A DNA stretch of 64,000 nucleotides from a virus. The stretch is from positions 41,337 to 105,336 of IMG/VR virus record IMGVR_UViG_3300025137_000020; one strand, written 5' to 3'. Both the position numbers and the translations under genes were made by a program. This document shows, one piece after another, positions 1-64,000 of this stretch (positions within the stretch are counted from its first letter, which is position 1; the number at the start of each line of letters is the position of its first letter). A model generated the notes under the pieces. The model was not told the origin of the DNA and searched no databases. It saw only the letters and a program-made list of their open reading frames with translations.

Positions 1-3000
1 TCCTTGCCATTAATCCTAACCTATTGTATGAAGTGTTAATATTGTTTCTAAAGGTAGTACCCGTTGTGTGCCTAACTACAAAGTGGTCGCCACTGCTGTT
101 ATCGCAGAGGTCTAAAACAAGACTACCGTAATCAGTGGCGTTGGTCGTCGCGGAGGAGTCTTTACTGTTTTCAGCATATAATCTTGCGCCATCTGTACCA
201 TCTCCAGCAGCTTGCTTATCGATGGCTGGAAACTGTAAGTATTCTTTTCTATTCAGATAACTGCTACTATCACCGGAAGATGCGAAGGTCCCAGCCGTTC
301 CGCGTATACGTACTGTCCCTTGTACATCCAATGCTTCAGCTGGTGTTGTAACACCTATACCAATCGAATCCGATTCGATCGTGGGCACTTTGAACTTAAC
401 TAAAGATTCGACTTCAGTACTATTCCAATCCATAACCCTGGTACTATCAGAATATAGGGCGAGGTCTTCGGAGTTATTTCCATGTGTTCTAAAATAATGG
501 CTTTTACCAGTACCAAAAGTGCCTTCTATCTTTAACGCAATATTGTTCTCGAAATCTCCTTTTAAATGAAGTTGGGCATCTGGATTAGTAAGGCCTATGC
601 CAACCTTACCATCTGTATCGATAGCTAATCTTTCTTTGCTATCAGTTTGATCATAAATTCTAAATACTCCAGCATCAGTAATAAGTCTAAAGTGACCTTC
701 AGAGTTCTGTAAGTCGTAGCCAGCTTGGCCAGCGCCTGTTGTCTTAACCAAGACTTTAGCACTCCCCACAGTTGTGTCAGTTACATCTAGAAGTGCAGTA
801 GGAGCGGTGACTCCTCCAATACCAACTTTTCCATCAGTATCAACTACGAACTTTGTTTGTGCTGGACGAGCCGTGTCAATGCCATCTGCGGCATAACCAA
901 GCATAAAGGTAGATTGAAGATAGCCGCTTCCCGCAAACCATTCACGATCATTGGCACTAACTGCGCTATTTAAGCTATCTTTAATATAAATCCCTGCGGC
1001 TCTACCTTCGAATCCTATTAGGTTTATGACTGCAGTATCCAACGGCGCAGCGCCGTCATCGGCTACATCTACCACTAATCCGCCATGACTAGTCGTCCTA
1101 ATCGTTCCGCCGGCGACGATGGAACCTACATCAGAAATATTACCAGATGCATCAACATCAAAATTACCATTAGCGGCCTGTATAGTTCCGTCTGCATATA
1201 TGTTACCACTAATATGAAGATTGCTACCGACATAAAGCTTCTTGGTCACGGCTAATCCGCCAGATAAAGTATTTGCTCCACCGTCTGCTGAGCTTGTTGC
1301 GTCTGTTGTTAAAGTATTAGTAAATATACCATTCATTGATATACCACCAACCTCATCCAAATCTACTTGGTTAAACTCTACAGTAGCTGAACTTCCCGTT
1401 GATGATATTCCAGTAACATTCAAATTACCAGTGATATTAACATTACCTTTTAATTTAGCGTCTCCATCGACCTGAAATTTGTATGGTCCGTAAGTCCGGC
1501 CATCTAAATCTACAGTAGCATCAGCCGAAGTTGCGTTTATTCCTACAAAACTATTGTCGGAGTCGATGGTTAGAGCGGTGTGCGTCGCGTCAACTTTTCT
1601 AAAGAAGTGCTTCGACGCGTCATAATAGGCTTTATTCTGTTGAGAGGCTTCGCTCCAAGTTCCGCTGTATAATTCTATATTTGCTCCACCGACGTTCAAA
1701 GCGTCACTCTGTAATATTAACTTCCGAGCTGTATTAGTGCCAAATGCACCTATGGTTCCACTATTTAGGAATATTCCTGCGGTCGCAAATCCGACATCGT
1801 AAGCACTAGTTGCACCAATACTCAGCCGTTGATTCGATGGGTTATAAATTAATTTATTGCTAGCGGTACTACCAATTTCTAAATTGCCGAGACCTACAAT
1901 TGAACTAGTTGAAAGTAGAGAACCACCAGTGACCGCCGAGCTAGCAGTAAGCGCTCCAGTTACAGTTGTTGTTGAATCTGTAATTGTAAGTCTATTACTG
2001 TTAGCAATTTTAAATTGGTGTTCTGTAGAGCCGGTAGAATCTTTTTCTATTCGATAATCATTGGATACAAAAGTACCATCACCATCACGGGTTTGGATTT
2101 CAAATGTATGGTCATTGCCAATAGTTAAATTAGTCTGATTATATCCAGTAGTAGTACTATCACCACCTGTAGGTGAGTTAGACGTATCAAAAAGTTTAAA
2201 CGATGGATTAGTACTTTTAGCGATGATCTGACCGATGGCAGTGATACTCCCCGTAGTACTAAGCTCTCCACTACTAGTAAGTGTCATCTTAGTAGCAGCA
2301 CCGTGGATACCGCCTATGCCGAATTTAATAGAACCCGTACCAGCATTTGACATATAAAATGCTTCATCTCTATGCCCTTGGATACCGTATCCATTAAATC
2401 GAGCATTTTGGTCACCCGGGTCACCATTTGTCCCTGTACCATCGCTGAAGAAGTCATTAACGCCTTTAATTGTTCCACCGACGTGCAATGTCGAAGATGG
2501 GGTGACGCCAGTACCAAGATTAATACCAACTCTATCATTGCCGGCATCTACAAATAGTGTGTCGTCATCGACATTCAAATCTGCCCCTGTTGAAATTAAT
2601 ACATCTTTTCTAAAATCAAATTTTCTATCGACGATAACCGTATTACCAGCTACTCCCAGCGAAATAGTATCGCCTTGCAGCTGGCTAAACAGAGTTCTTA
2701 AATCTTGGAAATCAGATTCCCGTGGAATCTGCATATCGAATGAACTGCTTCCAGTATATCCACTGGACAATGGGCTATTCAACCCATAAGTTAAATTCTG
2801 TTTAGATATTGAATCAACATGACCATAAGCATCAAATCCAATATTAGATAAAATCTCTACTTCTCTATGTCCGACTTCAGAATTTGCTGGAGAAGAAGAC
2901 GTAAACGTCTGGTCAGATTGAACACTAACCGCAGCATGATTAAGTGTAACCGTCTGATTGACCCCATTATTAAGAAAGAAGTTTCCGCCATCAGTTAAAT

Positions 3001-3883
3001 GATTACCAGCAGTGACTGTAACAAGTTTATTATTAGCTGAGTTGACTTCTAATTCACTGACTACGGTCAGCTGACCATATTGATTATAAGTAATTTGTGG
3101 TACTAATACCTTTCTTATTTTACCAGATGTGTGGGTGTAAGCTTGAGCTTCTTCTTCATCTGATATTGCACCTTTGGTGGCTGCGGTAATTAAACTAGTA
3201 AGACCAACTTCGGCTGCACCACCATTATTAACAACACCATTTGTTACAGTAATATTTCCGCCAGAAGCACCAGCTAAAGTCTTTACGTAGTTTCCGTGAG
3301 TTTTAACTCCAAGCTCAAGTGAATAATCTTTTACCGTAACTTTACCACTAGAAGAGTCTATATCTAACGGCCCTTTCTTTTCGTTTCCTGCTCCTAGCTG
3401 GTCGTTTCCATCAGCTCCAAATGTTTGATTGGTGTTAGAAAGTATACCACCTAATTCATTATCTTTAGCTGTAAGCAGGTTGATTGTTCTATCGGCTTGC
3501 AGATTGCCCGTTCCGTCTAACCCTATTCCAGCTGTTATAACAATAGTATCCCAAGCTTTATTTGATAAGTCAGTAGCAATAGCAGATAAGTCTTCTGCAT
3601 GTTCGGTAAGATTAACATCTATTTCAGAAATATCACCATCATTCTTAGTAATTTGACTTTGATGACTTACAATTGCAGTATTAAAGTCTGATGCCAATTG
3701 ATTTAAATTCTTACGAAGTTCTTCAATCGTATTTGTATTTTTAACACCACCACTTGGGAATGCCGATAAATCAGCTGCGGAGTACGCGGCTGCATATGGA
3801 CTACTTAACGCAGTCGGCGAATCAGCAGAGATTGTTCTGGCAGTATATGCTGGAGATTGGTGTGTTTGAGTTCCTGTTGGCAT
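1..3883 (-). CDS. Tail fibre / fibre-like structural protein (3' part cut by window edge)
   Basis: The frame is open on the minus strand from the ATG at 3883 to the left edge, giving at least 1294 residues with no stop. The N-terminus (MPTGTQTHQSPAYT) leads into a coiled-coil-like stretch with heptad-type spacing (residues about 70-130). After it come long Ser/Thr/Gly/Asn-rich beta-structured repeats. Near the distal end the pattern GIG-x-T-x-P-x-x-x-L-x-V recurs several times (for example KVGIGLTNPDAQLHLKG), as in phage tail fibres and endosialidase-type fibres. It is the last gene of the late baseplate run, the usual place for adsorption fibres. The C-terminus is missing, so a chaperone or receptor-binding tip cannot be judged. 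Confidence 0.85.
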   Translation of the reverse strand, partial: MPTGTQTHQSPAYTARTISADSPTALSSPYAAAYSAADLSAFPSGGVKNTNTIEELRKNLNQLASDFNTAIVSHQSQITKNDGDISEIDVNLTEHAEDLSAIATDLSNKAWDTIVITAGIGLDGTGNLQADRTINLLTAKDNELGGILSNTNQTFGADGNDQLGAGNEKKGPLDIDSSSGKVTVKDYSLELGVKTHGNYVKTLAGASGGNITVTNGVVNNGGAAEVGLTSLITAATKGAISDEEEAQAYTHTSGKIRKVLVPQITYNQYGQLTVVSELEVNSANNKLVTVTAGNHLTDGGNFFLNNGVNQTVTLNHAAVSVQSDQTFTSSSPANSEVGHREVEILSNIGFDAYGHVDSISKQNLTYGLNSPLSSGYTGSSSFDMQIPRESDFQDLRTLFSQLQGDTISLGVAGNTVIVDRKFDFRKDVLISTGADLNVDDDTLFVDAGNDRVGINLGTGVTPSSTLHVGGTIKGVNDFFSDGTGTNGDPGDQNARFNGYGIQGHRDEAFYMSNAGTGSIKFGIGGIHGAATKMTLTSSGELSTTGSITAIGQIIAKSTNPSFKLFDTSNSPTGGDSTTTGYNQTNLTIGNDHTFEIQTRDGDGTFVSNDYRIEKDSTGSTEHQFKIANSNRLTITDSTTTVTGALTASSAVTGGSLLSTSSIVGLGNLEIGSTASNKLIYNPSNQRLSIGATSAYDVGFATAGIFLNSGTIGAFGTNTARKLILQSDALNVGGANIELYSGTWSEASQQNKAYYDASKHFFRKVDATHTALTIDSDNSFVGINATSADATVDLDGRTYGPYKFQVDGDAKLKGNVNITGNLNVTGISSTGSSATVEFNQVDLDEVGGISMNGIFTNTLTTDATSSADGGANTLSGGLAVTKKLYVGSNLHISGNIYADGTIQAANGNFDVDASGNISDVGSIVAGGTIRTTSHGGLVVDVADDGAAPLDTAVINLIGFEGRAAGIYIKDSLNSAVSANDREWFAGSGYLQSTFMLGYAADGIDTARPAQTKFVVDTDGKVGIGGVTAPTALLDVTDTTVGSAKVLVKTTGAGQAGYDLQNSEGHFRLITDAGVFRIYDQTDSKERLAIDTDGKVGIGLTNPDAQLHLKGDFENNIALKIEGTFGTGKSHYFRTHGNNSEDLALYSDSTRVMDWNSTEVESLVKFKVPTIESDSIGIGVTTPAEALDVQGTVRIRGTAGTFASSGDSSSYLNRKEYLQFPAIDKQAAGDGTDGARLYAENSKDSSATTNATDYGSLVLDLCDNSSGDHFVVRHTTGTTFRNNINTSYNRLGLMAR

Positions 3884-3889
3884 CTTTGT

Positions 3890-4105
3890 TTAACCTATTT
3901 TATTTATTAAATTTTTTACTAAATCTTTTAGTTCATTTACTTCAGCTCTTAAATTATTCATATTATTTTTTTCTTCTAGAATCCTCTGTTTCTTTATAAT
4001 ATACTTTTCGTAAGCTTCACTGTCTGTATTTATAATAGCTTTAGAGTAATTATTCCTAAGCAGTTTAGGATTATCCTTAATTTGATGAAAATTACAATCG
4101 CTCAT
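3890..4105 (-). CDS. Small coiled-coil protein between structural genes
   Basis: This 71-residue protein begins MSDCNFHQIKD. I chose the ATG at 4105 because it overlaps the stop of the DUF4815 gene (stop at 4107-4109); a longer in-frame start at 4174 would lie well inside that gene. The C-terminal half (IIKKQRILEEKNNMNNLRAE and onward) is a strong heptad coiled coil. It sits between two large virion genes in a co-oriented late run, so it could be a fibre assembly factor or minor structural protein. That role is inferred from position; I do not recognise the family. Confidence 0.7.
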   Translation of the reverse strand: MSDCNFHQIKDNPKLLRNNYSKAIINTDSEAYEKYIIKKQRILEEKNNMNNLRAEVNELKDLVKNLINKIG

Positions 4106-4106
4106 T

Positions 4107-7100
4107 TTATTGGGTTGCGATTGCTCTAAAGTTTTTAATCTCTGGTACAATAGCGCTATCTGCAGTTGTACCATCGGATGCCACAGACCTTAGTATAATT
4201 TTTATCTGAAATTTAGTAAATAGATTTATGTCATCAGAAGTTGATGTTCGAAAGTGTACTTCTCTGAAGTTCCCGCTGACTGGTATAGTTGCCGATTCTA
4301 ATTTAACGTATGCGCTTGATCCAGTGATGTCATCAAATCTAGCATACACATCTACATTACATTGTGGCAAAGGCCTTTTAATGTCCATATATACGTCTAG
4401 CCTATCCGCCGAGTTGTCTAAAACTACTGGCTTCGTGATATATCTTGCATCTGCATTGCCATGTGTCTCTCTAGTTTCATTAGTCAAATCATTGTCAATG
4501 TTATTCTTAATTGACAATAATGATAATCTTTGAACATCTAATTGTGGAGTTACGTATTTATTGTTAGACTTTAGCGTTGCTGTTAAAGCTAATCGATTTG
4601 CATATAAATCTACTGTAGAATGTAGATTTAGAACTCTACCCGGCGATATGGAATACGTTTCACCGGCTACAGTAAGACTATATGAAATCGAAGTTCCTGG
4701 TAGTTCAACTGAGTTACCTGCATTCAGATTAATCGCGTCACACTTTACTGGATTGCCCGAAGTCGTACCTGCAGGAAAAATTTTAGTAAATGAAGAATAT
4801 CCACATGTAGTAGATGTTTTAGTTACAGACGATCCGCTTTCAAAGAATTGCATATAATTGATTTTCATCTTGAAATCTTTATTTTGATCAGGCGTCCAAG
4901 TTGAAGCATTAGCTGATTTGAGAGATACACCAGTATAAGGATTCTTTGTAATTCTTTGAGAACCTGCTCCTACATCAATTCCACCAACTTCAGAATGCCA
5001 TAATGTCCAATCTGGCGAGTTACTCATTACTACGATAGCATATTCACTTCCGCCTTTGAGATGTACTGGAGAGTCAAACACAAACTTAGTGGCTAATGAA
5101 GCATTGGTTGGGTCGACTTCTGCAATTGTTTTAGTCCCCACCGCTGCAGCGGCAGCGAGAGTTGCAGAAGCTCCGGCATCAACTGCGGCTTGAGCATTTG
5201 GGTATCTTTCAACTCTACTAAATGGAATCATTTTTTGGGTTGGAATACCATTCTCTGTTGGTACCAAGTGTATTGAAACTGGTAATTTACTATGAGATTT
5301 AGCAAAGTATAAATCAATATCTTTTAGTGTTATGCCAGCTGGGTATAAATCTCCATCTATTAAGAAGGTTTGTGCAAGAGGGTCAACGTGTCTAATTCTG
5401 CCAGTAGCTGCTACCTGAGTAGTTGTTAATGTTCTATTTGATTCAACTCGTCTTTCGTCAATTGCGACTCTTCTTGTAGTTAAAACTTGCTCTTCAACTG
5501 TCTGCAATAGGCCTCTAGCTGCGTATGTAGCTTTAGCATATGTTGTAGCAGCAGTCAAATCATTATTAGAATCGTCTGAAAATATTACTTCTCTTTCACC
5601 AGTTCTAAATCTGAGCGCGTCGTTATTTGGAATAACCAAATAACCTGTCAATGTGCCAGCGTCATTACTCACTAAAGTGTCTGCTGAGATATCACCTGGA
5701 GAATCGTTAGTGTGGTCTTGACGGGTCGAATCGTCTCTAAATTCGACAAACGCAGTAGATTTAACATAACCACTAACATCAACGCCATCAAAGAACGGAT
5801 ATATTGTAGTGTTAGGTTTTAATCCGGTAGCTCTAAAATACACTCTCCTTGAACGGATAAATGGTACAAAAGATACATCAACAACTTTGTCTCCTAAACT
5901 TTCTCTAATTGTTTCGAGTTCAGCAAACTGTTGCATGCCGTCTCTAGTTTGAATAGTTGATGTAGTTCTCGCCTCTAGTTCAATCTGAGCGCGTCTTTGG
6001 TTTACTGCTGTTACAGTACCACCATTAAATGTTGGTACCTCTAAAGTGTTTCTATGCCCGCATCTGCAATTTCTAGTATGGGTTGTCCCGCCATGCTGCC
6101 TCATAATATTTGCGGTCGAGGTCATGTTATTCCAACCCAAACTCCTAGTTTCGGTTACTCCACTCCAAGTTGTGTTCCAATCGTTCCAACGAGTACCTTC
6201 TGATGCTAATTGTTCATTTACTAGATTTAAAATAGCTTCAGAATTACCATCTTGTGATATAATTACTTCTGGTCTGCGATTAGTATCTCTCCATTCATCA
6301 TTGTCAGGCGAGAGCTTAACTTCACCCACCCAAGATGCTACATCAAATGGATTAACACTTATTGCAACTGATGCGAATGGTTGGTCAATCAACGTACCGA
6401 TTGAGCTAGAATTTAATCTAATAATATCTTCTTGGCCGATTGGTGAAGGGTCATCCACTATGCCCCCGGTGGTTTTTAGTTTGTCGTCTGCTTTATTGCC
6501 GGCTCCTGGTGTCCCAAGAGTAATTCCGATATTGGTAGTACGAAATGATGGCCTTAAGATTCCTTTTTCAGGCTCTATTGATATTCTATAACCAGGGTCA
6601 CTCGGCATGCCGATTGCGTGACCTTTAAATTCATCGACCATAATTCCATGCTTAAATCTGTCAATGATAGTATCATCGTCAAGCACTTTTTGATCTTTTG
6701 TAATCTGCTCTAAAAGGGATAATGAAGAATAGTACTCTAAGTTCTTAACGCGTCGGTCAATCTTACCGATGTCTTTCATCGTATAACGACGATTGTCATG
6801 GTAACCTATCTCGATACCCTGTACGGAATTTGTGTAAGCTGGTACATCTAAATCATAGAGCAACATTGCGTTATCTGGTATAGATTGAGGACCATTTGCT
6901 TCTGTATCGCCTTCTAAATATTCAAACTCGCCATTTGTTTTTAAAACTATTCTGTCGTGTCGAGGAATAAAAAATTCAATATTACCAAACTCAATAATAC
7001 CATTGGGGTCAATAGAAACATTTGAGCCTCTAAAGTCAATCATATCTAATAAATGTCGACCGCTGAAATGTGATACCTCAGCTCTTTGAACATTGGTAGC

Positions 7101-9305
7101 ATCTCCGGCTGAAACGTCATCACCAATTGTATATGAGTCAACCCAAAAAGCATCATTGCCAGTTTGGGCATGTTCTAAATATCTATAAGCGACTGTCAAT
7201 GTCTGTGTTGTAGTCACTGCTTTAGTGCATTTTAGTTGGCCTACACCATAATTAGTAGGTGTCTGGCCGTTCACTAAAATAAAGCTATCGGCTAAATCTC
7301 CATCAACACTACCTACAATAGTATCAATTCCAATGACATCGGTCTTTACTAAATTGGCGGTTTGACCTCTAGTATATGTAGATGTACTAATCACTTCGCC
7401 TGATATAAATGTTTTTGTTTTTGTTTTTAGTGTAGCAGTTCGCTTAAAAGAATATGTCGCCTTGGCGGCGGCAGCATTTGCAAATCCGTGGCCAGACGCT
7501 AGAGTTAAAGTACAATCTTGGGCTGAGTTCGTAATACTTACATTACTCACCTGTTTGAAGGCGCCAGATGCATTAACTACAATATAATCATTTGGGTTAT
7601 CTTGATAGTACTGACTTCCGCTCAATTGTGGTAATGCGATAGTTGCAACACTGCCAGAGACCGCTACAGTCCTGGTAGTTGAAGTTTCTCTAATAGGAAT
7701 TTTAATTGTATTGAGCGAACTGGAGGGTACTTGAGTTAGACTCTTTACCACATTTTGTGGAAGTGGGAATACTAAATCACCTGAACTGATATCATTTAGC
7801 TGAAATCCGCCAGCAAATCCATTAGTACCTGTAAATGTACTAGTACCATCTGCGGCAGTACCAAAAATAAATTTAGCCGCAGATAATTTATTAGCGCCCA
7901 TCGTCACAGCGCTAATATAAAGTCTAAATCTTCGTCCAGTATATTCTATACCTCGAATGGTACATGTTCCTAGAGATGACCCGCCAGATGTTGCTGATAA
8001 CGTATACGATGTAGGTGAAGAGGCATTAGCATCGCATTTGGGTAAATTAGCAATACTAGTCAATTCAATATAGTTACCTTGTCTAGCTTGAATAAATTCA
8101 CTGGTGTGAACTTCAGTGTCTCGTGCTTTATCAACAATGATTTCTTGTTTCTTTATAATTTCAATCCGCTTACCTTTTACGTAGGCGGTAGAAGGTTCTA
8201 GAGCTGCAATAAATTTAGCGCCGTTACCTGCAGGAACCGCACCAGCAGCGTATTTTCCTCGATTGAAACCGGTGTTCAAATGTTCTCTTAATTCAAGTTG
8301 GAACGGCTGAAGAGCGTAGTCTCCACTTTCTTCGAATGTTCTTGTGGCTAAAGTTTCTCCTAATTTATTGTACTTTGTTTGTACTGGCTGAGTAACTTGA
8401 GCCTGATTTAATGTTATGACATCAATTGCATTGGCTGTCGATGTTCCAACTACATGAGCGGGTGTACTAATTATTTGTGTGTCATCTGTAATTAAACAGA
8501 GAGTCAGGCTCATCGTAAATCTATCTGCGCCAGGAGCACTTTGATTTGTAGTTCCCGCTGCATTATCATAAAGAGTATTATCATTGACCGCACTAACTGT
8601 GCTCTCATTGACTAAAAAGCCTACTTTACCATCTAAGAGAGTGTACGGGGTTGATTGATCAACATCTATATATTTGGTTTGCGCGTTTGCAATAACAAAA
8701 TATCCTTTAATGAAATATACGCCCTTATTATTATGCAGCTTTATTGCGAACCCACTTTTTACTATATCAGTACCATCACCAAGTACACCATTCACTGACA
8801 AAAATATTTCACCACTATCTTGTAACTGAGTAGATATTTTAATGTCAGTTTGGATGCGAGTCCCGTTCTCAAAAGCTGTGGTTTGAGAATCATAACGGAC
8901 ATAGAATCTATACTTATCGCCAGATACTAATTCGTAATCCATAATGGTGGCAGAGACTGTTGCTGAGGCTAAGGCAGTCCCAACATAAATTCTTTTACCA
9001 ATAAGCGGTCTATTTGCATTTGCTGCTGCGCTTGCACCACCACTAGATAATGTGATATCTACCCATTGTACTTTATTATCAACATCAATTTCACCTTCAA
9101 GAACTCTCGTTCCGTCTACAAATATGTGCTGACCAAACTTATCAATCTGATCTTGAATAGCAGACTGCATTTGATTCAATTCACGAACTTGGACTGACCG
9201 CCCCGCCTGAAATAGAACCTTTAAGTAGTTTTTGTCTGAATTGCCACTGGCCGTATAATCGTCGAAATACGGTTGGCCTGCAGTTGATGATGTGTCGATT
9301 GCCAT
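4107..9305 (-). CDS. DUF4815-type virion structural protein, 1732 aa
   Basis: The N-terminus (YFDDYTASGNSDKNYLKVLF, then VQVRELNQMQSAIQDQIDKFGQHIF) matches the opening I know for DUF4815 proteins, which occur in tail regions of marine T4-like phages. The remainder is long, Ser/Thr/Asn-rich and beta-structured. A middle segment (residues about 840-900, RHDRIVLKTNGEFEYLEGD and then KIDRRVKNLEYYSSLSLLEQ) is the conserved hinge of the family. A CxC...H segment (TRNCRCGHRNTLEVP) could bind metal. It lies directly after gp8, in the place of T4 gp9-gp12. It is probably a baseplate-to-fibre connector; that role is inferred. Confidence 0.82.
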   Translation of the reverse strand: MAIDTSSTAGQPYFDDYTASGNSDKNYLKVLFQAGRSVQVRELNQMQSAIQDQIDKFGQHIFVDGTRVLEGEIDVDNKVQWVDITLSSGGASAAANANRPLIGKRIYVGTALASATVSATIMDYELVSGDKYRFYVRYDSQTTAFENGTRIQTDIKISTQLQDSGEIFLSVNGVLGDGTDIVKSGFAIKLHNNKGVYFIKGYFVIANAQTKYIDVDQSTPYTLLDGKVGFLVNESTVSAVNDNTLYDNAAGTTNQSAPGADRFTMSLTLCLITDDTQIISTPAHVVGTSTANAIDVITLNQAQVTQPVQTKYNKLGETLATRTFEESGDYALQPFQLELREHLNTGFNRGKYAAGAVPAGNGAKFIAALEPSTAYVKGKRIEIIKKQEIIVDKARDTEVHTSEFIQARQGNYIELTSIANLPKCDANASSPTSYTLSATSGGSSLGTCTIRGIEYTGRRFRLYISAVTMGANKLSAAKFIFGTAADGTSTFTGTNGFAGGFQLNDISSGDLVFPLPQNVVKSLTQVPSSSLNTIKIPIRETSTTRTVAVSGSVATIALPQLSGSQYYQDNPNDYIVVNASGAFKQVSNVSITNSAQDCTLTLASGHGFANAAAAKATYSFKRTATLKTKTKTFISGEVISTSTYTRGQTANLVKTDVIGIDTIVGSVDGDLADSFILVNGQTPTNYGVGQLKCTKAVTTTQTLTVAYRYLEHAQTGNDAFWVDSYTIGDDVSAGDATNVQRAEVSHFSGRHLLDMIDFRGSNVSIDPNGIIEFGNIEFFIPRHDRIVLKTNGEFEYLEGDTEANGPQSIPDNAMLLYDLDVPAYTNSVQGIEIGYHDNRRYTMKDIGKIDRRVKNLEYYSSLSLLEQITKDQKVLDDDTIIDRFKHGIMVDEFKGHAIGMPSDPGYRISIEPEKGILRPSFRTTNIGITLGTPGAGNKADDKLKTTGGIVDDPSPIGQEDIIRLNSSSIGTLIDQPFASVAISVNPFDVASWVGEVKLSPDNDEWRDTNRRPEVIISQDGNSEAILNLVNEQLASEGTRWNDWNTTWSGVTETRSLGWNNMTSTANIMRQHGGTTHTRNCRCGHRNTLEVPTFNGGTVTAVNQRRAQIELEARTTSTIQTRDGMQQFAELETIRESLGDKVVDVSFVPFIRSRRVYFRATGLKPNTTIYPFFDGVDVSGYVKSTAFVEFRDDSTRQDHTNDSPGDISADTLVSNDAGTLTGYLVIPNNDALRFRTGEREVIFSDDSNNDLTAATTYAKATYAARGLLQTVEEQVLTTRRVAIDERRVESNRTLTTTQVAATGRIRHVDPLAQTFLIDGDLYPAGITLKDIDLYFAKSHSKLPVSIHLVPTENGIPTQKMIPFSRVERYPNAQAAVDAGASATLAAAAAVGTKTIAEVDPTNASLATKFVFDSPVHLKGGSEYAIVVMSNSPDWTLWHSEVGGIDVGAGSQRITKNPYTGVSLKSANASTWTPDQNKDFKMKINYMQFFESGSSVTKTSTTCGYSSFTKIFPAGTTSGNPVKCDAINLNAGNSVELPGTSISYSLTVAGETYSISPGRVLNLHSTVDLYANRLALTATLKSNNKYVTPQLDVQRLSLLSIKNNIDNDLTNETRETHGNADARYITKPVVLDNSADRLDVYMDIKRPLPQCNVDVYARFDDITGSSAYVKLESATIPVSGNFREVHFRTSTSDDINLFTKFQIKIILRSVASDGTTADSAIVPEIKNFRAIATQ

Positions 9306-9316
9306 AGTTTATTCCT

Positions 9317-11149
9317 TTAAAATTGTATAATAAGTCTTACTTCTTCTGTTTGCTGTGCGTTTCTTCTAATTGGTGCTCTGTTATCAACAAATAAAACATC
9401 GCCAGTATCTTGATTATATTCTCCTTGCTTTAAATTAACGTATCCAATCGCAGCACTGCCCTGTTGAACACCATTACTGTTAAATATTTTAACATTACCA
9501 CTACTATTAAATGGTTTTTGGTTAATAGATTTATGGCTATTCTGGTGAAAGTAAATTCTGTATCCGCCGGATTGTGTGCCAGCCGTATTAGGGTCTCCGT
9601 CTATTGGGTCTAGTGCTTCGTACTCAGATACCTTATCAAGCCATGCAAGAGGATTTGTCGCAGTGCCGGCATCCATTTCTATATATGCTCCAGTTCCTAA
9701 GTTTTGAATTTCATTAGGAACTGAGTTCGCGAATACCTGAAGATACTGTAAACAGTTCATCGCTTTCTCCGCGGGAAGATTTTCTTCGTCTGGATATGTC
9801 CCGCCAGGACTATTCAAATCATCTTCAGCTGTTCTCATATCTTTTAGCGAGTCTCTAACTAATGACACCTGTCTAAAGTCAATGCCTACTAATGATTCTG
9901 CAATATATTGAGGTGGACTATTGTTAACACTTTCTGCAGATTCATTACCCACAGTTCCAACAAAGTCAGAAGAAATACCACAATAATAACTTGGAAGGTC
10001 CAATAGCGGACTCCAGCCAAAACCATTTTCGGGTGCAATTAAAGGTTGAATATCAGCTTCAACGAAGGTCGCTGAACTAATAAATAGATTCGCGGAATCA
10101 ATTACTTCAATACTGACTTCTCTCATCCCGCCGCCGTTTACTACAGATTGTGTCCAATTAGGTCCACTACTAGTACCTCCAGTTGCGGAAGATGCTGGGA
10201 CAGATGCTATTCCATATCCGAGCGCTTTAGCTTTGTCTAAATCCCATACAACTTTGGTAACTTGGCCACTCGCATTAGTTTCTAAAGATATATCAATTGC
10301 GGCCGTCTCATTACCTTGAAGTATTGTTCCATCTAATCTCCGACCTGTAAGTCGTGCCGGCAACGCATTACCATTAGCAACACTTCGATTTTCAGGATAC
10401 CCAGTGCCTGGAGTCTCAGCACCAATTCTAAATCCATATACTAAACCAGCTGTAGCTCTAGCGGCTCTCTGACGACCATTTTCATACGCGCCACCTTCGC
10501 CATGTCCTGCAATATTATTTAATCTACCGTCTACTAGTGCGTTTGGAGTAACATTTACAAATGTCTTTGAATCGCCAAACAGATTTGATAAACTTTCTTT
10601 ATTATAATAGTCAATATATCCCCAAATATAACCATCAGTATTTTGTACTACACCAAATGGAAAGTTTTCTCCAGCTGGCATTGTAGGAATTCGTGCGGTT
10701 GTGGCTAATCCACCATTGTTGCCTAAACAAACATAGAGCTTTGAGTGACCTAAACTATCTGTATACATTACATAACAAGGAAGTTCTTGTAAATTAATAT
10801 CGGCATCAAAACACCCGGTATTTGTAGGATCATATACTTTATACATGGCCCCAACTTTAAATTCAATTTGTGGTACAAGTCTAAGAACATCAGTAGCATC
10901 GATCTTCATAAGAGTCATAAGATTCTTTTTGATGTCTGCCTTTTCTAAAACATTACCTTCTGGCAACGGAACAATAAATCCGGTTTCTGCCTCGGTTCGG
11001 CCGTTATCATCTCTGTCCCAAGGGTCCGTTTTACCGATACCTACATAATAATTGACCGCTGTTGAAGTCGGTGATTGACTAGAACTAACATCTTCAATAA
11101 ACCTCTCAATGTTACTTTTTCTAAAATCGTCTGTGATAATTGCTGCCAT
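9317..11149 (-). CDS. 8: Baseplate wedge subunit gp8 homologue
   Basis: At 610 aa it is about 275 residues longer than T4 gp8 (334 aa). The N-terminal pattern NYYVGIGKTDPWDRDD...GFIVPLP matches gp8 (ITFGRSEPW...GFAPPYP). The C-terminus GDVLFVDNRAPIRRNAQQTE EVRLIIQF parallels gp8's YMENRPPI...DQTEEINILFTF ending. The central YIWGYIDYYN corresponds to gp8's YVWEYLF. The extra length sits in the middle and looks like an insertion (TPGTGYPENRSVANG and onward). In T4 gp8 dimers belong to the baseplate wedge. A TATAAATA late box lies about 30 nt upstream of the ATG. Confidence 0.85.
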   Translation of the reverse strand: MAAIITDDFRKSNIERFIEDVSSSQSPTSTAVNYYVGIGKTDPWDRDDNGRTEAETGFIVPLPEGNVLEKADIKKNLMTLMKIDATDVLRLVPQIEFKVGAMYKVYDPTNTGCFDADINLQELPCYVMYTDSLGHSKLYVCLGNNGGLATTARIPTMPAGENFPFGVVQNTDGYIWGYIDYYNKESLSNLFGDSKTFVNVTPNALVDGRLNNIAGHGEGGAYENGRQRAARATAGLVYGFRIGAETPGTGYPENRSVANGNALPARLTGRRLDGTILQGNETAAIDISLETNASGQVTKVVWDLDKAKALGYGIASVPASSATGGTSSGPNWTQSVVNGGGMREVSIEVIDSANLFISSATFVEADIQPLIAPENGFGWSPLLDLPSYYCGISSDFVGTVGNESAESVNNSPPQYIAESLVGIDFRQVSLVRDSLKDMRTAEDDLNSPGGTYPDEENLPAEKAMNCLQYLQVFANSVPNEIQNLGTGAYIEMDAGTATNPLAWLDKVSEYEALDPIDGDPNTAGTQSGGYRIYFHQNSHKSINQKPFNSSGNVKIFNSNGVQQGSAAIGYVNLKQGEYNQDTGDVLFVDNRAPIRRNAQQTEEVRLIIQF

Positions 11150-11179
11150 AAGTGTTCCCGTTAATTTAGATTTTAATCT

Positions 11180-11187
11180 TATTTATA
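11180..11187 (-). promoter_or_regulatory. T4-type late promoter box (TATAAATA) for gp8
   Basis: A perfect TATAAATA on the minus strand lies in the short gap between the giant gene and gp8. It leaves a leader of roughly 25-30 nt before ATG 11149. T4-type late promoters consist essentially of this box and use gp55, gp33 and the clamp; gp33 is encoded in this window. Confidence 0.7.
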
Positions 11188-11215
11188 TGAGTTGCTGTGT
11201 AATTTATTTAGTTAT

Positions 11216-14200
11216 TTAAAAATCAAAATCACCAGACTCAACTCCACCGTCTGTAATTTCTATTGATTTACCTCCACCCGAAACTGCTGTTACTAATAGT
11301 GTTCTGGCATTAGAAACTATGTTTGTCGGTGTAGTGTCATTAGGAGAATCATATTGTGCTCCTGCAAAATATTTTGTACTGCCCATAGTAAATTTGATGT
11401 CTGACGTATCAGTATCATTAAACGTAACAGCATTACCACTTACTGGATTCACTGCTATATCAACAATTGGGTTTTGTTGGTCTGATGCATCAACTACTTT
11501 AAATGTGCCACTCCTGCCTGTGCCAGTTACCCGCATTCCATTTACTATAGTGCCTGTTGGTGCTCCGGCTAATCTAATTGTAGTTTCTTTAAATATAATA
11601 GATTTACCATTCCCAATGTCGCCCGTAAGAGGACTACTTAATTCAATTGCACTCTGTCCAATACTAACAATTGTAACAGTTCCTGTTGGAAAATTAGCAT
11701 TTGTTGATGTTACCACCATTCCGGTCGATAAGCTACTCATACTATTACCGCTTTTGCCAGTTATAGTATGCACTCCCAACTTAGTATCTCCATTTATATA
11801 CGGTCTTTTTATTACTACATTATTTCCTAAATTTCCTGTAGGAGCTGAACTTATAGTTATCTGACTATTTGGTACATCAATATTGGTAATTGTAATTGTA
11901 CCAGATGGCCAAGTCGATGCGGTACAGGTTAACACATCGCCGATATTTAAATCTGCAATTGTATTTGTATAGCCATCTCTAAATCCATCGATTGCAAATG
12001 TAGCAGATGCTGCAGCAGTTTGATTTCTATCAAAGGTGAATACAGAACTTTTAGCAGTAGGTGCTACTCCAAATGTTCCAGTTGCATCTTCAATAGTACC
12101 AGTAGGTAATGTAAAGTACGCGTTATTCGCCCAAGATACATAGCATCTACTTAGTTCATCGCTATTAAATGTGGTTCCTGCAAAATCTATTTCCGGTCCA
12201 ACCGTCGCTCTACTTAAAGAACTTAGATTTAATTTATGAAATCCAATTAGCTTAACTCCACTTCCAATATTTTTAAACGCAGCATTCAATGTAGTTACAT
12301 TAGTCGTATCCAAACCTCTTACATCAATATGTCTAAGACTTGAACAATTTTCAAACAGTGTTCTTAAATTAGTAAGATTTGAAGTATTACTAATTCCTTT
12401 AATAGAAATGAAGTCGGTTAGTCCGGTACAACCTTTTAGTGATAATGATGCACTAGTACTACCACCTTGTACTAACGCCGAATTACCCAAATAGAATTTT
12501 CTTAAGTGTGTTTTGAAATTAGCTCGAGCTGCTGTTAATTGTATTGCAGTGATTCCAGTTACCGCCGCGGATGGACCTGAACTATTAATAGCCCCCACAT
12601 TAAATTTGTGGTATGTACCAGCCACTTTAATTATAAATCGTTGTGGTGATGCAGTTTCAGTATACACGTGATACAAATCGCGGTCTCTCGATGTGTCTAC
12701 TTGATTTGAGGTGCCGTCACCCCAATCGATTGAGATGTTATGGCCATTCGACGACTGATCTTTTTGGAATGGCAATATAATCATATTAGTATTAGTACCA
12801 CCAGAAGCTGGAATTTCAATTTCTATCAGAGTTTCGACTGGTGCGCCAGTACTTATAAGTGAGCCATTAATTTCATCTGAATATTCAATACCATTTTTAA
12901 TTTCGTCAATTGTCACTGAAAAGTCTTGGCCTTCAATAATATGACTGTAATTGCTAATAGCTTCATCTGCATTTAATATAGGTGTCTTCCAATTAATAAT
13001 TTGAATTTTCTTTTCATAATCATCTGCACCTAATTTATACTTAGCTTTGCCACTAGTAAGTTCTTCAATAGATGGTTCTAAGCCATTAACTTCATCGATT
13101 CGTGGAGCATAGAATTGTACTGGGTGTTCGGCATCTAATGGATTAGCATTCTGAAGAACAGTCAGCTGAATCTTAGTCATAGCAGAATTAAATTTCCAAT
13201 CTCCACGACTTGTAGAAGCTGGTAATGTACGAACTTTCAGTGGATTAGTACTTGGAAGATAGATACCACTATCTTCGTGGTCTGTAGTTCCTACATGCCC
13301 GAATGGTCTAATATGTCCGACTACTAAGAACCATTGATTTTCATTCAGTGGGTTTCCATCGGGCGATGAGGTTGTAGTTGAATTTAATCCAAAGTCAAAG
13401 TCATCTATAAATGTTGGTGTATTTATTTCATCACCGCTGGTAATGTTTATAGCTTCAAGTGTCGCACCAGAATCATTAAGTCCTTTCCATCTAAATACTT
13501 TAATACCACCGTCTGTAGTGTCATAAGGATTTACTCCTGCAGCGTATCTAACATCAGAAGCTTTAACCCATACTGACATTCGATATGTTTTACGTGTATC
13601 TACATCTACTTGTGGGCTTATAAATCCACCATCAGCAAAACTTATTACTTTACCGCTACTTGTATTAATAGTACCACTTACTAAATTTGCCCTGCCTATA
13701 AATTCTGTGCCGGAGGTAGTTAATGTTTGACCGGCTTTAATCTTAACTAAAATATTTGCTGTTTCATATACACCCGCTGCAGTAGTTTTACCATAATTAA
13801 CTCCACCATCCGTAATAGTAATTGATGTTGGTTTACCACCGCTTACTACAATCGTAGCTTTAGCTCCAACACCCACGGCATCTGAATCATTCGGCGAATC
13901 GGTTATTTCTACATTAGTGTATGTTCCATTAGTATATCCACTACCAGCTACATATCCTGTGCCACTTAAAAATATACTAGAAAGTTTTGCCCAGTCACCA
14001 TCTTTATTTCTGGCCTCCCATAATACATCTGTACTTCCAAATGGTGTTACACCTTCGAGCTGAACGTTTTCTTGCGTTGTTCTAAATGGAGAGTTACTTC
14101 CACTATTAAAGGCAATTGGGTTACCTAGAGCTTCAAAATTATTATTGGTTCCGGTACCGACTGTAAATGGTAAATTACCAGCTAGTAGATTTGATTCTAT

Positions 14201-17200
14201 TATCGGCAGCGCGTTTAAATCAAAGTCGCCTAAATTAGTATTCTTATCGCCTTTTACATTATAGAAATTAGTATCTGCGGGATGTTTAATATCAATTGCA
14301 ACACAAGCCTCATCATTTGTTTTAAGTGTATTTAACGAAATATCATAGTCTACATTATCTTTTAAGTCAATAATAGTTTCTCTTCTTTCGTCAATCTCGT
14401 CTTTGCCTTTTACTATATCAGAATCAAAACCTTCTTTAATATTAACGTCTTTGATATAGAAATATTCTCCGCTAGCATCACCAGTATACCCAGCATAACC
14501 ACGAAGTGCATTATCCTTTAGTGTAGTAACAAATCTAACTATAGGTCTAGGGTCTTGTTGAACAGAAGGTGCAATAAATTTATGAGTAAATGGTATCCAA
14601 TTGCCCTTTTCTGTCACAACTACTGGTTCAGTTCCATACGCGTCATAGCCGGCAAGATCGCCCGTCATAATCTGAAACTCGCCTGATAGATTTGAGAACA
14701 AAGGATTTCCAGTATCGTCATACACATATTGACCACTAATTTCGTCCGTAGCTCTTTGATTGATTCCTGCCATAACATGAATCTGTTCTAGTTTAGTATT
14801 TGTTGACGGTATATAAATCTTTCCGGTGACCTCATAAATCTCGCCTGGATTATATAATTCGCCTATTCCAAATCCACCAGACTCGTCACCGAGTGAAACA
14901 TAATGTAATACTGAAGAAGACGCAATATATTTTAAAGCACCATATTTACCTTTAGGTACGCCCAAGTATGGATTTCCGCTTGAATGATATTCTTGACCAA
15001 CATCCGCAGAATCTAAAGTTCTGTTCTCTAATGCAGGTACAATTAGAGTTCCGCCGTATTTAGTTGCGCCATCTGTGGCTGCAATACTGCTGAAATCTAC
15101 GGGTCTGTAAAATTCTGTATAAAAATTGGGGTGTTGATTTGTTCTTCCTATAAACCCAGCATCTGGAGCATCGGCGACTATACATTGGAAATTCCCTTGG
15201 TATACCCTCTTTCTTTTCTCGCGAACTTTAAAATTCTCAAGCTTCCAATTGTATTCATACAGTCTTTCGAGATCAGCGATTGCGGTATTAATTGCTAAAC
15301 TATTACCAGTCCTAGTTTGGTCTCTATCAACAATATGGTCAATTAGAATTTTAGGGTCATTCTCATCTGCGGGAATGTAAAGCTTATGTGTATTAGCGCC
15401 TTCTACAATCAGACCATTGTCTAATGGCTCTACTTTAACAAATCCACCGCTTCCGCTGATCCCATCGCCCGAATCTCTATTATAAAGTTGAAGTATATTT
15501 TCGCCAATAGATAGAAATTCTGATTCAAATACGAATAGGCTATAAAATTCACTCTCTGAAGTAATATTATTCAGCTGATTATTCTGGTCAGGTACTACTC
15601 TAACTGCCGTAGTAGATTTGTAATAGTCTACTGGAGTTCTTGTCCTACTTATCGAGTCGGCGTTAGTGTCATCAACTCTTAACTGGTGACCATTATGTGC
15701 AAAAGAGTATCCACCTTCAGCGTCTCCAATGTACAGATATATTCTACATATGCCTTCTAATGATGAGTTGAATTTAAATTCGTGAGGGCCTGTTCCGTGG
15801 TGTCCAGTACCACCCAAATCTGCATTTGGATTTCCAACACAAGAACTCGGGCTCGACCGACGTATTGGAAAATACTTTCCAATTTTACCGGCAGACAAGA
15901 ATAGATTCGCAGGAATATTTTTATCATTAATTTTAGTGGCATTAAACGAAATTTCATATGCCCGGTCTGATTCCCATCTAAAGTCATCCGATACATATGC
16001 ACCGAGCTCTCCTTTATTCACCGGTTCATTCGTAGAGAACTTAACATCTCTTGTTAAGTACAAGGGTCTGTCGTGAGTATTGCTTGCAAGCGCATTATGT
16101 TCAGTATTAATTTCACCATTACCTACAGTATCAACTATCAATGTTATGTCGGATAAACCTGAAAGATTTCCAATTTCAGCATTTGGAATGACAAATCTGT
16201 CGTATTCGTCAAAACCAGTTATATCAGTCAATAAGTCAATTTGACCATAGCTTCCGCCAATGCCCGCTCGATATGCTAATTCTAAACCACTACCAAACGA
16301 GCTTGTGATATCAACGCCATCTTTATCGGTTATAGTAAATTGGCCGTCAGTAAGTAATGTGTGCTCACTTATTGTACCAACAAGCGCTGACCTGCTAGCA
16401 GCTCCAGTTCGCCTAAAGCTTCGAGGTGTTGTAGCCTTAAGAGCTTGTGCGGAGTCTCCGCCCAATGATATAGTATTATTTAATTCCAATACTTCAATAC
16501 CACCGTTATATGTGAGTGGCGTGTAGTCAGTACTGGTTTCGGTCGCAGGAATTGGATTATGAGCAGGACTGTCAGAGGTTAACCTATCAAACGAAATACC
16601 AACTTTATCTGTTTCAGTAATTAAATATTTAACTTCTTCTTCGTCGCTTTTATTGGTTGAGTAGATATCTCTTACATCAATATTTGTAGGATATTTTGAC
16701 AACTGGTGAGGCAAAACATTATTGTGTAATAATGAATGTACACTCGGCGCTTCATTATTTTCATCTAAGTAATCAATTCTCGGTCTTGCGAATTCAATTT
16801 CATTGCCGGTAGTAATAGCTCTATACAAAAAACTTCTAATTAGAACCGCATTGGTGTCAGTGCCCAGCGAAAATTCTTGGATAGTTATACTAGAAATTTT
16901 ATTTTTAGTTTCAACAGAGTATATTCCGCCATCACTGTAATCATTATAGCTTAAGCTTTCAGCTTCCGTTCTTTTAAAGAAATTTTTATTATACGTGCCG
17001 TTACTGCCATCAGCTTTAGTTATATATCCAACTGCCATATACCATTTGCCTACTTCAATCCCATCTGGCAGAGAACTCAAATCAAAACTGAAAAAGTATG
17101 GATTATTAGTAGTAATTGTGTTATTCCGTTTCGACGCTACAGTTCCTCTTACACCACTACTTGTGCTGGTATATGGATAAGCGCCAAAATACAATTTGCC

Positions 17201-20200
17201 ATCGACCGCCTCATTAATTTTAAAAAATTGAATAAATCTGTAATCTTTAATCGCGGATTGGGTAGCTATAATCGGTGACTTGTATCCGCCGTTAGACCTT
17301 ATGCCCTCTACTGCATTTTTACTCGCGGCCCATACTACATCAATGTCTCCAAAGGGTCCAGTTCTAAATTCTCTAACCGACTCAGCATCATCTTTACTAA
17401 CACCATTCAAGCCAGTCCGATTCCATCGCCCAGTAACGCCATTCGCAGTAGTGTTAAAGTCACCGATACCCGGTCTCCACGGCAAATAGCTGGAAGATTT
17501 GAGTAGATTGGTTTCTACTTCAGGCGCAATATCCATTGAATGAACTCCGCTCAATTTAGAATCTTTCACTAAAGTGCCGACTGCAAATGTATTAGGATAT
17601 GTTTTGTTTGAATCAGTTGCTGGTGTAGGAACTACTGGAAGTGAGCTATTAGCAATTTTATTAAATCCAAAATTTGGGTCATGTTTTAAAATCGCATTGT
17701 TATAAACTGGTTTACCGTCAGCTCTTTCAATTTTTAAATTCTTAAATAGTGTACTAGGTACGTGTCCCTCTACTTTATTGGTAGTCGCGGGGCTGTAATG
17801 TCCAATAAGAACTATTCTAAACTTAGTTGAGGTTGGGTCAAACTTTGTAGACGAACGGCCAGTTTGATTTACGGGATATTTATTATATGAATATGGTGCG
17901 GTTCCAATTCGGGTATCAGCTCTGCGTGGATTAAATCCACTAAAGTTAGCAGTAAACGTTCTCGACTGCCCTCCAGTTAGATTGACACCACCGGCTATTC
18001 CGTAATTAAAGATCTGCTGCTCGTCAGAGAAAATTCTATTACCAGCATCATCAATACTGCTAACGCCGGCAAAAACCCTATTAGTTTTATCTGGCAATAA
18101 ATTTTCAATCTCTAATGATATATTGTATGTAGCATCTTCATCAATAGGTATTTCTAAAGGAATTTCTAACCATTGAGAATTACCATATAATACTAATCCG
18201 CCAAAGGCTTCGTCGTAATCATACCCGCCATGGTCAGCTCCGGTTTGCGCGTAATCGTTATAAGCAGTCACATATGGTGACCAGTCGTATCCAGTGAAAT
18301 CAATTTTACTGAGATACTTTGGATCGCTAGCTTCTAATTCGCTTCTGTGCTCCACCCAAGCACCATTTATATATTCTGAAACAGCTCCATTTGCATTAAT
18401 TCTTAATTTTTGATAGCCTGATGTGGGGTGAGCAATAACTACCGGATTACCCGTCAATACAGGTGTGTCAATACTAATTCTTTCTGTGCCGATGAATGGA
18501 TAATGTTCACATTTATCTGATGTAGTATATCTCAGTGATAATGACGGACTCACTTGCTGAGCATTGAGTGTCGACGTTAAAGTCGAGCTCGTCACTGTTT
18601 GAGACTTTTCAAATATTCTGTTATGCCTTTTGTCGTATACGATACATTGCGCAGTTCGCTTTCTGCTCCATGTAGTAGTCGAATTGCGATACTGAACACT
18701 GCCTTTGCTCTTTAACCATTCTCTTAAAAATGGTTCTCCTTGACTATTATTTCCTAATCTACAAGAAGATGCATCCTGAGTATATACAATAGCAATCTCA
18801 TTAGCTGAAATATTATCTAAGTGATTTACTAACTGCGATTCGGCGGCTTCGCTTTCAATGGTACTGTTGCCATACGTATCGTATGCTGCAGCCGAATAAG
18901 TTTTAGTAGTTGGATTGAATACTATTATGTTATGTCCGCGATTTACTTGGCCATAATTATATGTTGTAGCCGAACTGGTGGCTACTAATGTTGCGGAGCC
19001 AGATGCATTTTGAGTGGTAAGGTCTGGAAATATACCAGTACCTAGATTTGTGCCCGATAGCAATGTATTACCATCAGCTCTAAGACGGGCAATGTGCCAA
19101 GTTCCGTGTGTCGCTCCAGTTACCACCTCAGAAATATTTTCTTTCTTTATAACGTAAGTAGAATCACCGTCAGTGTGTCTGTAACTACCAAGCTTATTGG
19201 CAGAATATGCTCTATCAAAATCAGAGTTTGTTGCACTGCTTATTGTAATAGCCGACAATAAATCAAAAGTAGTACTAGGTCTTGCGACAGTTCTATCTGT
19301 AAAAGTAACGCCCCTAGCATACTCATCCTTTGAATCTAATTGTGTTCCCACAACTCTGAATACTGTATCTACAGCCTTTTGTTCTGCTGTAGCTGTTACG
19401 CCATTATCTGTAACCAATACGGAAACCTGTTTCTGACCATTTGGCAAATCATCAATTTGTTTAATTGATAATTCTCTTTCGTAGCCATCTTGACCTGTCC
19501 ATTTTGTACCAGCTACATATTTATCACTACCAGATTCCTTTAATTTAAAAGACAATTCAATTTCGGAATCTTTAGTAATCCTTGCGCCAGTACGTATACC
19601 GGTTCCATTACCATCTAAAGAAATATATTTGTCTTCGTATGCTAATGAATTAATACTGTTCAAAATAGCGTTATTGGTGTGTCCTTTTAGCGTAAAGCCG
19701 GCTGAATCACCATTAGTATCGATACCACCGTCACCGATTTGTTTTATTCTTAGTCCACTGTCGTGGTCATAGAACGTATCTTTTTTGCTATTAAAGTTAG
19801 GTTGAGTCGTTTTGTAAAATGCTGAGAATTTCTCATATAGAATAATTTCTAACAATACATTAAAGAAGTATTCCAACCAACCCGGCTGCCATTTTGGTGA
19901 GTGTTGGCCCTTTGCGACAGTCTGTTGAATAGCAGAAAGCCATACGCGTACACCATCAGCAACATTAATTCTTAATGGATCGCTATCTTTAGCTCGTCTA
20001 GATTCTAGTTCTAAGTACAACGCAGTAAAGAACTTTAAACCAGACGGGTGAATAAGTTTATTATAATCAGTATCCCATCTATCAACAGATAGGTTTGTTC
20101 TGATTACATATGAAAATTCTTGAAAGTAATCGCTATCGTGAAGTTTATTTACATCAGATAAAAATCCTTTTGTTCCGGCCCAAGATATTTTTCTAGGGTA

Positions 20201-22249
20201 TGAACTTCCACTGGAAGAAAGCCCAAAATTAGTTTCTACTATCGGGCTGCTAGCACTTCCAAACCCCTTTAACGCTGACGCGATAATCAGGTTCCGTCCC
20301 TTATTTGTAAAGTTAGTACTTCCATTATTATTAAAATCAATATCAATTATCTTGTTTAAGCCTGGTAATGACTTAGCGTTAACGTAATTTTTCAGCTCGG
20401 TGTCAGTACATACTCTATCATAAAAAGCAAACTGGTAAAAATATAATTCGCCATCTGGGTTTAAACCCTTTTCGCCACTTGTACCTGTTGAACCACTATT
20501 ATGGCAATACCCAAGCATCGATGGATATAGTGACATTTGATGATCGTTACGATCAATATTTCCGTTAGTTGTTGGCGTTATAGATTGCGGGCCGTTATCG
20601 GTCACGCCCGAATTTGTCATTGCAATTTTAACTACATCAAATGTAGTCATGATTCCGTTAGCTATTGTTGATTCTACAGTAATAGCTAATCTAATTCTCT
20701 GTCTACCTAAATTTGCGGTTTCTTGGAATGGAAATGCGCCTACTCCCGTTACATAGTTGTTAAATGTTTTACTAAAATCATTTTGATGATTACCAAACCG
20801 GCCAGCAATATTAAGATTATTGCTACCATCGATTTTAATAGAAACCCCACCGTCTTTACCTGCGTCTAGGCTTAGCTCATTTGCGCTTGCAAAATGAAGA
20901 TTGCTCGCGGCGAAAAGCGGGGAGTATTTGTGTGCATTTTGCTGGTTAGAATTATATCCAGCGGGTGGAGTAGGGTCTTTTCTATAATTATTTCCAAATT
21001 TAAAATCGATAAAGTATGTTGCTTTATTAACTTGCGAGTATGCACCCTGTTGGTAAAAAGCAATTCGTCTGTAATCCTCAAACCCCTTCTTATACCAGTA
21101 TTTTTCTAGTGTTGAAGATTCATCTGCAGTACCTTGGTATATGCCATCAGATGGTTTAAACAATACCTCTTTTGGATAAAATATAGAAGCAATCTCGTCA
21201 AAAAAGATTTTAAAGAAAGATTCGAGTGAAGCTTCACTACCCCGTGTATTATAATATTCTACAACCTTTTTATATAGTGAATTTCTATCTAAATTTTTAG
21301 CTTCGGGTATGCCTTTAGCAATTTCTTTTGATATTCTTCCAAGATAGTCATCTGTAGTTTTATCGATGTCGTGCTCTTCTAAAATTCTTTTTACCACATT
21401 AGTGGGTGAAGCAATAACATCACTGACTGTAAATATAGTAGTACCAAGAATATCAATTTCAATAACATCATCAATCCTGTATCCTTGCCCTGGTTTATTA
21501 GGAAAAACTGATACCGTTTTTCCCGTATCAACTACGATGTCTAATGTTAGGCCGGATCCGTGTCCGCCTATAGTTGGAACATTAGAAAAATTAATTAAAT
21601 CAGTTTTTGTCGGTGTAATCGCGGTGGTTAATGCAATAGGATTAATTGTCCCTTTTGAATACGCAGCTGACGTTGTGATGTCTGCAGTAATAGTCGATGC
21701 ACTTACGTGCTCAGACCACAATACATTTTCTAAATTGTCAATTTTACTACCAATTGGGTCAACCAACCAATCTCTATCATAAAAATCATATTTAACTTTA
21801 CCATCGAGTATTGATAGCATTACCCAAGTATCATTATAAGCAGTTCGACTAGAGTCGAGCCTCATTATAAAATACTCTGGCTGAATAAGACCTCTATAAA
21901 CTATAGTTCCTTTCGCTGATTGAGGAAAATTGCTCGCTACAATTTCTTCATCTGTCAATTTACCATATTGCTGATTATAAGTCGACGGGACAAATGATTT
22001 TACATCAAGTCCAAGTCGTGCATCAGATTCTTTTAAATCTGCATATTGAAGTTCTTCGCCAGAGCCAGTATTAATAATACTAATTCCGTTAACGACCCCA
22101 TCAATATTCATATAATCGTAATACTCTGTCAAAAGAGTAATAAGATTACTTGCATTACCTCTCAATTGCTCGGGTATGAGCGATTCTACGCGAGAAGACT
22201 CGTTATTATGTGGCTGAATTGCAAATGATTCAATGGCTTCGTGTGACAT
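11216..22249 (-). CDS. Giant multidomain baseplate/fibre protein, 3677 aa (gp7 position)
   Basis: This 11-kb gene lies between gp6 and gp8, where T4 has gp7 (about 1030 aa). Residues about 1-370 look phage-structural, with the block ISKEIAKGIPEAKNLDRNSL...KEVLFKPSDG seen in large structural proteins of marine T4-like phages. The long middle holds several beta-sandwich-like modules of LamG/carbohydrate-binding style (for example residues around 620-680, QFAFYDRVCTDTELKNYVNA). Residues about 3155-3200 contain a PKD-like ISIDWGDGTSNQVD. Residues about 3260-3400 carry BspA-type leucine-rich repeats (SLRHIDVRGLDTTNVTTLNA). The C-terminus has short beta repeats. It is probably a wedge protein enlarged with host-binding modules. 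The N-terminal assignment is moderate; the domain calls rest on pattern only. Confidence 0.8.
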   Translation of the reverse strand: MSHEAIESFAIQPHNNESSRVESLIPEQLRGNASNLITLLTEYYDYMNIDGVVNGISIINTGSGEELQYADLKESDARLGLDVKSFVPSTYNQQYGKLTDEEIVASNFPQSAKGTIVYRGLIQPEYFIMRLDSSRTAYNDTWVMLSILDGKVKYDFYDRDWLVDPIGSKIDNLENVLWSEHVSASTITADITTSAAYSKGTINPIALTTAITPTKTDLINFSNVPTIGGHGSGLTLDIVVDTGKTVSVFPNKPGQGYRIDDVIEIDILGTTIFTVSDVIASPTNVVKRILEEHDIDKTTDDYLGRISKEIAKGIPEAKNLDRNSLYKKVVEYYNTRGSEASLESFFKIFFDEIASIFYPKEVLFKPSDGIYQGTADESSTLEKYWYKKGFEDYRRIAFYQQGAYSQVNKATYFIDFKFGNNYRKDPTPPAGYNSNQQNAHKYSPLFAASNLHFASANELSLDAGKDGGVSIKIDGSNNLNIAGRFGNHQNDFSKTFNNYVTGVGAFPFQETANLGRQRIRLAITVESTIANGIMTTFDVVKIAMTNSGVTDNGPQSITPTTNGNIDRNDHQMSLYPSMLGYCHNSGSTGTSGEKGLNPDGELYFYQFAFYDRVCTDTELKNYVNAKSLPGLNKIIDIDFNNNGSTNFTNKGRNLIIASALKGFGSASSPIVETNFGLSSSGSSYPRKISWAGTKGFLSDVNKLHDSDYFQEFSYVIRTNLSVDRWDTDYNKLIHPSGLKFFTALYLELESRRAKDSDPLRINVADGVRVWLSAIQQTVAKGQHSPKWQPGWLEYFFNVLLEIILYEKFSAFYKTTQPNFNSKKDTFYDHDSGLRIKQIGDGGIDTNGDSAGFTLKGHTNNAILNSINSLAYEDKYISLDGNGTGIRTGARITKDSEIELSFKLKESGSDKYVAGTKWTGQDGYERELSIKQIDDLPNGQKQVSVLVTDNGVTATAEQKAVDTVFRVVGTQLDSKDEYARGVTFTDRTVARPSTTFDLLSAITISSATNSDFDRAYSANKLGSYRHTDGDSTYVIKKENISEVVTGATHGTWHIARLRADGNTLLSGTNLGTGIFPDLTTQNASGSATLVATSSATTYNYGQVNRGHNIIVFNPTTKTYSAAAYDTYGNSTIESEAAESQLVNHLDNISANEIAIVYTQDASSCRLGNNSQGEPFLREWLKSKGSVQYRNSTTTWSRKRTAQCIVYDKRHNRIFEKSQTVTSSTLTSTLNAQQVSPSLSLRYTTSDKCEHYPFIGTERISIDTPVLTGNPVVIAHPTSGYQKLRINANGAVSEYINGAWVEHRSELEASDPKYLSKIDFTGYDWSPYVTAYNDYAQTGADHGGYDYDEAFGGLVLYGNSQWLEIPLEIPIDEDATYNISLEIENLLPDKTNRVFAGVSSIDDAGNRIFSDEQQIFNYGIAGGVNLTGGQSRTFTANFSGFNPRRADTRIGTAPYSYNKYPVNQTGRSSTKFDPTSTKFRIVLIGHYSPATTNKVEGHVPSTLFKNLKIERADGKPVYNNAILKHDPNFGFNKIANSSLPVVPTPATDSNKTYPNTFAVGTLVKDSKLSGVHSMDIAPEVETNLLKSSSYLPWRPGIGDFNTTANGVTGRWNRTGLNGVSKDDAESVREFRTGPFGDIDVVWAASKNAVEGIRSNGGYKSPIIATQSAIKDYRFIQFFKINEAVDGKLYFGAYPYTSTSSGVRGTVASKRNNTITTNNPYFFSFDLSSLPDGIEVGKWYMAVGYITKADGSNGTYNKNFFKRTEAESLSYNDYSDGGIYSVETKNKISSITIQEFSLGTDTNAVLIRSFLYRAITTGNEIEFARPRIDYLDENNEAPSVHSLLHNNVLPHQLSKYPTNIDVRDIYSTNKSDEEEVKYLITETDKVGISFDRLTSDSPAHNPIPATETSTDYTPLTYNGGIEVLELNNTISLGGDSAQALKATTPRSFRRTGAASRSALVGTISEHTLLTDGQFTITDKDGVDITSSFGSGLELAYRAGIGGSYGQIDLLTDITGFDEYDRFVIPNAEIGNLSGLSDITLIVDTVGNGEINTEHNALASNTHDRPLYLTRDVKFSTNEPVNKGELGAYVSDDFRWESDRAYEISFNATKINDKNIPANLFLSAGKIGKYFPIRRSSPSSCVGNPNADLGGTGHHGTGPHEFKFNSSLEGICRIYLYIGDAEGGYSFAHNGHQLRVDDTNADSISRTRTPVDYYKSTTAVRVVPDQNNQLNNITSESEFYSLFVFESEFLSIGENILQLYNRDSGDGISGSGGFVKVEPLDNGLIVEGANTHKLYIPADENDPKILIDHIVDRDQTRTGNSLAINTAIADLERLYEYNWKLENFKVREKRKRVYQGNFQCIVADAPDAGFIGRTNQHPNFYTEFYRPVDFSSIAATDGATKYGGTLIVPALENRTLDSADVGQEYHSSGNPYLGVPKGKYGALKYIASSSVLHYVSLGDESGGFGIGELYNPGEIYEVTGKIYIPSTNTKLEQIHVMAGINQRATDEISGQYVYDDTGNPLFSNLSGEFQIMTGDLAGYDAYGTEPVVVTEKGNWIPFTHKFIAPSVQQDPRPIVRFVTTLKDNALRGYAGYTGDASGEYFYIKDVNIKEGFDSDIVKGKDEIDERRETIIDLKDNVDYDISLNTLKTNDEACVAIDIKHPADTNFYNVKGDKNTNLGDFDLNALPIIESNLLAGNLPFTVGTGTNNNFEALGNPIAFNSGSNSPFRTTQENVQLEGVTPFGSTDVLWEARNKDGDWAKLSSIFLSGTGYVAGSGYTNGTYTNVEITDSPNDSDAVGVGAKATIVVSGGKPTSITITDGGVNYGKTTAAGVYETANILVKIKAGQTLTTSGTEFIGRANLVSGTINTSSGKVISFADGGFISPQVDVDTRKTYRMSVWVKASDVRYAAGVNPYDTTDGGIKVFRWKGLNDSGATLEAINITSGDEINTPTFIDDFDFGLNSTTTSSPDGNPLNENQWFLVVGHIRPFGHVGTTDHEDSGIYLPSTNPLKVRTLPASTSRGDWKFNSAMTKIQLTVLQNANPLDAEHPVQFYAPRIDEVNGLEPSIEELTSGKAKYKLGADDYEKKIQIINWKTPILNADEAISNYSHIIEGQDFSVTIDEIKNGIEYSDEINGSLISTGAPVETLIEIEIPASGGTNTNMIILPFQKDQSSNGHNISIDWGDGTSNQVDTSRDRDLYHVYTETASPQRFIIKVAGTYHKFNVGAINSSGPSAAVTGITAIQLTAARANFKTHLRKFYLGNSALVQGGSTSASLSLKGCTGLTDFISIKGISNTSNLTNLRTLFENCSSLRHIDVRGLDTTNVTTLNAAFKNIGSGVKLIGFHKLNLSSLSRATVGPEIDFAGTTFNSDELSRCYVSWANNAYFTLPTGTIEDATGTFGVAPTAKSSVFTFDRNQTAAASATFAIDGFRDGYTNTIADLNIGDVLTCTASTWPSGTITITNIDVPNSQITISSAPTGNLGNNVVIKRPYINGDTKLGVHTITGKSGNSMSSLSTGMVVTSTNANFPTGTVTIVSIGQSAIELSSPLTGDIGNGKSIIFKETTIRLAGAPTGTIVNGMRVTGTGRSGTFKVVDASDQQNPIVDIAVNPVSGNAVTFNDTDTSDIKFTMGSTKYFAGAQYDSPNDTTPTNIVSNARTLLVTAVSGGGKSIEITDGGVESGDFDF

Positions 22250-22255
22250 ATTTTA

Positions 22256-24115
22256 TTAATCTCGTGAGACTGTAGTATAACTAGCTAAACCAGAAGAACC
22301 AGCAATACTGATATTATCAATATCCCCTTGTATATTAGTTCTTTCCACGTCTATTTGTAAAATTTTCTTTCTTTGTGAAATGATATCATCGGCTGCCGGT
22401 CTAACTTCTACTCGTAATGATTCGTTAACATCATTCTGTAAATCTGATAAATCGACTAAACCTGTATTAGGATAAAGATAACCGACATTTGCATTAATAA
22501 TAACAACTCGACCAGTGGAGTCTATTTGGTACGCATAGATTTGTCGTTTTTCGCTATCACCTGGAATGTGTTTATCCGCAAGAATTGCTTCCTTTCCTCC
22601 AATTATAATTGAAGACGTTGCAATCATTGATTCAGACTGGTCTAGCTTTCCATCGATAGTAAATCCAAAATCCACTTGAGCGGTATCTAAAGAACTCGCT
22701 GTAATGTTTACTAATTTATATGCGTATACTCTAGCGATATTGTTCAAGATAGCCGGATTAGCTGCGTCGATTGAAGCTAATAAATTGGAGTGTCGGTATA
22801 CACCGTCAAAATTGTTTAGTTTCGATTGATTGTAATTAATTAGTGTTTGCTTAATAGTAGAAATTAATCCGCCTAAAGATGTACTAGTACCACTTGGGTC
22901 GTATTTAAAGAAAACTTCAAAATATATATATGTGTATTCGGGGTCAACAATAACTGGAGTTATACCAACCATCTTTTTAGACTCAAGCAATGAAAGAATT
23001 TCGGCTTTCTGTAAAGTAGTTAAATACGGAGCGGCGGTCGGTTTAGCTGAAATATAAACTTTACCGAATTGTGGAATAGGTTCTGTTTCGCCGCCCCATG
23101 CCGCAACGTTGTCAAGCCCTGAAAAGCTTTTCATAATGATTGACTTATAGTCATCAGATGTTACAGCTCTTTCCTGTGAGATAAAGGATAATGGGGCGTT
23201 ATATTTAATTGAATTAATATCTTCTACCTGATTACCTCCAGCTGCTTTTGCTGTAGTAGTAACTATCGCCGAGCCTGATTCATATTCTAATCCACTTTGA
23301 CCATCGGTAAAATTGAATAGAGAAGCTCCATTTGTTAAAGGCCCTTCGGAAACCAAATATGTAAGTCTAACTAGACCCGAGGCTGCAGGTCTTGCACCAA
23401 AAAGATTATTACCAAAGCGGATTTCAAAATTGCCATCTGCATTTTCATCTACAAAATAAATTTTTGAAGTACCATCTACGTTTGGAAATTCGGTAAATTT
23501 ATTATAGGCTTGCTGAGTACCATTGACCGCTGCAATTGTTGGAAAGACTTCTACTTTTAATGTTGAGGTATCTGCATTCTGCGCGTTAATAACAAATCTT
23601 TGGTCATAACTATTATCGATTGTATAATTCTCTACTCGAGTAGTACCCTGTTTAATAATTAGATTATTAAACGTAAAGGTTTCTTGAGATTCGTCTTTTT
23701 GAGCAACTGTAATCTCGGCTGTTTCAAATGAATAAGTTGTAGAATCAATACTAGTAGTAAATTGAGTACCTTGAGGAAGGGTGAGTGTGCTATTACTAGC
23801 TCCTTGTTTCGAACTCAATACTAATTTTATTGATGCTGATGGCGCAGTTACAGACTTAGGAGTATATCCAAGGAGCTTCGCGCGGGAAACAACATTACCA
23901 CGAACTTGAGCGGAATCAAGAAAAGATTCGTTCATTGCCATGTGAGCATTAACCGCATTATAATGTGTATTATATGCAAGAATGTCCATTATGTGATCAA
24001 GGCCAGAGCCTGTAAAATCATAGTCCGTAAATGGGCCCCCGGTGCGTTTAAAATAATCAATAAGATTAGCTTTAATCTTATCAAAATCTAGTTCTGTTGT
24101 ATTAAATTGTGACAT
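22256..24115 (-). CDS. 6: Baseplate wedge subunit gp6 (baseplate J-like)
   Basis: This 619-aa protein has the gp6/baseplate-J hallmarks: the N-terminus FDKIKANLIDYFKRTGGPFTDYDFTG, then AYNTHYNAVNAHMAMNESFLDSAQ with SRAKLLGYTPKSVTAP. These match gp6 of T4-like phages in order and spacing. T4 gp6 (660 aa) forms the inner wedge ring. It starts two bases from the end of gp25 and is followed by the giant gene after a 6-nt gap, so it is one cistron of the wedge operon. No oddities seen. Confidence 0.95.
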   Translation of the reverse strand: MSQFNTTELDFDKIKANLIDYFKRTGGPFTDYDFTGSGLDHIMDILAYNTHYNAVNAHMAMNESFLDSAQVRGNVVSRAKLLGYTPKSVTAPSASIKLVLSSKQGASNSTLTLPQGTQFTTSIDSTTYSFETAEITVAQKDESQETFTFNNLIIKQGTTRVENYTIDNSYDQRFVINAQNADTSTLKVEVFPTIAAVNGTQQAYNKFTEFPNVDGTSKIYFVDENADGNFEIRFGNNLFGARPAASGLVRLTYLVSEGPLTNGASLFNFTDGQSGLEYESGSAIVTTTAKAAGGNQVEDINSIKYNAPLSFISQERAVTSDDYKSIIMKSFSGLDNVAAWGGETEPIPQFGKVYISAKPTAAPYLTTLQKAEILSLLESKKMVGITPVIVDPEYTYIYFEVFFKYDPSGTSTSLGGLISTIKQTLINYNQSKLNNFDGVYRHSNLLASIDAANPAILNNIARVYAYKLVNITASSLDTAQVDFGFTIDGKLDQSESMIATSSIIIGGKEAILADKHIPGDSEKRQIYAYQIDSTGRVVIINANVGYLYPNTGLVDLSDLQNDVNESLRVEVRPAADDIISQRKKILQIDVERTNIQGDIDNISIAGSSGLASYTTVSRD

Positions 24116-24116
24116 A

Positions 24117-24551
24117 TTATCTTAATCTTTCTAAGTAAAAATCTATGGTTTGATCGCCCGGTGTACCAATAATATTAAAATGTACACTAACGGCCATGGC
24201 ATTCAATTCTGCGTTGTCCTGTATGTTAACTTTTATCTTACCTACTCTAGGCTCTAGGCTCGAGATCATATCTTTAATTTTATTTCTAATAGACTCGAAT
24301 GTATAGACATCTACATTATCAAACAATTGTTCAAATATACCACTGCCTATATTTGGGTTAAACAGTCTTTCACCTCTTTGGGTTAGTAGCAAATTTTTAA
24401 CAGACTGTTTAACTGCATCAATATCAGTAATAGGCCGGATATCATTATATGCGGGATGTGGCTTAAAAGATAAATCTAAATCGGCAAAAACCCGATCTTG
24501 CTTGACCGAGATATTCGACGCGCCATTGTTATTATAATCCGAATAAGCCAT
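24117..24551 (-). CDS. 25: Baseplate wedge subunit gp25 (lysozyme-fold family)
   Basis: This 144-aa protein has the GPW/gp25 pattern: a conserved RPITDIDAVKQSVKNLLLTQRGERLFNPNIGSG, then LFDNVDVYTFESIRNKIKDMI and EPRVGKIKVNI. T4 gp25 is 132 aa and joins the gp6-gp53 wedge core. It is followed almost directly by gp6. The ATG lies only 6 nt after a TATAAATA late box, so the mRNA leader may be very short or absent. Confidence 0.95.
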   Translation of the reverse strand: MAYSDYNNNGASNISVKQDRVFADLDLSFKPHPAYNDIRPITDIDAVKQSVKNLLLTQRGERLFNPNIGSGIFEQLFDNVDVYTFESIRNKIKDMISSLEPRVGKIKVNIQDNAELNAMAVSVHFNIIGTPGDQTIDFYLERLR

Positions 24552-24557
24552 ATCAAC

Positions 24558-24565
24558 TATTTATA
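24558..24565 (-). promoter_or_regulatory. Late promoter box 6 nt upstream of gp25 start
   Basis: TATAAATA on the minus strand is followed by G and then five bases before the gp25 ATG. T4 late transcripts start about 5-7 nt after the box, which would put the RNA 5' end at or next to the start codon. Confidence 0.6.
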
Positions 24566-24571
24566 AGACTT

Positions 24572-26179
24572 TTAGTAGTCTTCGCCCAAGAAATCGCGTA
24601 GCTCTGGACTAATTCTTATGGGCTGTGTGGCTCCTTTAGGCACTTCGTGCACAAACCCAAAGGAAGCCAAATCTTTATGAGCTTGATAAGTGTCTGCGAA
24701 TTGTGTGACATATCTTTTACCATCCTCGCTCGTCGAATACATGAAGTGCGGAATAAATGAAGATTCGGAATGCTTAGATACTTGACTAGTATCTTCTTCA
24801 GTTGCATTTCCCGAAAGTACGGATTCCCACGGCTCAAGTTTTCCACCGACTGAATTTGGTATAAAGTTTCCTGCGGATGGAAAGTCTTCTAATTCTTTGA
24901 CTGCGGTATTTGTTGTCCAAGAAATCATTGTTAAAAAGGCCAAGCGACTTTCTTTACTAATTATTACTTTAGCGTTAAATAAAGTATTTACATAGTCGTG
25001 TATCATATTGGCATAATCATTATCTGCTTCTACATGAGTACTATTTCTTATGCTCGTGATAGTATAAAAATGTGGAATAAAATTTGCTCGATAATCATTA
25101 TATTTAAATTTAAATGCTGGTGGTATTCTTATCTTAGCTTCATCCGTACCACACAATTGCCTTAAGCCATATCCATACTCTGGATTATATTCTTTAATGC
25201 CGAAACCCACTTCATTATATACCTGTCGCTGGAGTTGGGGTTTGTATTGCTCATCAAATTTTCCATCATACCACCGGTTATTACCCCGAACGTCAGGTCG
25301 TCTACCGAGAGTAAGAAGCACCTTGCTCCCATAGTTCGATATCGCAGACTCCATATTTGCATATGCTGTTAGCTTTGACTTATATAAAACCCAACGGTCT
25401 AATGCAGGTGGAACTCGTATGTCTGGGTTTAATAAATAATAATCAGCCACTTGGCCCTCTGGGTTTCTTATTTTCCACGCAGACGGTAGGTTGTGAAACA
25501 TAGTGGATGCCTGAGTTTGGTCGCCTTGTTGAGTCATTCCGCGGGTCGTCTCTTCCATCTTCTCGCGAAGTGATTTCATAAATTCTTTCTCGGCTTCAAC
25601 TATTACGGCCTTCGCTGCTTTAGCTTGAGTTACAGAAAATCCTGACTGCGATATTATTTGGTCTACCTTCGGATCTGCCGGCATCTCCGCAGCAGTAGGT
25701 TGCACTGGCTCTGGGTCTTCTTGCTCTGGATTACCATCAATATTTTCTACTACATCAATAGTAGTAGGTGTTGGTTCTAATTTACCATCTGCTCCAACCT
25801 TAGCTTCTACTTTAGGAACGTCTTTACATATATCAAAGTCCAATAACGCAAGTGGGTTTTTTACTATATCCAGTACATCTTCAATATTATCGACGAGGTC
25901 ACCCCATGCGTTTTGTATTTTCTGTAAGTCTTCTAAAAGCTCAGGTGCACCGGCCTTAGCTTTTGCGATTAGTTTATTAATTTCATCTTGAAAATTAGGA
26001 ATTTCTGGCAACTTCGGTATACTTAGATTCATCGCATCTAGTTGCTCTTGGGCAGCTGCCTTTATGTCGGCCAATGCGTCTTTGCCAAGAGTGTCTAATT
26101 GAGCAAGCTTATCAGCCAATGCTTTTTTCTTTTCTTCTAAGCTCGCTAATAATTTATTCTTTCCACAATCTATTGCCAT
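24572..26179 (-). CDS. Structural protein with N-terminal coiled coil, 535 aa
   Basis: I chose the ATG at 26179 (MAIDCGKNKLLASLEEKKK) because it has a strong AGGAGG site eight bases upstream and avoids overlapping the PAAR gene. An in-frame start at 26251 would overlap it. Residues about 10-110 form heptad helices rich in Ala, Leu and Lys. Residues about 110-200 are a Pro/Glu/Asp-rich linker. The C-terminal half is a globular Tyr/Asn-rich domain (LRQLCGTDEAKIRIPPAFKF and onward). Lying between the PAAR tip and gp25, it is almost certainly a virion or hub component. I do not recognise the family. Confidence 0.75.
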   Translation of the reverse strand: MAIDCGKNKLLASLEEKKKALADKLAQLDTLGKDALADIKAAAQEQLDAMNLSIPKLPEIPNFQDEINKLIAKAKAGAPELLEDLQKIQNAWGDLVDNIEDVLDIVKNPLALLDFDICKDVPKVEAKVGADGKLEPTPTTIDVVENIDGNPEQEDPEPVQPTAAEMPADPKVDQIISQSGFSVTQAKAAKAVIVEAEKEFMKSLREKMEETTRGMTQQGDQTQASTMFHNLPSAWKIRNPEGQVADYYLLNPDIRVPPALDRWVLYKSKLTAYANMESAISNYGSKVLLTLGRRPDVRGNNRWYDGKFDEQYKPQLQRQVYNEVGFGIKEYNPEYGYGLRQLCGTDEAKIRIPPAFKFKYNDYRANFIPHFYTITSIRNSTHVEADNDYANMIHDYVNTLFNAKVIISKESRLAFLTMISWTTNTAVKELEDFPSAGNFIPNSVGGKLEPWESVLSGNATEEDTSQVSKHSESSFIPHFMYSTSEDGKRYVTQFADTYQAHKDLASFGFVHEVPKGATQPIRISPELRDFLGEDY

Positions 26180-26183
26180 AATC

Positions 26184-26474
26184 TTAACCTCCTGCAAATA
26201 CGTTTGATGAACCAGACGCGACTGAAGTACATCCACTAATACCATCACCAACTCTTCCGCATCCTAGTCCATTTACTTTTACTGTGCTTGAACCTGCAGC
26301 GATCGGTGCAGAGTGCGATGGGCAAGGAGAACCAGGAAGTAAGTGCCCTGTGTTATTATCGCCTTGGCGAGACACAGCAATTCCATTAGCGAAAACATTT
26401 CCACTTCCGGCTGCTCTCACCATTCCACTACAATGAGCCACATCTGCGTCTCCTATTCTTGTTACTGCTGGCAT
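26184..26474 (-). CDS. PAAR-motif spike tip protein
   Basis: This 96-aa protein has the PAAR organisation: the opening MPAVTRIGDADVAHCSG, repeated short Gly-rich beta hairpins, GSPCPSHSAPIAAGSSTVKV and the closing GRVGDG. PAAR proteins form the sharpened metal-binding cone at the end of the central spike; the His and Cys residues here (HC, H, CPSH, C) suit iron or zinc. It lies two genes from gp5, the spike trimer it would cap (T4 uses gp5.4). The ATG is 5 nt from a TATAAATA box. Confidence 0.93.
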   Translation of the reverse strand: MPAVTRIGDADVAHCSGMVRAAGSGNVFANGIAVSRQGDNNTGHLLPGSPCPSHSAPIAAGSSTVKVNGLGCGRVGDGISGCTSVASGSSNVFAGG

Positions 26475-26479
26475 ATCTC

Positions 26480-26487
26480 TATTTATA
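26480..26487 (-). promoter_or_regulatory. Late promoter box 5 nt upstream of PAAR start
   Basis: TATAAATA on the minus strand is followed by GAGAT and then ATG. This very short spacing recurs at several other late genes in the window. Confidence 0.6.
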
Positions 26488-26489
26488 CC

Positions 26490-28073
26490 CTAAGTGGCGG
26501 TTTCCATATAAGTCTTTAACCACGTTAAAGCTGGTCTTTCTCCCGTACCATCACGATTAATTAATCCAGTCTGATGGCCCTGGTCGTATCTCCAATTCTC
26601 TGTGTTAATATATCCCCAAATCGTTACCCGTTCTACATTAGGGTGATTCCATATCGCTGGAAAAATAACTTGATATCTATCGAGTTGCTTTTGATCTATA
26701 TCGATACTATCGCTGTTTGTACCTGAGATATCAAGCTCTGTAATGTGGATAGGTAATCCAGTTTGACTATGTACATCGTCAATGGCTGCAGTGATTTGAG
26801 CTGCGGTCAAATCATTAATATTAAAATAATGAGATTGCATACCAACTCCGTCAATTAAATTTGGATTATGATTTTTAATTGCATTGACTGCAGCACAATT
26901 TTCATCACGAACTGTTTGATTACTCATCATACCAAAATCGTTTATCCAAATTTTTGCATTTGGAAAATAATTTCTTACTGTCTCGAAAATATAAATCGCC
27001 CAATCATAACCACTCGTACCAGCTCCACCAAATTGATTTATGATTCGAGTAGTACCAGCGTCTTGGTGACCTGTAGCGATTTCATTAAGCGCTGCGATAC
27101 CATAGATATCATCTCCATATCGTGTAGATATTGCACTACACCAAGTTTCAAAGGCCGACTTACTTTCAGCAACACTTAAACCTTCCCACCAATCGGGTGT
27201 ACCTTGATCAGCTCCCCAAATTAATGTATGCCATAACATTTTAATCCCATTTCTCTTACAATGAGCATGTAATATATCAGCTCCACTAAAATCGAATGTA
27301 CCACGAACCTTTTCTACTGGTTGCCATTTACAAAGATTGCCAGCGGCCGCACTATTCCATAAGTCGGCATAATTTGCAGCATTTTGCTCAGTAACAAAAG
27401 GTTGAGTGGATTGTATCTCACTCATCTGAGCAGTATTAATATTTCCAAGCAACTTACTCTTTTGATATGCTAATGCACCTATATTATCTGCAACTTGTAC
27501 ACGTTGTGCAGTAGCTCTACCTATAAGTTGAGCAAAAATATTTTGGTTTAAAACAGTATGAGTAAATGAATAAGTTAATCCATCAGTCGCACCACTGTCA
27601 TATTTTATTGCAAATTGTACTTGATACGTAACATCAACTTCACTGGAGCCCTCTTCGGCCTTAAATAATTCAACGTTGTCGGGCAAAGCAGTTATATTGT
27701 TTCCTATAGTGGGGGTTTCAATTAAATCACTTGAACCAGCCGAAACGTGTTTTACTACGTCGTCTGTGAATGCCCCATCGTATTGTCCGACTAATCTTAT
27801 TTTATATTCTCCACTGGTATCTACATCATGTGGATATGTTACAGCTGTTCCGCCTAGCTCAAGAGTGATTGTTATAGTATCATTCGTGCTTATGTTTTGA
27901 CTGATGTCAATAAAAGGCGAACCCGTCATGTGGGTCAATCCTGTTATTTCGGTGATATTACCATCGGGGCTAGAGTCTAAGTTTTTATTAACAGTAATTA
28001 GCTTTGTAAAATTAAATGCTTTGCCACGAGCTTTATCTTGGGAATTAATATCTGTGATTTCAATATCTGACAT
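26490..28073 (-). CDS. GH10-family glycoside hydrolase (xylanase-like) in the baseplate operon
   Basis: This 527-aa protein has two parts. Residues 1-190 form a beta-rich N-terminal domain that may dock it to the virion. Residues about 200-525 carry the GH10 signature set in order: KWQPVEKVRGTFDF (44-KWxxxEPxxGxFxF type), WHTLIW with His282, ALNEIATG with the acid/base Glu331, IWINDFGM, IDGVGMQSHY, and HITELDIS with the nucleophile Glu446, then VTIWGYIN. GH10 enzymes cleave beta-1,4-xylan and related glycans by a retaining mechanism, and both catalytic glutamates are present. The gene is embedded between gp5 and the PAAR tip and overlaps the preceding small ORF by one base. It probably clears capsule or exopolysaccharide at adsorption; the substrate is unknown. 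Confidence 0.88.
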   Translation of the reverse strand: MSDIEITDINSQDKARGKAFNFTKLITVNKNLDSSPDGNITEITGLTHMTGSPFIDISQNISTNDTITITLELGGTAVTYPHDVDTSGEYKIRLVGQYDGAFTDDVVKHVSAGSSDLIETPTIGNNITALPDNVELFKAEEGSSEVDVTYQVQFAIKYDSGATDGLTYSFTHTVLNQNIFAQLIGRATAQRVQVADNIGALAYQKSKLLGNINTAQMSEIQSTQPFVTEQNAANYADLWNSAAAGNLCKWQPVEKVRGTFDFSGADILHAHCKRNGIKMLWHTLIWGADQGTPDWWEGLSVAESKSAFETWCSAISTRYGDDIYGIAALNEIATGHQDAGTTRIINQFGGAGTSGYDWAIYIFETVRNYFPNAKIWINDFGMMSNQTVRDENCAAVNAIKNHNPNLIDGVGMQSHYFNINDLTAAQITAAIDDVHSQTGLPIHITELDISGTNSDSIDIDQKQLDRYQVIFPAIWNHPNVERVTIWGYINTENWRYDQGHQTGLINRDGTGERPALTWLKTYMETAT

Positions 28074-28270
28074 TACATAGTTTCCCGTTCTAGTAATTCT
28101 TGTAACTTACCTTCCCACTGTTCCATTTCCTCATGCTGTTCATCAGTATGAGGTGGGTCAGGCATCTCTGGTACAAATGCAATTACGTTCTCAAATGACT
28201 CTGGTATTTCTTCAAAATTCTGATATACCTTAGTTCTACCACCTATTAAAATTTTAAAATAGTGTGCCAT
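28073..28270 (-). CDS. Small acidic protein between gp5 and GH10 gene
   Basis: This 65-aa protein begins MAHYFKILIGGRTKVYQNFEEIP and has an acidic, His-containing helical C-terminus (DPPHTDEQHEEMEQWEGKLQ). It shares single bases with both neighbours (its start with the gp5 stop, its stop with the GH10 start), so translation is coupled. No known family is recognised. Context suggests a hub-associated or assembly role. Confidence 0.75.
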   Translation of the reverse strand: MAHYFKILIGGRTKVYQNFEEIPESFENVIAFVPEMPDPPHTDEQHEEMEQWEGKLQELLERETM

Positions 28271-29622
28271 TAGTTTAGATTAATCCGCGAACCGTCGATA
28301 TCTGTAATTCCTGCTGCGTGTAAGTCCATCGCATCTGGTGTATCTACAGTAATCTTTCCGGTCGCGTCAATATCTAAAGTCGATGTCACATCAATCTTAT
28401 ATGTAGTATCAATAACATCTGTTCTTGCACCGGTATTTTGTTTAAGCGTACCAATAACTGACCGCGATTCATTACCCATAATTACACTCTTTAAATTTTT
28501 ACCAAATGTGATATTCCCGCTTCTCTTACATTCAAACTCAAACGCTCTTGGAGAATCATTTGCTGATGGAGATTGGTGACTAGCGTGAATAGTTCTTTTT
28601 TCGAATTCGCCAATACTAGAAATTAAATTTCCTTTTACATTCATCATTTGGTTTTTATCTACTTCAAGGAAATCAGACATCACGATCTTTTCATGCTTAT
28701 TGCCACGAACTAAAAGGTGATAATCTTTTTCTACTTCCATATAATAATCGCCTTTAACCAATGTTCTTGCATCACCGTTAATAGTTACATTGCAATTTCC
28801 TTTAATAGAAACATTATTATTTTCAAGTACAACCTTATATTCATTTCCATTTACAACGATAGTTTTATCTCCACTAGCATCAATTTCACTATAAGTACCT
28901 GAAGTGTGTTGTACTAAAATTCTTTCGTTATTGGGAGTTTCATCAAATTCTACAATATGACCACAGCCGTATTCTTTAGTATGGCAATTAGGATACGTAG
29001 GATTTGTAATATCTTCTTGGCTTTCTTGTAACCATCGTTTTCTTTCAAAGAATTTGGCGTCTTTCTGCAAAGTATTCTTAAGTGTGTCTGTGCTAGGCGG
29101 AACCGCCATTGGTATATTTACTTTCTTGCCGTCTTTATCGAGCGCGCGAGAATCATTCCGTAAACTACTTTTATCAATATAAGACTTAGACTCCCTATAT
29201 TCACTGGTAGCACCTTTAGGTTGGTCATTCGCGTTTGCAGTTCTGGGATTTTCTCCAAATGGGTCCGCGAACCCCTTTTCGTAATCAGAACCCATGGGTG
29301 TTCTAGATGGTAATGTTCCTAATACTAATGGGTCTTGGCATGCCTCGCCATCTCTAAAGAATCCAACTACCCAGCTACCTTGAACAACACCAGTAGCAGC
29401 TTCACCAATACCAGAGCATGACCCAGAAGTAATCGGTGTCATCACATTCGCCCACGGCAAATCAATAGTACGAATACCGTCTTCTTTATTTTTATTTGAG
29501 GTGTGATAACCAAAGCATCTTACTCTCACTCGTCCTTGTTCATACGGGTCGTGAATATCTTCTACTACACCAATAAACCAATGAAACCCCGTTGATAGGA
29601 AATTATTATTTTTATAATCCAT
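28270..29622 (-). CDS. 5: Baseplate central spike gp5 (OB fold plus beta-helix, no lysozyme domain)
   Basis: This 450-aa protein starts with a gp5/VgrG OB-fold region (FHWFIGVVEDIHDPYEQGRVRVR, then LPWANVMTP and WVVGFFRDGEACQDPLVLGTL). From about residue 215 it runs into a beta-helix with short valine/glycine repeats (ISIKGNCNVTINGDARTLVKGDYYMEV style, residues about 260-350). T4 gp5 is 575 aa and has a T4-lysozyme-type domain between these parts. Here that interval is a short polar linker without lysozyme motifs, so peptidoglycan must be cut by another enzyme or not at this step. It is preceded by the gp27-like hub gene. Confidence 0.92.
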   Translation of the reverse strand: MDYKNNNFLSTGFHWFIGVVEDIHDPYEQGRVRVRCFGYHTSNKNKEDGIRTIDLPWANVMTPITSGSCSGIGEAATGVVQGSWVVGFFRDGEACQDPLVLGTLPSRTPMGSDYEKGFADPFGENPRTANANDQPKGATSEYRESKSYIDKSSLRNDSRALDKDGKKVNIPMAVPPSTDTLKNTLQKDAKFFERKRWLQESQEDITNPTYPNCHTKEYGCGHIVEFDETPNNERILVQHTSGTYSEIDASGDKTIVVNGNEYKVVLENNNVSIKGNCNVTINGDARTLVKGDYYMEVEKDYHLLVRGNKHEKIVMSDFLEVDKNQMMNVKGNLISSIGEFEKRTIHASHQSPSANDSPRAFEFECKRSGNITFGKNLKSVIMGNESRSVIGTLKQNTGARTDVIDTTYKIDVTSTLDIDATGKITVDTPDAMDLHAAGITDIDGSRINLN

Positions 29623-29625
29623 AAT

Positions 29626-30996
29626 TTAAATTTCGGAAAAAACTGAATCCTTTTTGCATTCTACGTCACATGTATATTTATCTTCTTGATCGTTAAATTC
29701 AAATTTGTGTAGAACTGACGTTATTAAATAATTACCAGAAAGCAATTTGTCGAGATGCCCGGTATCAGCATCTTCGCTGTTATACCCGCGGTATGCTATA
29801 GCTTCCATAGATTTAGGAAATAACAATTTGATTTTTCTACCAGCCTGTAAATTAAAATCGCCATTCAATGTAATATTTTGGGTCATTGTATTTAATTTAG
29901 AATTAAACGCGTTTATTGTAGCAGCCCCGTGTCGCATATCATTTCCATAGTTCTTATTTGCGCCATACGCTAATTCATTGATAGAAAAATATTCTGTATG
30001 GGCATCAGGCAAAGAATTTAAAGGTCTACTGTTATTTCTTCCAATCTTAAAAGACTGCGATAATAGTGTATGGCCTCTGTCTGATACAGCAGTCTTTCTA
30101 ACATTCGAACCGCTATCACCACCATAATCAAATTCTTTCTGTTTAAATGTTTTATTTGACAAATCTAGAAAATTATTTTTCGAGGCATAGCCGCCACGTA
30201 CTGATTGCGCAACCTTTGACATACCTAAATTAGAAGAGAAATCTAGTATTCTAGTCTGTCTTTCTACATAATCATCTTCGGTATGAGGTGCTGCAGTGTA
30301 TCCTTTTAAATAGACATATGCATTGTAATTTTTATTTAGTTCCGAATCCATTAAATACGACAGTGAATATAGTCGTACCATGTTATCAATGCTCTGGAAG
30401 AAAAAGAATGGTGCTCCGTTTTCATCGTGAGCAGATTTTCTAAAATACTCAATTGCGGATAATGGTTCTTGCATATTAATTATACCTTTATGCCTAGAAA
30501 CATCAGTTCCTTTAATAGACATACTATCATAAAATAAATCATTTTGTACAATTCTTCTAATCTGCTCACTAGCACTACTATTATATGCCCGAGAGATTTT
30601 CATAAATTTAGAATTATACGCATGATGCGAAATTCCCTTTAAAACGTATGCTTGCTGATTAGCATTAGTATGGGATTTTGCAAAGTCAGAGTATTCTGTA
30701 ATCACAAATTCCATAGTTCTATTAACCGGCGTGTCACTTACAAACGGCCATTTCTCAAACTCAATACTTAAAGTCTCTTGTCCAATAAGAGCAAAAGACT
30801 CAAAGAAATTAACTGAATCCGCAATAGTAACTTCGATTATAATTGAAGGTAAGTATATACTTTCACGAATTACAATATTAGAAATCAATTCGTCAATTAC
30901 ACGGAAGTCTCCTGTGTGATTATATAATTTAGCACTTACTAAACTGAAATGCGAAGGGTCTAAGCTTTTTCCACTGCTCGATAATGTTGTTGCCAT
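29626..30996 (-). CDS. 27: Baseplate hub protein, gp27-like
   Basis: This 456-aa protein lies directly upstream of gp5 with a 3-nt gap, as gp27-type hub proteins pair with gp5. The N-terminus reads HTGDFRVIDELISNIVIRESIYLPSI, followed by alternating strands typical of the tail-tube-like hub folds. The middle contains QEPLSAIEYFRKSAHDENGAPFFFFQ, the pattern of hub proteins that process helix-plus-strand domains. T4 gp27 is 391 aa. The assignment rests on position and general pattern rather than long identity. Confidence 0.75.
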   Translation of the reverse strand: MATTLSSSGKSLDPSHFSLVSAKLYNHTGDFRVIDELISNIVIRESIYLPSIIIEVTIADSVNFFESFALIGQETLSIEFEKWPFVSDTPVNRTMEFVITEYSDFAKSHTNANQQAYVLKGISHHAYNSKFMKISRAYNSSASEQIRRIVQNDLFYDSMSIKGTDVSRHKGIINMQEPLSAIEYFRKSAHDENGAPFFFFQSIDNMVRLYSLSYLMDSELNKNYNAYVYLKGYTAAPHTEDDYVERQTRILDFSSNLGMSKVAQSVRGGYASKNNFLDLSNKTFKQKEFDYGGDSGSNVRKTAVSDRGHTLLSQSFKIGRNNSRPLNSLPDAHTEYFSINELAYGANKNYGNDMRHGAATINAFNSKLNTMTQNITLNGDFNLQAGRKIKLLFPKSMEAIAYRGYNSEDADTGHLDKLLSGNYLITSVLHKFEFNDQEDKYTCDVECKKDSVFSEI

Positions 30997-31006
30997 AATT
31001 TATTTC

Positions 31007-32506
31007 CTAATAACCTCCACCGCCACCAGAAGGAGCACCGCCACCAGAAGGAGCACCGCCACCACCAGCAGAACCACCTGATGAAAAACCTCCACCACCA
31101 CCAGTAGAAGCAGTAGATATGATTCCATTAGTACTTCCTACCCGAGTAAGACCTTGATTGAGTTTCCGTTTAAATTCTTTTACAAAATCTTCAATTAATT
31201 CAGGCCGGACAATTTTAATTCGACTTTTTTCATCATTCACACGTATTGCTGATTGATAATTACTAACATAATTCATTGGTTCTTGACCTTCTACTGCAAG
31301 TTCATTTCCATATGTTAAGTATTTGTATTCGCCATCAGCGTCAAGATATTGTTTTCGCTGAATACCGTTTAGCATATCATGCGCATTAATTTTATCGTCA
31401 AGATTTGCTGGGTCACCGCCTTGTCTGTAATAATATGCAGGGGCATTTCTTGCTGAAACAAATGAATGTTCTTTACCATCGGCTTGGCGTCTATACGGCT
31501 GAAGACCATACCACTTCATGTTTCCGTTAACGTACCAAGGAGTAAAATAATTTCTAAAAACGTTTAATGCAGCTTGAGTTCTTCCAATAGAAACATCTCT
31601 CGTCTGGTCTTGAAATTCTCTTAGAGGTAAATTATTATAGGCTAGTATATTACCGTCTACAGTAGTTTGGTTAGCTTGGCCAATAATTTGTGTTTCGAAC
31701 CACTCAAATAAATGTTCACACCATTCAACTCTTTCTGCCGTCATAAGATTCTTATAAAACGGACCCGGTTCCATGTGATTCGCACCGTCGCCTTCCCTAT
31801 AACCATTCTCCGAATTTTCTCCTATAATTGGCCAATCGTTAAACGTAAATGACATCGTACCTTGATGTGCCTCGCTAGCCCATGTTCCTAACGCGTTTTG
31901 CTGAAAATTTAAAACGGGGGTTTGTAATAAAGTGTTCTTTAACTCTAATTTAGCATCACCCATGAACAAATTTCTATTAGAAAAATCTTTTAGGTATAAT
32001 TGATTTAGCCCTTGGTCCCATTTTACAATTGAAGCCGTGGAAAAATTTCTATAAACTTTTAAATCTTCGTAAGATAAATCTAAACCCGCTAAGCTATTTG
32101 ATATATGCTCGTATTCTTTAGTTTCGGGGTCATTGTCTTCTTCTAATTGTCCCGTCGCTACAACAATCTTATCTCTAATAACTGGGTTTAACGTAAATAC
32201 GCCAATATTATCATACTCATTTGTAAATTCTGTTTCAATAGAAGAAGAGGCTTGAGGCCAATCATCTAAACCAGCTTTTAAACTTTCATTTATAATAAAG
32301 AACGTCCAATAATAATCTGGTGTACCATATAGCCTTTGCGATAAATTGTCTGGTCTTTCACCATCTCCGACCGTTATCAATCGATACGATGCAATATCAG
32401 AAGCGAGAATGTCATTAACGTCTACGTGGCGGAATAAATCAACAATCGCTTTAGGCTGATTGCCTATTTGTAATTGTGTAAATGGAAATTGGCTGAAAAA
32501 ACTCAT
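31007..32506 (-). CDS. 53: Baseplate wedge gp53-like protein with extended Gly-rich C-terminus
   Basis: Residues about 1-90 match gp53: IVDLFRHVDVNDILASDIASYRLI, then GERPDNLSQRLYGTPDYYWTFFIIN, compared with T4 gp53 RPEELANAIYGNPQLYWVLL. T4 gp53 is 196 aa; this protein is 499 aa. The added middle holds conserved YFTPWYVNGNMKWYGLQPYRR and a second LysM-like or wedge region. The last 30 residues are almost only Gly, Ser, Ala and Pro in short repeats (APSGGG), an unusual flexible tail. It overlaps gp48 by four bases (ATGA). Confidence 0.85.
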   Translation of the reverse strand: MSFFSQFPFTQLQIGNQPKAIVDLFRHVDVNDILASDIASYRLITVGDGERPDNLSQRLYGTPDYYWTFFIINESLKAGLDDWPQASSSIETEFTNEYDNIGVFTLNPVIRDKIVVATGQLEEDNDPETKEYEHISNSLAGLDLSYEDLKVYRNFSTASIVKWDQGLNQLYLKDFSNRNLFMGDAKLELKNTLLQTPVLNFQQNALGTWASEAHQGTMSFTFNDWPIIGENSENGYREGDGANHMEPGPFYKNLMTAERVEWCEHLFEWFETQIIGQANQTTVDGNILAYNNLPLREFQDQTRDVSIGRTQAALNVFRNYFTPWYVNGNMKWYGLQPYRRQADGKEHSFVSARNAPAYYYRQGGDPANLDDKINAHDMLNGIQRKQYLDADGEYKYLTYGNELAVEGQEPMNYVSNYQSAIRVNDEKSRIKIVRPELIEDFVKEFKRKLNQGLTRVGSTNGIISTASTGGGGGFSSGGSAGGGGAPSGGGAPSGGGGGY

Positions 32507-33663
32507 AGTACTCTTTGGTCCTTGTTATATGCTTTGTCGACCCCACCACCACCTTTGACCAGTCCGACATCCGTTTCAACAAATCCTTCTCCATAATTAA
32601 GAGCGGTGGCACGGGATGTTCCTTTATTACTAATGCCCCTTGCATTCATCATATCGTCGTCATCAGCACCTTCAGTACTATATTTTTCAATCATATTGTG
32701 AAGGTTATCGATATCGGTTCTTTCTAGAGCTCTTGCTTCTTGGAATGTCATTGATATATCGACTTCAAGTGGTGCACCATCTACGTGCCATACAGGCGCA
32801 GTAGTATTGAACGTAGAATTAAAATTTTGAAGGTAGCATGCCATGATACCAGGCAAAAATTTATTTGTCATAACACCCTTATCATTAATTCCTGTTAAAA
32901 ATTCAATTTCCCATATAGCAGGATATTGTAAAAAACCAGCAGAATCTGATTTACCTTGATTTAATCTTCCGGCGTACATATATCTTCTAAATCTATGATG
33001 TATATGTCTAATTGCCAATGCTTCTTCTTGACTATCTGCAATCATTTTGAAATTAAAGGTAAAAGAACGAATACCAGACCCTTGGAATGCAGTATTTTGA
33101 AATGGATTAGCAACGATTCGATTTGCAAATGTAACTTTATCTACAAACCCTTCAGCTCCTGCTAACTTAGCTCCAGCAATTCCTAATTTACCTAAGGCCT
33201 GAACAATAGTACCACTTTTAGTAAAATTGCCACCAAGTGAAGCAACACCAGCATCTTTGTTACCTTCTGTTCTATTTAATCCATCACTCAATCCCGCACC
33301 GAACATTCCTAAATCAATAGTAGAAAGCGCTGCATTATCAGCAAATGCGATATTAGCAGGACATGGAAAATATGTAGCTCTTCGTACTAAATTAAATATT
33401 TTTTCTCCACTTTTTTTAATGTCTTCTCGTTCAAAACAAGTAAAGCGAACCTGCGGCCGGGCAGTATTAGAATTTAAATTTAGAGGATATCTTAAGTCCT
33501 CTCTAGATACTACGGTCCTGTCTGGTATTAGAGCGTCAGCTCCTTGGCCTAAAAGATTTCCTTTAGTAATTGCACCTTCTCCAGTTGGTTTGACAGAGGT
33601 TTGCTTGTTCTGGCCAAGCCCGAGTACATCTGAGCCGAAGCTTTGGGAACTCCAACCAGCCAT
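32503..33663 (-). CDS. 48: Baseplate tail-tube cap gp48-like
   Basis: This 386-aa protein carries RSFTFNFKMIADSQEEALAI...RFRRYMYAG and LQYPAIWEIEFLTG, then LEVDISMTFQEARALERTDI, the tube-fold pattern of gp48/gp54 tail-tube caps. T4 gp48 is 364 aa and nucleates the tail tube on the baseplate. It is the first gene of the leftward structural run. The ATG overlaps the stop of a 12-codon leader ORF and has AAAAGGGG as ribosome binding site. Confidence 0.8.
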   Translation of the reverse strand: MAGWSSQSFGSDVLGLGQNKQTSVKPTGEGAITKGNLLGQGADALIPDRTVVSREDLRYPLNLNSNTARPQVRFTCFEREDIKKSGEKIFNLVRRATYFPCPANIAFADNAALSTIDLGMFGAGLSDGLNRTEGNKDAGVASLGGNFTKSGTIVQALGKLGIAGAKLAGAEGFVDKVTFANRIVANPFQNTAFQGSGIRSFTFNFKMIADSQEEALAIRHIHHRFRRYMYAGRLNQGKSDSAGFLQYPAIWEIEFLTGINDKGVMTNKFLPGIMACYLQNFNSTFNTTAPVWHVDGAPLEVDISMTFQEARALERTDIDNLHNMIEKYSTEGADDDDMMNARGISNKGTSRATALNYGEGFVETDVGLVKGGGGVDKAYNKDQRVL

Positions 33664-33701
33664 CAGATTATACCCCTTTTAAACGTTATAAATACCATCA
33701 T
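33663..33701 (-). CDS. Possible 12-codon leader peptide overlapping gp48 start
   Basis: The ATG at 33701 follows the minus-strand late box by exactly five bases and opens MMVFITFKRGII. It ends in TGATG shared with the gp48 start. It also contains the gp48 ribosome binding site, so its translation could couple to gp48. Too short to be sure it is translated. Confidence 0.35.
   Translation of the reverse strand: MMVFITFKRGII
33687..33694 (+). promoter_or_regulatory. Late promoter box for the rightward gp4 operon
   Basis: Perfect TATAAATA on the plus strand, about 30 nt upstream of the gp4 ATG at 33724. The predicted start (about 33700) nearly coincides with that of the opposing minus-strand late promoter. 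Confidence 0.7.
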
Positions 33702-33706
33702 AACTC

Positions 33707-33714
33707 TATTTATA
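33707..33714 (-). promoter_or_regulatory. Late promoter box for the leftward gp48 operon
   Basis: Perfect TATAAATA on the minus strand about 45 nt upstream of gp48. It interlocks with the plus-strand box at 33687-33694, so the two transcripts start at almost the same base and diverge. Confidence 0.7.
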
Positions 33715-33723
33715 AAAAATGTT

Positions 33724-34170
33724 ATGGCATACCGCGGAAAATATAAAGTTAAGAAACCAGAAAAATACGAAGGTGATTTTAAAAATGTAGTGTACCGTTC
33801 TCTTTGGGAAAGACAGTTCTTTAGGTGGTGTGAAGATAATAGCGAAGTAGTTCGTTGGGGTTCTGAAACTGTTGTAATTCCGTATAGATGTAAAACCGAC
33901 AATAAAATGCATCGATATTTTATGGACGTTAAGGTCAAATTTAAAGATGGTAGAACAATACTGGTTGAAATAAAACCTGAAATACAGACAAAACCACCCA
34001 AAAAGGGTTCTCGTAAAACAAAAAAGTATTTGAACGAGGTCATGACTTATATAAAAAATACTTCTAAATGGAATCAGGCCGAAAAGTATTGTGATGCCCG
34101 TGGGTGGGAGTTTAAAATCTTCACAGAAAAAACACTTAAATCGCTTGGTATACGCTTGCTAAACTCATAA
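33724..34170 (+). CDS. 4: Head completion protein gp4 (TnsA-like nuclease fold)
   Basis: This 148-aa protein matches gp4 of T4-like phages: VVYRSLWERQFFRWCEDNSEVVRWGSE, then HRYFMDVKVKFKDGRTILVEIKPEIQTKPP. The Glu of the SLWE helix, the Asp of FMDV and the E-x-K of VEIK suit the restriction-nuclease/TnsA active site known for this family. I chose ATG 33724 (MAYRGKYK) because it lies just after the late box; an in-frame start at 33643 would precede the promoter and overlap gp48. gp4 closes the filled head before tail joining. It is the first gene of the plus-strand operon. Confidence 0.92.
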   Translation: MAYRGKYKVKKPEKYEGDFKNVVYRSLWERQFFRWCEDNSEVVRWGSETVVIPYRCKTDNKMHRYFMDVKVKFKDGRTILVEIKPEIQTKPPKKGSRKTKKYLNEVMTYIKNTSKWNQAEKYCDARGWEFKIFTEKTLKSLGIRLLNS

Positions 34171-34173
34171 ATA
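34166..34173 (+). promoter_or_regulatory. Late-like box (CATAAATA) 5 nt upstream of the next start
   Basis: CATAAATA overlaps the gp4 stop codon and is followed by GAGTT and then ATG. NATAAATA variants are used as late promoters in marine T4-like phages. The spacing to ATG equals that at the PAAR gene. Confidence 0.45.
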
Positions 34174-34178
34174 GAGTT

Positions 34179-34769
34179 ATGGCAACGTCTTTATTAAAAA
34201 AGTTTGAGGGTGGATTATCTTATAATGAGATTGAATCCTATACGTCTAAAGCCCGCACTTGGTATTTAAACGAATTACAAGGTATGCGGATGAATAGACA
34301 AGCTCTGATTAGAGACCCCGAAACAATTAAAAAAGCGAGGCCATTGCCAGGAAGAATGTTCATGTTTTTTTATGACGCTAAGCATAAAGCTACTTTGCCA
34401 TACTACGATCGTTTTCCGCTAATTCTTATGGTTGAATCCGCAGCACCTAAAAAAGGTTTTTACGGTTTAAATTTTCATTACTTAGATTATAGAAAAAGAG
34501 CAATTCTCCTTTCAAGACTTTTACAGTATTCAAATAACAAAAAATACGACGAATCAACTCGATTGAGATTGAGTTATAAATTATTAAAGGGCGCATCTAA
34601 GTTGGCCGCATTCAAACCATGCTTTAAGCACTATTTACCTAGCCAAATAAAAAGCCAAATAAAAATGGTTCCGGCTGATTATTGGGAAACCGCACTATTC
34701 TTTCCGAGTGAACAATTTAAAGGAGCATCAAAAAATGCAGTATTTTCTGATAGTAGGAGACAAATCTAA
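34179..34769 (+). CDS. Probable DNA end protector (gp2-like)
   Basis: This 196-aa protein begins MATSLLKKFEGGLSYNEIES and contains PGRMFMFFYDAKHKATLPYYDRFPLIL, then FYGLNFHYLDYRKRAILLSRLL and AFKPCFKHYLPSQIKSQI. I recall this conserved pattern from T4-like genomes annotated as DNA end protector gp2, which caps packaged DNA ends against RecBCD. The adjacent gp4 supports a head-completion role. It overlaps the next start by one base. The family match is good; the functional name is less certain. Confidence 0.6.
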   Translation: MATSLLKKFEGGLSYNEIESYTSKARTWYLNELQGMRMNRQALIRDPETIKKARPLPGRMFMFFYDAKHKATLPYYDRFPLILMVESAAPKKGFYGLNFHYLDYRKRAILLSRLLQYSNNKKYDESTRLRLSYKLLKGASKLAAFKPCFKHYLPSQIKSQIKMVPADYWETALFFPSEQFKGASKNAVFSDSRRQI

Positions 34770-35464
34770 TGGGATTATTTGATTCAATAAAAAAATTAGC
34801 TAGTAATGGCGGACAGGGCCATCGGGTTGATGACTTAAAAGCTGTTATTGGTAAAAGAGGCGGTATCGCAAAAACCAATCGGTTTGTTGTGATCATGACC
34901 CCACCAGCAGCTACGTTGCTCAATAAAGATTTTAAAGGACTTCTTTTTCAAGGTCTTACTGGTAATTTAGGACTAAATGATTTCTTTAACGACCCACGAG
35001 ATATAGCGATGCTTTGCAGGAGCTGTACATTACCTGGACGCTCAATAAATACTCTAGAATTTCCAAAAGAAGGTTATAAAAATCAGGTAAAATATCCAAC
35101 CTCATATGTAAATGAAGACGTGAGTTTTAATTTTCTGCTAACAAATGATTATTATATGAAAAAGGTTTTTGACGATTGGCAAGCTTTAGTTTTTGACCAA
35201 ACTAATCATACTATTTCTTATAAGACGACTTATACGTCTGATGTTATTATTCAACAATTAGATCAAGATAATAATGTAGTATTTGGCGTAAAATTAAGTA
35301 ATGCATATCCAACAGCAATTAATAGTATTGCATTAGACAATAATCAATCAGACGCGGTTCAAGAACTCCAAGTAACAATGACATACGATGACTTTGCACC
35401 TGAAGGCGCACTAAGTTCTATTGTATCAGGTCTAAAAGAAGTATTAGACTTCAAATTATTTTAA
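34769..35464 (+). CDS. 54: Tail-tube-fold protein, probable baseplate tube initiator gp54-like
   Basis: This 231-aa protein shows the tube fold: TNRFVVIMTPP...CRSCTLPGRSINTLEFPKEGYKNQVKYP, then VSFNFLLTNDYYMKKVFDDWQALV and VQELQVTMTYDDFAPE. The SCTLPGR and T(L/F)Y strand patterns are shared by gp19, gp54 and gp48. Because it is grouped with gp26, gp51 and the tape measure, and gp48 is nearby, gp54 is the best assignment. A second tail-tube subunit is an alternative. Confidence 0.7.
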   Translation: MGLFDSIKKLASNGGQGHRVDDLKAVIGKRGGIAKTNRFVVIMTPPAATLLNKDFKGLLFQGLTGNLGLNDFFNDPRDIAMLCRSCTLPGRSINTLEFPKEGYKNQVKYPTSYVNEDVSFNFLLTNDYYMKKVFDDWQALVFDQTNHTISYKTTYTSDVIIQQLDQDNNVVFGVKLSNAYPTAINSIALDNNQSDAVQELQVTMTYDDFAPEGALSSIVSGLKEVLDFKLF

Positions 35465-35496
35465 CAACAACTAAATTATAAAAGAAAAATTAAATT

Positions 35497-36204
35497 ATGG
35501 CACTACCTAAATTAGAAACCCCTACCTATGAGACAACTATTCCGTCTACAGGTAAGACGATTGAGTATCGACCTTTTCTTGTAAAAGAAGAAAAAATATT
35601 GATGATGGCTCAAGAATCGCAGGACACTGCGCAAGCAATTGGAGCATTGAAAAAAATTATTAGCTCTTGTACGTTTGGAAAGGTCGACCCTAACGAGTTG
35701 ACTACATACGACGCGGAGTTCTTATTTCTTCAATTGCGAATTAAAAGTGTTGGAGAAACTGTTGAATTTCAAATTAAGTGCAGTGATCCAGATTGTGACG
35801 GAATGACTGACGTTATTGTAGACTTAACTCAGGTTGACGTAATAATGCCTGAGGAACCGCCAGTAACTAATATTAAGTTAAATGATAACATCGGTATGAC
35901 ACTTAAAGAAGTTACGCTTAAAGATGCAATAGGTTTATCTGGCAAAGAAATGGAGGATATTACCGGCCTTGTTGCGACAGTAATTGACACAATATACGAC
36001 GACGAAAAGGTCTATAATGTTAAAGACGTACCAAAGAAAGAACTGGCTACATTTATTGATTCGCTTAATCACAATCAACTAGAGCTCGTAACAGAATTTA
36101 TACAGAAGCAACCACAAATTAAAAAGGAAATAAGATATACATGCGTAAAATGCGGTAAAGAAAATGTTATAGTGCTAAGCGGCCTACAGGATTTTTTCGC
36201 CTAG
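35497..36204 (+). CDS. 26: Baseplate hub assembly protein gp26-like (0-frame product)
   Basis: This 235-aa protein has the T4 baseplate-protein pattern: TIPSTGKTIEYRPFLVKEEKILMMAQES, then DAEFLFLQLRIKSVGETVEF and a pair of CxxC-like sites (CSDPDC near 107, CVKCGK near 220) that may bind zinc. T4 gp26 is 208 aa and is needed for hub assembly. Just before its TAG stop the gene contains a T_TTT_TTC slippery heptamer. A -1 shift would join it to a 64-residue gp51-like extension, giving a 298-residue fusion. Confidence 0.85.
   Translation: MALPKLETPTYETTIPSTGKTIEYRPFLVKEEKILMMAQESQDTAQAIGALKKIISSCTFGKVDPNELTTYDAEFLFLQLRIKSVGETVEFQIKCSDPDCDGMTDVIVDLTQVDVIMPEEPPVTNIKLNDNIGMTLKEVTLKDAIGLSGKEMEDITGLVATVIDTIYDDEKVYNVKDVPKKELATFIDSLNHNQLELVTEFIQKQPQIKKEIRYTCVKCGKENVIVLSGLQDFFA
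36192..36198 (+). promoter_or_regulatory. Putative -1 ribosomal frameshift slippery site (T TTT TTC)
   Basis: In the gp26 frame the bases read GAT TTT TTC GCC TAG. The heptamer fits X_XXY_YYZ exactly and lies two codons before the stop. After a -1 slip, reading continues open into the gp51-like frame and stops at 36390-36392. Confidence 0.7.
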
Positions 36205-36392
36205 GCCTTTCACATGATTCATTAACTAATCATTATCAAACTAACTTTTCTATGATGCAGCATCATAAATATAGCTTGACAGAATTAGAAACCATGTTAC
36301 CGTGGGAAAGGCAAATTTACACAACCCTACTCATTCAACACATTAAAGAAGAAAACGATAAAATAGAACAGCAAAATAGAAGCTCTGCCTAA
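36198..36392 (+). CDS. 51: gp51-like baseplate hub assembly segment, reached by -1 frameshift
   Basis: After the slip the frame encodes RLGLSHDSLTNHYQTNFSMM, then QHHKYSLTELETMLPWERQ and IYTTLLIQHIKEEN, ending at TAA. This resembles the short gp51-like segments of marine T4-like phages. T4 gp51 is 249 aa, a catalyst of hub assembly. The only internal ATG (36252) has no clear ribosome binding site, whereas the upstream codons in the same frame still read like protein. A frameshift fusion therefore fits better than independent initiation. The stop overlaps the tape-measure ATG (TAATG). Confidence 0.7.
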   Translation, partial: RLGLSHDSLTNHYQTNFSMMQHHKYSLTELETMLPWERQIYTTLLIQHIKEENDKIEQQNRSSA

Positions 36393-38530
36393 TGGATATA
36401 GACAATATAATCAAAAATAGTAAAACGCTATCGCAATTGACGAAAGATATTTCGAAAATTGCTAAAAATGGCGGCGGTGGCGGTGTGGGTGGAAAGGTCG
36501 CTCAAGGCGCGACAGGAATTAATCGAATTGACCAAAAGATTGATGATGTCAAATCTGCGCTTGGTAATAATACTACGGTTCAGTTTTTTAAAGACCCCGC
36601 CGCAGTGTTAGGGAAAGGAATGAGAGGAGTTATACAACCTTTTACTGACTTTTTGCCAAATATGGTAGATCAGCTTAAAAAATTTAATCCATTTGGTAAT
36701 GGAAGTAATAAAGGAGTAGCTAAATCATTAAGTCGCTTATCAGAAGCTACTGAAAATAATACAAGATTGCTTGAAATCATATCTGGTAATACTTTAAGTG
36801 GAGATGAAATTGCGGGTGGTATGCAAGAAGCATTAGGCCAGACCGTAATGAGAGATTCGGTTAAGCAATTGAATTTACAAGATTCTTCGTTAAAAGAACT
36901 TTCGCTGCTGAGAACGCAATTCGCTGTATTGCCAGACCAAATGATAGGTGTATTAGCTAAACCAATCAATAGTGCTATCGGCGCTTCGATGAAGGGTGTA
37001 AAGAATTTTGGTAATATGCTGTTCAAAAAAGATAAAGGCGAGGAGCAAGTTAAAGGCCTATCGCAGGTTCAGCATGAGCTAGCTCAATTTGGTAAAGTGT
37101 CCAGCAGTGATACTGAAGCAGAAATGCACCAAAAACAATCTCATCACAATGAATTATTGCAGGCTAACAATTCACTTCTTAGTGGTTCAATGGCAGATAA
37201 ACTATCGGCAGAACACCTCCACAATATCGAAAACATTCTATTAGGAGATACTGACGTTAGCCAAGAAAAATTAAAATTTGATATTCGCGAGAGAAGACGA
37301 ATGTTGGCTCAAGACCAAGCGATGGCTGAGTCAAAGCGCGATGATATGACTCGCCAAACCGAGCTGTTCGAGGGCATCGGCGCTAAACTAGAAGCTATTG
37401 GTGATGCTTTAGGCATGGGTGGTGAGAATGGTAAAACCTCTAAAAAAGCAGGCGGTATATTTGATTGGATTAAGAAAAACTTTATGGGCATTGGCGGCGG
37501 ATTACTTGCTGGTGCTACAATTGGCGGTGGTGCTATCAGTGGATTATTCTTAGGAATGATTAATGTACTAACTGAAGGCTTTAGGATTTTGGGACGAAGA
37601 CGAGTAATGGTTACTCGAGGAGCTGGTGTATTAGCTATTATGGGGCTTTCTCTTCTTCCATTCGCGGGGTCTTTAGCTGTATTAAATAAAGCAATGAATG
37701 GATTTACTTTAAAGAAAGTGGGAGTCTTCGCTGCGATGTTAGGAGTCTTAGGAGCAACTATAGCTGGATTCGCGATTGCTATTGCGACTGGCGTTGGTGG
37801 CGTTGCGGTGGCGGGAGCAATTGGTTTATTAGCTCTTTTAGGCGCGGCTTTGCTGCCATTTGGCAAAGCTATTAGTATGGCAGGAGATGGTATTGAACCT
37901 GCAGCCGACTTATTCTCAGCGCTTGCAGCGGTTAAATGGAGTTCTTTCTTTTTAGCTGGCCCAGCATTAAATGCATTAGCTTCTTCTTTAAGAGCCTTTA
38001 AAGGATTGCCCGATATTGCAGGTGATAATTCTTCCGCATTTGGTATGATCGGTGGAATTAGTGACAAAATTACTGCATCATTGCCCAATGCGGCTAAGCC
38101 AATTCAAGATTTTAATACAGCTCTTGCCGGACTCTCTTCTATAAAACTTGACAATAGTATTGGCAATGCTCTAAGTGGAATATATAAAGCTGTAGATAAG
38201 CGAGACTTTCAGAAAAGACTAGAAGCTGCTGGTAAAGGTATGAAATCACTACTAGGTTCTATTAATTCAGAGCTTAACAAGATGGAAGGTCGAGCACTTG
38301 ATAAAGTCATGCAACTATTAAATAGTGGTGAAACGTCTATCGATTTGATTGGGTCAACTAATACTACTGGTGCACAAATGTACGCTGGAAGTGCTATGGG
38401 CCCTAATGGAAATGGAGGGTCATTTATTAATGTTGATAATTCTACTGGTGGTACTAGTACAAATATTCAAGTTACTCAACAGACTCTACCGCACGTTAAT
38501 GATACTACGATGTCATTATTACGCGCATAA
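36392..38530 (+). CDS. 29: Tape measure protein (gp29 position)
   Basis: This 712-aa protein has an N-terminal helical region with a Gly run (residues about 27-35), a Gln/Glu-rich coiled middle, and several long hydrophobic segments between residues about 355 and 560 (GIGGGLLAGATIGGGAISGL, then VLGATIAGFAIAIATGVGG and IGLLALLGAALLPFG). That layout is typical of tape measures, which set tube length and enter the host membrane. T4 gp29 is 590 aa, so a slightly longer tail is expected. It ends the plus-strand operon, facing tRNA-Arg. Confidence 0.85.
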   Translation: MDIDNIIKNSKTLSQLTKDISKIAKNGGGGGVGGKVAQGATGINRIDQKIDDVKSALGNNTTVQFFKDPAAVLGKGMRGVIQPFTDFLPNMVDQLKKFNPFGNGSNKGVAKSLSRLSEATENNTRLLEIISGNTLSGDEIAGGMQEALGQTVMRDSVKQLNLQDSSLKELSLLRTQFAVLPDQMIGVLAKPINSAIGASMKGVKNFGNMLFKKDKGEEQVKGLSQVQHELAQFGKVSSSDTEAEMHQKQSHHNELLQANNSLLSGSMADKLSAEHLHNIENILLGDTDVSQEKLKFDIRERRRMLAQDQAMAESKRDDMTRQTELFEGIGAKLEAIGDALGMGGENGKTSKKAGGIFDWIKKNFMGIGGGLLAGATIGGGAISGLFLGMINVLTEGFRILGRRRVMVTRGAGVLAIMGLSLLPFAGSLAVLNKAMNGFTLKKVGVFAAMLGVLGATIAGFAIAIATGVGGVAVAGAIGLLALLGAALLPFGKAISMAGDGIEPAADLFSALAAVKWSSFFLAGPALNALASSLRAFKGLPDIAGDNSSAFGMIGGISDKITASLPNAAKPIQDFNTALAGLSSIKLDNSIGNALSGIYKAVDKRDFQKRLEAAGKGMKSLLGSINSELNKMEGRALDKVMQLLNSGETSIDLIGSTNTTGAQMYAGSAMGPNGNGGSFINVDNSTGGTSTNIQVTQQTLPHVNDTTMSLLRA

Positions 38531-38537
38531 TATAAAA

Positions 38538-38614
38538 TGGTACTCCGAGCAGGACTCGAACCTGCGACCCACGGTTTAGAAAACCGTTGCTCTATCCAAC
38601 TGAGCTATCGGAGC
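38538..38614 (-). tRNA. tRNA-Arg (anticodon TCT)
   Basis: 77 nt on the minus strand with a 7-bp acceptor stem (GCTCCGA with TCGGAGT), a D-loop containing AGTTGGATAGA, an anticodon loop TTTCTAA giving TCT, and the T-arm GGTTCGAGTCC. The CCA end is encoded. It reads AGA, a codon frequent in this AT-rich genome. It lies beyond the gp32 terminator. Confidence 0.95.
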
Positions 38615-38616
38615 AT

Positions 38617-38644
38617 AAAAAAGGCCACCCCGAAAGATGGCCTT
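38617..38644 (-). terminator. Rho-independent terminator after gp32
   Basis: Perfect 7-bp stem (AAGGCCA with TGGCCTT) and a 10-base loop, followed on the minus strand by six T. It separates the gp32 transcript from tRNA-Arg. There is no T-run on the plus side. Confidence 0.85.
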
Positions 38645-38661
38645 CTCGTTAATTATTCATT

Positions 38662-39555
38662 TTACTCTTGAGCGAGCTTCGCGAAGAACGACATTGCGTC
38701 ATCATCTTCACTCTTAGCTGCTGCTGGAGCGGGAGTCGAGGGTGTATCCGTATAAGGTACATCTTCGTCTAGAACAACAGACTCAGCTGTTGTGTGAGTG
38801 TTTGATACTTCAGTCTCACCGATTACTTCGAAGAGTTTCTTCTTCAGATCGCCATAAGACTTGTATTGCTCTGGGTCAATATACTCACCAAGATTGTGAA
38901 GACCACCATAGACAGATTCAAGCTTAGCATCTTCAGCACCAAGGAACTCTGACGAATCAGCGAACTCAGATTTATCGTAGTTACGATAACCTTCTACTTG
39001 GCGGATCTTCAACTTGAAGTCTGCACCACCCCAAAAATCGAAAGGATTTACAGGTGTTTCGTCTTGAAACTGTGGTTGCATTACATCCATAATCTTGTCA
39101 AAGATTTTCTTACCATACTGGTAAAGGAATACTTTACCTTCATTTTCTGGTGCAGATGGATCGCTTACGACATAGATGTTAGATACATAGTGCAAACGAC
39201 GCTTACGGTCACGAGCAACTTGTTTATCTTCTTCTCTGCCTGAGTTCCACAGTTGTGAGTTCATTTCTGATACAGGATCGTCTTTACCAATAGAGGTAAG
39301 TGACTTCTCGATGTACCAACGACCTGTTGGCCCTTTGAACCCGTGGTCCCAGTATCTAACCCAAGGTACATCTTGACCTTCGGCTGCTGGAAGAAACCGA
39401 ATAACGGCATATCCGTTACCAGCCTTATCGACTGTTGGTTTCCATTCACGTTCGTCCTTGTAGGACTTCTTCTCTCCACCTCCTGCTGTTTCCGCCGCAG
39501 CCAACAATTTTCCAATTGTGGTGTCTCTAGCTGCCTTCATATTTTGGAATGACAT
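38662..39555 (-). CDS. 32: Single-stranded DNA-binding protein gp32
   Basis: This 297-aa protein has the T4 gp32 core: KDEREWKPTVDKAGNGYAVIRFLPA, then WVRYWDHGFKGPTGRWYIEKSL and the zinc-lobe region VSEMNSQLWNSG, plus FLYQYGKKIFDKI and VNPFDFWGGADFKLKI. The acidic C-terminal tail (EDDDAMSFFAKLAQE) is the usual protein-interaction tail. T4 gp32 binds zinc through Cys and His in the VSE region. This protein has no cysteine at all, so the zinc site is lost. It has its own sigma-70-like promoter at 39601-39629 and a terminator downstream. Confidence 0.96.
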   Translation of the reverse strand: MSFQNMKAARDTTIGKLLAAAETAGGGEKKSYKDEREWKPTVDKAGNGYAVIRFLPAAEGQDVPWVRYWDHGFKGPTGRWYIEKSLTSIGKDDPVSEMNSQLWNSGREEDKQVARDRKRRLHYVSNIYVVSDPSAPENEGKVFLYQYGKKIFDKIMDVMQPQFQDETPVNPFDFWGGADFKLKIRQVEGYRNYDKSEFADSSEFLGAEDAKLESVYGGLHNLGEYIDPEQYKSYGDLKKKLFEVIGETEVSNTHTTAESVVLDEDVPYTDTPSTPAPAAAKSEDDDAMSFFAKLAQE

Positions 39556-39600
39556 ATTATTTTATCTTTCTGTTTGTTATTATTATTTTGTATATACAAT

Positions 39601-39629
39601 ATATTACACTGTATGTTCTAAGTTGTAAA
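39601..39629 (-). promoter_or_regulatory. Sigma-70-like early promoter for gp32
   Basis: -35 TTTACA (39624-39629), 17-nt spacer, -10 TAATAT (39601-39606), preceded by GTC. It overlaps the end of gp59 and lies about 50 nt upstream of the gp32 ATG. Confidence 0.7.
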
Positions 39630-40238
39630 GACTTTAATTGCAATCTTTTTCAACTTCTCTGTATTTATCCATTGGGACAAAAATGTTTTGTTGTTTTTAT
39701 AGTGAACCAGTTTTTGTGGCCACTGTAAAGTTTCTTCGCATACCTTCTCTGCTCGAGATACAAAGTCAGTCATTAAATCTAAGGCTACAATCGTAGACAT
39801 AGAAGTATGTTTAAATACTGGTGGTATACTATTAGTGTCTGCTGTCAGAAGTTCATCAAACGACTGCACCTCTTTAGTTGCTTTCTTTAATTCTCTTTCA
39901 AAGTTATATGCTTGAGATTGTAACCAAGATTGTAGTTCTTCGTACAGGCTCTCGTCATACTCTCTAATGAAATAGTTTCCTACATTAGCATTAACATATG
40001 CTAATTTAATTACTGCATCTTGAGTAGGATAATCTCTAGCTATCTTTTTATATAGCCATTGATTCTTATCTGCTGCAAACTTGTTATGGTTAAACCAAGG
40101 CATCTTATATCGATACTTGACTGCATCATAGCTCTTTGTTCTAAAGTGGTGATTCACTGCATTGCAGATACACCAAGCTGCGTATGGGTCTGATTTAACC
40201 AAAGGGTAATTCGTTTCCGTTCGTATTTGGGATAACAT
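39618..40238 (-). CDS. 59: Replicative helicase loader gp59
   Basis: This 206-aa protein (T4 gp59 is 217 aa) matches the family: an N-terminal DPYAAWCICNAVNHHFRTKSYDAVKYR, then FNHNKFAADKNQWLYKKIARDYPTQ and VANVGNYFIREY-type residues, all-helical throughout. gp59 loads gp41 onto gp32-coated DNA, and both partners are in this window. It overlaps gp33 by about 40 bases, so the two are probably translated from one early mRNA. Confidence 0.88.
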   Translation of the reverse strand: MLSQIRTETNYPLVKSDPYAAWCICNAVNHHFRTKSYDAVKYRYKMPWFNHNKFAADKNQWLYKKIARDYPTQDAVIKLAYVNANVGNYFIREYDESLYEELQSWLQSQAYNFERELKKATKEVQSFDELLTADTNSIPPVFKHTSMSTIVALDLMTDFVSRAEKVCEETLQWPQKLVHYKNNKTFLSQWINTEKLKKIAIKVFTT

Positions 40239-40449
40239 TGAACTTCATTGCTTCAGCTTCCAACTTAGCCTTGAGTGGTCCTTTAACTAATTTTGCAATG
40301 TCATGCGGATCAATAGCAAATTCTTCGCATACATCGAGTAAAGCTTCGGAGTATTTCATACCATCTGTATGTACTAATAAGCAGACTTTTTCTGCTAATG
40401 ATTTTTTCGTAAATGCCACAGGCACCTGTGGAGTTTTTTGTTTTGCCAT
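40195..40449 (-). CDS. 33: Late-transcription co-activator gp33
   Basis: This 84-aa protein begins MAKQKTPQVPVAFTKKSLAEKV. I chose ATG 40449 because it lies just downstream of a near-perfect promoter; a start at 40527 would be inside it. Helical content and the VHTDGMKYSEALLDVCEEFAIDPHDIAKLVKGPLK region match gp33 of T4-like phages. gp33 links the sliding clamp to RNA polymerase and with gp55 drives TATAAATA late promoters. It overlaps gp59. Confidence 0.8.
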   Translation of the reverse strand: MAKQKTPQVPVAFTKKSLAEKVCLLVHTDGMKYSEALLDVCEEFAIDPHDIAKLVKGPLKAKLEAEAMKFNVIPNTNGNELPFG

Positions 40450-40473
40450 AGTTTGTTTTAAAAATATAATATT

Positions 40474-40502
40474 ATTATACCATTTCTGGTGTAAAGTGTC
40501 AA
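40474..40502 (-). promoter_or_regulatory. Consensus sigma-70 promoter for gp33-gp59
   Basis: -35 TTGACA (40497-40502), 17-nt spacer, -10 TATAAT (40474-40479): a perfect match in both boxes. A short A/T leader leads to the gp33 ATG at 40449. Confidence 0.9.
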
Positions 40503-40603
40503 CTCTTATTGCCGTAAATGGTAACATATATCAATCGGCATATAGCATAGACACTCACTACACCAATCACAACAGTTCCGAACTCGGCTAGTTTTGATAA
40601 CAT
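40499..40603 (-). CDS. Small membrane protein, 34 aa
   Basis: The ATG at 40603 opens MLSKLAEFGTVVIGVVSVYA, followed by a further short hydrophobic stretch and GNKS. One transmembrane helix (residues about 8-28). It starts five bases after the previous stop, and its own stop lies within the -35 box of the gp33 promoter. Function unknown. Confidence 0.5.
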   Translation of the reverse strand: MLSKLAEFGTVVIGVVSVYAICRLIYVTIYGNKS

Positions 40604-40607
40604 GTAA

Positions 40608-40892
40608 TTACTCATCTGGTAGAAGCCCTCTAATTTGCGAAGGTGTATAACCTTCTGATTCTAGTAACTCAATAACAATATCTTTATCGACATTACCGTA
40701 CACCTGGTCTCCGTTCATACCAAGCTCTGGAATCTTCCCAAAGGTATTACCTTCAAAGTAAGCTAGCTCATAACTAAAGTATGGACCTTGGTCGTGCTTA
40801 GGCGAACAATAGTGGAACTCACTCGCCTGCACTGAAAGCTCTCCGTCGCGGAATGGTATCGTTGGGTTTTGCGGTTTCATTTTAATATTCAT
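40608..40892 (-). CDS. Hypothetical protein, 94 aa
   Basis: It starts MNIKMKPQNPTIPFRDGELS with a good AAAGGAG site upstream. The composition is mixed alpha/beta, with a helical C-terminal segment (IVIELLESEGYTPSQIRGLL). It overlaps the previous ORF by 11 bases, so it is coupled. Not recognised. Confidence 0.65.
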   Translation of the reverse strand: MNIKMKPQNPTIPFRDGELSVQASEFHYCSPKHDQGPYFSYELAYFEGNTFGKIPELGMNGDQVYGNVDKDIVIELLESEGYTPSQIRGLLPDE

Positions 40893-41049
40893 CGATTTCT
40901 CCTTTGTAGCCCGCGTGAACTAATACGCTTGGTGTGACTTCGTCTTTGATAGACTCGACAAACTTTGAGTCGAGTTCTAATAGCTTTTTGACAATCTTGA
41001 CCATCAGTTGTTCTGATAGTGTTAGTTTCTTTAATTTAGTTATTTGCAT
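40882..41049 (-). CDS. Small helical protein, 55 aa
   Basis: MQITKLKKLTLSEQLMVKIV, then a Lys/Glu-rich helix and VLVHAGYKGEIDEY at the end. It overlaps both neighbours (10 nt with the 372-aa gene, 11 nt with the 94-aa gene), which argues that it is translated. Function unknown. Confidence 0.65.
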   Translation of the reverse strand: MQITKLKKLTLSEQLMVKIVKKLLELDSKFVESIKDEVTPSVLVHAGYKGEIDEY

Positions 41050-42158
41050 AATATAATTTTACAGTGTTCATTTACTCTGCCATTCACTGGCTGTTTGTTA
41101 CCTTTTAGTTTATCCCAACCCTTTACCAAATCAGCTGTAGACAATATTGTTTCTACTTGATTAGCTCGGATTGTGAATTGTTGACTCTTATCTTTATCAA
41201 AGTCTTTGATAGACGTACCTCGTACAGATAATCCATTTCGCGTAAGAGCAGAATACTTTTGTAATTTTCTGGTCTTTTGATTGAATAAGACTACATGGCT
41301 TGAACCAGGAATCTTAACCGCTGACACATCGGAATTTTCTTTATCGTAATTCATGTCACGAACTTGAGCGCCCGCGGGCTTCACTTTCTTGACTCGAACA
41401 ATGGTTTTTGCGTTCGCCTTTTCGTACTTTGATACGTCGGCTTTCATCTTTTCTAAAGTCTTAACCCATTTGTTCAGTTCACGTCTGCTGAGGAAAGAAT
41501 AACCTTCTACCATTTGGTCGCAGGTTTTCTCGTATGCTTCTTTGGCATCACTAATATGTCTGTCTAAGAAGTCATGTACAAACTTGCAGCCTCTAGACGG
41601 AATACTTGCTCCGGCTAAGAGTGTTGCGATATGTACCGATGCAATATTACTTGCATCTTCAGACCAATCATCAAGTGCGTAATCAATGTGCGAGATAACT
41701 TCAGCATCTACTTTTTGCTCCAATCGTTTCATTGGTGAAATAGCTGGTGCTTTTGGTTTATCATTTGCTACATGGCCATCTTCACTAGATATAAAGTCTA
41801 GATTCTTAGCCTTTATAATGCATGTACCAATATTGTTCTTTAAGTACGGATTAGCATAAGGCATTCCACGATTAATCATTCGAGCAATCTTTCCTAGGGT
41901 GGTCACGCCAACCTTTTCTCCATGCTTCTTAATGAGTTTAATGTCACTCTTTGAATAGCTGTTATCAGCCATGTATGCCAATAGGTCTGGTATCAAATCT
42001 TTTGCAGAGGTGTAATAGGCATAAAATCCTAGTGCACTACTGAATTTCTTCTCAACCGCTTCTGGTGATAATAGACTAACATCGTCCCAAGTTGGTTCGG
42101 TGCCAGTGTAATTAGCATCATCTGCTTTTACTTCGCCTGTTCGTGTGAATACTCCCAT
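41040..42158 (-). CDS. Hypothetical early protein, 372 aa
   Basis: The N-terminal third is helical (DLIPDLLAYMADNSYSKSDI) and the middle is Ala/Glu/Lys-rich helical (residues about 140-250). Residues about 270-345 turn into a beta domain (SHVVLFNQKTRKLQKYSALT, then SVRGTSIKDFDKDKSQQFTI). I do not recognise a family. It shares its start base with the stop of the 64-aa gene upstream and has no membrane segment or signal peptide. Confidence 0.7.
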   Translation of the reverse strand: MGVFTRTGEVKADDANYTGTEPTWDDVSLLSPEAVEKKFSSALGFYAYYTSAKDLIPDLLAYMADNSYSKSDIKLIKKHGEKVGVTTLGKIARMINRGMPYANPYLKNNIGTCIIKAKNLDFISSEDGHVANDKPKAPAISPMKRLEQKVDAEVISHIDYALDDWSEDASNIASVHIATLLAGASIPSRGCKFVHDFLDRHISDAKEAYEKTCDQMVEGYSFLSRRELNKWVKTLEKMKADVSKYEKANAKTIVRVKKVKPAGAQVRDMNYDKENSDVSAVKIPGSSHVVLFNQKTRKLQKYSALTRNGLSVRGTSIKDFDKDKSQQFTIRANQVETILSTADLVKGWDKLKGNKQPVNGRVNEHCKIILCK

Positions 42159-42352
42159 TATAGATATGTCCCCATTAGTGATAGTTCATCTTGAATGTCA
42201 TCGTCGGTAGTTGGTAACGCATCATATGCGAAAACACCTTCGTTGACGTTAATTTTGTTGCCCTTCGGGTCAGCTACCGGTTCACCAGTAGTGTCATTGT
42301 ACCAGCCGATCTCGTCGTCATACAATATTTTATCTTTTTTTGGTCTTGCCAT
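42158..42352 (-). CDS. Small acidic protein, 64 aa
   Basis: MARPKKDKILYDDEIGWYND, then many Asp and Asn residues. First gene after the promoter at 42391-42419. It may be a DNA-mimic-like or inhibitor protein by charge, but this is only a guess; not recognised. Confidence 0.65.
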   Translation of the reverse strand: MARPKKDKILYDDEIGWYNDTTGEPVADPKGNKINVNEGVFAYDALPTTDDDIQDELSLMGTYL

Positions 42353-42390
42353 AATATATATTTTTTTCCTAATTGATTGTTATAATATCT

Positions 42391-42419
42391 AATTTACACT
42401 ATTCTTCGTCATCTGTCAA
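42391..42419 (-). promoter_or_regulatory. Probable sigma-70 promoter for the 42158-42352 gene
   Basis: -35 TTGACA (42414-42419), 17-nt spacer, weaker -10 TAAATT (42391-42396). The ATG lies about 40 nt downstream. It overlaps the end of the small membrane gene. Confidence 0.55.
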
Positions 42420-42596
42420 CAAAAATCTGTCAATAAATGGATTTAAAAACGGGAATGCACATCGAAAACTCAAATACAGAATTTGCAATGGAACCACCGC
42501 TAGCACAATAATAAATTCTAAAGATACCTTCAGTAGTACACTGATGCTAGCTTCAATAGAAGCATCTAAGTGTTCAAAGTATTCTCTAGTTGTCAT
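42399..42596 (-). CDS. Small membrane protein, 65 aa
   Basis: MTTREYFEHLDASIEASISV, then a long hydrophobic segment (residues about 19-50, LLKVSLEFIIVLAVVPLQIL) and an acidic end DDEE. One or two transmembrane helices. It overlaps the preceding stop by 11 bases. Function unknown. Confidence 0.6.
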   Translation of the reverse strand: MTTREYFEHLDASIEASISVLLKVSLEFIIVLAVVPLQILYLSFRCAFPFLNPFIDRFLLTDDEE

Positions 42597-42813
42597 TTAT
42601 AATTGCATTAATAGTCTCGCCCATGCATTTTAGCTCATTGCGAACATCATCTTTATGTGATGCGTAATGACCCATTGCCTCATCTAATCTTTCGACTGCT
42701 ACTTTAGCAACCTTCGCGCGATCTTCTATAATAGCCGCGGGTTTTGTACTTGAGGTATTACCACCTACTATTTCTAGGATAACCTCAGTTTGTGTTTTAG
42801 TTGTATTTTCCAT
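42586..42813 (-). CDS. Small helical protein, 75 aa
   Basis: MENTTKTQTEVILEIVGGNT, followed by an Ala/Glu/Lys helix (IIEDRAKVAKVAVERLDEAM). Soluble, moderately acidic, not recognised. It belongs to a run of tightly packed small early genes. Confidence 0.6.
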   Translation of the reverse strand: MENTTKTQTEVILEIVGGNTSSTKPAAIIEDRAKVAKVAVERLDEAMGHYASHKDDVRNELKCMGETINAIINDN

Positions 42814-42822
42814 AATAAATTT

Positions 42823-43107
42823 CTATCCAACTGCTTGGTTTGAGCCATAGTCATCAATTTCGTAATAATAACCATCAGCGTGTGACGCGTCTTTTAGTGA
42901 AATACAAACACAATATGGCCACCTGCCAGATTTAGTAAGATACTTATATCGATTTGGATTGTTCTTTCCAAGTCGACCTTGTAACTTTAGTCGTATTCCA
43001 GTTCCACGAATAGCTTTACGGATCGCAGCCACTGCTTCCATATCTTTGACACTATCCATATTGAATGTTCCAGCGTAACCCGGTACTCTACCATTTTTTA
43101 TTTTCAT
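42823..43107 (-). CDS. Hypothetical basic protein, 94 aa
   Basis: MKIKNGRVPGYAGTFNMDSV, then IRKAIRGTGIRLKLQGRLGK and an aromatic C-terminal half (YKYLTKSGRWPYCVCISLKD). The Arg/Lys-rich beta pattern could suit nucleic-acid binding. Not recognised. Its start lies in a repeated sequence shared with 43274-43319. Confidence 0.65.
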   Translation of the reverse strand: MKIKNGRVPGYAGTFNMDSVKDMEAVAAIRKAIRGTGIRLKLQGRLGKNNPNRYKYLTKSGRWPYCVCISLKDASHADGYYYEIDDYGSNQAVG

Positions 43108-43150
43108 AATCTATTTAATACTATTTTGATAATTCTGTTCTATTTTTTCG
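43105..43150 (-). repeat. Imperfect 46-bp direct repeat, copy A
   Basis: It spans the 3' end of the 51-aa gene and the start codon of the next. Copy B lies at 43274-43319, 169 bp away. The central 19 bases are identical and about six or seven positions differ overall. Confidence 0.7.
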
Positions 43151-43276
43151 AGTCCATCTTGCTTTCACGACAAGAGGATTATTTTCACAAGCCGGTAACA
43201 TTCGCTTAAATGTTTCCCAACTCGGCTTTGGCGGAGGTAAGTCCGTCCACATTTTCATTCTTGCTTTATCTTCCAT
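43121..43276 (-). CDS. Small basic protein, 51 aa
   Basis: MEDKARMKMWTDLPPPKPSW, then ETFKRMLPACENNPLVVKAR and a basic end. The ATG at 43276 lies three bases after the previous stop. Its last codons fall in repeat copy A. Function unknown; basic charge (Lys/Arg clusters) is the only clue. Confidence 0.6.
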   Translation of the reverse strand: MEDKARMKMWTDLPPPKPSWETFKRMLPACENNPLVVKARWTRKNRTELSK

Positions 43277-43319
43277 AATTTACTTAATACTATTTTGATA
43301 ATTCGCTTCTAATTTTTCA
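43274..43319 (-). repeat. Imperfect 46-bp direct repeat, copy B
   Basis: Matches copy A at 43105-43150. It covers the 3' end of the 60-aa gene and the start codon of the 51-aa gene, but is read in a different frame. Confidence 0.7.
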
Positions 43320-43462
43320 GCAGTCTCTTTGCCGAATACTTTATCCATACCTTTGTATGGGCAACCTAATTTACCACGATTGTGATTATAATTAGCTTGG
43401 GTCAATGTGTCAACCAAAGACTTTGTCTCAGCTGAGTTTGTTGGTAAATTAATGCTATACAT
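43280..43462 (-). CDS. Hypothetical protein, 60 aa
   Basis: MYSINLPTNSAETKSLVDTL, then NHNRGKLGCPYKGMDKVFGK and a helical end EKLEANYQNSIK. The ATG is inside the last codons of the preceding ORF, with GGAG a few bases upstream. Not recognised. Confidence 0.65.
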   Translation of the reverse strand: MYSINLPTNSAETKSLVDTLTQANYNHNRGKLGCPYKGMDKVFGKETAEKLEANYQNSIK

Positions 43463-43559
43463 TTTTTGATTTCTCCAATTCTATTAGTCCTAACTTATAA
43501 AGAACTTTTTGTACAATTGTCGCTTTGCGATATAAAAGACGCTGATATCTTGCTGTCAT
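43455..43559 (-). CDS. Small basic helical protein, 34 aa
   Basis: MTARYQRLLYRKATIVQKVL, then YKLGLIELEKSKNV. It overlaps the next start by eight bases and follows the 164-aa gene after two bases, with GAGG upstream. Probably translated; function unknown. Confidence 0.55.
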   Translation of the reverse strand: MTARYQRLLYRKATIVQKVLYKLGLIELEKSKNV

Positions 43560-43561
43560 AA

Positions 43562-44056
43562 TTAGTACCTCACTCCTGTCCAACGAACTGATTTGACCCG
43601 TAAGTCTTCGACTGAATCGTCGATAACATTTCCTCGAGCGAAGTTTCGAGCGGGAGCGTTATAACCTGCTGCCTTTAGAAGGTCGCCGTATTTAAATTTC
43701 TTATCTTTCTTAGTGTTAACGATGAATCCCCAAACTCCACTACCAGTCATAATCTTGATGTATTTGGAGCCTTTCTTTTCGCTGATCGTTGTAGCAAACT
43801 TGTGATACATATTTTCGGCAATCACATCAGACTCGCTAGGCTGACATTCATAAGCTGTCTTGTCTTCTGGTATTTTAGACCAAGTTTTGTAATCTTCTGA
43901 TATTAGACATTTAATCAAATCTACCGCGTCATACATTTCACGGCCTGCTTTAACTAGATGATGATCGGCAGGTAAATCCCCACCTAAAATCCTAACCGCG
44001 GCCGGTTCTGATTTGTTTACCTTAGCGTTGGTCGCTACCCAATTTACTAAACTCAT
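43562..44056 (-). CDS. Hypothetical early protein, 164 aa
   Basis: It starts MSLVNWVATNAKVNKSEPAA. I chose ATG 44056 because of the GAGGG site upstream; in-frame starts at 44077 or 44134 would overlap the promoter. It contains KIMTGSGVWGFIVNTKKDKKFKYGDLLKAA, a compact beta region, and a C-terminal basic stretch. First gene after a promoter and the head of a run of small early genes. Not recognised. Confidence 0.7.
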   Translation of the reverse strand: MSLVNWVATNAKVNKSEPAAVRILGGDLPADHHLVKAGREMYDAVDLIKCLISEDYKTWSKIPEDKTAYECQPSESDVIAENMYHKFATTISEKKGSKYIKIMTGSGVWGFIVNTKKDKKFKYGDLLKAAGYNAPARNFARGNVIDDSVEDLRVKSVRWTGVRY

Positions 44057-44083
44057 ATTTGATTTTCCCTCTTTCATATGTAT

Positions 44084-44112
44084 ATTATACCATATTTGGG
44101 CACAGTTGTACA
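44084..44112 (-). promoter_or_regulatory. Sigma-70-like early promoter for the small-gene cluster
   Basis: -35 TGTACA (44107-44112), 17-nt spacer, -10 TATAAT (44084-44089). The spacer and the ATACATATG after the -10 box closely resemble the tRNA-Glu promoter at 50269-50297. Confidence 0.7.
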
Positions 44113-44216
44113 CGGCTTTGTAAGATAAATGCATCTATAAGTCGTTGATATGCAATGACTTGCGATTACGGCGAAAAAACCCACAAAAAATGTATAAGTG
44201 ATACAGCCGCAAGGAC

Positions 44217-44483
44217 TTATGAATTATACACAATATCGGCCAGATGGCTTTCGAACTTTTCGATTACCTGTACCCTATTCGGCCAAAGAATATACTCTTT
44301 ATCGGGGTTTTGTTTGAGGTTAGCCAATAAAGGCTTTACTGCATTGTGCAGTTTCTTTAATTTCTCTTCGTTTTCTGTAGCAGTTGATGCTGAGGCGGTG
44401 GCTTTTTGAGCTACCTCTAGTTCACTCTCATTAACTGCAGTGAACCCGAAGTCATCTATTGTCCAAAATTCGTCTGATGCCAT
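44217..44483 (-). CDS. Conserved-looking small phage protein, 88 aa
   Basis: MASDEFWTIDDFGFTAVNES, then a helical Ala/Thr/Glu linker and LLANLKQNPDKEYILWPNRV with a C-terminal helix. I recall similar short proteins of unknown function in marine T4-like phages. The ATG at 44483 is preferred over 44501, which would overlap the previous gene further. It starts five bases from the end of the 95-aa membrane protein. Confidence 0.7.
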   Translation of the reverse strand: MASDEFWTIDDFGFTAVNESELEVAQKATASASTATENEEKLKKLHNAVKPLLANLKQNPDKEYILWPNRVQVIEKFESHLADIVYNS

Positions 44484-44487
44484 AATA

Positions 44488-44775
44488 TTAATCCTCGTCA
44501 CTGCCTAGACTACTACGATGTTTGTCTGTGATATGTCTTTCTTGTATAAGAATCTTTAGTTTCATATCCAGGCGAATCATGTCGTTATCTAGCGCTTGAA
44601 CCTGTTTCTTTAGTTTACCTAATGATGAACCTGCAGAATTAAGAGCTGGTTTAACTTCTCTTGTTACCCATTTCCATATATACCAGATAAAATATCCGCA
44701 TAACAATAATGCAATAACGGGAAACCCGTAAGTTCCTATTGTATCTGCCCAAAAACTAAAATCTCTTCCACTCAT
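44488..44775 (-). CDS. Membrane protein with cytoplasmic or periplasmic coiled coil (paralogue 2)
   Basis: 95 aa: an N-terminal transmembrane helix (residues about 15-36, YGFPVIALLLCGYFIWYIWK) followed by a coiled coil (GKLKKQVQALDNDMIRLDMK). Its layout matches the adjacent 94-aa protein (N-terminal helix, then a coil with a shared N-D-[MI]-[IV]-[RK]-[LI]-D motif), so the two are probably paralogues. Possible holin, anti-holin or spanin partner; inferred only. Confidence 0.7.
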   Translation of the reverse strand: MSGRDFSFWADTIGTYGFPVIALLLCGYFIWYIWKWVTREVKPALNSAGSSLGKLKKQVQALDNDMIRLDMKLKILIQERHITDKHRSSLGSDED

Positions 44776-44776
44776 A

Positions 44777-45061
44777 TTAATCGTCTCTGCAATCTTCTTT
44801 GCCTTCGCTTGCTGCGACTCGCGCGAGATTTGGTTCTACGTTGAATGCACTAGAGAATAAACAATCAATCTTTACAATATCGTTATTCATTACATCACAT
44901 TTGTTTTCAAGTGCGAGTAATGATTTTGATATACCATCTACCTGATCTGTAACTTGTGCTAAAATAAACTTTAGAATTAGAAATAGGAATCCACCACAGG
45001 CTAATGCTACGGTAATTGGTACTCCTACTTGGTTGATAAAATTGAGTATATCTCCAGTCAT
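44777..45061 (-). CDS. Membrane protein with coiled coil (paralogue 1)
   Basis: 94 aa: MTGDILNFINQVGVPITVAL, one transmembrane helix (residues about 12-34), then a coil (DGISKSLLALENKCDVMNND) and an acidic tail. It follows a TATAAATA box by five bases and is separated by one base from its paralogue. Likely late-expressed with an envelope role. Confidence 0.7.
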   Translation of the reverse strand: MTGDILNFINQVGVPITVALACGGFLFLILKFILAQVTDQVDGISKSLLALENKCDVMNNDIVKIDCLFSSAFNVEPNLARVAASEGKEDCRDD

Positions 45062-45066
45062 AAGTA

Positions 45067-45074
45067 TATTTATA
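45067..45074 (-). promoter_or_regulatory. Late promoter box 5 nt upstream of the membrane-protein pair
   Basis: TATAAATA on the minus strand, then TACTT, then ATG. It lies directly behind the terminator at 45076-45110, so a new transcript begins where the previous one ends. Confidence 0.65.
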
Positions 45075-45075
45075 C

Positions 45076-45110
45076 AAAAAGACCCCTACAACACAAAGTT
45101 ATAGGGGTCT
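45076..45110 (-). terminator. Rho-independent terminator after the outer-membrane barrel gene
   Basis: Nine-base-pair stem (AGACCCCTA with TAGGGGTCT) with a loop of about 13 bases, followed on the minus strand by five T. Confidence 0.88.
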
Positions 45111-45128
45111 AAGTGATATTTAATTAGA

Positions 45129-45839
45129 TTAGAAGCTGAAAGCTACACCAAAATCGAGGGTTCCTTCCCACGCATCGTTGGTTCCAGCGTATCCGCTTAG
45201 ATCATTATTCAAGTAATTATACTGCGCGTACAGAGCTTTATACTGAGCTCTTACGAATCCTAGTGTATAACTATAGTCATCTGCGTATCCAAATGACTGG
45301 CCTAAGCCTCCACCGACATATAGGTCAAGTGAATTCTTTGACACCAAGAGTTGAGCAACTGAGGCTTCAACAACTCCTGCTTGATCTTCATCAATAGAAA
45401 CGTCAATCTGTGTGGTAAACACATCAAGCACGTTAAGATCGTATACGGCATAAAGCTCATACACATCGTCACTACCATCAGCTTGTGATAATAGTACTCC
45501 TGTACCTAGTGCACCGATTGGTGTACTTAGTGTAGTTCCAACTGAAACATACAGCTCAGAAGTGTCTGAATCAACATACTCTAGATCGCCTCGTAGACCG
45601 ATTGCCTTAAAGATAGGCAGGTCTGCACCGACTTTATAATATAGAGAATCTTCTGAACTCGCATAAGAGCCAGAATCGATCCGTTTTTCATATTGACCCA
45701 CTTCTACATCAACGAAAGTCTTAGCTGCAATTTCTTGAGCTTCAGCTTTACCTGAGAAGAATAATAGGTATCCGACGATCACCACGATAGCAGCGATAGT
45801 CCATTTACATGTTACTAGTTTTGTTAGTATTTTTTTCAT
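45129..45839 (-). CDS. Phage-encoded outer-membrane beta-barrel protein
   Basis: 236 aa from ATG 45839 (MKKILTKLVTCKWTIAAIVV). An N-terminal hydrophobic segment ends at KAEA|QE, a good signal-peptidase I site near residue 36. The rest shows alternating amphipathic strands (DVEVGQYEKR, LYYKVGADLP, LRGDLEYVDS and so on) and ends in the strand LDFGVAFSF with terminal Phe, the BAM recognition signal of porin-type barrels. An in-frame start at 45902 is less likely. It could alter the infected cell's surface, for example to block superinfection. It lies last in the lysis/envelope transcript before a terminator. Confidence 0.85.
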   Translation of the reverse strand: MKKILTKLVTCKWTIAAIVVIVGYLLFFSGKAEAQEIAAKTFVDVEVGQYEKRIDSGSYASSEDSLYYKVGADLPIFKAIGLRGDLEYVDSDTSELYVSVGTTLSTPIGALGTGVLLSQADGSDDVYELYAVYDLNVLDVFTTQIDVSIDEDQAGVVEASVAQLLVSKNSLDLYVGGGLGQSFGYADDYSYTLGFVRAQYKALYAQYNYLNNDLSGYAGTNDAWEGTLDFGVAFSF

Positions 45840-45914
45840 ATTTACTTTTGTGTTAAACGAAGACACACCCGTGTCCTCTTTTAAATTTTTTGTTACTCCC
45901 AAATGGCTCTGTGC

Positions 45915-46400
45915 TTATCTCTTCCCGCCGGGTGTAAAATAGAACCCGATGATTGCCCCCAAAGTGGTAATCGAGATGAGCGAGATGTGCCCTGTTGTAA
46001 TTGATGTGGTGACTCCACTGTCGAGCGGCACTTTGAACAGTCCCCACAAGACGCTGATTTCTTTGAATTGTTCTGGTGGAACAAAGGTGACGAGGTCAAT
46101 GCTGGGGTAACATGTGCAGAGTATGGAGATGGTTGCAAAGTTGAGCATCCCAATAAGTGCGATAAGACGACGAGTAGCACGAGTAAATAAAGAAGATTCT
46201 GTATCAGTTGCTTCTCCAAAAACAGCCTTTTGAAATGCCAGGTTTGAGTTACCCATTTGCATGTCTCTAACCAGTTCTCTTTTTGCTTTTGCTTCTTTGT
46301 TTTCATTTGCGCTTTGTATAAATCCACCAACTATCTTGAGCATTGAACCCATTCCGGTTGCTCCTAGAGTTGATAGTAACATTGTAACCAATCCGAACAT
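45915..46400 (-). CDS. Putative holin-like membrane protein, 161 aa
   Basis: It starts MFGLVTMLLSTLGATGMGSM. A helix of charged residues (ENKEAKAKRELVRDMQMGN) links an N-terminal hydrophobic segment to two further transmembrane segments (residues about 80-100 and 130-155). The C-terminus is basic (PGGKR). The three-segment layout with a charged linker, and its place downstream of a cell-wall hydrolase, suit a holin. I cannot match a named family. Confidence 0.6.
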   Translation of the reverse strand: MFGLVTMLLSTLGATGMGSMLKIVGGFIQSANENKEAKAKRELVRDMQMGNSNLAFQKAVFGEATDTESSLFTRATRRLIALIGMLNFATISILCTCYPSIDLVTFVPPEQFKEISVLWGLFKVPLDSGVTTSITTGHISLISITTLGAIIGFYFTPGGKR

Positions 46401-46435
46401 AAAATTTGTGGTGGTTTATACGGCCCACCTACCGG

Positions 46436-46609
46436 TTATTTGCCTAGATGTTTCTTCCACTTAGCGGGAAGGTCTTCAATCTTAGCTTCTAGTTCCTTAG
46501 CCGTCGATTCAGCTTCAGCCACTAACTTATTTACCTTTTTGATGTTATTGCGTACGACTAATGCGCCGACAACAAAACCAACGATGAATATAATTATTGT
46601 TGTAATCAT
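46436..46609 (-). CDS. Small membrane-anchored coiled-coil protein, 57 aa (spanin-like)
   Basis: MITTIIIFIVGFVVGALVVR is one transmembrane helix, followed by a coiled coil (KVNKLVAEAESTAKELEAKI) and a basic end. The layout resembles an inner-membrane spanin subunit or a small YtxH-like protein. Located between a Cys-rich lipoprotein and a holin-like gene, it fits a lysis cassette. Confidence 0.65.
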   Translation of the reverse strand: MITTIIIFIVGFVVGALVVRNNIKKVNKLVAEAESTAKELEAKIEDLPAKWKKHLGK

Positions 46610-46621
46610 TATTTAGTTTAT

Positions 46622-46810
46622 TTAGTTTATCATGCCATGGCTACATGCGCCAGAGCAGATATGTTGCATTGTAGCATGTTCAGTACTGCATTCTTCATCT
46701 TGATGACCACAGCCACAGCCATTCAAGGAATTTAGGATTATTAGTCCTGCGATAATAAGAGCGCCAATAATGACTTTCTTATTCTTTAGGTATTTTACAT
46801 ATTGTTCCAT
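46622..46810 (-). CDS. Small Cys-rich putative lipoprotein (possible outer spanin)
   Basis: 62 aa from ATG 46810 (MEQYVKYLKNKKVIIGALII). A hydrophobic stretch ends in LNSLNGC, a possible lipobox with Cys near residue 32. The remaining 30 residues hold further Cys and His (CGCGHQDEEC, then MQHICSGACSHG), enough for disulfides or metal binding. It starts 8 nt after a late box that lies inside the stop region of the SleB gene. Confidence 0.6.
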   Translation of the reverse strand: MEQYVKYLKNKKVIIGALIIAGLIILNSLNGCGCGHQDEECSTEHATMQHICSGACSHGMIN

Positions 46811-46817
46811 AGTATAT

Positions 46818-47249
46818 CTATTTATAAAAGATGTGCCGTCCAATGACCGCGGTTTTTCTCATACTTTTAGTCCAATAAGGACTCTTAATATAATTAGCGT
46901 GATAGTGATCAGCTCCGTTAACATAATTGCTTTCTCTGCCCAATGCTCTTTTGGCGATTTCCCAACGAGGGTGTGACTTGGCTTTTGTGATTCCGTCTTC
47001 TACTGAAATTTCATTCCAACAAGAAAATTGTTTTCTCTGTAAACATACTTCCGCTGGAGTTAAATTTCTTTTCATTGCTCTATTCACTATCACCTCGTGA
47101 ACTGCTTCAATCGCGCCGACATAATATTCACCACCTGCTTCTAAGATGATAGTTGCAATAACTACATCTTGTTCATAAGTACTGCCCTCACAACTTTTGC
47201 AACCAATGATTGCAGCCATCATAACTAACCATGCTAATATAATCTTCAT
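46818..47249 (-). CDS. SleB-type cell wall hydrolase (endolysin) with lipoprotein-like signal
   Basis: 143 aa with the Hydrolase_2/SleB pattern: [20 protein letters not shown] with putative catalytic Glu37, VHEVIVNR, then [23 protein letters not shown] and IGRHIFYK. This family cleaves peptidoglycan glycan strands. The N-terminus [20 protein letters not shown] is a signal with a lipobox (IIGC, Cys17), so the enzyme may be exported by the host and lipidated rather than released through a holin. The final TAG is part of the late box of the next gene. Confidence 0.85.
46819..46826 (-). promoter_or_regulatory. Late promoter box inside the SleB stop codon region
   Basis: TATAAATA on the minus strand; its last bases form the SleB stop TAG with the next base. 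It lies 8 nt before ATG 46810 and would start the lysis/envelope transcript running to the terminator at 45076. Confidence 0.65.
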
Positions 47250-48385
47250 AATAAAATCTGTGTAATCTTTTCTGCTAAATCCTTAAACCATTCTACTCCA
47301 TGGCCTCGAGTTGTTTCAGCCGCGGTGCCGATACGAATACCACTTGTTTCAACAAACGATCTTTTATCATTAGGTACTCCATTCTTATTTACGGTGATGT
47401 CATTCTCTTCTAATAAGTCAGCGGCGTGTCTTCCGCTATAGGGTTTATCGCTTAGGTCGATTAGTACAATGTGAGAATCTGTACCTCCACACTGTACTTT
47501 AAATCCGTTCTTAATAAATACTTCAGCCATCGCTTTAGCATTATCTATAACTGCTTGAGCATAATATCTGAACTCTTTAGTGTCTGCCTCAACGAACGCT
47601 TGAGCTTTCCCTGCAACGATATTCATGAGTGGACCACCTTGAGTGCCAGGAAAGATTGCACTGTTAATCTTCTTTGAGTAAGATTCGTCGTTCCAAAGAA
47701 TAATACCACCTCGTGGACCTCTTAGAGTTTTGTGAGTAGTTGACGTAACAACATCAGCATAAGGCACAGGAGATGGATAAGCATTACCCGCAATCAAACC
47801 TGAGTAGTGAGCCATGTCGACTAAAAGATATGCCCCAACTCTATCAGCGATTTCTCTAAACGTTTTAAAGTCAATTACACCAGGATAAGCACTTGCTCCT
47901 GCAATAATCATTTTTGGTTTAACGTCTTCTGCTTGTTTTTGAATCGCATTATAATCTAAAAAGCCATTTTCATCTACACCATAGTGATGTGATTCGTATA
48001 CTTTACCAGATATATTCACTTTAGCTCCATGTGATAAGTGGCCACCACTCGCTAAATCCATTCCGAGAATCTTATCACCTGGCTTTAATAGCGCTTGATA
48101 GACCGCAGTGTTTGCATTAGCACCACAATGAGGTTGAACATTAGCAAACTTACACCCATAGATATCCTTTAGCTTTTCAATAGCAAAAGTTTCAATAGTA
48201 TCCATGTGTTCACAACCATTATAGTAACGCTTACCTGGATAACCTTCAGCATACTTATTTGTAAATATACTACCAGCTAATTCCATTACAGCATTACTAG
48301 CAAAGTTCTCACTCGCAATAAGTTCAATCGTCTTTGATTGGCGTAGCTGTTCTTGTACTAAAATTTCTTTAATTTCTTTGTTCAT
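47246..48385 (-). CDS. glyA: Serine hydroxymethyltransferase (SHMT)
   Basis: 379 aa, shorter than typical bacterial SHMT (about 415-430). It has [34 protein letters not shown], the PLP site [12 protein letters not shown] (Asp190, His192) and the Schiff-base lysine in [14 protein letters not shown] (Lys219). It converts serine and THF to glycine and methylene-THF. Methylene-THF is the one-carbon donor for the phage dCMP hydroxymethylase encoded at 58929-59738, so it probably boosts hydroxymethylcytosine synthesis. It overlaps the SleB start by four bases. Confidence 0.95.
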
Positions 48386-48389
48386 CGTT

Positions 48390-49847
48390 TTATCGTATCA
48401 TATTGTCCAAAAACTCGGTGTGGTCATCGGCCTGTAATAATAATTTATTAATAGTTTCTTTGTATTCTGATGGTGATGGACTTAATTGTTCATAGCCGTG
48501 GAGGTTAAATTTATTATTGTTAATTTCTATACCATTTATTACCTGTAAATATTGATAAAGACCAAAATCATCGTCGATGTTATAATCTAAGTTTCTTAGA
48601 TTATTTTCTTTAATATTGTCTAACATAGTTTGTAGTTTAGAAGGAATGGGGTAATCATCTCTGAAGTTTTTCCAAAATTTACTTGTATTTCTTTTTGTCA
48701 TATAATGAAGATACAGAAAATTCAAGACATCGTCCATCCTGTCTCCCATAATTTCATTAAACAGATCTAAACTTTTTTGATTAGGGTTCTCAGTCTCATT
48801 TATAAAATGTTTAAACGTTTCTAGTTGACCTATAGTCAACATTAAAGAAGTGGCTTCGAGAGGCTCTACAAAACCGGTAGATAAGCCTACAGCCATGCAG
48901 TTTTTTATCCATACGTTTTGCTGTCTACCTGCTTTGAATGGTATAACTTTTCTAACAGTCAAATCTCTTTTAAAATAATTTTGTGCCTCGTCAAGTGCTT
49001 GGTCTTCGTCAATATAATCGCTATCAAAAACATAACCAGAGCCTGTTCTATGTTGTAGCGGTATTTGCCATATCCACCCGTGATCTAGTGCTACGGCGGA
49101 TGTGTAAGGATTAATCTTTTCATCGCGATCAATCCAAAAGGCTATTGACTTCTTCATGGGCAGGTGTTTTGAATAAGAAATCCATTTTCCATTAAACACT
49201 TTATCTATAAGTAGTCTTGCAAAACCAGAACAATCGAAGGTAAAATCGACATCAAGTTTAATGCCATTAGTCAGATTAATATTTTTGATATAGCCGTTAT
49301 CTGATTTTTCTACATGACTAAAATCGCCAGTTACAACTTCAATACCTCTTTCTTCTCCTACCTCTTGTAAATATTTAGATAGGAGTTGTGCATCAAAGTG
49401 TAATGAATACGAGGTCTTACTTAAATCAATTAATTTTTTATACGACAATTTAGAAGTATAGATGTATTCATTGAAATCTAAACCGTTTTGCATTAAATGT
49501 TTAATATAATACTCTTCACACCCGCTGTGAAAAATATTTTTAATGCCAAAATTAGAAATTGTATCGCTAAAGCCATGGAAGTATTTTTTTCCATCACCAT
49601 TCCAGTTTTCAAAGGATATGCCATGTTTTATACTACCTTTTGTGTTTCTTAACACGGCGAATGGACAAATATCTAATTCGCGTAAGAAGTCAACTACGTT
49701 AGGGGTAGTGCCTTCGCCGACACCAATGGCTCCTATTGTTTCTCCTTGAACTAATTTAATGTTGGCTAAAGGAAATAGTTTTTTTATATACAGCGCAGTA
49801 AGCCAACCAGCGGTGCCTCCACCTAAAATGCAATAATTTTTCTTCAT
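48390..49847 (-). CDS. Flavin-dependent tryptophan halogenase-like protein
   Basis: 485 aa. The N-terminal FAD motif is GGGTAGW (residues 9-15), then VGEGTTPN. The lysine corresponding to PrnA Lys79 is in [11 protein letters not shown] (Lys74). The halogenase signature GWIWQIP is at 257-263, and the [10 protein letters not shown] segment holds the Glu (331) matching PrnA Glu346. The enzyme family uses FADH2, O2 and halide to chlorinate or brominate indole or other aromatic substrates. A flavin reductase is not visible nearby. The phage substrate is unknown. Confidence 0.9.
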
Positions 49848-49856
49848 ACCGATAGA

Positions 49857-50030
49857 CTATTTTTCTGGCGGTTTCGCGAAGAATTGTGATCCCGCCTGCA
49901 TAAGCTCTGTCAAGTCTTTATTAAATTTGACCGTAAGCTCATCGGTTTGAGCCTCAGCATGTTTAAGAACATTGATAGTACCAAGCATCGCAAAACACTT
50001 TTCCTGTAGGTTGTCGATAACATCATTCAT
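49857..50030 (-). CDS. Small helical protein, 57 aa
   Basis: MNDVIDNLQEKCFAMLGTIN, then helical ALKAEAQ-like residues (HAEAQTDELTVKFNKDLTEL). ATG 50030 is preferred over a GTG at 50051, which lies within the previous ORF. Four bases separate it from that ORF's stop. Unknown function. Confidence 0.6.
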   Translation of the reverse strand: MNDVIDNLQEKCFAMLGTINVLKHAEAQTDELTVKFNKDLTELMQAGSQFFAKPPEK

Positions 50031-50032
50031 TA

Positions 50033-50158
50033 TTATAGTAAACTTAACCACATGAAAAGGGCAATGGTGAAAGCTCCACCAAATACTCCTATTATAATTT
50101 TATCGGCGGTCGTGAGAAATCCGCGATCAGCGTTCCTTTGATTCATTGATTTTTTCAT
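50033..50158 (-). CDS. Small membrane protein, 41 aa
   Basis: MKKSMNQRNADRGFLTTADK, then a transmembrane helix (IIIGVFGGAFTIALFMWLSL). The first gene after tRNA-Glu, it is probably read from the tRNA promoter. It ends two bases before the next ATG. Function unknown. Confidence 0.6.
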   Translation of the reverse strand: MKKSMNQRNADRGFLTTADKIIIGVFGGAFTIALFMWLSLL

Positions 50159-50165
50159 AATAAAT

Positions 50166-50242
50166 TGGCACCCCTACACGGATTCGAACCGTGGTTGACG
50201 CGATGAAAACGCGGTGTCCTAACCAGACTAGACGATAGGGGC
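50166..50242 (-). tRNA. tRNA-Glu (anticodon TTC)
   Basis: 77 nt on the minus strand: acceptor GCCCCTA with TAGGGGT, D-arm with CTAGTCTGGTTAGGACA, anticodon loop TTTTCAT giving TTC, T-arm GGTTCGAATCC, encoded CCA. The first base pair of the anticodon stem is a C/T mismatch, so it may be slightly weakened. A dedicated promoter lies just upstream. Confidence 0.92.
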
Positions 50243-50268
50243 ATAAAATTCTTAATTTTCATATGTAT

Positions 50269-50297
50269 ATATTACCCTATTTGGGCCTTATTGTCAA
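50269..50297 (-). promoter_or_regulatory. Sigma-70 promoter for tRNA-Glu
   Basis: -35 TTGACA (50292-50297), 17-nt spacer, -10 TAATAT (50269-50274), about 27 nt before the tRNA. It overlaps the last codons of the 164-aa gene. Confidence 0.75.
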
Positions 50298-50766
50298 CTA
50301 CCAATTCTCGTAAAAATTGGACCTCCACAGTCTTCCTAAACTTACACCCTATGAAGGTTGTTTCAAATAGGGATCGTTTATCATTGGGTATTTCGTAAAG
50401 GGGCACTAAGGTGTACTCAGAGGTGTCAGATAGGGCATTTTCAGCCTTTGTAGCCAGCACACAGTCATCATATTTTACCATATATTCCCACCAATCGTCG
50501 ATTGATTCCCACTCTTTTCCTCGAGCTCGTTCGAACACTTCGAACCTGGAAATTGTGTGTGCTCGGTGAATTCCCTTTAAATCACTGAAATCCTTTGATA
50601 TTAGAAGATTCATAGCATCTTCAGTTATGCCACGTGGTCGCCAAGCACCTTTCCACGCCGAGAAACATGATGCCCATGCTCTAGTGATATACGACGCAGG
50701 TATTTCTTTACTATTAGCAAAATGCTTAAATATACCAAATAATTCTTGTTTCAGGTTTTCGTTCAT
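50272..50766 (-). CDS. Hypothetical protein, 164 aa
   Basis: MNENLKQELFGIFKHFANSK, helical N-terminal half with aromatic content (RAWASCFSAWKGAWRPRGIT). The C-terminal half is strand-rich (YTLVPLYEIPNDKRSLFETT, then FRKTVEVQFLREL). No family recognised. It sits alone between the plus-strand microgene and tRNA-Glu. Confidence 0.65.
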   Translation of the reverse strand: MNENLKQELFGIFKHFANSKEIPASYITRAWASCFSAWKGAWRPRGITEDAMNLLISKDFSDLKGIHRAHTISRFEVFERARGKEWESIDDWWEYMVKYDDCVLATKAENALSDTSEYTLVPLYEIPNDKRSLFETTFIGCKFRKTVEVQFLRELVVDNKAQIG

Positions 50767-50810
50767 AAAATAATAAGCAGTTTAAACTCGTGCTTAGGAG
50801 TACCCTATTA

Positions 50811-50818
50811 GATAAATA
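50811..50818 (+). promoter_or_regulatory. Late-like box (GATAAATA) for the plus-strand microgene
   Basis: GATAAATA on the plus strand is followed by six bases and then ATG 50825. It matches the NATAAATA-short-gap-ATG layout of the other late genes. Confidence 0.45.
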
Positions 50819-50824
50819 CGATTA

Positions 50825-50989
50825 ATGAGAATAGCAAAATACTGTTTAGATATAACTGAATTTGAATGGCTCCCATGGTATAGAGCAGAGTTTGAGTTTG
50901 AAGACGCCCGCGAAGAAAAAGGATATGCTTATGTACATCGTGGGTGGTTGTGGTTTGTATTATCGCACCGCGTTAGTTTTGGCCAGTAG
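50825..50989 (+). CDS. Lone plus-strand microgene, 54 aa
   Basis: MRIAKYCLDITEFEWLPWYR, then FEFEDAREEKGYAYVHRGWL and a short end. It is the only plus-strand gene within 25 kb of minus-strand genes. It has a late-like box six bases upstream and a composition unlike random translation (charged helix plus aromatic cluster). Its last 17 bases overlap the end of the opposite-strand 55-aa gene. Not recognised; it may be a small late regulator or a decoy ORF. Confidence 0.5.
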   Translation: MRIAKYCLDITEFEWLPWYRAEFEFEDAREEKGYAYVHRGWLWFVLSHRVSFGQ

Positions 50990-51140
50990 AGATATCTTTT
51001 ATTTCTACTTTAATCAAATCTTCTTTTAACTCGTCTTTCAAAACTTCAATATAATGTTCGCATTCTTCTTTTGGCATATCAATTGTAGTTCTAGGATGAA
51101 GAGTTCTGCCGTCTTTCTTTCTTGTGTAAGTTACTATCAT
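50973..51140 (-). CDS. Small protein, 55 aa
   Basis: MIVTYTRKKDGRTLHPRTTI, then a charged helix (DMPKEECEHYIEVLKDELKE) and KVEIKDI. It overlaps the gp41 stop by four bases (ATGA), so it is coupled to the helicase gene. Function unknown. Confidence 0.65.
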   Translation of the reverse strand: MIVTYTRKKDGRTLHPRTTIDMPKEECEHYIEVLKDELKEDLIKVEIKDISTGQN

Positions 51141-52513
51141 ACCGTAAATGTGCTGAAGTCTTGAGTGTTAGAAGATGCCGATTCACCAATTGTATATTCG
51201 TGAACGTCTGGCATTATATCTTCTTGAGCACTTTCGTCTAATTCATATAATCTCATCTTTGGTCGGTCGATGCCAACTACGAAGCGTTTGTTCTTTGTTG
51301 GGTCATTGTAACGGTTCTTTAATTGTTTGAACATTACTTGATTCATACCTTCGAGTTGCTCGGTAGATATCATCGCCAACATTAAGTCAGCTGTTGCCGG
51401 CAAACCAAATGATTCTGAAGTATCAGTTAGTTCTACATCAGATGAATTAAATCCACCACGAGTGACTTGAGTCGCTGACCAAATAGGAACATTGAACTCT
51501 GCCGCCAAACCGCGGACTTCTTCGGCGATTGCTTTTACCATGTGATAAGTATTTACTGAACCACTAAGACCTTTGATTCGAGCTGAACCACAGATGTTTA
51601 GATAGTCGATGTAAATCATATCTGGCTTGAAGTCTTTCTTTAATTCTAGTTCATTCAATAGAGCACGGAAGTGACCAGTATGAGCTGATGCAGTTGGGTA
51701 CTCTTTGATAATCAATCGACCTCGAGTCTTTGCTTTGATCTTGTCAATGTGAGATTCGAATTGATTCTTACTTAGAGCATTCAATTGGTCAATCTCAACA
51801 TCCATAAGATTCGCATCAATACGTTCAGCGATTCTTTCTTCAGCCATCTCAAGAGTAATGTATAGAACATTCTTACCTTGGTCTAATGCGGCTGCAGCAA
51901 AGTGACACATCGCGAGAGATTTACCAACACCAGTTCCTGCAAGAATAATGTTCAATGTCTTCTTAGTGATACCACCATTGGTGATAGTATTGAGCATTGG
52001 TATGTCAAACGGAACCTTCTCTTCAACCCTATGATAGAAATCAAATCGGCCAGAGAAGTCTTCGATGTAATCGTGACCTACATTCCTGTCAAATGAAACT
52101 TGAAGAGCTTTCTGTAGTATATCAGGTATTGCTCCTGTATCTAGCTCTGGCTCTTTTCCGTCTATAATCTGAATAGACTTCATAATGCCAAGGAAGACTG
52201 ATCGCTCTTTACACCAAGCTTCAGTGTGTTCTAACATCCACTTATCGTCAATCTTCTCATCGACAATACAGTCATTAATAATATCAAGAACGTCTTGATT
52301 GTTTTCTGTATTCTTGGCGGAGTTTACGAACTCGACCTGAAGAGTTGATTTAGACGGTAATGAATTATAGTCTGTAATGAACTTTAGAATTAAGTCATAA
52401 GCAATTCTGTCTTGACCTTCAAAGTATTCGGGCTTTACAAATGGTAATGCTTTACGAGCAAAGTGCTCATCATTACATATCTTCTTTAATATCAGTCGTT
52501 GTATGTTTGTCAT
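51137..52513 (-). CDS. 41: Replicative DNA helicase gp41 (DnaB family)
   Basis: 458 aa (T4 gp41 is 475). An N-terminal helical domain with FEGQDRIAYDLILKFITDYN is followed by the RecA-like core: Walker A GTGVGKS (residues 193-199), LEMAEERIAERI, PDMIYIDYLNI (Walker B) and ESFGLPATADLML. The hexameric helicase unwinds duplex DNA at the fork with gp59 as loader and gp61 as primase. It overlaps the gene upstream by about 40 bases. Confidence 0.96.
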   Translation of the reverse strand: MTNIQRLILKKICNDEHFARKALPFVKPEYFEGQDRIAYDLILKFITDYNSLPSKSTLQVEFVNSAKNTENNQDVLDIINDCIVDEKIDDKWMLEHTEAWCKERSVFLGIMKSIQIIDGKEPELDTGAIPDILQKALQVSFDRNVGHDYIEDFSGRFDFYHRVEEKVPFDIPMLNTITNGGITKKTLNIILAGTGVGKSLAMCHFAAAALDQGKNVLYITLEMAEERIAERIDANLMDVEIDQLNALSKNQFESHIDKIKAKTRGRLIIKEYPTASAHTGHFRALLNELELKKDFKPDMIYIDYLNICGSARIKGLSGSVNTYHMVKAIAEEVRGLAAEFNVPIWSATQVTRGGFNSSDVELTDTSESFGLPATADLMLAMISTEQLEGMNQVMFKQLKNRYNDPTKNKRFVVGIDRPKMRLYELDESAQEDIMPDVHEYTIGESASSNTQDFSTFTV

Positions 52514-52799
52514 TATCTGCGAATTCTTCTTCCAATATGTATTTTAATATTCTACTAATGTAGTCTTTGAATTTTCTACTTTCTTTTAGCTCGTCTGCGG
52601 TATATCTATTACACCCTTTGTTAACAAAGAACTGAAATTCTAAGCCTAGTTGGTCATTACCTTTATCCTCTTTCAGCGATACTTTGCCATATGTAAAGAT
52701 TGTTCCTTTGAACCTGCCCTCTTTAAGGTTGATGGCATATAGTTCTTGAGAATCTTTTTCTACATAGCTAAATGAGTTACTAGTTATCTTCTTCTGCAT
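52473..52799 (-). CDS. Hypothetical protein between uvsX and gp41 (gp40 position)
   Basis: 108 aa. FSYVEKDSQELYAINLKEGR is followed by GTIFTYGKVSLKEDKGNDQL and FKDYISRILKYILEEEF. In T4 the uvsX-40-41 order places gp40, a head-vertex assembly factor, here. I see only this positional agreement. The protein resembles small unknowns at the same place in marine phages. It overlaps both neighbours (about 20 and 40 bases). Confidence 0.6.
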   Translation of the reverse strand: MQKKITSNSFSYVEKDSQELYAINLKEGRFKGTIFTYGKVSLKEDKGNDQLGLEFQFFVNKGCNRYTADELKESRKFKDYISRILKYILEEEFADNDKHTTTDIKEDM

Positions 52800-53835
52800 C
52801 TTCTACTTCTTCGGTTATCATTTGAACATGGCCTACAGAGAACTTGTCTTTGATAGCTTTAGCTAAGTCTGTCTTAGCAAAGATACCAGACCAAAATTCT
52901 TCAGTCAATGTTTCTTTCATTCGTTTATTACCAGTTAGTTCTTCTCCTGTCGCAGGATTAACTGCTTGATACCAGCCAACCTTTGGCTTCTTAACGTATC
53001 CTAATTGAAGAGCAACATCTGTAAGACCAGACCATTGTGCGATACCGCCTTCCCAAGTTACTGAGATAGGAATCTTTGACTTCTCTCGTACGAAACGAGA
53101 TTTCTCAACATTGATTACGAAGTTGTAACCTTTGATTTCTGTACCTTCTTTTTCTTGTTGCCTTCCGATAATCCATACATTGTCGGCTGAGTACATAATA
53201 CCAGTACCGCCTGAAACAATAGCTTTAGGGAATAGACCAATTTCTTGATACGTGTGATTAACTGCAAGAAGCGGAATGTTTTTCATTGTAAGATAAGGAG
53301 TAACCATACGGAATAATCCTTTCAATGCTTTTGCACGAGTCATGTCCGCGACTGATTTTTCATTGATTGCATCATCAAGCTCTTTCTTCGAAGCAAGGTT
53401 ACCAACCGAATCAATCATAACAATCACTTTATCACCACGCTCAATTAATTCTAACTGACCAACTAAATCAAATTTAAGTTGCTCTACATTAGGAATTGGA
53501 GTGTGAAGAACTCTGTCTGTATCGATGCCGAAAGCTTCGAAGTAAGACTGAGGTGAACCGAACTCAGAATCATAGAAGAGCAATACTGCATCTTCGTGTT
53601 TCTTGAGATAAGCAGCAGCCATCAACAATCCAAATGATGTTTTGAAATGCTTTGATGGGCCAGCGAGAACCGTAAGACCAGATGTTAGACCACCATCGAT
53701 TGAACCCGATAGCGCTACATTAATCATTGGAACAGATGTTTGACATACATCTTTTTTTGAATACAGGGCTGACTTCGATAGAATATCAGTACCTGCGATT
53801 TTTGAGTTTTTCTTTAATTTATCTAATAGGGACAT
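52780..53835 (-). CDS. uvsX: Recombinase UvsX (RecA/Rad51 family)
   Basis: 351 aa (T4 UvsX is about 390). It has the family's unusual Walker A GPSKHFKTS (residues 59-67), LLFYDSEFGSPQSY, VIVMIDSVGNLASKKEL (Walker B) and IPLLAVNHTYQEIG. UvsX carries out strand exchange in recombination-dependent replication. It has its own promoter, and the modification operon ends just upstream. Confidence 0.96.
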   Translation of the reverse strand: MSLLDKLKKNSKIAGTDILSKSALYSKKDVCQTSVPMINVALSGSIDGGLTSGLTVLAGPSKHFKTSFGLLMAAAYLKKHEDAVLLFYDSEFGSPQSYFEAFGIDTDRVLHTPIPNVEQLKFDLVGQLELIERGDKVIVMIDSVGNLASKKELDDAINEKSVADMTRAKALKGLFRMVTPYLTMKNIPLLAVNHTYQEIGLFPKAIVSGGTGIMYSADNVWIIGRQQEKEGTEIKGYNFVINVEKSRFVREKSKIPISVTWEGGIAQWSGLTDVALQLGYVKKPKVGWYQAVNPATGEELTGNKRMKETLTEEFWSGIFAKTDLAKAIKDKFSVGHVQMITEEVEDAEEDN

Positions 53836-53862
53836 AATTTATATTTTCTTAATAGTTATACT

Positions 53863-53891
53863 ATTATACATGATTCTTGCTAAGTTGTAAA
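53863..53891 (-). promoter_or_regulatory. Sigma-70-like promoter for uvsX
   Basis: -35 TTTACA (53886-53891), 17-nt spacer, -10 TATAAT (53863-53868). The GTCTTTACAACTTAG stretch is shared with the gp32 promoter. Confidence 0.85.
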
Positions 53892-53896
53892 GACAT

Positions 53897-55090
53897 TTAT
53901 GCAAGGAATTGTTCTAAACTGTTCTCCTCAAGCTCGTGAGAAGTATTCGTATTGTTTTGTCTTATGAATTTAGTTTTCATAGTATCAAGCTTACCATCAA
54001 GATAGTCTTTAACTGACTGAGCCATATCTTGCGCAGTAGTAACTGGTACATTTTGACAAATCATATTGATGTTCTTCTTACCGCCAACTAATTGAAAGTC
54101 TTTCGGCATCCTCATAATTGACAGCGCTTCACGAATAGAAATGAATCTATCTTCGTCGGGGTGTATTAATGAAGTAGCAAAGTGTCCAACGAATGCTGAG
54201 GTATGACCTTTACCAAACTCAATTCCTCGTTTCATAATGTTTCCGCCTGCTTTATACTTAGCCTCAATTCTTAAACACTTAGCAGCTTCTTTATCAAATC
54301 CATTCGCAGTCATCCATTCAGCGACTTGCGGGTAAGGAATCTTTTTATCTTCAATATAGTTTAGGGTGTTAGTTGACTTCTCGATCTTAGCAAAGAACTC
54401 TTTATGGGTAATCCCGCCTTCGATTTCTTCAAGTATGTATCGATACCAAGGATCGTCACTCGGCTTCTTGTCATTAACCAATGCATTCATTGGGTCGTCA
54501 TCAGATACAAAAGCATTGCGAATTGTTTCTTCGATTGGCTCTTTCTCTTTACTAAAGTACGGCATATAAGGAACGTTCTCCGCGTTCCAAAAGAAGTAGA
54601 AAGAACGATTACGAACTTGACCTAATCCGTGAAGAGTCGACTTAGTCTTATAAAGAGTCATCGTATAACCATTATCGTCTGCAACCTTTCTGAGCTTCTC
54701 GACAACTGGCTTACCCATATTACCATAAAGACCAGGAGCATTCTCACCCCAAAAGACTTTTGGTTTAACCTCACTTAATACGTACTTAGCTGATTCGATC
54801 ATCCAATCATTCGCAGCGTTGTCAGCATTAGCATTTACATTTAACATTGAAAGACCAGCACATGGGCAAACTGAATTGACTACATCAACTTGGCCTCCGT
54901 GACTACCACCCTCATCCAATACATGATAAGGAACTTCGTTCTTGTAATGATTCAATAGCTGAGAATCATTCGCGCCGAAGGCTTTGTACGACATAATATA
55001 CTTTGGTCTTTTACCAAAGGCGTTTTGCATCGCGATTGTTTCTCCACCAATCAGTGGAATGATACTTGCATATGTATAATTATTTTCCAT
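53897..55090 (-). CDS. C5-cytosine DNA methyltransferase (Dcm-type)
   Basis: 397 aa with ordered C5-MTase motifs: I (ASIIPLIGGETIAMQNAF), IV (VCPCAGLSMLN, catalytic Cys77), VI (FWGENAPGL, Glu116-Asn117), VIII (QVRNRSFYFFW) and X (VTTAQDMAQSV). The enzyme transfers methyl from SAM to C5 of cytosine. It is the last gene of a four-gene modification operon and overlaps the cytidylyltransferase by 11 bases. In a genome predicted to carry hydroxymethylcytosine its target is unclear. Confidence 0.88.
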   Translation of the reverse strand: MENNYTYASIIPLIGGETIAMQNAFGKRPKYIMSYKAFGANDSQLLNHYKNEVPYHVLDEGGSHGGQVDVVNSVCPCAGLSMLNVNANADNAANDWMIESAKYVLSEVKPKVFWGENAPGLYGNMGKPVVEKLRKVADDNGYTMTLYKTKSTLHGLGQVRNRSFYFFWNAENVPYMPYFSKEKEPIEETIRNAFVSDDDPMNALVNDKKPSDDPWYRYILEEIEGGITHKEFFAKIEKSTNTLNYIEDKKIPYPQVAEWMTANGFDKEAAKCLRIEAKYKAGGNIMKRGIEFGKGHTSAFVGHFATSLIHPDEDRFISIREALSIMRMPKDFQLVGGKKNINMICQNVPVTTAQDMAQSVKDYLDGKLDTMKTKFIRQNNTNTSHELEENSLEQFLA

Positions 55091-55532
55091 TAGTTACTCT
55101 TTCTCTCAATTCACTGGTTGAAAAGGAATGCCGTCTTTTATTATAGTGGATATGGCATAACCCTTTCCCCGTGTGTTCTTTGTTTTTATATTCTTCTCCA
55201 CAGATTCTAATATCGGGGTTGATAGTTTGAATCATATCTTCTAAATCTTTTTCGCTTTCAAATGGTATTACTTCATCGACATACTGACAAGACGCAACCT
55301 GAACATATCTTTCAAAGATAGACTGAATAGGTTTGTTCTTTGTGTCGGGCCGATCCAGAGTTGGGTCTGTTAAAAGTCCTATAATTAAATAGTCACACAA
55401 TTGCTTTGACTCCTGTAGCATTACTACATGGCCTGCGTGCATTAAGTCAAATGACGATGCGGTGAAGCCAACTACTACTTCTTCAATTGGCTTATCTAGC
55501 TTCCGCGCTAGTTCTTTCTTATCAATAAACAT
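55080..55532 (-). CDS. Cytidylyltransferase-family nucleotidyltransferase
   Basis: 150 aa. SSFDLMHAGHVVML contains the HxGH motif (His32-Ala-Gly-His35), and RRHSFSTSELRER contains the Ser-Thr-Ser-Glu of the family's RTxGISTT region. The length equals TagD-type glycerol-3-phosphate cytidylyltransferases. It would make CDP-X (or ADP-X) plus PPi from CTP and a phosphorylated polyol, aminoalcohol or sugar. Its partner upstream is a HAD-kinase fusion that could supply the phosphorylated substrate. Confidence 0.85.
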   Translation of the reverse strand: MFIDKKELARKLDKPIEEVVVGFTASSFDLMHAGHVVMLQESKQLCDYLIIGLLTDPTLDRPDTKNKPIQSIFERYVQVASCQYVDEVIPFESEKDLEDMIQTINPDIRICGEEYKNKEHTGKGLCHIHYNKRRHSFSTSELRERVTNGK

Positions 55533-56553
55533 CCTGTATTAATCCTATAATAAATTCTTTGTCGTGATGGTATTTTATCACTCGAGTCAATTCACACCGT
55601 ACTAAAATATTTATATCTTTAGCGCGGAGCTTATTGTAAGTGCATAATGTTCGTCTTGAAAGGTCAATCAATTCGGGCGTAACATTATTAATATAAAGGC
55701 TTGCAATAAACTTAGCGATGTCTAATTCAAGACAACCAAAGACATCGGGTATGGGGTCGATTAGAGTTAATCGATCATCGTCAAATAGTAGATTAGTTAA
55801 TCCAAAGTCTCCGTGAGCGAATGATTCTTCTGGCCATTCGATAAGTTTTAGTTCGTCAAATACTAACGCCCATAATACGTCTTGCTCTAGATCACACTCA
55901 TTGATATGTTTGCGGATTCTTTCTATGTACGTGGTAAAGTTATTTTGCTCTTGGTACTTTACCCTTTTGAATCGGTCTAAATTCTCTTGAATCATCGCCA
56001 ATGCACGATGAGGATGTCTAAAGAAGTACGTGTTGTCGTGGTTAATATATTCCATAGTCATAGTTTCACCTACGACTCTTTCTACATTAGGAACACTAGC
56101 GCCCGTCTTCTTTACTACTTCGAACCATTCATTCACCTCATGCGACCTAGCATCTGTCTTATGAACCAATCGGCCATCAGTATAAATGTCAGAGCCGGAA
56201 AGCCCGCCTTCTAGATTTCGTATATCAGTATCAATAAAATCTTCTGGTGATATACCTTTATCGTCTACATAGTATGCAGCTAATGGCTTATCAAACGAAA
56301 GACTGTTGTAATTTATATTGTGGTCAGATAGCCAACTCCTTATTTCTTCTCCATACTTCGCTTCAGCTTCTTCGCGAGTTTTGCAAGAGATAGAACCGCG
56401 GGCGGTGAAGATATCAATCTGCCAACCGTCTTTATAAAGTTTGTTTATCTTTTCGATTAGCGGTATATTTGGTTTAGCATCTTTAAATTTCCTGTTTACG
56501 GGAAATGCTAGTGTGTCGTCGAAATCTAATACTATACGTTTGTGATGTTTCAT
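55522..56553 (-). CDS. Fusion: HAD phosphatase plus aminoglycoside/choline-kinase-type kinase
   Basis: 343 aa. Residues 1-110 are a HAD domain with the DxDxT motif (LDFDDTL, Asp10 and Asp12) and a later YYVDDKG. Residues about 115-343 are an APH/choline-kinase-like domain with the catalytic HGDFGLTN (His247, Asp249, Asn254) and the metal-binding LIDP (Asp266). The two halves could dephosphorylate and phosphorylate small molecules, such as sugar alcohols, choline or ethanolamine. It overlaps the glycosyltransferase stop by four bases and the next start by 11, so it belongs to one operon. Substrate unknown. Confidence 0.85.
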   Translation of the reverse strand: MKHHKRIVLDFDDTLAFPVNRKFKDAKPNIPLIEKINKLYKDGWQIDIFTARGSISCKTREEAEAKYGEEIRSWLSDHNINYNSLSFDKPLAAYYVDDKGISPEDFIDTDIRNLEGGLSGSDIYTDGRLVHKTDARSHEVNEWFEVVKKTGASVPNVERVVGETMTMEYINHDNTYFFRHPHRALAMIQENLDRFKRVKYQEQNNFTTYIERIRKHINECDLEQDVLWALVFDELKLIEWPEESFAHGDFGLTNLLFDDDRLTLIDPIPDVFGCLELDIAKFIASLYINNVTPELIDLSRRTLCTYNKLRAKDINILVRCELTRVIKYHHDKEFIIGLIQDVY

Positions 56554-57953
56554 GCGAAAAATGATTCCAAAGAAGATGTTTCTTCTTCAGACTTTTGTTG
56601 TTTATTGTTTACTAAAATGTAATTTTCTCGTTTAAGATAAGAGCCGGGTGCAGTCATTATAACCTCACCCCTCTCACGTAAATCTTTTGCGGATGGAAAG
56701 AATTTATTTATGGCTTCTGCAGCATTGACTTTATTCTCTCTTTTGCCATGCATCAATATAGTCTCTAAGTACTTAGGCGCTAGATTGTCAATGTCGTTGA
56801 ACTTATAAATTAGTTCTCTGCAAGCTTCTCTCCTATCTACCCATTCATTTTTATTATGCCAAAGTCTATCGAGTTCTGCAGCCAAAGCTTCTTCTTGGTT
56901 AGCTTCTGCAGTAAGTGCGCAGTCATAATCAACCCATCTCTTACCTTCTGGCGAATAAGCGTTCTCTGCAAATTGTTTATTGAGTACGGGTAGAGTCAAT
57001 AGAAATGATTCGATCTGAGTGTATTCCATTCGTGTACCATATTCTCTTTCGTCTGTTAGTCGATAGCCACACCAAGAAGCAAACGATGCACCAAGAGTTT
57101 TCATACCCCAATCGTATGGATAAGATTCGTATGCATTTACGGTGACTTCTTCAATAGGCAACTTGCAATTGTGTTTGATATTACCGTCTTTATCAAATCG
57201 ATGTATACGAACAAAGTCTCTGAATGGTGGAATATATGGTCCAGGCCATCTGTGTAATTCTTTTTTGTCGTCAAAGGCTACTGAAGAAATCGATCTCTCG
57301 CAACCTACTAAAGATAATTGCCAATCGGCCATGTACTTACTTGAACGACAGATTAGTGCAGGGTCTTTTAATGGAGACATACGACCAATGTATAAAAAAT
57401 GTTTAATTGGTCCGTCAGTACGATATTTGTTATACGCGTTTGGTTCAATCCAAATAGGGTTTTCTATAATCCTATCTTTTAAACCTTCGTCGAAGTCTGT
57501 GTATGCTCTAGATGAAAGTCCGTCTTTAGATTGAAGAACTGCCACATCGGCATAAGAAAATAGTTCGCATGCCTGGGGAACTGAGTTGATAGTATTAACA
57601 GAGATGCCATGGTCGTGCATTACAACGATGGGGTCGTTTATCTTTTCAATAAATCGTCTGTATCTATCACAATAGTCTGTGTGTTTACGAATAGGAGCTG
57701 AGTGACAGATAAGTATATCACACTTATTAGCTACATCGATAATTCCTACTGAGGCATCTTGTTCTGAAGCTGTTACTTCTAGAACTTCACCTTTGAATTT
57801 GTTATCTTTAGCTCGGCCATATCGACCACCATTGATAAAATCAAATACAACGGAGTCATGGCCATTATCATATAACCACTTCTCAAAGAATAAAGCACCA
57901 CGAGTAACTCCACACCCATCGATACCTTTTCCAAAAACAAAACCTATTCTCAT
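56550..57953 (-). CDS. DNA glycosyltransferase related to T4 alpha-glucosyltransferase
   Basis: 467 aa (T4 AGT is 400). Matching segments occur in order: MRIGFVFGKGIDGCGVTRGA against T4's MRICIFMARGLEGCGVTK, CDILICHSAPI, IVVMHDHGISVNTIN against VVYQHDHSVLSLR, FLYIGRMSPLKDP, MEYTQIESFLLTLPVLNKQ and REACRELIYKFND. It is a GT-B fold enzyme that would glycosylate 5-hydroxymethylcytosine in DNA. The T4 enzyme uses UDP-glucose; here the neighbouring CTP-transferase suggests a CDP-activated donor, though that is inference. It is the first gene of the operon with its own promoter. Confidence 0.85.
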   Translation of the reverse strand: MRIGFVFGKGIDGCGVTRGALFFEKWLYDNGHDSVVFDFINGGRYGRAKDNKFKGEVLEVTASEQDASVGIIDVANKCDILICHSAPIRKHTDYCDRYRRFIEKINDPIVVMHDHGISVNTINSVPQACELFSYADVAVLQSKDGLSSRAYTDFDEGLKDRIIENPIWIEPNAYNKYRTDGPIKHFLYIGRMSPLKDPALICRSSKYMADWQLSLVGCERSISSVAFDDKKELHRWPGPYIPPFRDFVRIHRFDKDGNIKHNCKLPIEEVTVNAYESYPYDWGMKTLGASFASWCGYRLTDEREYGTRMEYTQIESFLLTLPVLNKQFAENAYSPEGKRWVDYDCALTAEANQEEALAAELDRLWHNKNEWVDRREACRELIYKFNDIDNLAPKYLETILMHGKRENKVNAAEAINKFFPSAKDLRERGEVIMTAPGSYLKRENYILVNNKQQKSEEETSSLESFFA

Positions 57954-57979
57954 ACTATTCTTAATAATTTATAAACACT

Positions 57980-58008
57980 ATTATACCATGATTTTAACAC
58001 AGTGTAAA
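57980..58008 (-). promoter_or_regulatory. Sigma-70-like promoter of the DNA-modification operon
   Basis: -35 TTTACA (58003-58008), 17-nt spacer, -10 TATAAT (57980-57985). It lies 26 nt before the glycosyltransferase ATG, and GTC precedes the -35 box as in other early promoters here. Confidence 0.85.
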
Positions 58009-58016
58009 GACAAAAG

Positions 58017-58190
58017 TTACATTGTCTTCGCGCAATACTTTAGCATAGTTAGTAGAATAACTACTCCACCTGCATACATGAGCATTGCTTGCCAGAAGTC
58101 TTTATTCTTCCAAAAAGTCATTGAACCATACTTAGGAGAACATACACAACATTCACTCTTATTTCGTTTTTTACTTTTTAACTTCGGCAT
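58017..58190 (-). CDS. Small membrane protein with Cys cluster, 57 aa
   Basis: MPKLKSKKRNKSECCVCSPK, then FWKNKDFWQAMLMYAGGVVI and a hydrophobic helix (residues about 36-52). Basic N-terminus with CCVC. It shares 20 bases with the gene upstream and ends just before the operon promoter. Function unknown. Confidence 0.6.
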   Translation of the reverse strand: MPKLKSKKRNKSECCVCSPKYGSMTFWKNKDFWQAMLMYAGGVVILLTMLKYCAKTM

Positions 58191-58332
58191 ATTCTCTTAT
58201 TCTTATTCCGTGCTCATTAATATAATCTTTAGTTGGCACTCTTAGTTTTTTCTTACCACTTTTGACATCAGCTTCGAACTGAGCAGTTTTTTCTTCAAGT
58301 ATTTCTTGAATTCGTTTTTTAAGCGATGTCAT
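58171..58332 (-). CDS. Small basic helical protein, 53 aa
   Basis: MTSLKKRIQEILEEKTAQFE, then a Lys-rich segment (DVKSGKKKLRVPTKDYINEH) and a short end. The ATG overlaps the dCMP deaminase stop by 14 bases, so it is translated in tandem. Not recognised. Confidence 0.6.
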   Translation of the reverse strand: MTSLKKRIQEILEEKTAQFEADVKSGKKKLRVPTKDYINEHGIRIREYAEVKK

Positions 58333-58945
58333 CTACTTCTGACCCGTGGTTTTTGTCTCTTAAATTATAGTGGTCATCAGCCATATAAGGGTTTTCATCC
58401 TCTAGTTCTTTATGGTGATGTAACGTTTGTGGCTCACCTAAATGCTCCGTTATAGTATCTTTATTCTGTCCGTTAGTATTCCATTGCCAATCGTGAAACA
58501 TATTATATTCATCAACTGCTATACCAACGTATTTCATTTGAGCTTTGCTGAAGTTGCACCCAGATTTCCAGTTTTTTCCGTGTATTTCAATGTCTGGCAT
58601 GACTACTCTAGCAACACCAATTTGAATTAATCCTTTAAAGCAATCTTCGCAGGCGGGTAATCCGTGAACATAAACAGTTGCTCCTTTAAGTGATACACCA
58701 TGTTGAGTTGCATTGTAGATCATATTCATTTCGGCATGAACCATCAACTTTAACTTAGCTTGTCTGTCAATTAATAAGTCATCATCATCTACTACACCTT
58801 TAGGAAATCCATTGTAACCTGTAGCAATGATTCGCTTATCACTAACTGCGATAGCACCCACTTGGGTTGAAGGGTCTTTCGACCACGTAGCAACTTCTTT
58901 TGCTATTTTTAAAAATCTGTAGTCCCACTTATTCATTTGTTTCAT
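58319..58945 (-). CDS. cd: dCMP deaminase
   Basis: 208 aa. The zinc and catalytic residues are visible: MVHAEMNMI (His70, Glu72) and LPACEDCFKG (Cys99, Cys102). KDPSTQVGAIAVSDKRIIATGYNGFP is the family opening. The enzyme converts dCMP to dUMP for dTMP supply. The last 70 or so residues are a His/Asp-rich extension. It overlaps the hydroxymethylase gene by 17 bases. Confidence 0.94.
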   Translation of the reverse strand: MKQMNKWDYRFLKIAKEVATWSKDPSTQVGAIAVSDKRIIATGYNGFPKGVVDDDDLLIDRQAKLKLMVHAEMNMIYNATQHGVSLKGATVYVHGLPACEDCFKGLIQIGVARVVMPDIEIHGKNWKSGCNFSKAQMKYVGIAVDEYNMFHDWQWNTNGQNKDTITEHLGEPQTLHHHKELEDENPYMADDHYNLRDKNHGSEVDDIA

Positions 58946-59738
58946 CTGCTTCGATAGCTATTGCTTCTATTTCTTGTTGTTTAAGATCGTAAATGGTAAC
59001 AGGTATTTTCTGTCTTTCGGTTCCAACATGTATCATGTCATGCGATGGCTTATTATATTCTCCTGTTATGCAATTCAGTTTTATATTTTCTATAAACTTA
59101 TAATGTCTATCGTATACGTGTAACGAACCTACATTCCAATAGATTTCGCCTGGTTCGTATACGACATCTAAATCCAATAGAAGCTTGTCTCGTACGTGAG
59201 TCTGCCAAGCGAGGTCATTGTTGTAACCGAACACTGCATCGTTAGATCGCATATATACCGAGGTGATAAGTTTGCCATCACGAATGAAGTACTGAACATT
59301 GTTAGTACAAATAAAGTCAGACATATCATCAATCTTATAGTCTTGCCAAATAGATGGACGCGTGTAAATCATATTAGCACGACGAGAGTCTGGTGAAGTA
59401 TTTAGTTCGTGTAAAACTTCTTTATATTGGTTCCAATTGTCTTGAGAGTATGCAAGGTAGCCATAGTTAGAATTGATTACTCCCATGTTGCTCGCGGTAG
59501 CTTTCCATATTGCTGGGCATTCGCCTGGTATATCTTGAACCATTAATGATTGTGATTCATACCATTCAAGCTCGCGTTTGATGTAATCATAATTTGGTTT
59601 TCGTATAATGTATGGCTCATCAGCAACGAAACACGCATTAATAATCTCAATAGTGCTTGAGCCAGTTTTGTCGGCAACAAACTCTTTGTCTCTTAGTTTG
59701 TCTATAAACTGTTTTGTTATTTCTTTTACCTTTTGCAT
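58929..59738 (-). CDS. 42: Deoxycytidylate (dCMP) hydroxymethylase
   Basis: 269 aa, close to T4 gp42 (246 aa) along its length: FVADKTGSSTIEIINACFVAD, YIKRELEWYESQSLMVQDIPG, INSNYGYLAYSQDN, DSRRANMIYTRPS, DFICTNNVQYFIRDG with catalytic Cys144, and NVGSLHVYDRHYKF. The sequence GYNNDLAWQ has Asp175 where thymidylate synthases have Asn, which selects dCMP over dUMP. It makes 5-hydroxymethyl-dCMP using methylene-THF, so phage DNA probably contains hydroxymethylcytosine. SHMT at 47246 supplies the cofactor. Confidence 0.95.
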   Translation of the reverse strand: MQKVKEITKQFIDKLRDKEFVADKTGSSTIEIINACFVADEPYIIRKPNYDYIKRELEWYESQSLMVQDIPGECPAIWKATASNMGVINSNYGYLAYSQDNWNQYKEVLHELNTSPDSRRANMIYTRPSIWQDYKIDDMSDFICTNNVQYFIRDGKLITSVYMRSNDAVFGYNNDLAWQTHVRDKLLLDLDVVYEPGEIYWNVGSLHVYDRHYKFIENIKLNCITGEYNKPSHDMIHVGTERQKIPVTIYDLKQQEIEAIAIEADETNE

Positions 59739-59749
59739 AATTTAAATTC

Positions 59750-60301
59750 TTATTTTACAAGTTCTATATTACCAGAAATAATGGCTCTGTCAATACCAGA
59801 ATTGCTCGGCAATTGACAATGGAGTACATCTGAAGGCCACATGATAAACTTACCTTGCTTTGCGTCGACCACCCATTCGATGTCGCAATTTGGGTAAGAA
59901 TAATATCTAGTTCCCTGGTGGTTTTTTTCATCTATGTCTACATACCAAGCGAATGACCATCTGCTCATCATGGGCCCTTGGTCCCCGTGGTTGTGCGGAG
60001 CGTGCCATACGTTGTCTTTAGTTATTTGAGTCCACAGAGCCAAAAAATTCATATCAGATGCTCCTCTATCAGCAATAAACTCCGCGAAATTATGATTCAT
60101 ATATTTACGAAGCAAATTGAGCCATCCGTCAAAGAACACGGAAGGCTCTTCTTGGCCAAACTCGGTTCGGATGCCGTCTGGATTTGTGTTTAAACTTTCG
60201 CCAGCTTCATTTAGTGTTGAGTAATAGTCTTCAGGCGTTATGTCAGTGTCCCAAACATAGAACTCAATTGGTGGGAATGGTGTATACTTATTTGCTCCCA
60301 T
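59750..60301 (-). CDS. 2OG-Fe(II) oxygenase-like protein
   Basis: 183 aa from ATG 60301 (MGANKYTPFPPIEFYVWDTD). NVWHAPHNHGDQGPMMSRWS and KFIMWPSDVLHCQLP...DRAI supply His residues and the distal Arg as in marine-phage 2OG-Fe dioxygenases. The HxD pair is replaced by H-x-x-H-x-H here, so metal ligation may differ. These enzymes oxidise protein, nucleic acid or small molecules. The substrate is unknown; modified-DNA processing is possible from context. Confidence 0.78.
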   Translation of the reverse strand: MGANKYTPFPPIEFYVWDTDITPEDYYSTLNEAGESLNTNPDGIRTEFGQEEPSVFFDGWLNLLRKYMNHNFAEFIADRGASDMNFLALWTQITKDNVWHAPHNHGDQGPMMSRWSFAWYVDIDEKNHQGTRYYSYPNCDIEWVVDAKQGKFIMWPSDVLHCQLPSNSGIDRAIISGNIELVK

Positions 60302-60656
60302 CGATATGCTTATTCGTTGAGGGTTCGCGGTTGAGAAAATCTTTAGAACCATCTTGGCCTTCAATGCCGTTGCGGCAATAGGCTGCAATAAAAGAGCTGT
60401 AATTGATTAGGTCTTTAGCCGAGTCTTCGATTGATTCGAAGTTTTGCTGGTACGACTCATCAGACTCCATTGCTTCAATGACTGAATACATACGAAGAAC
60501 TTTTGCGTATACAATATCTAATATCGTAAGAACACCACGTGGATAGTAGTCAGCTTGCTTAATACGCGAGTTAGGATTCTGGTAATCGTTTGATTTTTTA
60601 ATTTGTAGTTCGGCACACTCTTTAAGTACCTTTAGTGATTCTTTATCAATTGTCAT
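60288..60656 (-). CDS. Nucleotide-modification-associated protein (DUF1599/Nmad1-like)
   Basis: 122 aa from ATG 60656 (MTIDKESLKVLKECAELQIK). KKSNDYQNPNSRIKQADYYP, GVLTILDIVYAKVLRM and SIEDSAKDLINYSSFI follow the DY...K-x-x-R-x-x...D-x-x-N-Y pattern I associate with DUF1599. These proteins often accompany modified-base genes and are thought to act on nucleotides. It has its own promoter and overlaps the oxygenase start. Confidence 0.68.
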   Translation of the reverse strand: MTIDKESLKVLKECAELQIKKSNDYQNPNSRIKQADYYPRGVLTILDIVYAKVLRMYSVIEAMESDESYQQNFESIEDSAKDLINYSSFIAAYCRNGIEGQDGSKDFLNREPSTNKHIDGSK

Positions 60657-60662
60657 AGTTAT

Positions 60663-60691
60663 ACTATACCTTATTTTTAGGCTTTTGTAAA
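60663..60691 (-). promoter_or_regulatory. Sigma-70-like promoter for the nucleotide-metabolism operon
   Basis: -35 TTTACA (60686-60691), 17-nt spacer, -10 TATAGT (60663-60668), only seven bases before ATG 60656. It overlaps the 3' end of the preceding gene. Confidence 0.7.
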
Positions 60692-61026
60692 TAATAAAAT
60701 TCAAGTAAAAACATCATACAGCATATTGCGTGAGCTGCATGGTGTACACCGGTTTCGGGGTCGAGCTTTTCATCTTTCATAAGAGCCCACATATGCCTTT
60801 GAGCAGCTGCAAAATAACGATCATCAATATTGTCAAGCTTTTTCCAATTGTGTCGATCGTACTTCTTTGCGCCGATGGTTAATACTTTTACCACGTCATC
60901 TAACGCGTTGGGTGGTATTAAAGAGTAGTCAGGCTTATCGTCATCAAATTTGATTCCGCCGTTTGCTGAATTCTTCTTCGCAAACTTAGCTTTCCTTTCC
61001 CACTCTTTTAGTTTTTCTTCTGTCAT
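60664..61026 (-). CDS. dATP/dGTP diphosphohydrolase-like small protein
   Basis: 120 aa. GIKFDDDKPDYSLIPPNALD, VVKVLTIGAKKYDRHNWKKL and DRYFAAAQRHMWAL, then DPETGVHHAAHAICCMMFLL, match the pattern of phage dATP/dGTP diphosphohydrolase N-terminal proteins. Such proteins clear unmodified dNTPs in some phages. The MazG-like ExxH/HxxH helices are present. It overlaps the 55-aa gene by one base. Confidence 0.72.
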   Translation of the reverse strand: MTEEKLKEWERKAKFAKKNSANGGIKFDDDKPDYSLIPPNALDDVVKVLTIGAKKYDRHNWKKLDNIDDRYFAAAQRHMWALMKDEKLDPETGVHHAAHAICCMMFLLEFYYLQKPKNKV

Positions 61027-61193
61027 TACTTTCTTTTTTCTTTATTGTTCTTAATGGCTTTATCAATTTTAGGAGTTACCATTACTCCAACGGTTTCGTT
61101 AAATACTAATGGGCCGCTTGAACGTCCTAGTAGTTTTCGCTTAGAGGGATTTGCAGCTCTAATGTCTGCACCGGGTTTTAATTTTTTACTCAT
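61026..61193 (-). CDS. Small basic protein, 55 aa
   Basis: MSKKLKPGADIRAANPSKRK, then LLGRSSGPLVFNETVGVMVT and a Lys-rich tail. The stop overlaps the next ATG (TAATG). The basic, extended character suggests nucleic-acid contact; not recognised. Confidence 0.6.
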   Translation of the reverse strand: MSKKLKPGADIRAANPSKRKLLGRSSGPLVFNETVGVMVTPKIDKAIKNNKEKRK

Positions 61194-61196
61194 ATC

Positions 61197-61430
61197 TTAT
61201 ATAAAATTTCTAAATTCTTTTAATTCTTTTACTATCTCTATAAAAAGTTCAATATCACTTTTAGTATTAATGATGGTTACTTTGTGCTGTAATAATACCT
61301 CGTTTTGTGTTGTTACAGTTTCATTTAAATTGGTTACTACTTCTTTAAGCTTTTTAGCCTCATAGTCTAATATTCCAATCCAGCCAAAAGTAAGTATTAC
61401 TGCGATGGTGATTATAATCTTTTGTCTCAT
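61197..61430 (-). CDS. Membrane-anchored coiled-coil protein, 77 aa
   Basis: MRQKIIITIAVILTFGWIGI is a transmembrane helix, followed by a coiled coil (YEAKKLKEVVTNLNETVTTQ) and a helical end. ATG 61430 is preferred over 61481, which lies inside the DexA gene. Inner-membrane protein of unknown role. Confidence 0.6.
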   Translation of the reverse strand: MRQKIIITIAVILTFGWIGILDYEAKKLKEVVTNLNETVTTQNEVLLQHKVTIINTKSDIELFIEIVKELKEFRNFI

Positions 61431-61432
61431 AA

Positions 61433-61972
61433 TTAAAATGTTCGTTGTATATCCAATACATTGAATACATATTGTACGCACTTACATTGAGCTATTACAT
61501 CCTCAATAGCATTGTGCGCTTGGAAGTCGATTTTAGATTTGATATCGTCTGGTATTAATCCTGTTACGGTACGAGAGTCTTTCTCATTCCAAAACTTCCA
61601 TGGCTGTTGCATATCATAGTGACGATATAAATGACCAAGCATTGGAAAGTCGAATGATGGCCCTTGGCACCAAATCTTACTTACTCCGTCGAACCACTCA
61701 TTCAAAGCCAACAAACCATCTTTGACATCTACTCGATCATGCTCAGAGAAAGTATCATTACGAACTTCTTCTGATTGAGTACCCCACCACTTAAGAGTAC
61801 CGTCATCAATTATACGGCCTTTCTCTACCTGACCAGATGTATCCAACTTTAAATAAAGTTTATCAACTGGCTCGTCAGTATTAAAAGGATTGAACTTTGC
61901 CGCTCCTATAGTTAGAACAACAGCATCTTGGGTAGTACCCAGAGTTTCTAAATCAACCATTCCTTGCATCAT
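61433..61972 (-). CDS. dexA: DexA-like 3'-5' exonuclease
   Basis: 179 aa (T4 DexA is 227). The DEDDh motifs are GMVDLETLG (Asp7, Glu9), GPSFDFPML (Asp) and AHNAIEDVIAQ (His, Asp). KWWGTQSEEVRND and FWNEKDSRTVTGL match T4 DexA (EWWKNQSPEARK, FWNQRDIRTRI). It degrades single-stranded DNA from the 3' end. It has its own promoter at 62014-62042. Confidence 0.88.
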   Translation of the reverse strand: MMQGMVDLETLGTTQDAVVLTIGAAKFNPFNTDEPVDKLYLKLDTSGQVEKGRIIDDGTLKWWGTQSEEVRNDTFSEHDRVDVKDGLLALNEWFDGVSKIWCQGPSFDFPMLGHLYRHYDMQQPWKFWNEKDSRTVTGLIPDDIKSKIDFQAHNAIEDVIAQCKCVQYVFNVLDIQRTF

Positions 61973-62013
61973 AATATATTACCTACACATTCTTTAATTT
62001 TGTTCATATATAT

Positions 62014-62042
62014 AGTATACTATATTTTGGCACAAATGTAAA
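62014..62042 (-). promoter_or_regulatory. Sigma-70-like promoter for dexA
   Basis: -35 TTTACA (62037-62042), 17-nt spacer, -10 TATACT (62014-62019), preceded by GTC. It begins at the end of the glycosyltransferase gene. Confidence 0.75.
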
Positions 62043-62045
62043 GAC

Positions 62046-62699
62046 TTATTTTTCGATTTTCTTCTTAATTATCTCTTTACCGGCAGGTCCTGTCCAATGC
62101 ATTATCTTCTTATTTGGATTGTCCTGTCCTCTAGCTACTAGAACTCTTAACCACTGATACTCCATTGGCATCTCAACTAAGTTTTTTAATTGATGTGGTT
62201 GAACATGAACTAAATTGTGTAATACCTCTTGGTCACCTCTTAACCAACCGTTGTTGCACCATTCAGTCCAAACTTTTAAAATGTCTGGTGTGTCTTTTAC
62301 TACTACAACACCAGTTGCGTGCCATTTTTCATTAGCCACCTCTTTTCTTCTACACGGGTCATCTGTAATACCCATGTTAGTACCATCAACATAATCAAAT
62401 ATATCACTAATGTCTGCGAGTACTTCACAATCGACGTCTATCCAACATTTGTATTCGTATGGTGCGTCGATAAGAGTTTGAGGTTTATGAAACCACGAGC
62501 ATTTGTGATGCTTAGGATATTTAATAAAGTGGTCAGCTCTTTCTTCAGCCCATTCAGACCAGCCGTTATCCATACCAAAATCACAAATAACGACATCAGT
62601 ATTATTATGTTTCCATACATTTTCTAACCACCATGGTAGCATCCACTGATGATTAGAATCGACACCAGTTATAAAGCATTGTTTTTTCTTAGAAGACAT
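62046..62699 (-). CDS. Second glycosyltransferase (GT-A type)
   Basis: 217 aa from ATG 62699 (MSSKKKQCFITGVDSNHQWM). An in-frame start at 62861 would overlap the previous gene. It contains YEYKCWIDVDCEVLADISDI with a DVD metal motif, TGVVVVKDTPDIL, and GWLRGDQEVLHNLV. This is the GT-A donor-site pattern of nucleotide-sugar glycosyltransferases. It could add a second sugar to hydroxymethylcytosine, or act on host glycans. Confidence 0.75.
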   Translation of the reverse strand: MSSKKKQCFITGVDSNHQWMLPWWLENVWKHNNTDVVICDFGMDNGWSEWAEERADHFIKYPKHHKCSWFHKPQTLIDAPYEYKCWIDVDCEVLADISDIFDYVDGTNMGITDDPCRRKEVANEKWHATGVVVVKDTPDILKVWTEWCNNGWLRGDQEVLHNLVHVQPHQLKNLVEMPMEYQWLRVLVARGQDNPNKKIMHWTGPAGKEIIKKKIEK

Positions 62700-62706
62700 A
62701 TAACGA

Positions 62707-62982
62707 TTATTCAGTTTCGTTATAAAATGGAAATACCATTTGTCTATCGTCTTCAGGCTGTACCTCGCTGACGCTTTCTTCTTGGGTATTAAATCGCTGT
62801 AGCAGAGCGAGCATTTCTTTTTTGTGTGATACCTCTTGTTTAAAAAGAGCCGACTCTTCATCCATCGTAGGAAGAATCATTTGCTTCTCGTTAATGTGCA
62901 ACCAATATTCAAGGCTGTCTATTTTATTTTGAACCCAGTCACTCATTCGGTGCCGGTTGCTGTAACTATGTGTTCCGTTCAT
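62707..62982 (-). CDS. Hypothetical protein, 91 aa
   Basis: MNGTHSYSNRHRMSDWVQNK, then a helical middle (EKQMILPTMDEESALFKQEV) and an acidic end. ATG 62982 is preferred because GGAG lies upstream; a TTG at 62997 overlaps the previous gene. Not recognised. Confidence 0.65.
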   Translation of the reverse strand: MNGTHSYSNRHRMSDWVQNKIDSLEYWLHINEKQMILPTMDEESALFKQEVSHKKEMLALLQRFNTQEESVSEVQPEDDRQMVFPFYNETE

Positions 62983-62987
62983 ATTTT

Positions 62988-63473
62988 TTATCTCCAATAA
63001 TTTTTTGGATAGTATTGTTGGTGGGTGTGCCTATGACACTTTTGTAAAGCCATAGCTTCTAGGAAAGTGGGAACTATAGCACAATCGACGTGGCTATATC
63101 CTAACTCTCGTGCTGCATATAGACGATTCGACCCTCCCCATACTACAAGTAATTTTTCATCTTGTTTGTCATCCGCCATCCAAAATGGGAGTTCATTTAT
63201 AAGGTGGCCGTACTTTGCTTTCTGCCCTTTTAACTCAGCCTTTGTACATTTGACTGTCAACAATGGATTATACAATCCGTTCTTAGCTATATCATCTTTG
63301 ATCGGGCCATAAAACTCTTTGCCCAAATGTGAAATAGCTTTTGGAACAGATGCCCACAACTCGTTTACGTCATGTTGCTCAATCAGATACTTTTTATTGT
63401 GTGTTTTTGATTCGAACTTTGTGGTATTTTGCCAATACCCTTGTTTATGGTAATTGCTTTTTAATAGTCTCAT
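62988..63473 (-). CDS. ParB/Srx-like domain protein
   Basis: 161 aa from ATG 63473 (MRLLKSNYHKQGYWQNTTKF). A GTG at 63485 overlaps the previous gene. GPIKDDIAKNGLYNPLLTVK and VVWGGSNRLYAARELGYSHV match the ParB N-terminal-like pattern (G-[GH]-x-R-L-x-A-A-x-E-L-G), a CTPase/nucleotide-binding fold also found in modification enzymes. Role unknown; it may act in DNA binding or as a nuclease. Confidence 0.7.
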   Translation of the reverse strand: MRLLKSNYHKQGYWQNTTKFESKTHNKKYLIEQHDVNELWASVPKAISHLGKEFYGPIKDDIAKNGLYNPLLTVKCTKAELKGQKAKYGHLINELPFWMADDKQDEKLLVVWGGSNRLYAARELGYSHVDCAIVPTFLEAMALQKCHRHTHQQYYPKNYWR

Positions 63474-63474
63474 T

Positions 63475-64000
63475 TTATAGTTCACTGCTTAATACATATT
63501 CTAAAGCCCTTTGCGCTTCTTTTTCAATTGGTCTATTCTTATACCATCCACCCGTCTCTAAATCTATTTGTCTGCATAGAATAGTAATATCGGTTGCTGA
63601 TATAGGATATTTATACTTGATCGCAGAGCCTGCTATAGAAATCATTATCTGAAACATTTTGTGATACCATCCCGCTTCAGATATAGTACGATACTCGTCT
63701 ACTAATCGTTTATGTACGAACTTACAATCGTGGTATGAAGACCAGGTGTAGTCGTCGTTAGTAAGACTATCTTTTCTATGTTGAAGAATTGCTCTTTGCA
63801 TTTCGACAGGAAGTTTAGATAAGAATGTACCACTATTATCTACATACTCGTGCCGATCCATTAGCTCTTTAGGATTTAGTTCTTTACCTTTATTGGCGAA
63901 GCAAAAGTTAAATGCATTAGGATACACGGCTGGTATATAATACATACGAGATAAGTCTTTAGTCTGTGGGTCACCAATAGAATTGAACTCTTTATTTAGT
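63475..64000 (-). CDS. Hypothetical protein, cut by right edge (C-terminal part)
   Basis: The frame is open from the right edge to the stop at 63475, at least 174 residues. RHEYVDNSGTFLSKLPVEMQ and ARHRKDSLT-like residues (ILQHRKDSLTNDDYTW) are followed by the helical end TGGWYKNRPIEKEAQRALEY. The start lies outside the window. The ATG at 63945 is probably internal. I do not recognise the family with confidence; a replication-associated role would fit the neighbourhood. Confidence 0.65.
   Translation of the reverse strand, partial: LNKEFNSIGDPQTKDLSRMYYIPAVYPNAFNFCFANKGKELNPKELMDRHEYVDNSGTFLSKLPVEMQRAILQHRKDSLTNDDYTWSSYHDCKFVHKRLVDEYRTISEAGWYHKMFQIMISIAGSAIKYKYPISATDITILCRQIDLETGGWYKNRPIEKEAQRALEYVLSSEL

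What the first reader, a model, noticed from the sequence alone, without database searches (positions are those of the whole stretch)
26490..28073. GH10 xylanase-like enzyme built into the baseplate spike operon
Both GH10 catalytic glutamates and the core motifs are intact. The gene lies between gp5 and the PAAR tip with one-base overlaps and is preceded by a 190-residue docking-like domain. Baseplate polysaccharide hydrolases are usually fibre or tailspike proteins, and a GH10 is unusual here. It points to a host with beta-1,4-linked xylan-like or other exopolysaccharide.
Basis: partly seen in the sequence, partly recalled or inferred. Interest (0 to 1): 0.8.

Follow-up and report, generated by a model that had tools for sequence, protein, structure and literature searches.

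The report
Xylanase-family enzyme on phage spike tip
This uncultured T4-like virus of bacteria has fused a sugar-chain-cutting enzyme of the xylanase GH10 family onto a small protein encoded between its needle and the needle's tip, in a gene block that related viruses swap as a unit, which suggests that it carries an exchangeable sugar cutter to get through its host's coat; no protein has been tested.

Summary
The gene is real. ORF 26490-28073(-) is 527 aa with a full GH10 domain (Pfam E=4.8e-49), the GH10 barrel in the predicted structure, both catalytic Glu (E331, E446) and nearly all subsite residues. dN/dS of the GH10 part is 0.06-0.09. Corrections: a 65-aa gene (sm65) lies between gp5 and the GH10 gene, and PAAR follows after 15 bp. 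Main result: the N-terminal ~180 residues are homologous to a stand-alone ~160-aa protein that sits in the same place (gp5-sm65-SP-PAAR) in about 100 other T4-like phage contigs and in Prochlorococcus phages P-HM1/2 (misnamed 'RTX toxin'). Only three contigs, the window and two IMG/VR relatives, have GH10 fused to it; one relative adds Ig-like domains and a subtilase gene. The block from the gp5 C-terminus to PAAR has recombined as a unit: against a 99%-identical phage it is the only divergent stretch, and against a ~55-60%-identical phage the only conserved one. This phage's gp5 has lost the T4 lysozyme domain. Best reading: a virion-borne GH10 depolymerase on the central spike tip. Virion location is inferred; host and substrate are unknown. 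GH10 in viruses has been reported before, but I found no report of one at a spike tip.

The parts
28270..29622 (-). gp5-like central spike protein (450 aa): OB domain plus C-terminal spike repeats, without the lysozyme domain of T4 gp5
   Evidence: Pfam Gp5_OB and Gp5_trimer_C, phrog_430; aligned to PX29 gp5, residues 127-194 replace PX29 122-392, so the lysozyme region is absent
28073..28270 (-). sm65: 65-aa conserved small protein, one-base overlaps with gp5 and with the GH10 gene
   Evidence: 91-92% identical in L002/L003; homologues next to PAAR in cyanophages and in ~145 loci of the survey
27540..28073 (-). SP (slot protein) domain, residues ~1-178 of the 527-aa protein: predicted beta-sandwich, proposed docking domain
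   Evidence: profile of 20 stand-alone SPs hits residues 34-174 at E=1.4e-9, 0 of 200 shuffles; iterated profile 1.7e-11; model all-beta; Foldseek top hit P-HM1 'putative RTX toxin'
27462..27539 (-). predicted helical linker, residues ~179-204
   Evidence: helices 179-190/197 in both models, low confidence
26490..27461 (-). GH10 catalytic domain, residues ~205-527
   Evidence: Pfam PF00331 E=4.8e-49; core pLDDT above 90; Foldseek 4pmy E=3e-25, TM 0.87 on target
27081..27083 (-). codon of E331, predicted acid/base
   Evidence: aligned to the GH10 NE motif, invariant in 48 relatives
26736..26738 (-). codon of E446, predicted nucleophile (ITELD motif)
   Evidence: invariant in 48 relatives
26480..26487 (-). 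TATAAATA, T4-late-promoter-like, just upstream of PAAR
   Evidence: the total count in the window is at chance level, so position only
26184..26474 (-). PAAR spike-tip protein (gp5.4-like, 96 aa)
   Evidence: Pfam PAAR_motif E=3.8e-9; 82% identical to P-HM2 PAAR
26287..28365 (.). exchange cassette: gp5 C-terminal codons + sm65 + SP-GH10 + most of PAAR
   Evidence: DNA identity profile against L002 and L003 and alignment of both junctions

Best explanation
The 527-aa protein is a structural spike-tip protein carrying a catalytically competent GH10 beta-glycanase. Its N-terminal SP domain is a version of a small protein that many T4-like phages encode between gp5 and PAAR and that probably docks at the gp5/PAAR tip (inferred from gene order, co-exchange and homology). 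The GH10 domain was fused to its C-terminus. On the virion it would be presented at the front of the tail and cut a beta-1,4-linked xylan-like or other glycan in the host's capsule, exopolysaccharide or outer envelope during adsorption and penetration. The block recombines between phages as a unit, so the enzyme can be exchanged. Shown: GH10 homology, intact active site, purifying selection, SP homology, conserved gene order, cassette exchange, gp5 without lysozyme domain. Inferred: virion incorporation, exact location, timing and substrate.
For: GH10 domain and fold; catalytic and subsite residues; GH10 dN/dS 0.058 and 0.09; SP homology found by a profile built without the GH10 proteins; in the main survey gp5-sm65-SP-PAAR order repeats and all 97 other SPs are 118-188 aa stand-alone proteins, and those in a further survey are 133-211 aa; cyanophages P-HM1/2 have the sm65-SP-PAAR order; the BFVD match to a 145-aa protein of Acinetobacter phage 133 has the length of Acj133p155, which lies exactly between gene 5 and gene 5.4; cassette boundaries coincide with the gp5 C-terminus and PAAR in two independent comparisons, as expected if these proteins touch; related loci carry other enzymes at the same place: a subtilase gene (L002) and a PAAR-Peptidase_M15 fusion (L033); the gene continues the spike gene series, and a TATAAATA lies 44 bp upstream of the first gene of that series.
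Against: No proteomics or structure of a virion. The AlphaFold model of the SP domain is only moderate (pLDDT 66.8) and has no PDB match at E<=0.001. SP sequence identity to stand-alone members is low (15-26%). In a published virion proteome of S-CREM2 the small sm65 and PAAR products do not appear in the passages I read, so detection of such tip proteins is not a given. Host and substrate unknown. The record is 105 kb and probably incomplete, so a separate tail lysozyme may exist elsewhere. Only three loci, two of them from near-identical phages.
Confidence: 0.62

Rival explanations
1. Penetration enzyme: GH10 takes the place of the missing gp5 lysozyme and acts under the outer membrane after sheath contraction, on a periplasmic or wall-associated glycan.
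For: gp5 lacks the lysozyme region and PF00959 is not found in the record; the enzyme is encoded beside the spike tip; a PAAR-M15 peptidase fusion in L033 shows a wall-type enzyme at the tip.
Against: No GH10 is known to me to cut peptidoglycan, and the substrate-contacting residues are those of xylanases. In the loci where a gp5-like protein was found at all, it is often short (280-470 aa) although there is no GH10, so loss of the lysozyme is not tied to the gain of GH10.
Confidence: 0.17
2. Release or metabolic enzyme: a late soluble GH10 that helps progeny escape from host matrix or feeds the host, not a virion part.
For: Viral GH10 genes have been reported as auxiliary CAZymes in mangrove soil viromes (PMC6460857).
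Against: The reading frame begins with the phage SP domain (MSDIEITDIN...), not with a signal peptide like that of the Xanthomonas-type enzyme in L254 (sequence reading); it is fused to a phage-specific domain and exchanged together with gp5 tip and PAAR.
Confidence: 0.12
3. Binding module: the GH10 fold is kept as a carbohydrate receptor-binding domain without meaningful catalysis.
For: One subsite -2 glutamate of classical GH10 (Cex E43) is Gly245 here.
Against: The same Gly occurs in 11 of 48 bacterial relatives; both catalytic Glu and all other checked subsite residues are intact; dN/dS 0.06-0.09.
Confidence: 0.06
4. Assembly artefact or host contamination.
For: The GH10 domain is closest to bacterial, mainly Bacteroidota, enzymes.
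Against: Three separate contigs carry it in the same phage context, with an 89-99% identical GH10 domain.
Confidence: 0.01

Closest known systems
GH10 xylanases of the Xanthomonas XynB / Bacteroidota type (PDB 4pmx/4pmy)
   Same: Whole catalytic domain, fold, both catalytic Glu, most subsite residues; up to 41% identity to a bacterial protein (Balneola)
   Different: No signal peptide, N-terminal phage domain instead; own long branch in the tree, weakly grouped with a Prolixibacteraceae enzyme; activity untested
T4 central spike: gp5 with built-in lysozyme plus gp5.4 PAAR tip
   Same: OB-domain gp5, spike repeats, PAAR tip, baseplate gene series; an enzyme belongs to the spike complex
   Different: Lysozyme domain absent; the enzyme is a different family on a separate protein encoded between gp5 and PAAR, with an extra 65-aa gene
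Stand-alone slot protein of T4-like phages (phrog_23903 'toxin'; P-HM1/P-HM2 'putative RTX toxin', T4-GC 504)
   Same: Same position between sm65 and PAAR; homologous N-terminal domain
   Different: 118-211 aa and no enzyme in every other member seen; here GH10 is fused at its C-terminus
Caulobacter phage Cr30 'beta-1,4 xylanase' (OZ74_gp072)
   Same: A phage gene annotated as xylanase in a large myophage
   Different: Best Pfam match is GH39, with GH10 only a weak partial hit; no clear similarity (E=0.008, 21% over 102 aa); 394 aa, among hypothetical genes and not beside annotated baseplate genes
Virion depolymerases (tail fibres and tailspikes)
   Same: Glycan-cutting enzyme proposed to be carried by the particle
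   Different: Known ones are described as tail fibres or tailspikes on the baseplate (PMC5380687); this one is a TIM barrel encoded in the central spike slot
T6SS and eCIS PAAR/VgrG-carried effectors
   Same: PAAR tip region as a place for exchangeable enzymatic cargo (PMC8651086)
   Different: A phage virion, a non-PAAR adaptor domain, and a glycanase with no immunity gene seen

Membership tests
Glycoside hydrolase family 10 | Significant match to the family profile over the catalytic domain | tested here: met
   PF00331 167.7 bits, cut-off 22.1, profile 19-308 of 311
Glycoside hydrolase family 10 | (beta/alpha)8 barrel | tested here: met
   model core pLDDT above 90; Foldseek to 4pmy, TM 0.87 on target, 3.1 A
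Glycoside hydrolase family 10 | Acid/base and nucleophile glutamates | tested here: met
   E331 and E446 aligned and invariant
Glycoside hydrolase family 10 | Conserved subsite residues N44, K47, H80, W84, Q87, N126, Q203, H205, W273, W281 (Cex numbering, from memory) | tested here: met
   N246 K249 H282 W286 Q290 N330 Q413 H415 W486 W494; the further residue E43 is G245, as in 11 of 48 relatives
Glycoside hydrolase family 10 | Endo-beta-1,4-xylanase (or other GH10) activity | not testable with these tools
   needs recombinant protein
T4-like central spike complex component | Encoded between gp5 and PAAR in conserved order | tested here: met
   a protein in the same slot before PAAR in P-HM1/2, Acinetobacter phage 133, Aeromonas PX29
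T4-like central spike complex component | Present in virions, bound to gp5 or PAAR | not testable with these tools
   no virion available; co-exchange with gp5 tip and PAAR is indirect support
Slot-protein (SP, phrog_23903) family | Profile match with controls | tested here: met
   E=1.4e-9 with profile from stand-alone members only, 0 of 200 shuffles; hhalign probability 95.7. The 527-aa protein itself does not reach phrog_23903 at E 0.01
Classical tailspike depolymerase | Tail fibre or tailspike protein with the trimeric RBP layout | tested here: not met
   central-spike gene slot and TIM-barrel GH10 enzyme; oligomeric state not tested
T4 gp5-type tail lysozyme | Lysozyme domain in gp5 or elsewhere | tested here: not met
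   no PF00959 in the record; gp5 lacks the region

The most novel reading that the evidence does not exclude
In T4-like phages the interval between gp5 and PAAR is a general cargo dock: a small adaptor (SP) or PAAR itself carries exchangeable enzymes (GH10 glycanase here, subtilase gene in L002, M15 peptidase on PAAR in L033), moved between phages as a cassette that includes the gp5 tip, much as T6SS and eCIS tips carry exchangeable effectors.
Probability: 0.4. Interest if true: 0.75.

Novelty: new variant of a known kind. Interest (0 to 1): 0.6.

Why it matters
Virion glycan-cutting enzymes are known as tail fibres and tailspikes, while the central spike is known for peptidoglycan lysozymes. 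A GH10 glycanase built onto the spike tip would be a different place and a different enzyme class for getting through the cell surface. It also gives a testable role to a widespread protein family now annotated as 'toxin' or 'RTX toxin' (phrog_23903), and predicts that the gp5-tip to PAAR block is a swappable module linked to host surface chemistry.

Tried and rejected
Close relatives of the N-terminal region alone: none beyond the two known loci by direct scan; relatives appeared only through gene order and profiles. First bacterial GH10 scan with too narrow an alignment gave nothing; it worked after adding the Xanthomonas XynB sequence. L254/L255 looked like viral GH10 loci; L254 begins with a signal-peptide-bearing Xanthomonas-type gene beside phage-like genes, so I set both aside (L255 not read separately). 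Three short faecal 'Bacteriophage sp.' records with 23-28% GH10-like matches have no annotation and were not counted. An alignment mixing GH10-only and SP-only rows misaligned the SPs and was not used for folding. A PDB fold search with the SP model gave nothing reliable. phiR1-37 g141 precedes PAAR but shows no SP similarity. PX29 gp5.1 sits in the slot but scores E 2.7, so homology is not claimed. TATAAATA counts are at chance in the window. Chance similarity and contamination were rejected.

Full report
What is there. The window is part of a 105,336-base virus record of a T4-like phage. TerL is nearest to Phage C48C1 (65%), the capsid protein and gp6 to Methylophilales phage Melnitz and Pelagibacter or cyanobacterial phages; the host is unknown. 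On the minus strand the gene order is gp48-like, gp53-like, a hub protein, gp5, a 65-aa gene (sm65), the 527-aa GH10 protein, PAAR, a 535-559 aa protein, gp25, gp6 and a giant gp7-like protein. The GH10 and PAAR genes are separated by 15 bp containing TATAAATA. A TATAAATA also lies 44 bp upstream of the first gene of the series (33707-33714), but the number of such sites in the window is no more than expected by chance.

The enzyme. Residues 223-519 match GH10 at E=4.8e-49. The full-length AlphaFold model has a confident barrel, and its best PDB match is Xanthomonas XynB, TM 0.87 on the target. Among 48 bacterial relatives, mostly Bacteroidota, Ignavibacteriota and Xanthomonadales, the acid/base E331, nucleophile E446 and ten further active-site positions agree (Q290 in most, the others in all or nearly all); one -2 subsite glutamate is Gly245, as in 11 of these relatives. 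In the tree the phage sequences form their own long branch, with a Prolixibacteraceae sequence as weakly supported neighbour. GH10 dN/dS is 0.058 (against L002) and 0.09 (against L003, dS 0.77), so it is under strong constraint.

The N-terminal domain. A survey of about 80 PAAR loci and 80 SP loci from IMG/VR shows a repeated order gp5-sm65-SP-PAAR or gp5-sm65-PAAR. SP is a 118-188 aa protein in all cases except the window, L002 and L003 (L013 is the same contig as L003). A profile built only from 20 stand-alone SPs hits the window protein at residues 34-174 with E=1.4e-9 and none of 200 shuffles. P-HM1 and P-HM2 have sm65, SP and PAAR in the same order, with SP annotated 'putative RTX toxin' (phrog_23903). 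The model of residues 1-200 is an all-beta fold followed by a helix, moderate confidence; its best viral structure matches are the P-HM1 protein (which was in the alignment) and proteins of Aeromonas phage 65.2 and Acinetobacter phage 133 (which were not). In Acinetobacter phage 133 a protein of the same length, 145 aa, lies exactly between genes 5 and 5.4; that the two are the same protein is inferred from length.

A swapped cassette. Against L002 the window is ~99% identical at DNA level, except about 28,365 to 26,287, where it falls to 67-90% apart from the GH10 3' part. Against L003 it is mostly 50-70% identical outside and 59-89% inside that interval, highest in sm65, GH10 and PAAR. At base level L002 and L003 share a near-identical start of the block within the last ~25 codons of gp5, and the other edge lies in the 3' part of PAAR. 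L002 carries in the same block a Ser-rich linker and Ig-like domains after GH10, and a subtilase gene before PAAR. In L031/L033 PAAR itself bears a C-terminal Peptidase_M15_3 domain. A second survey with sm65 found further SPs (133-211 aa) and unidentified 202-453 aa proteins in the slot, but no other GH10 fusion to SP.

Spike without lysozyme. gp5 here is 450 aa; against PX29 gp5 it lacks the ~200-residue lysozyme region, and no phage lysozyme profile matches anywhere in the record, which may be incomplete. Because many loci of the survey without GH10 also have short gp5 proteins, I do not claim that GH10 replaced the lysozyme.

How it most likely works. I propose that SP docks at the gp5/PAAR tip and presents GH10 at the front of the tail, where it cuts a surface glycan during entry. 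Docking, virion presence, timing and substrate are inferred. The main alternative is action beneath the outer membrane after contraction.

Novelty. Viral GH10 genes have been listed as auxiliary CAZymes in mangrove soil viromes (PMC6460857). The Cr30 'xylanase' named in a review (PMC5380687) is GH39-like and not beside annotated baseplate genes. In the papers searched here I found no GH10 linked to a central spike; the library is limited to open-licence papers. IMG/VR scans need exact short patterns, so three loci is a lower bound. I class it as a new variant of a known kind: a probable virion depolymerase in an unusual enzyme family and place.

Noticed in passing
window 48390-49847 (-): Tryptophan halogenase gene (PF04820 E=4.9e-112), nearest phage homologue in Pelagibacter phage HTVC008M (40%), others in cyanophages.
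   Followed up: partly
L031:504-1469 and L033:1915-2880: PAAR spike-tip protein with a C-terminal Peptidase_M15_3 domain (321 aa): a probable wall-cutting enzyme on the tip of another phage.
   Followed up: partly
L002:7661-9289: Subtilase (S8) gene inserted between the GH10 gene and PAAR; the L002 GH10 protein also has a Ser-rich linker and Ig-like domains.
   Followed up: partly
window 11216-22249 (-): 3677-aa giant gp7-position baseplate protein, comparable with the very large gp7 of P-HM2.
   Followed up: no
L202:759-1262: 167-aa reading frame that begins like PAAR and continues into a gp25-like sequence; fusion or assembly error.
   Followed up: no
L278:6754-8115, L298:6834-7775, L274:6767-7375: Unidentified proteins of 202-453 aa with a shared 'TFADK..SV.L.DLD.NF.YL' start lie between SP and PAAR; no PHROG match.
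   Followed up: partly
window 47246-48385 (-) and 55522-57953 (-): Serine hydroxymethyltransferase, an APH-like kinase and a DNA glucosyltransferase-like gene, with a cytosine methylase at 53897-55090; possible DNA modification set.
   Followed up: no
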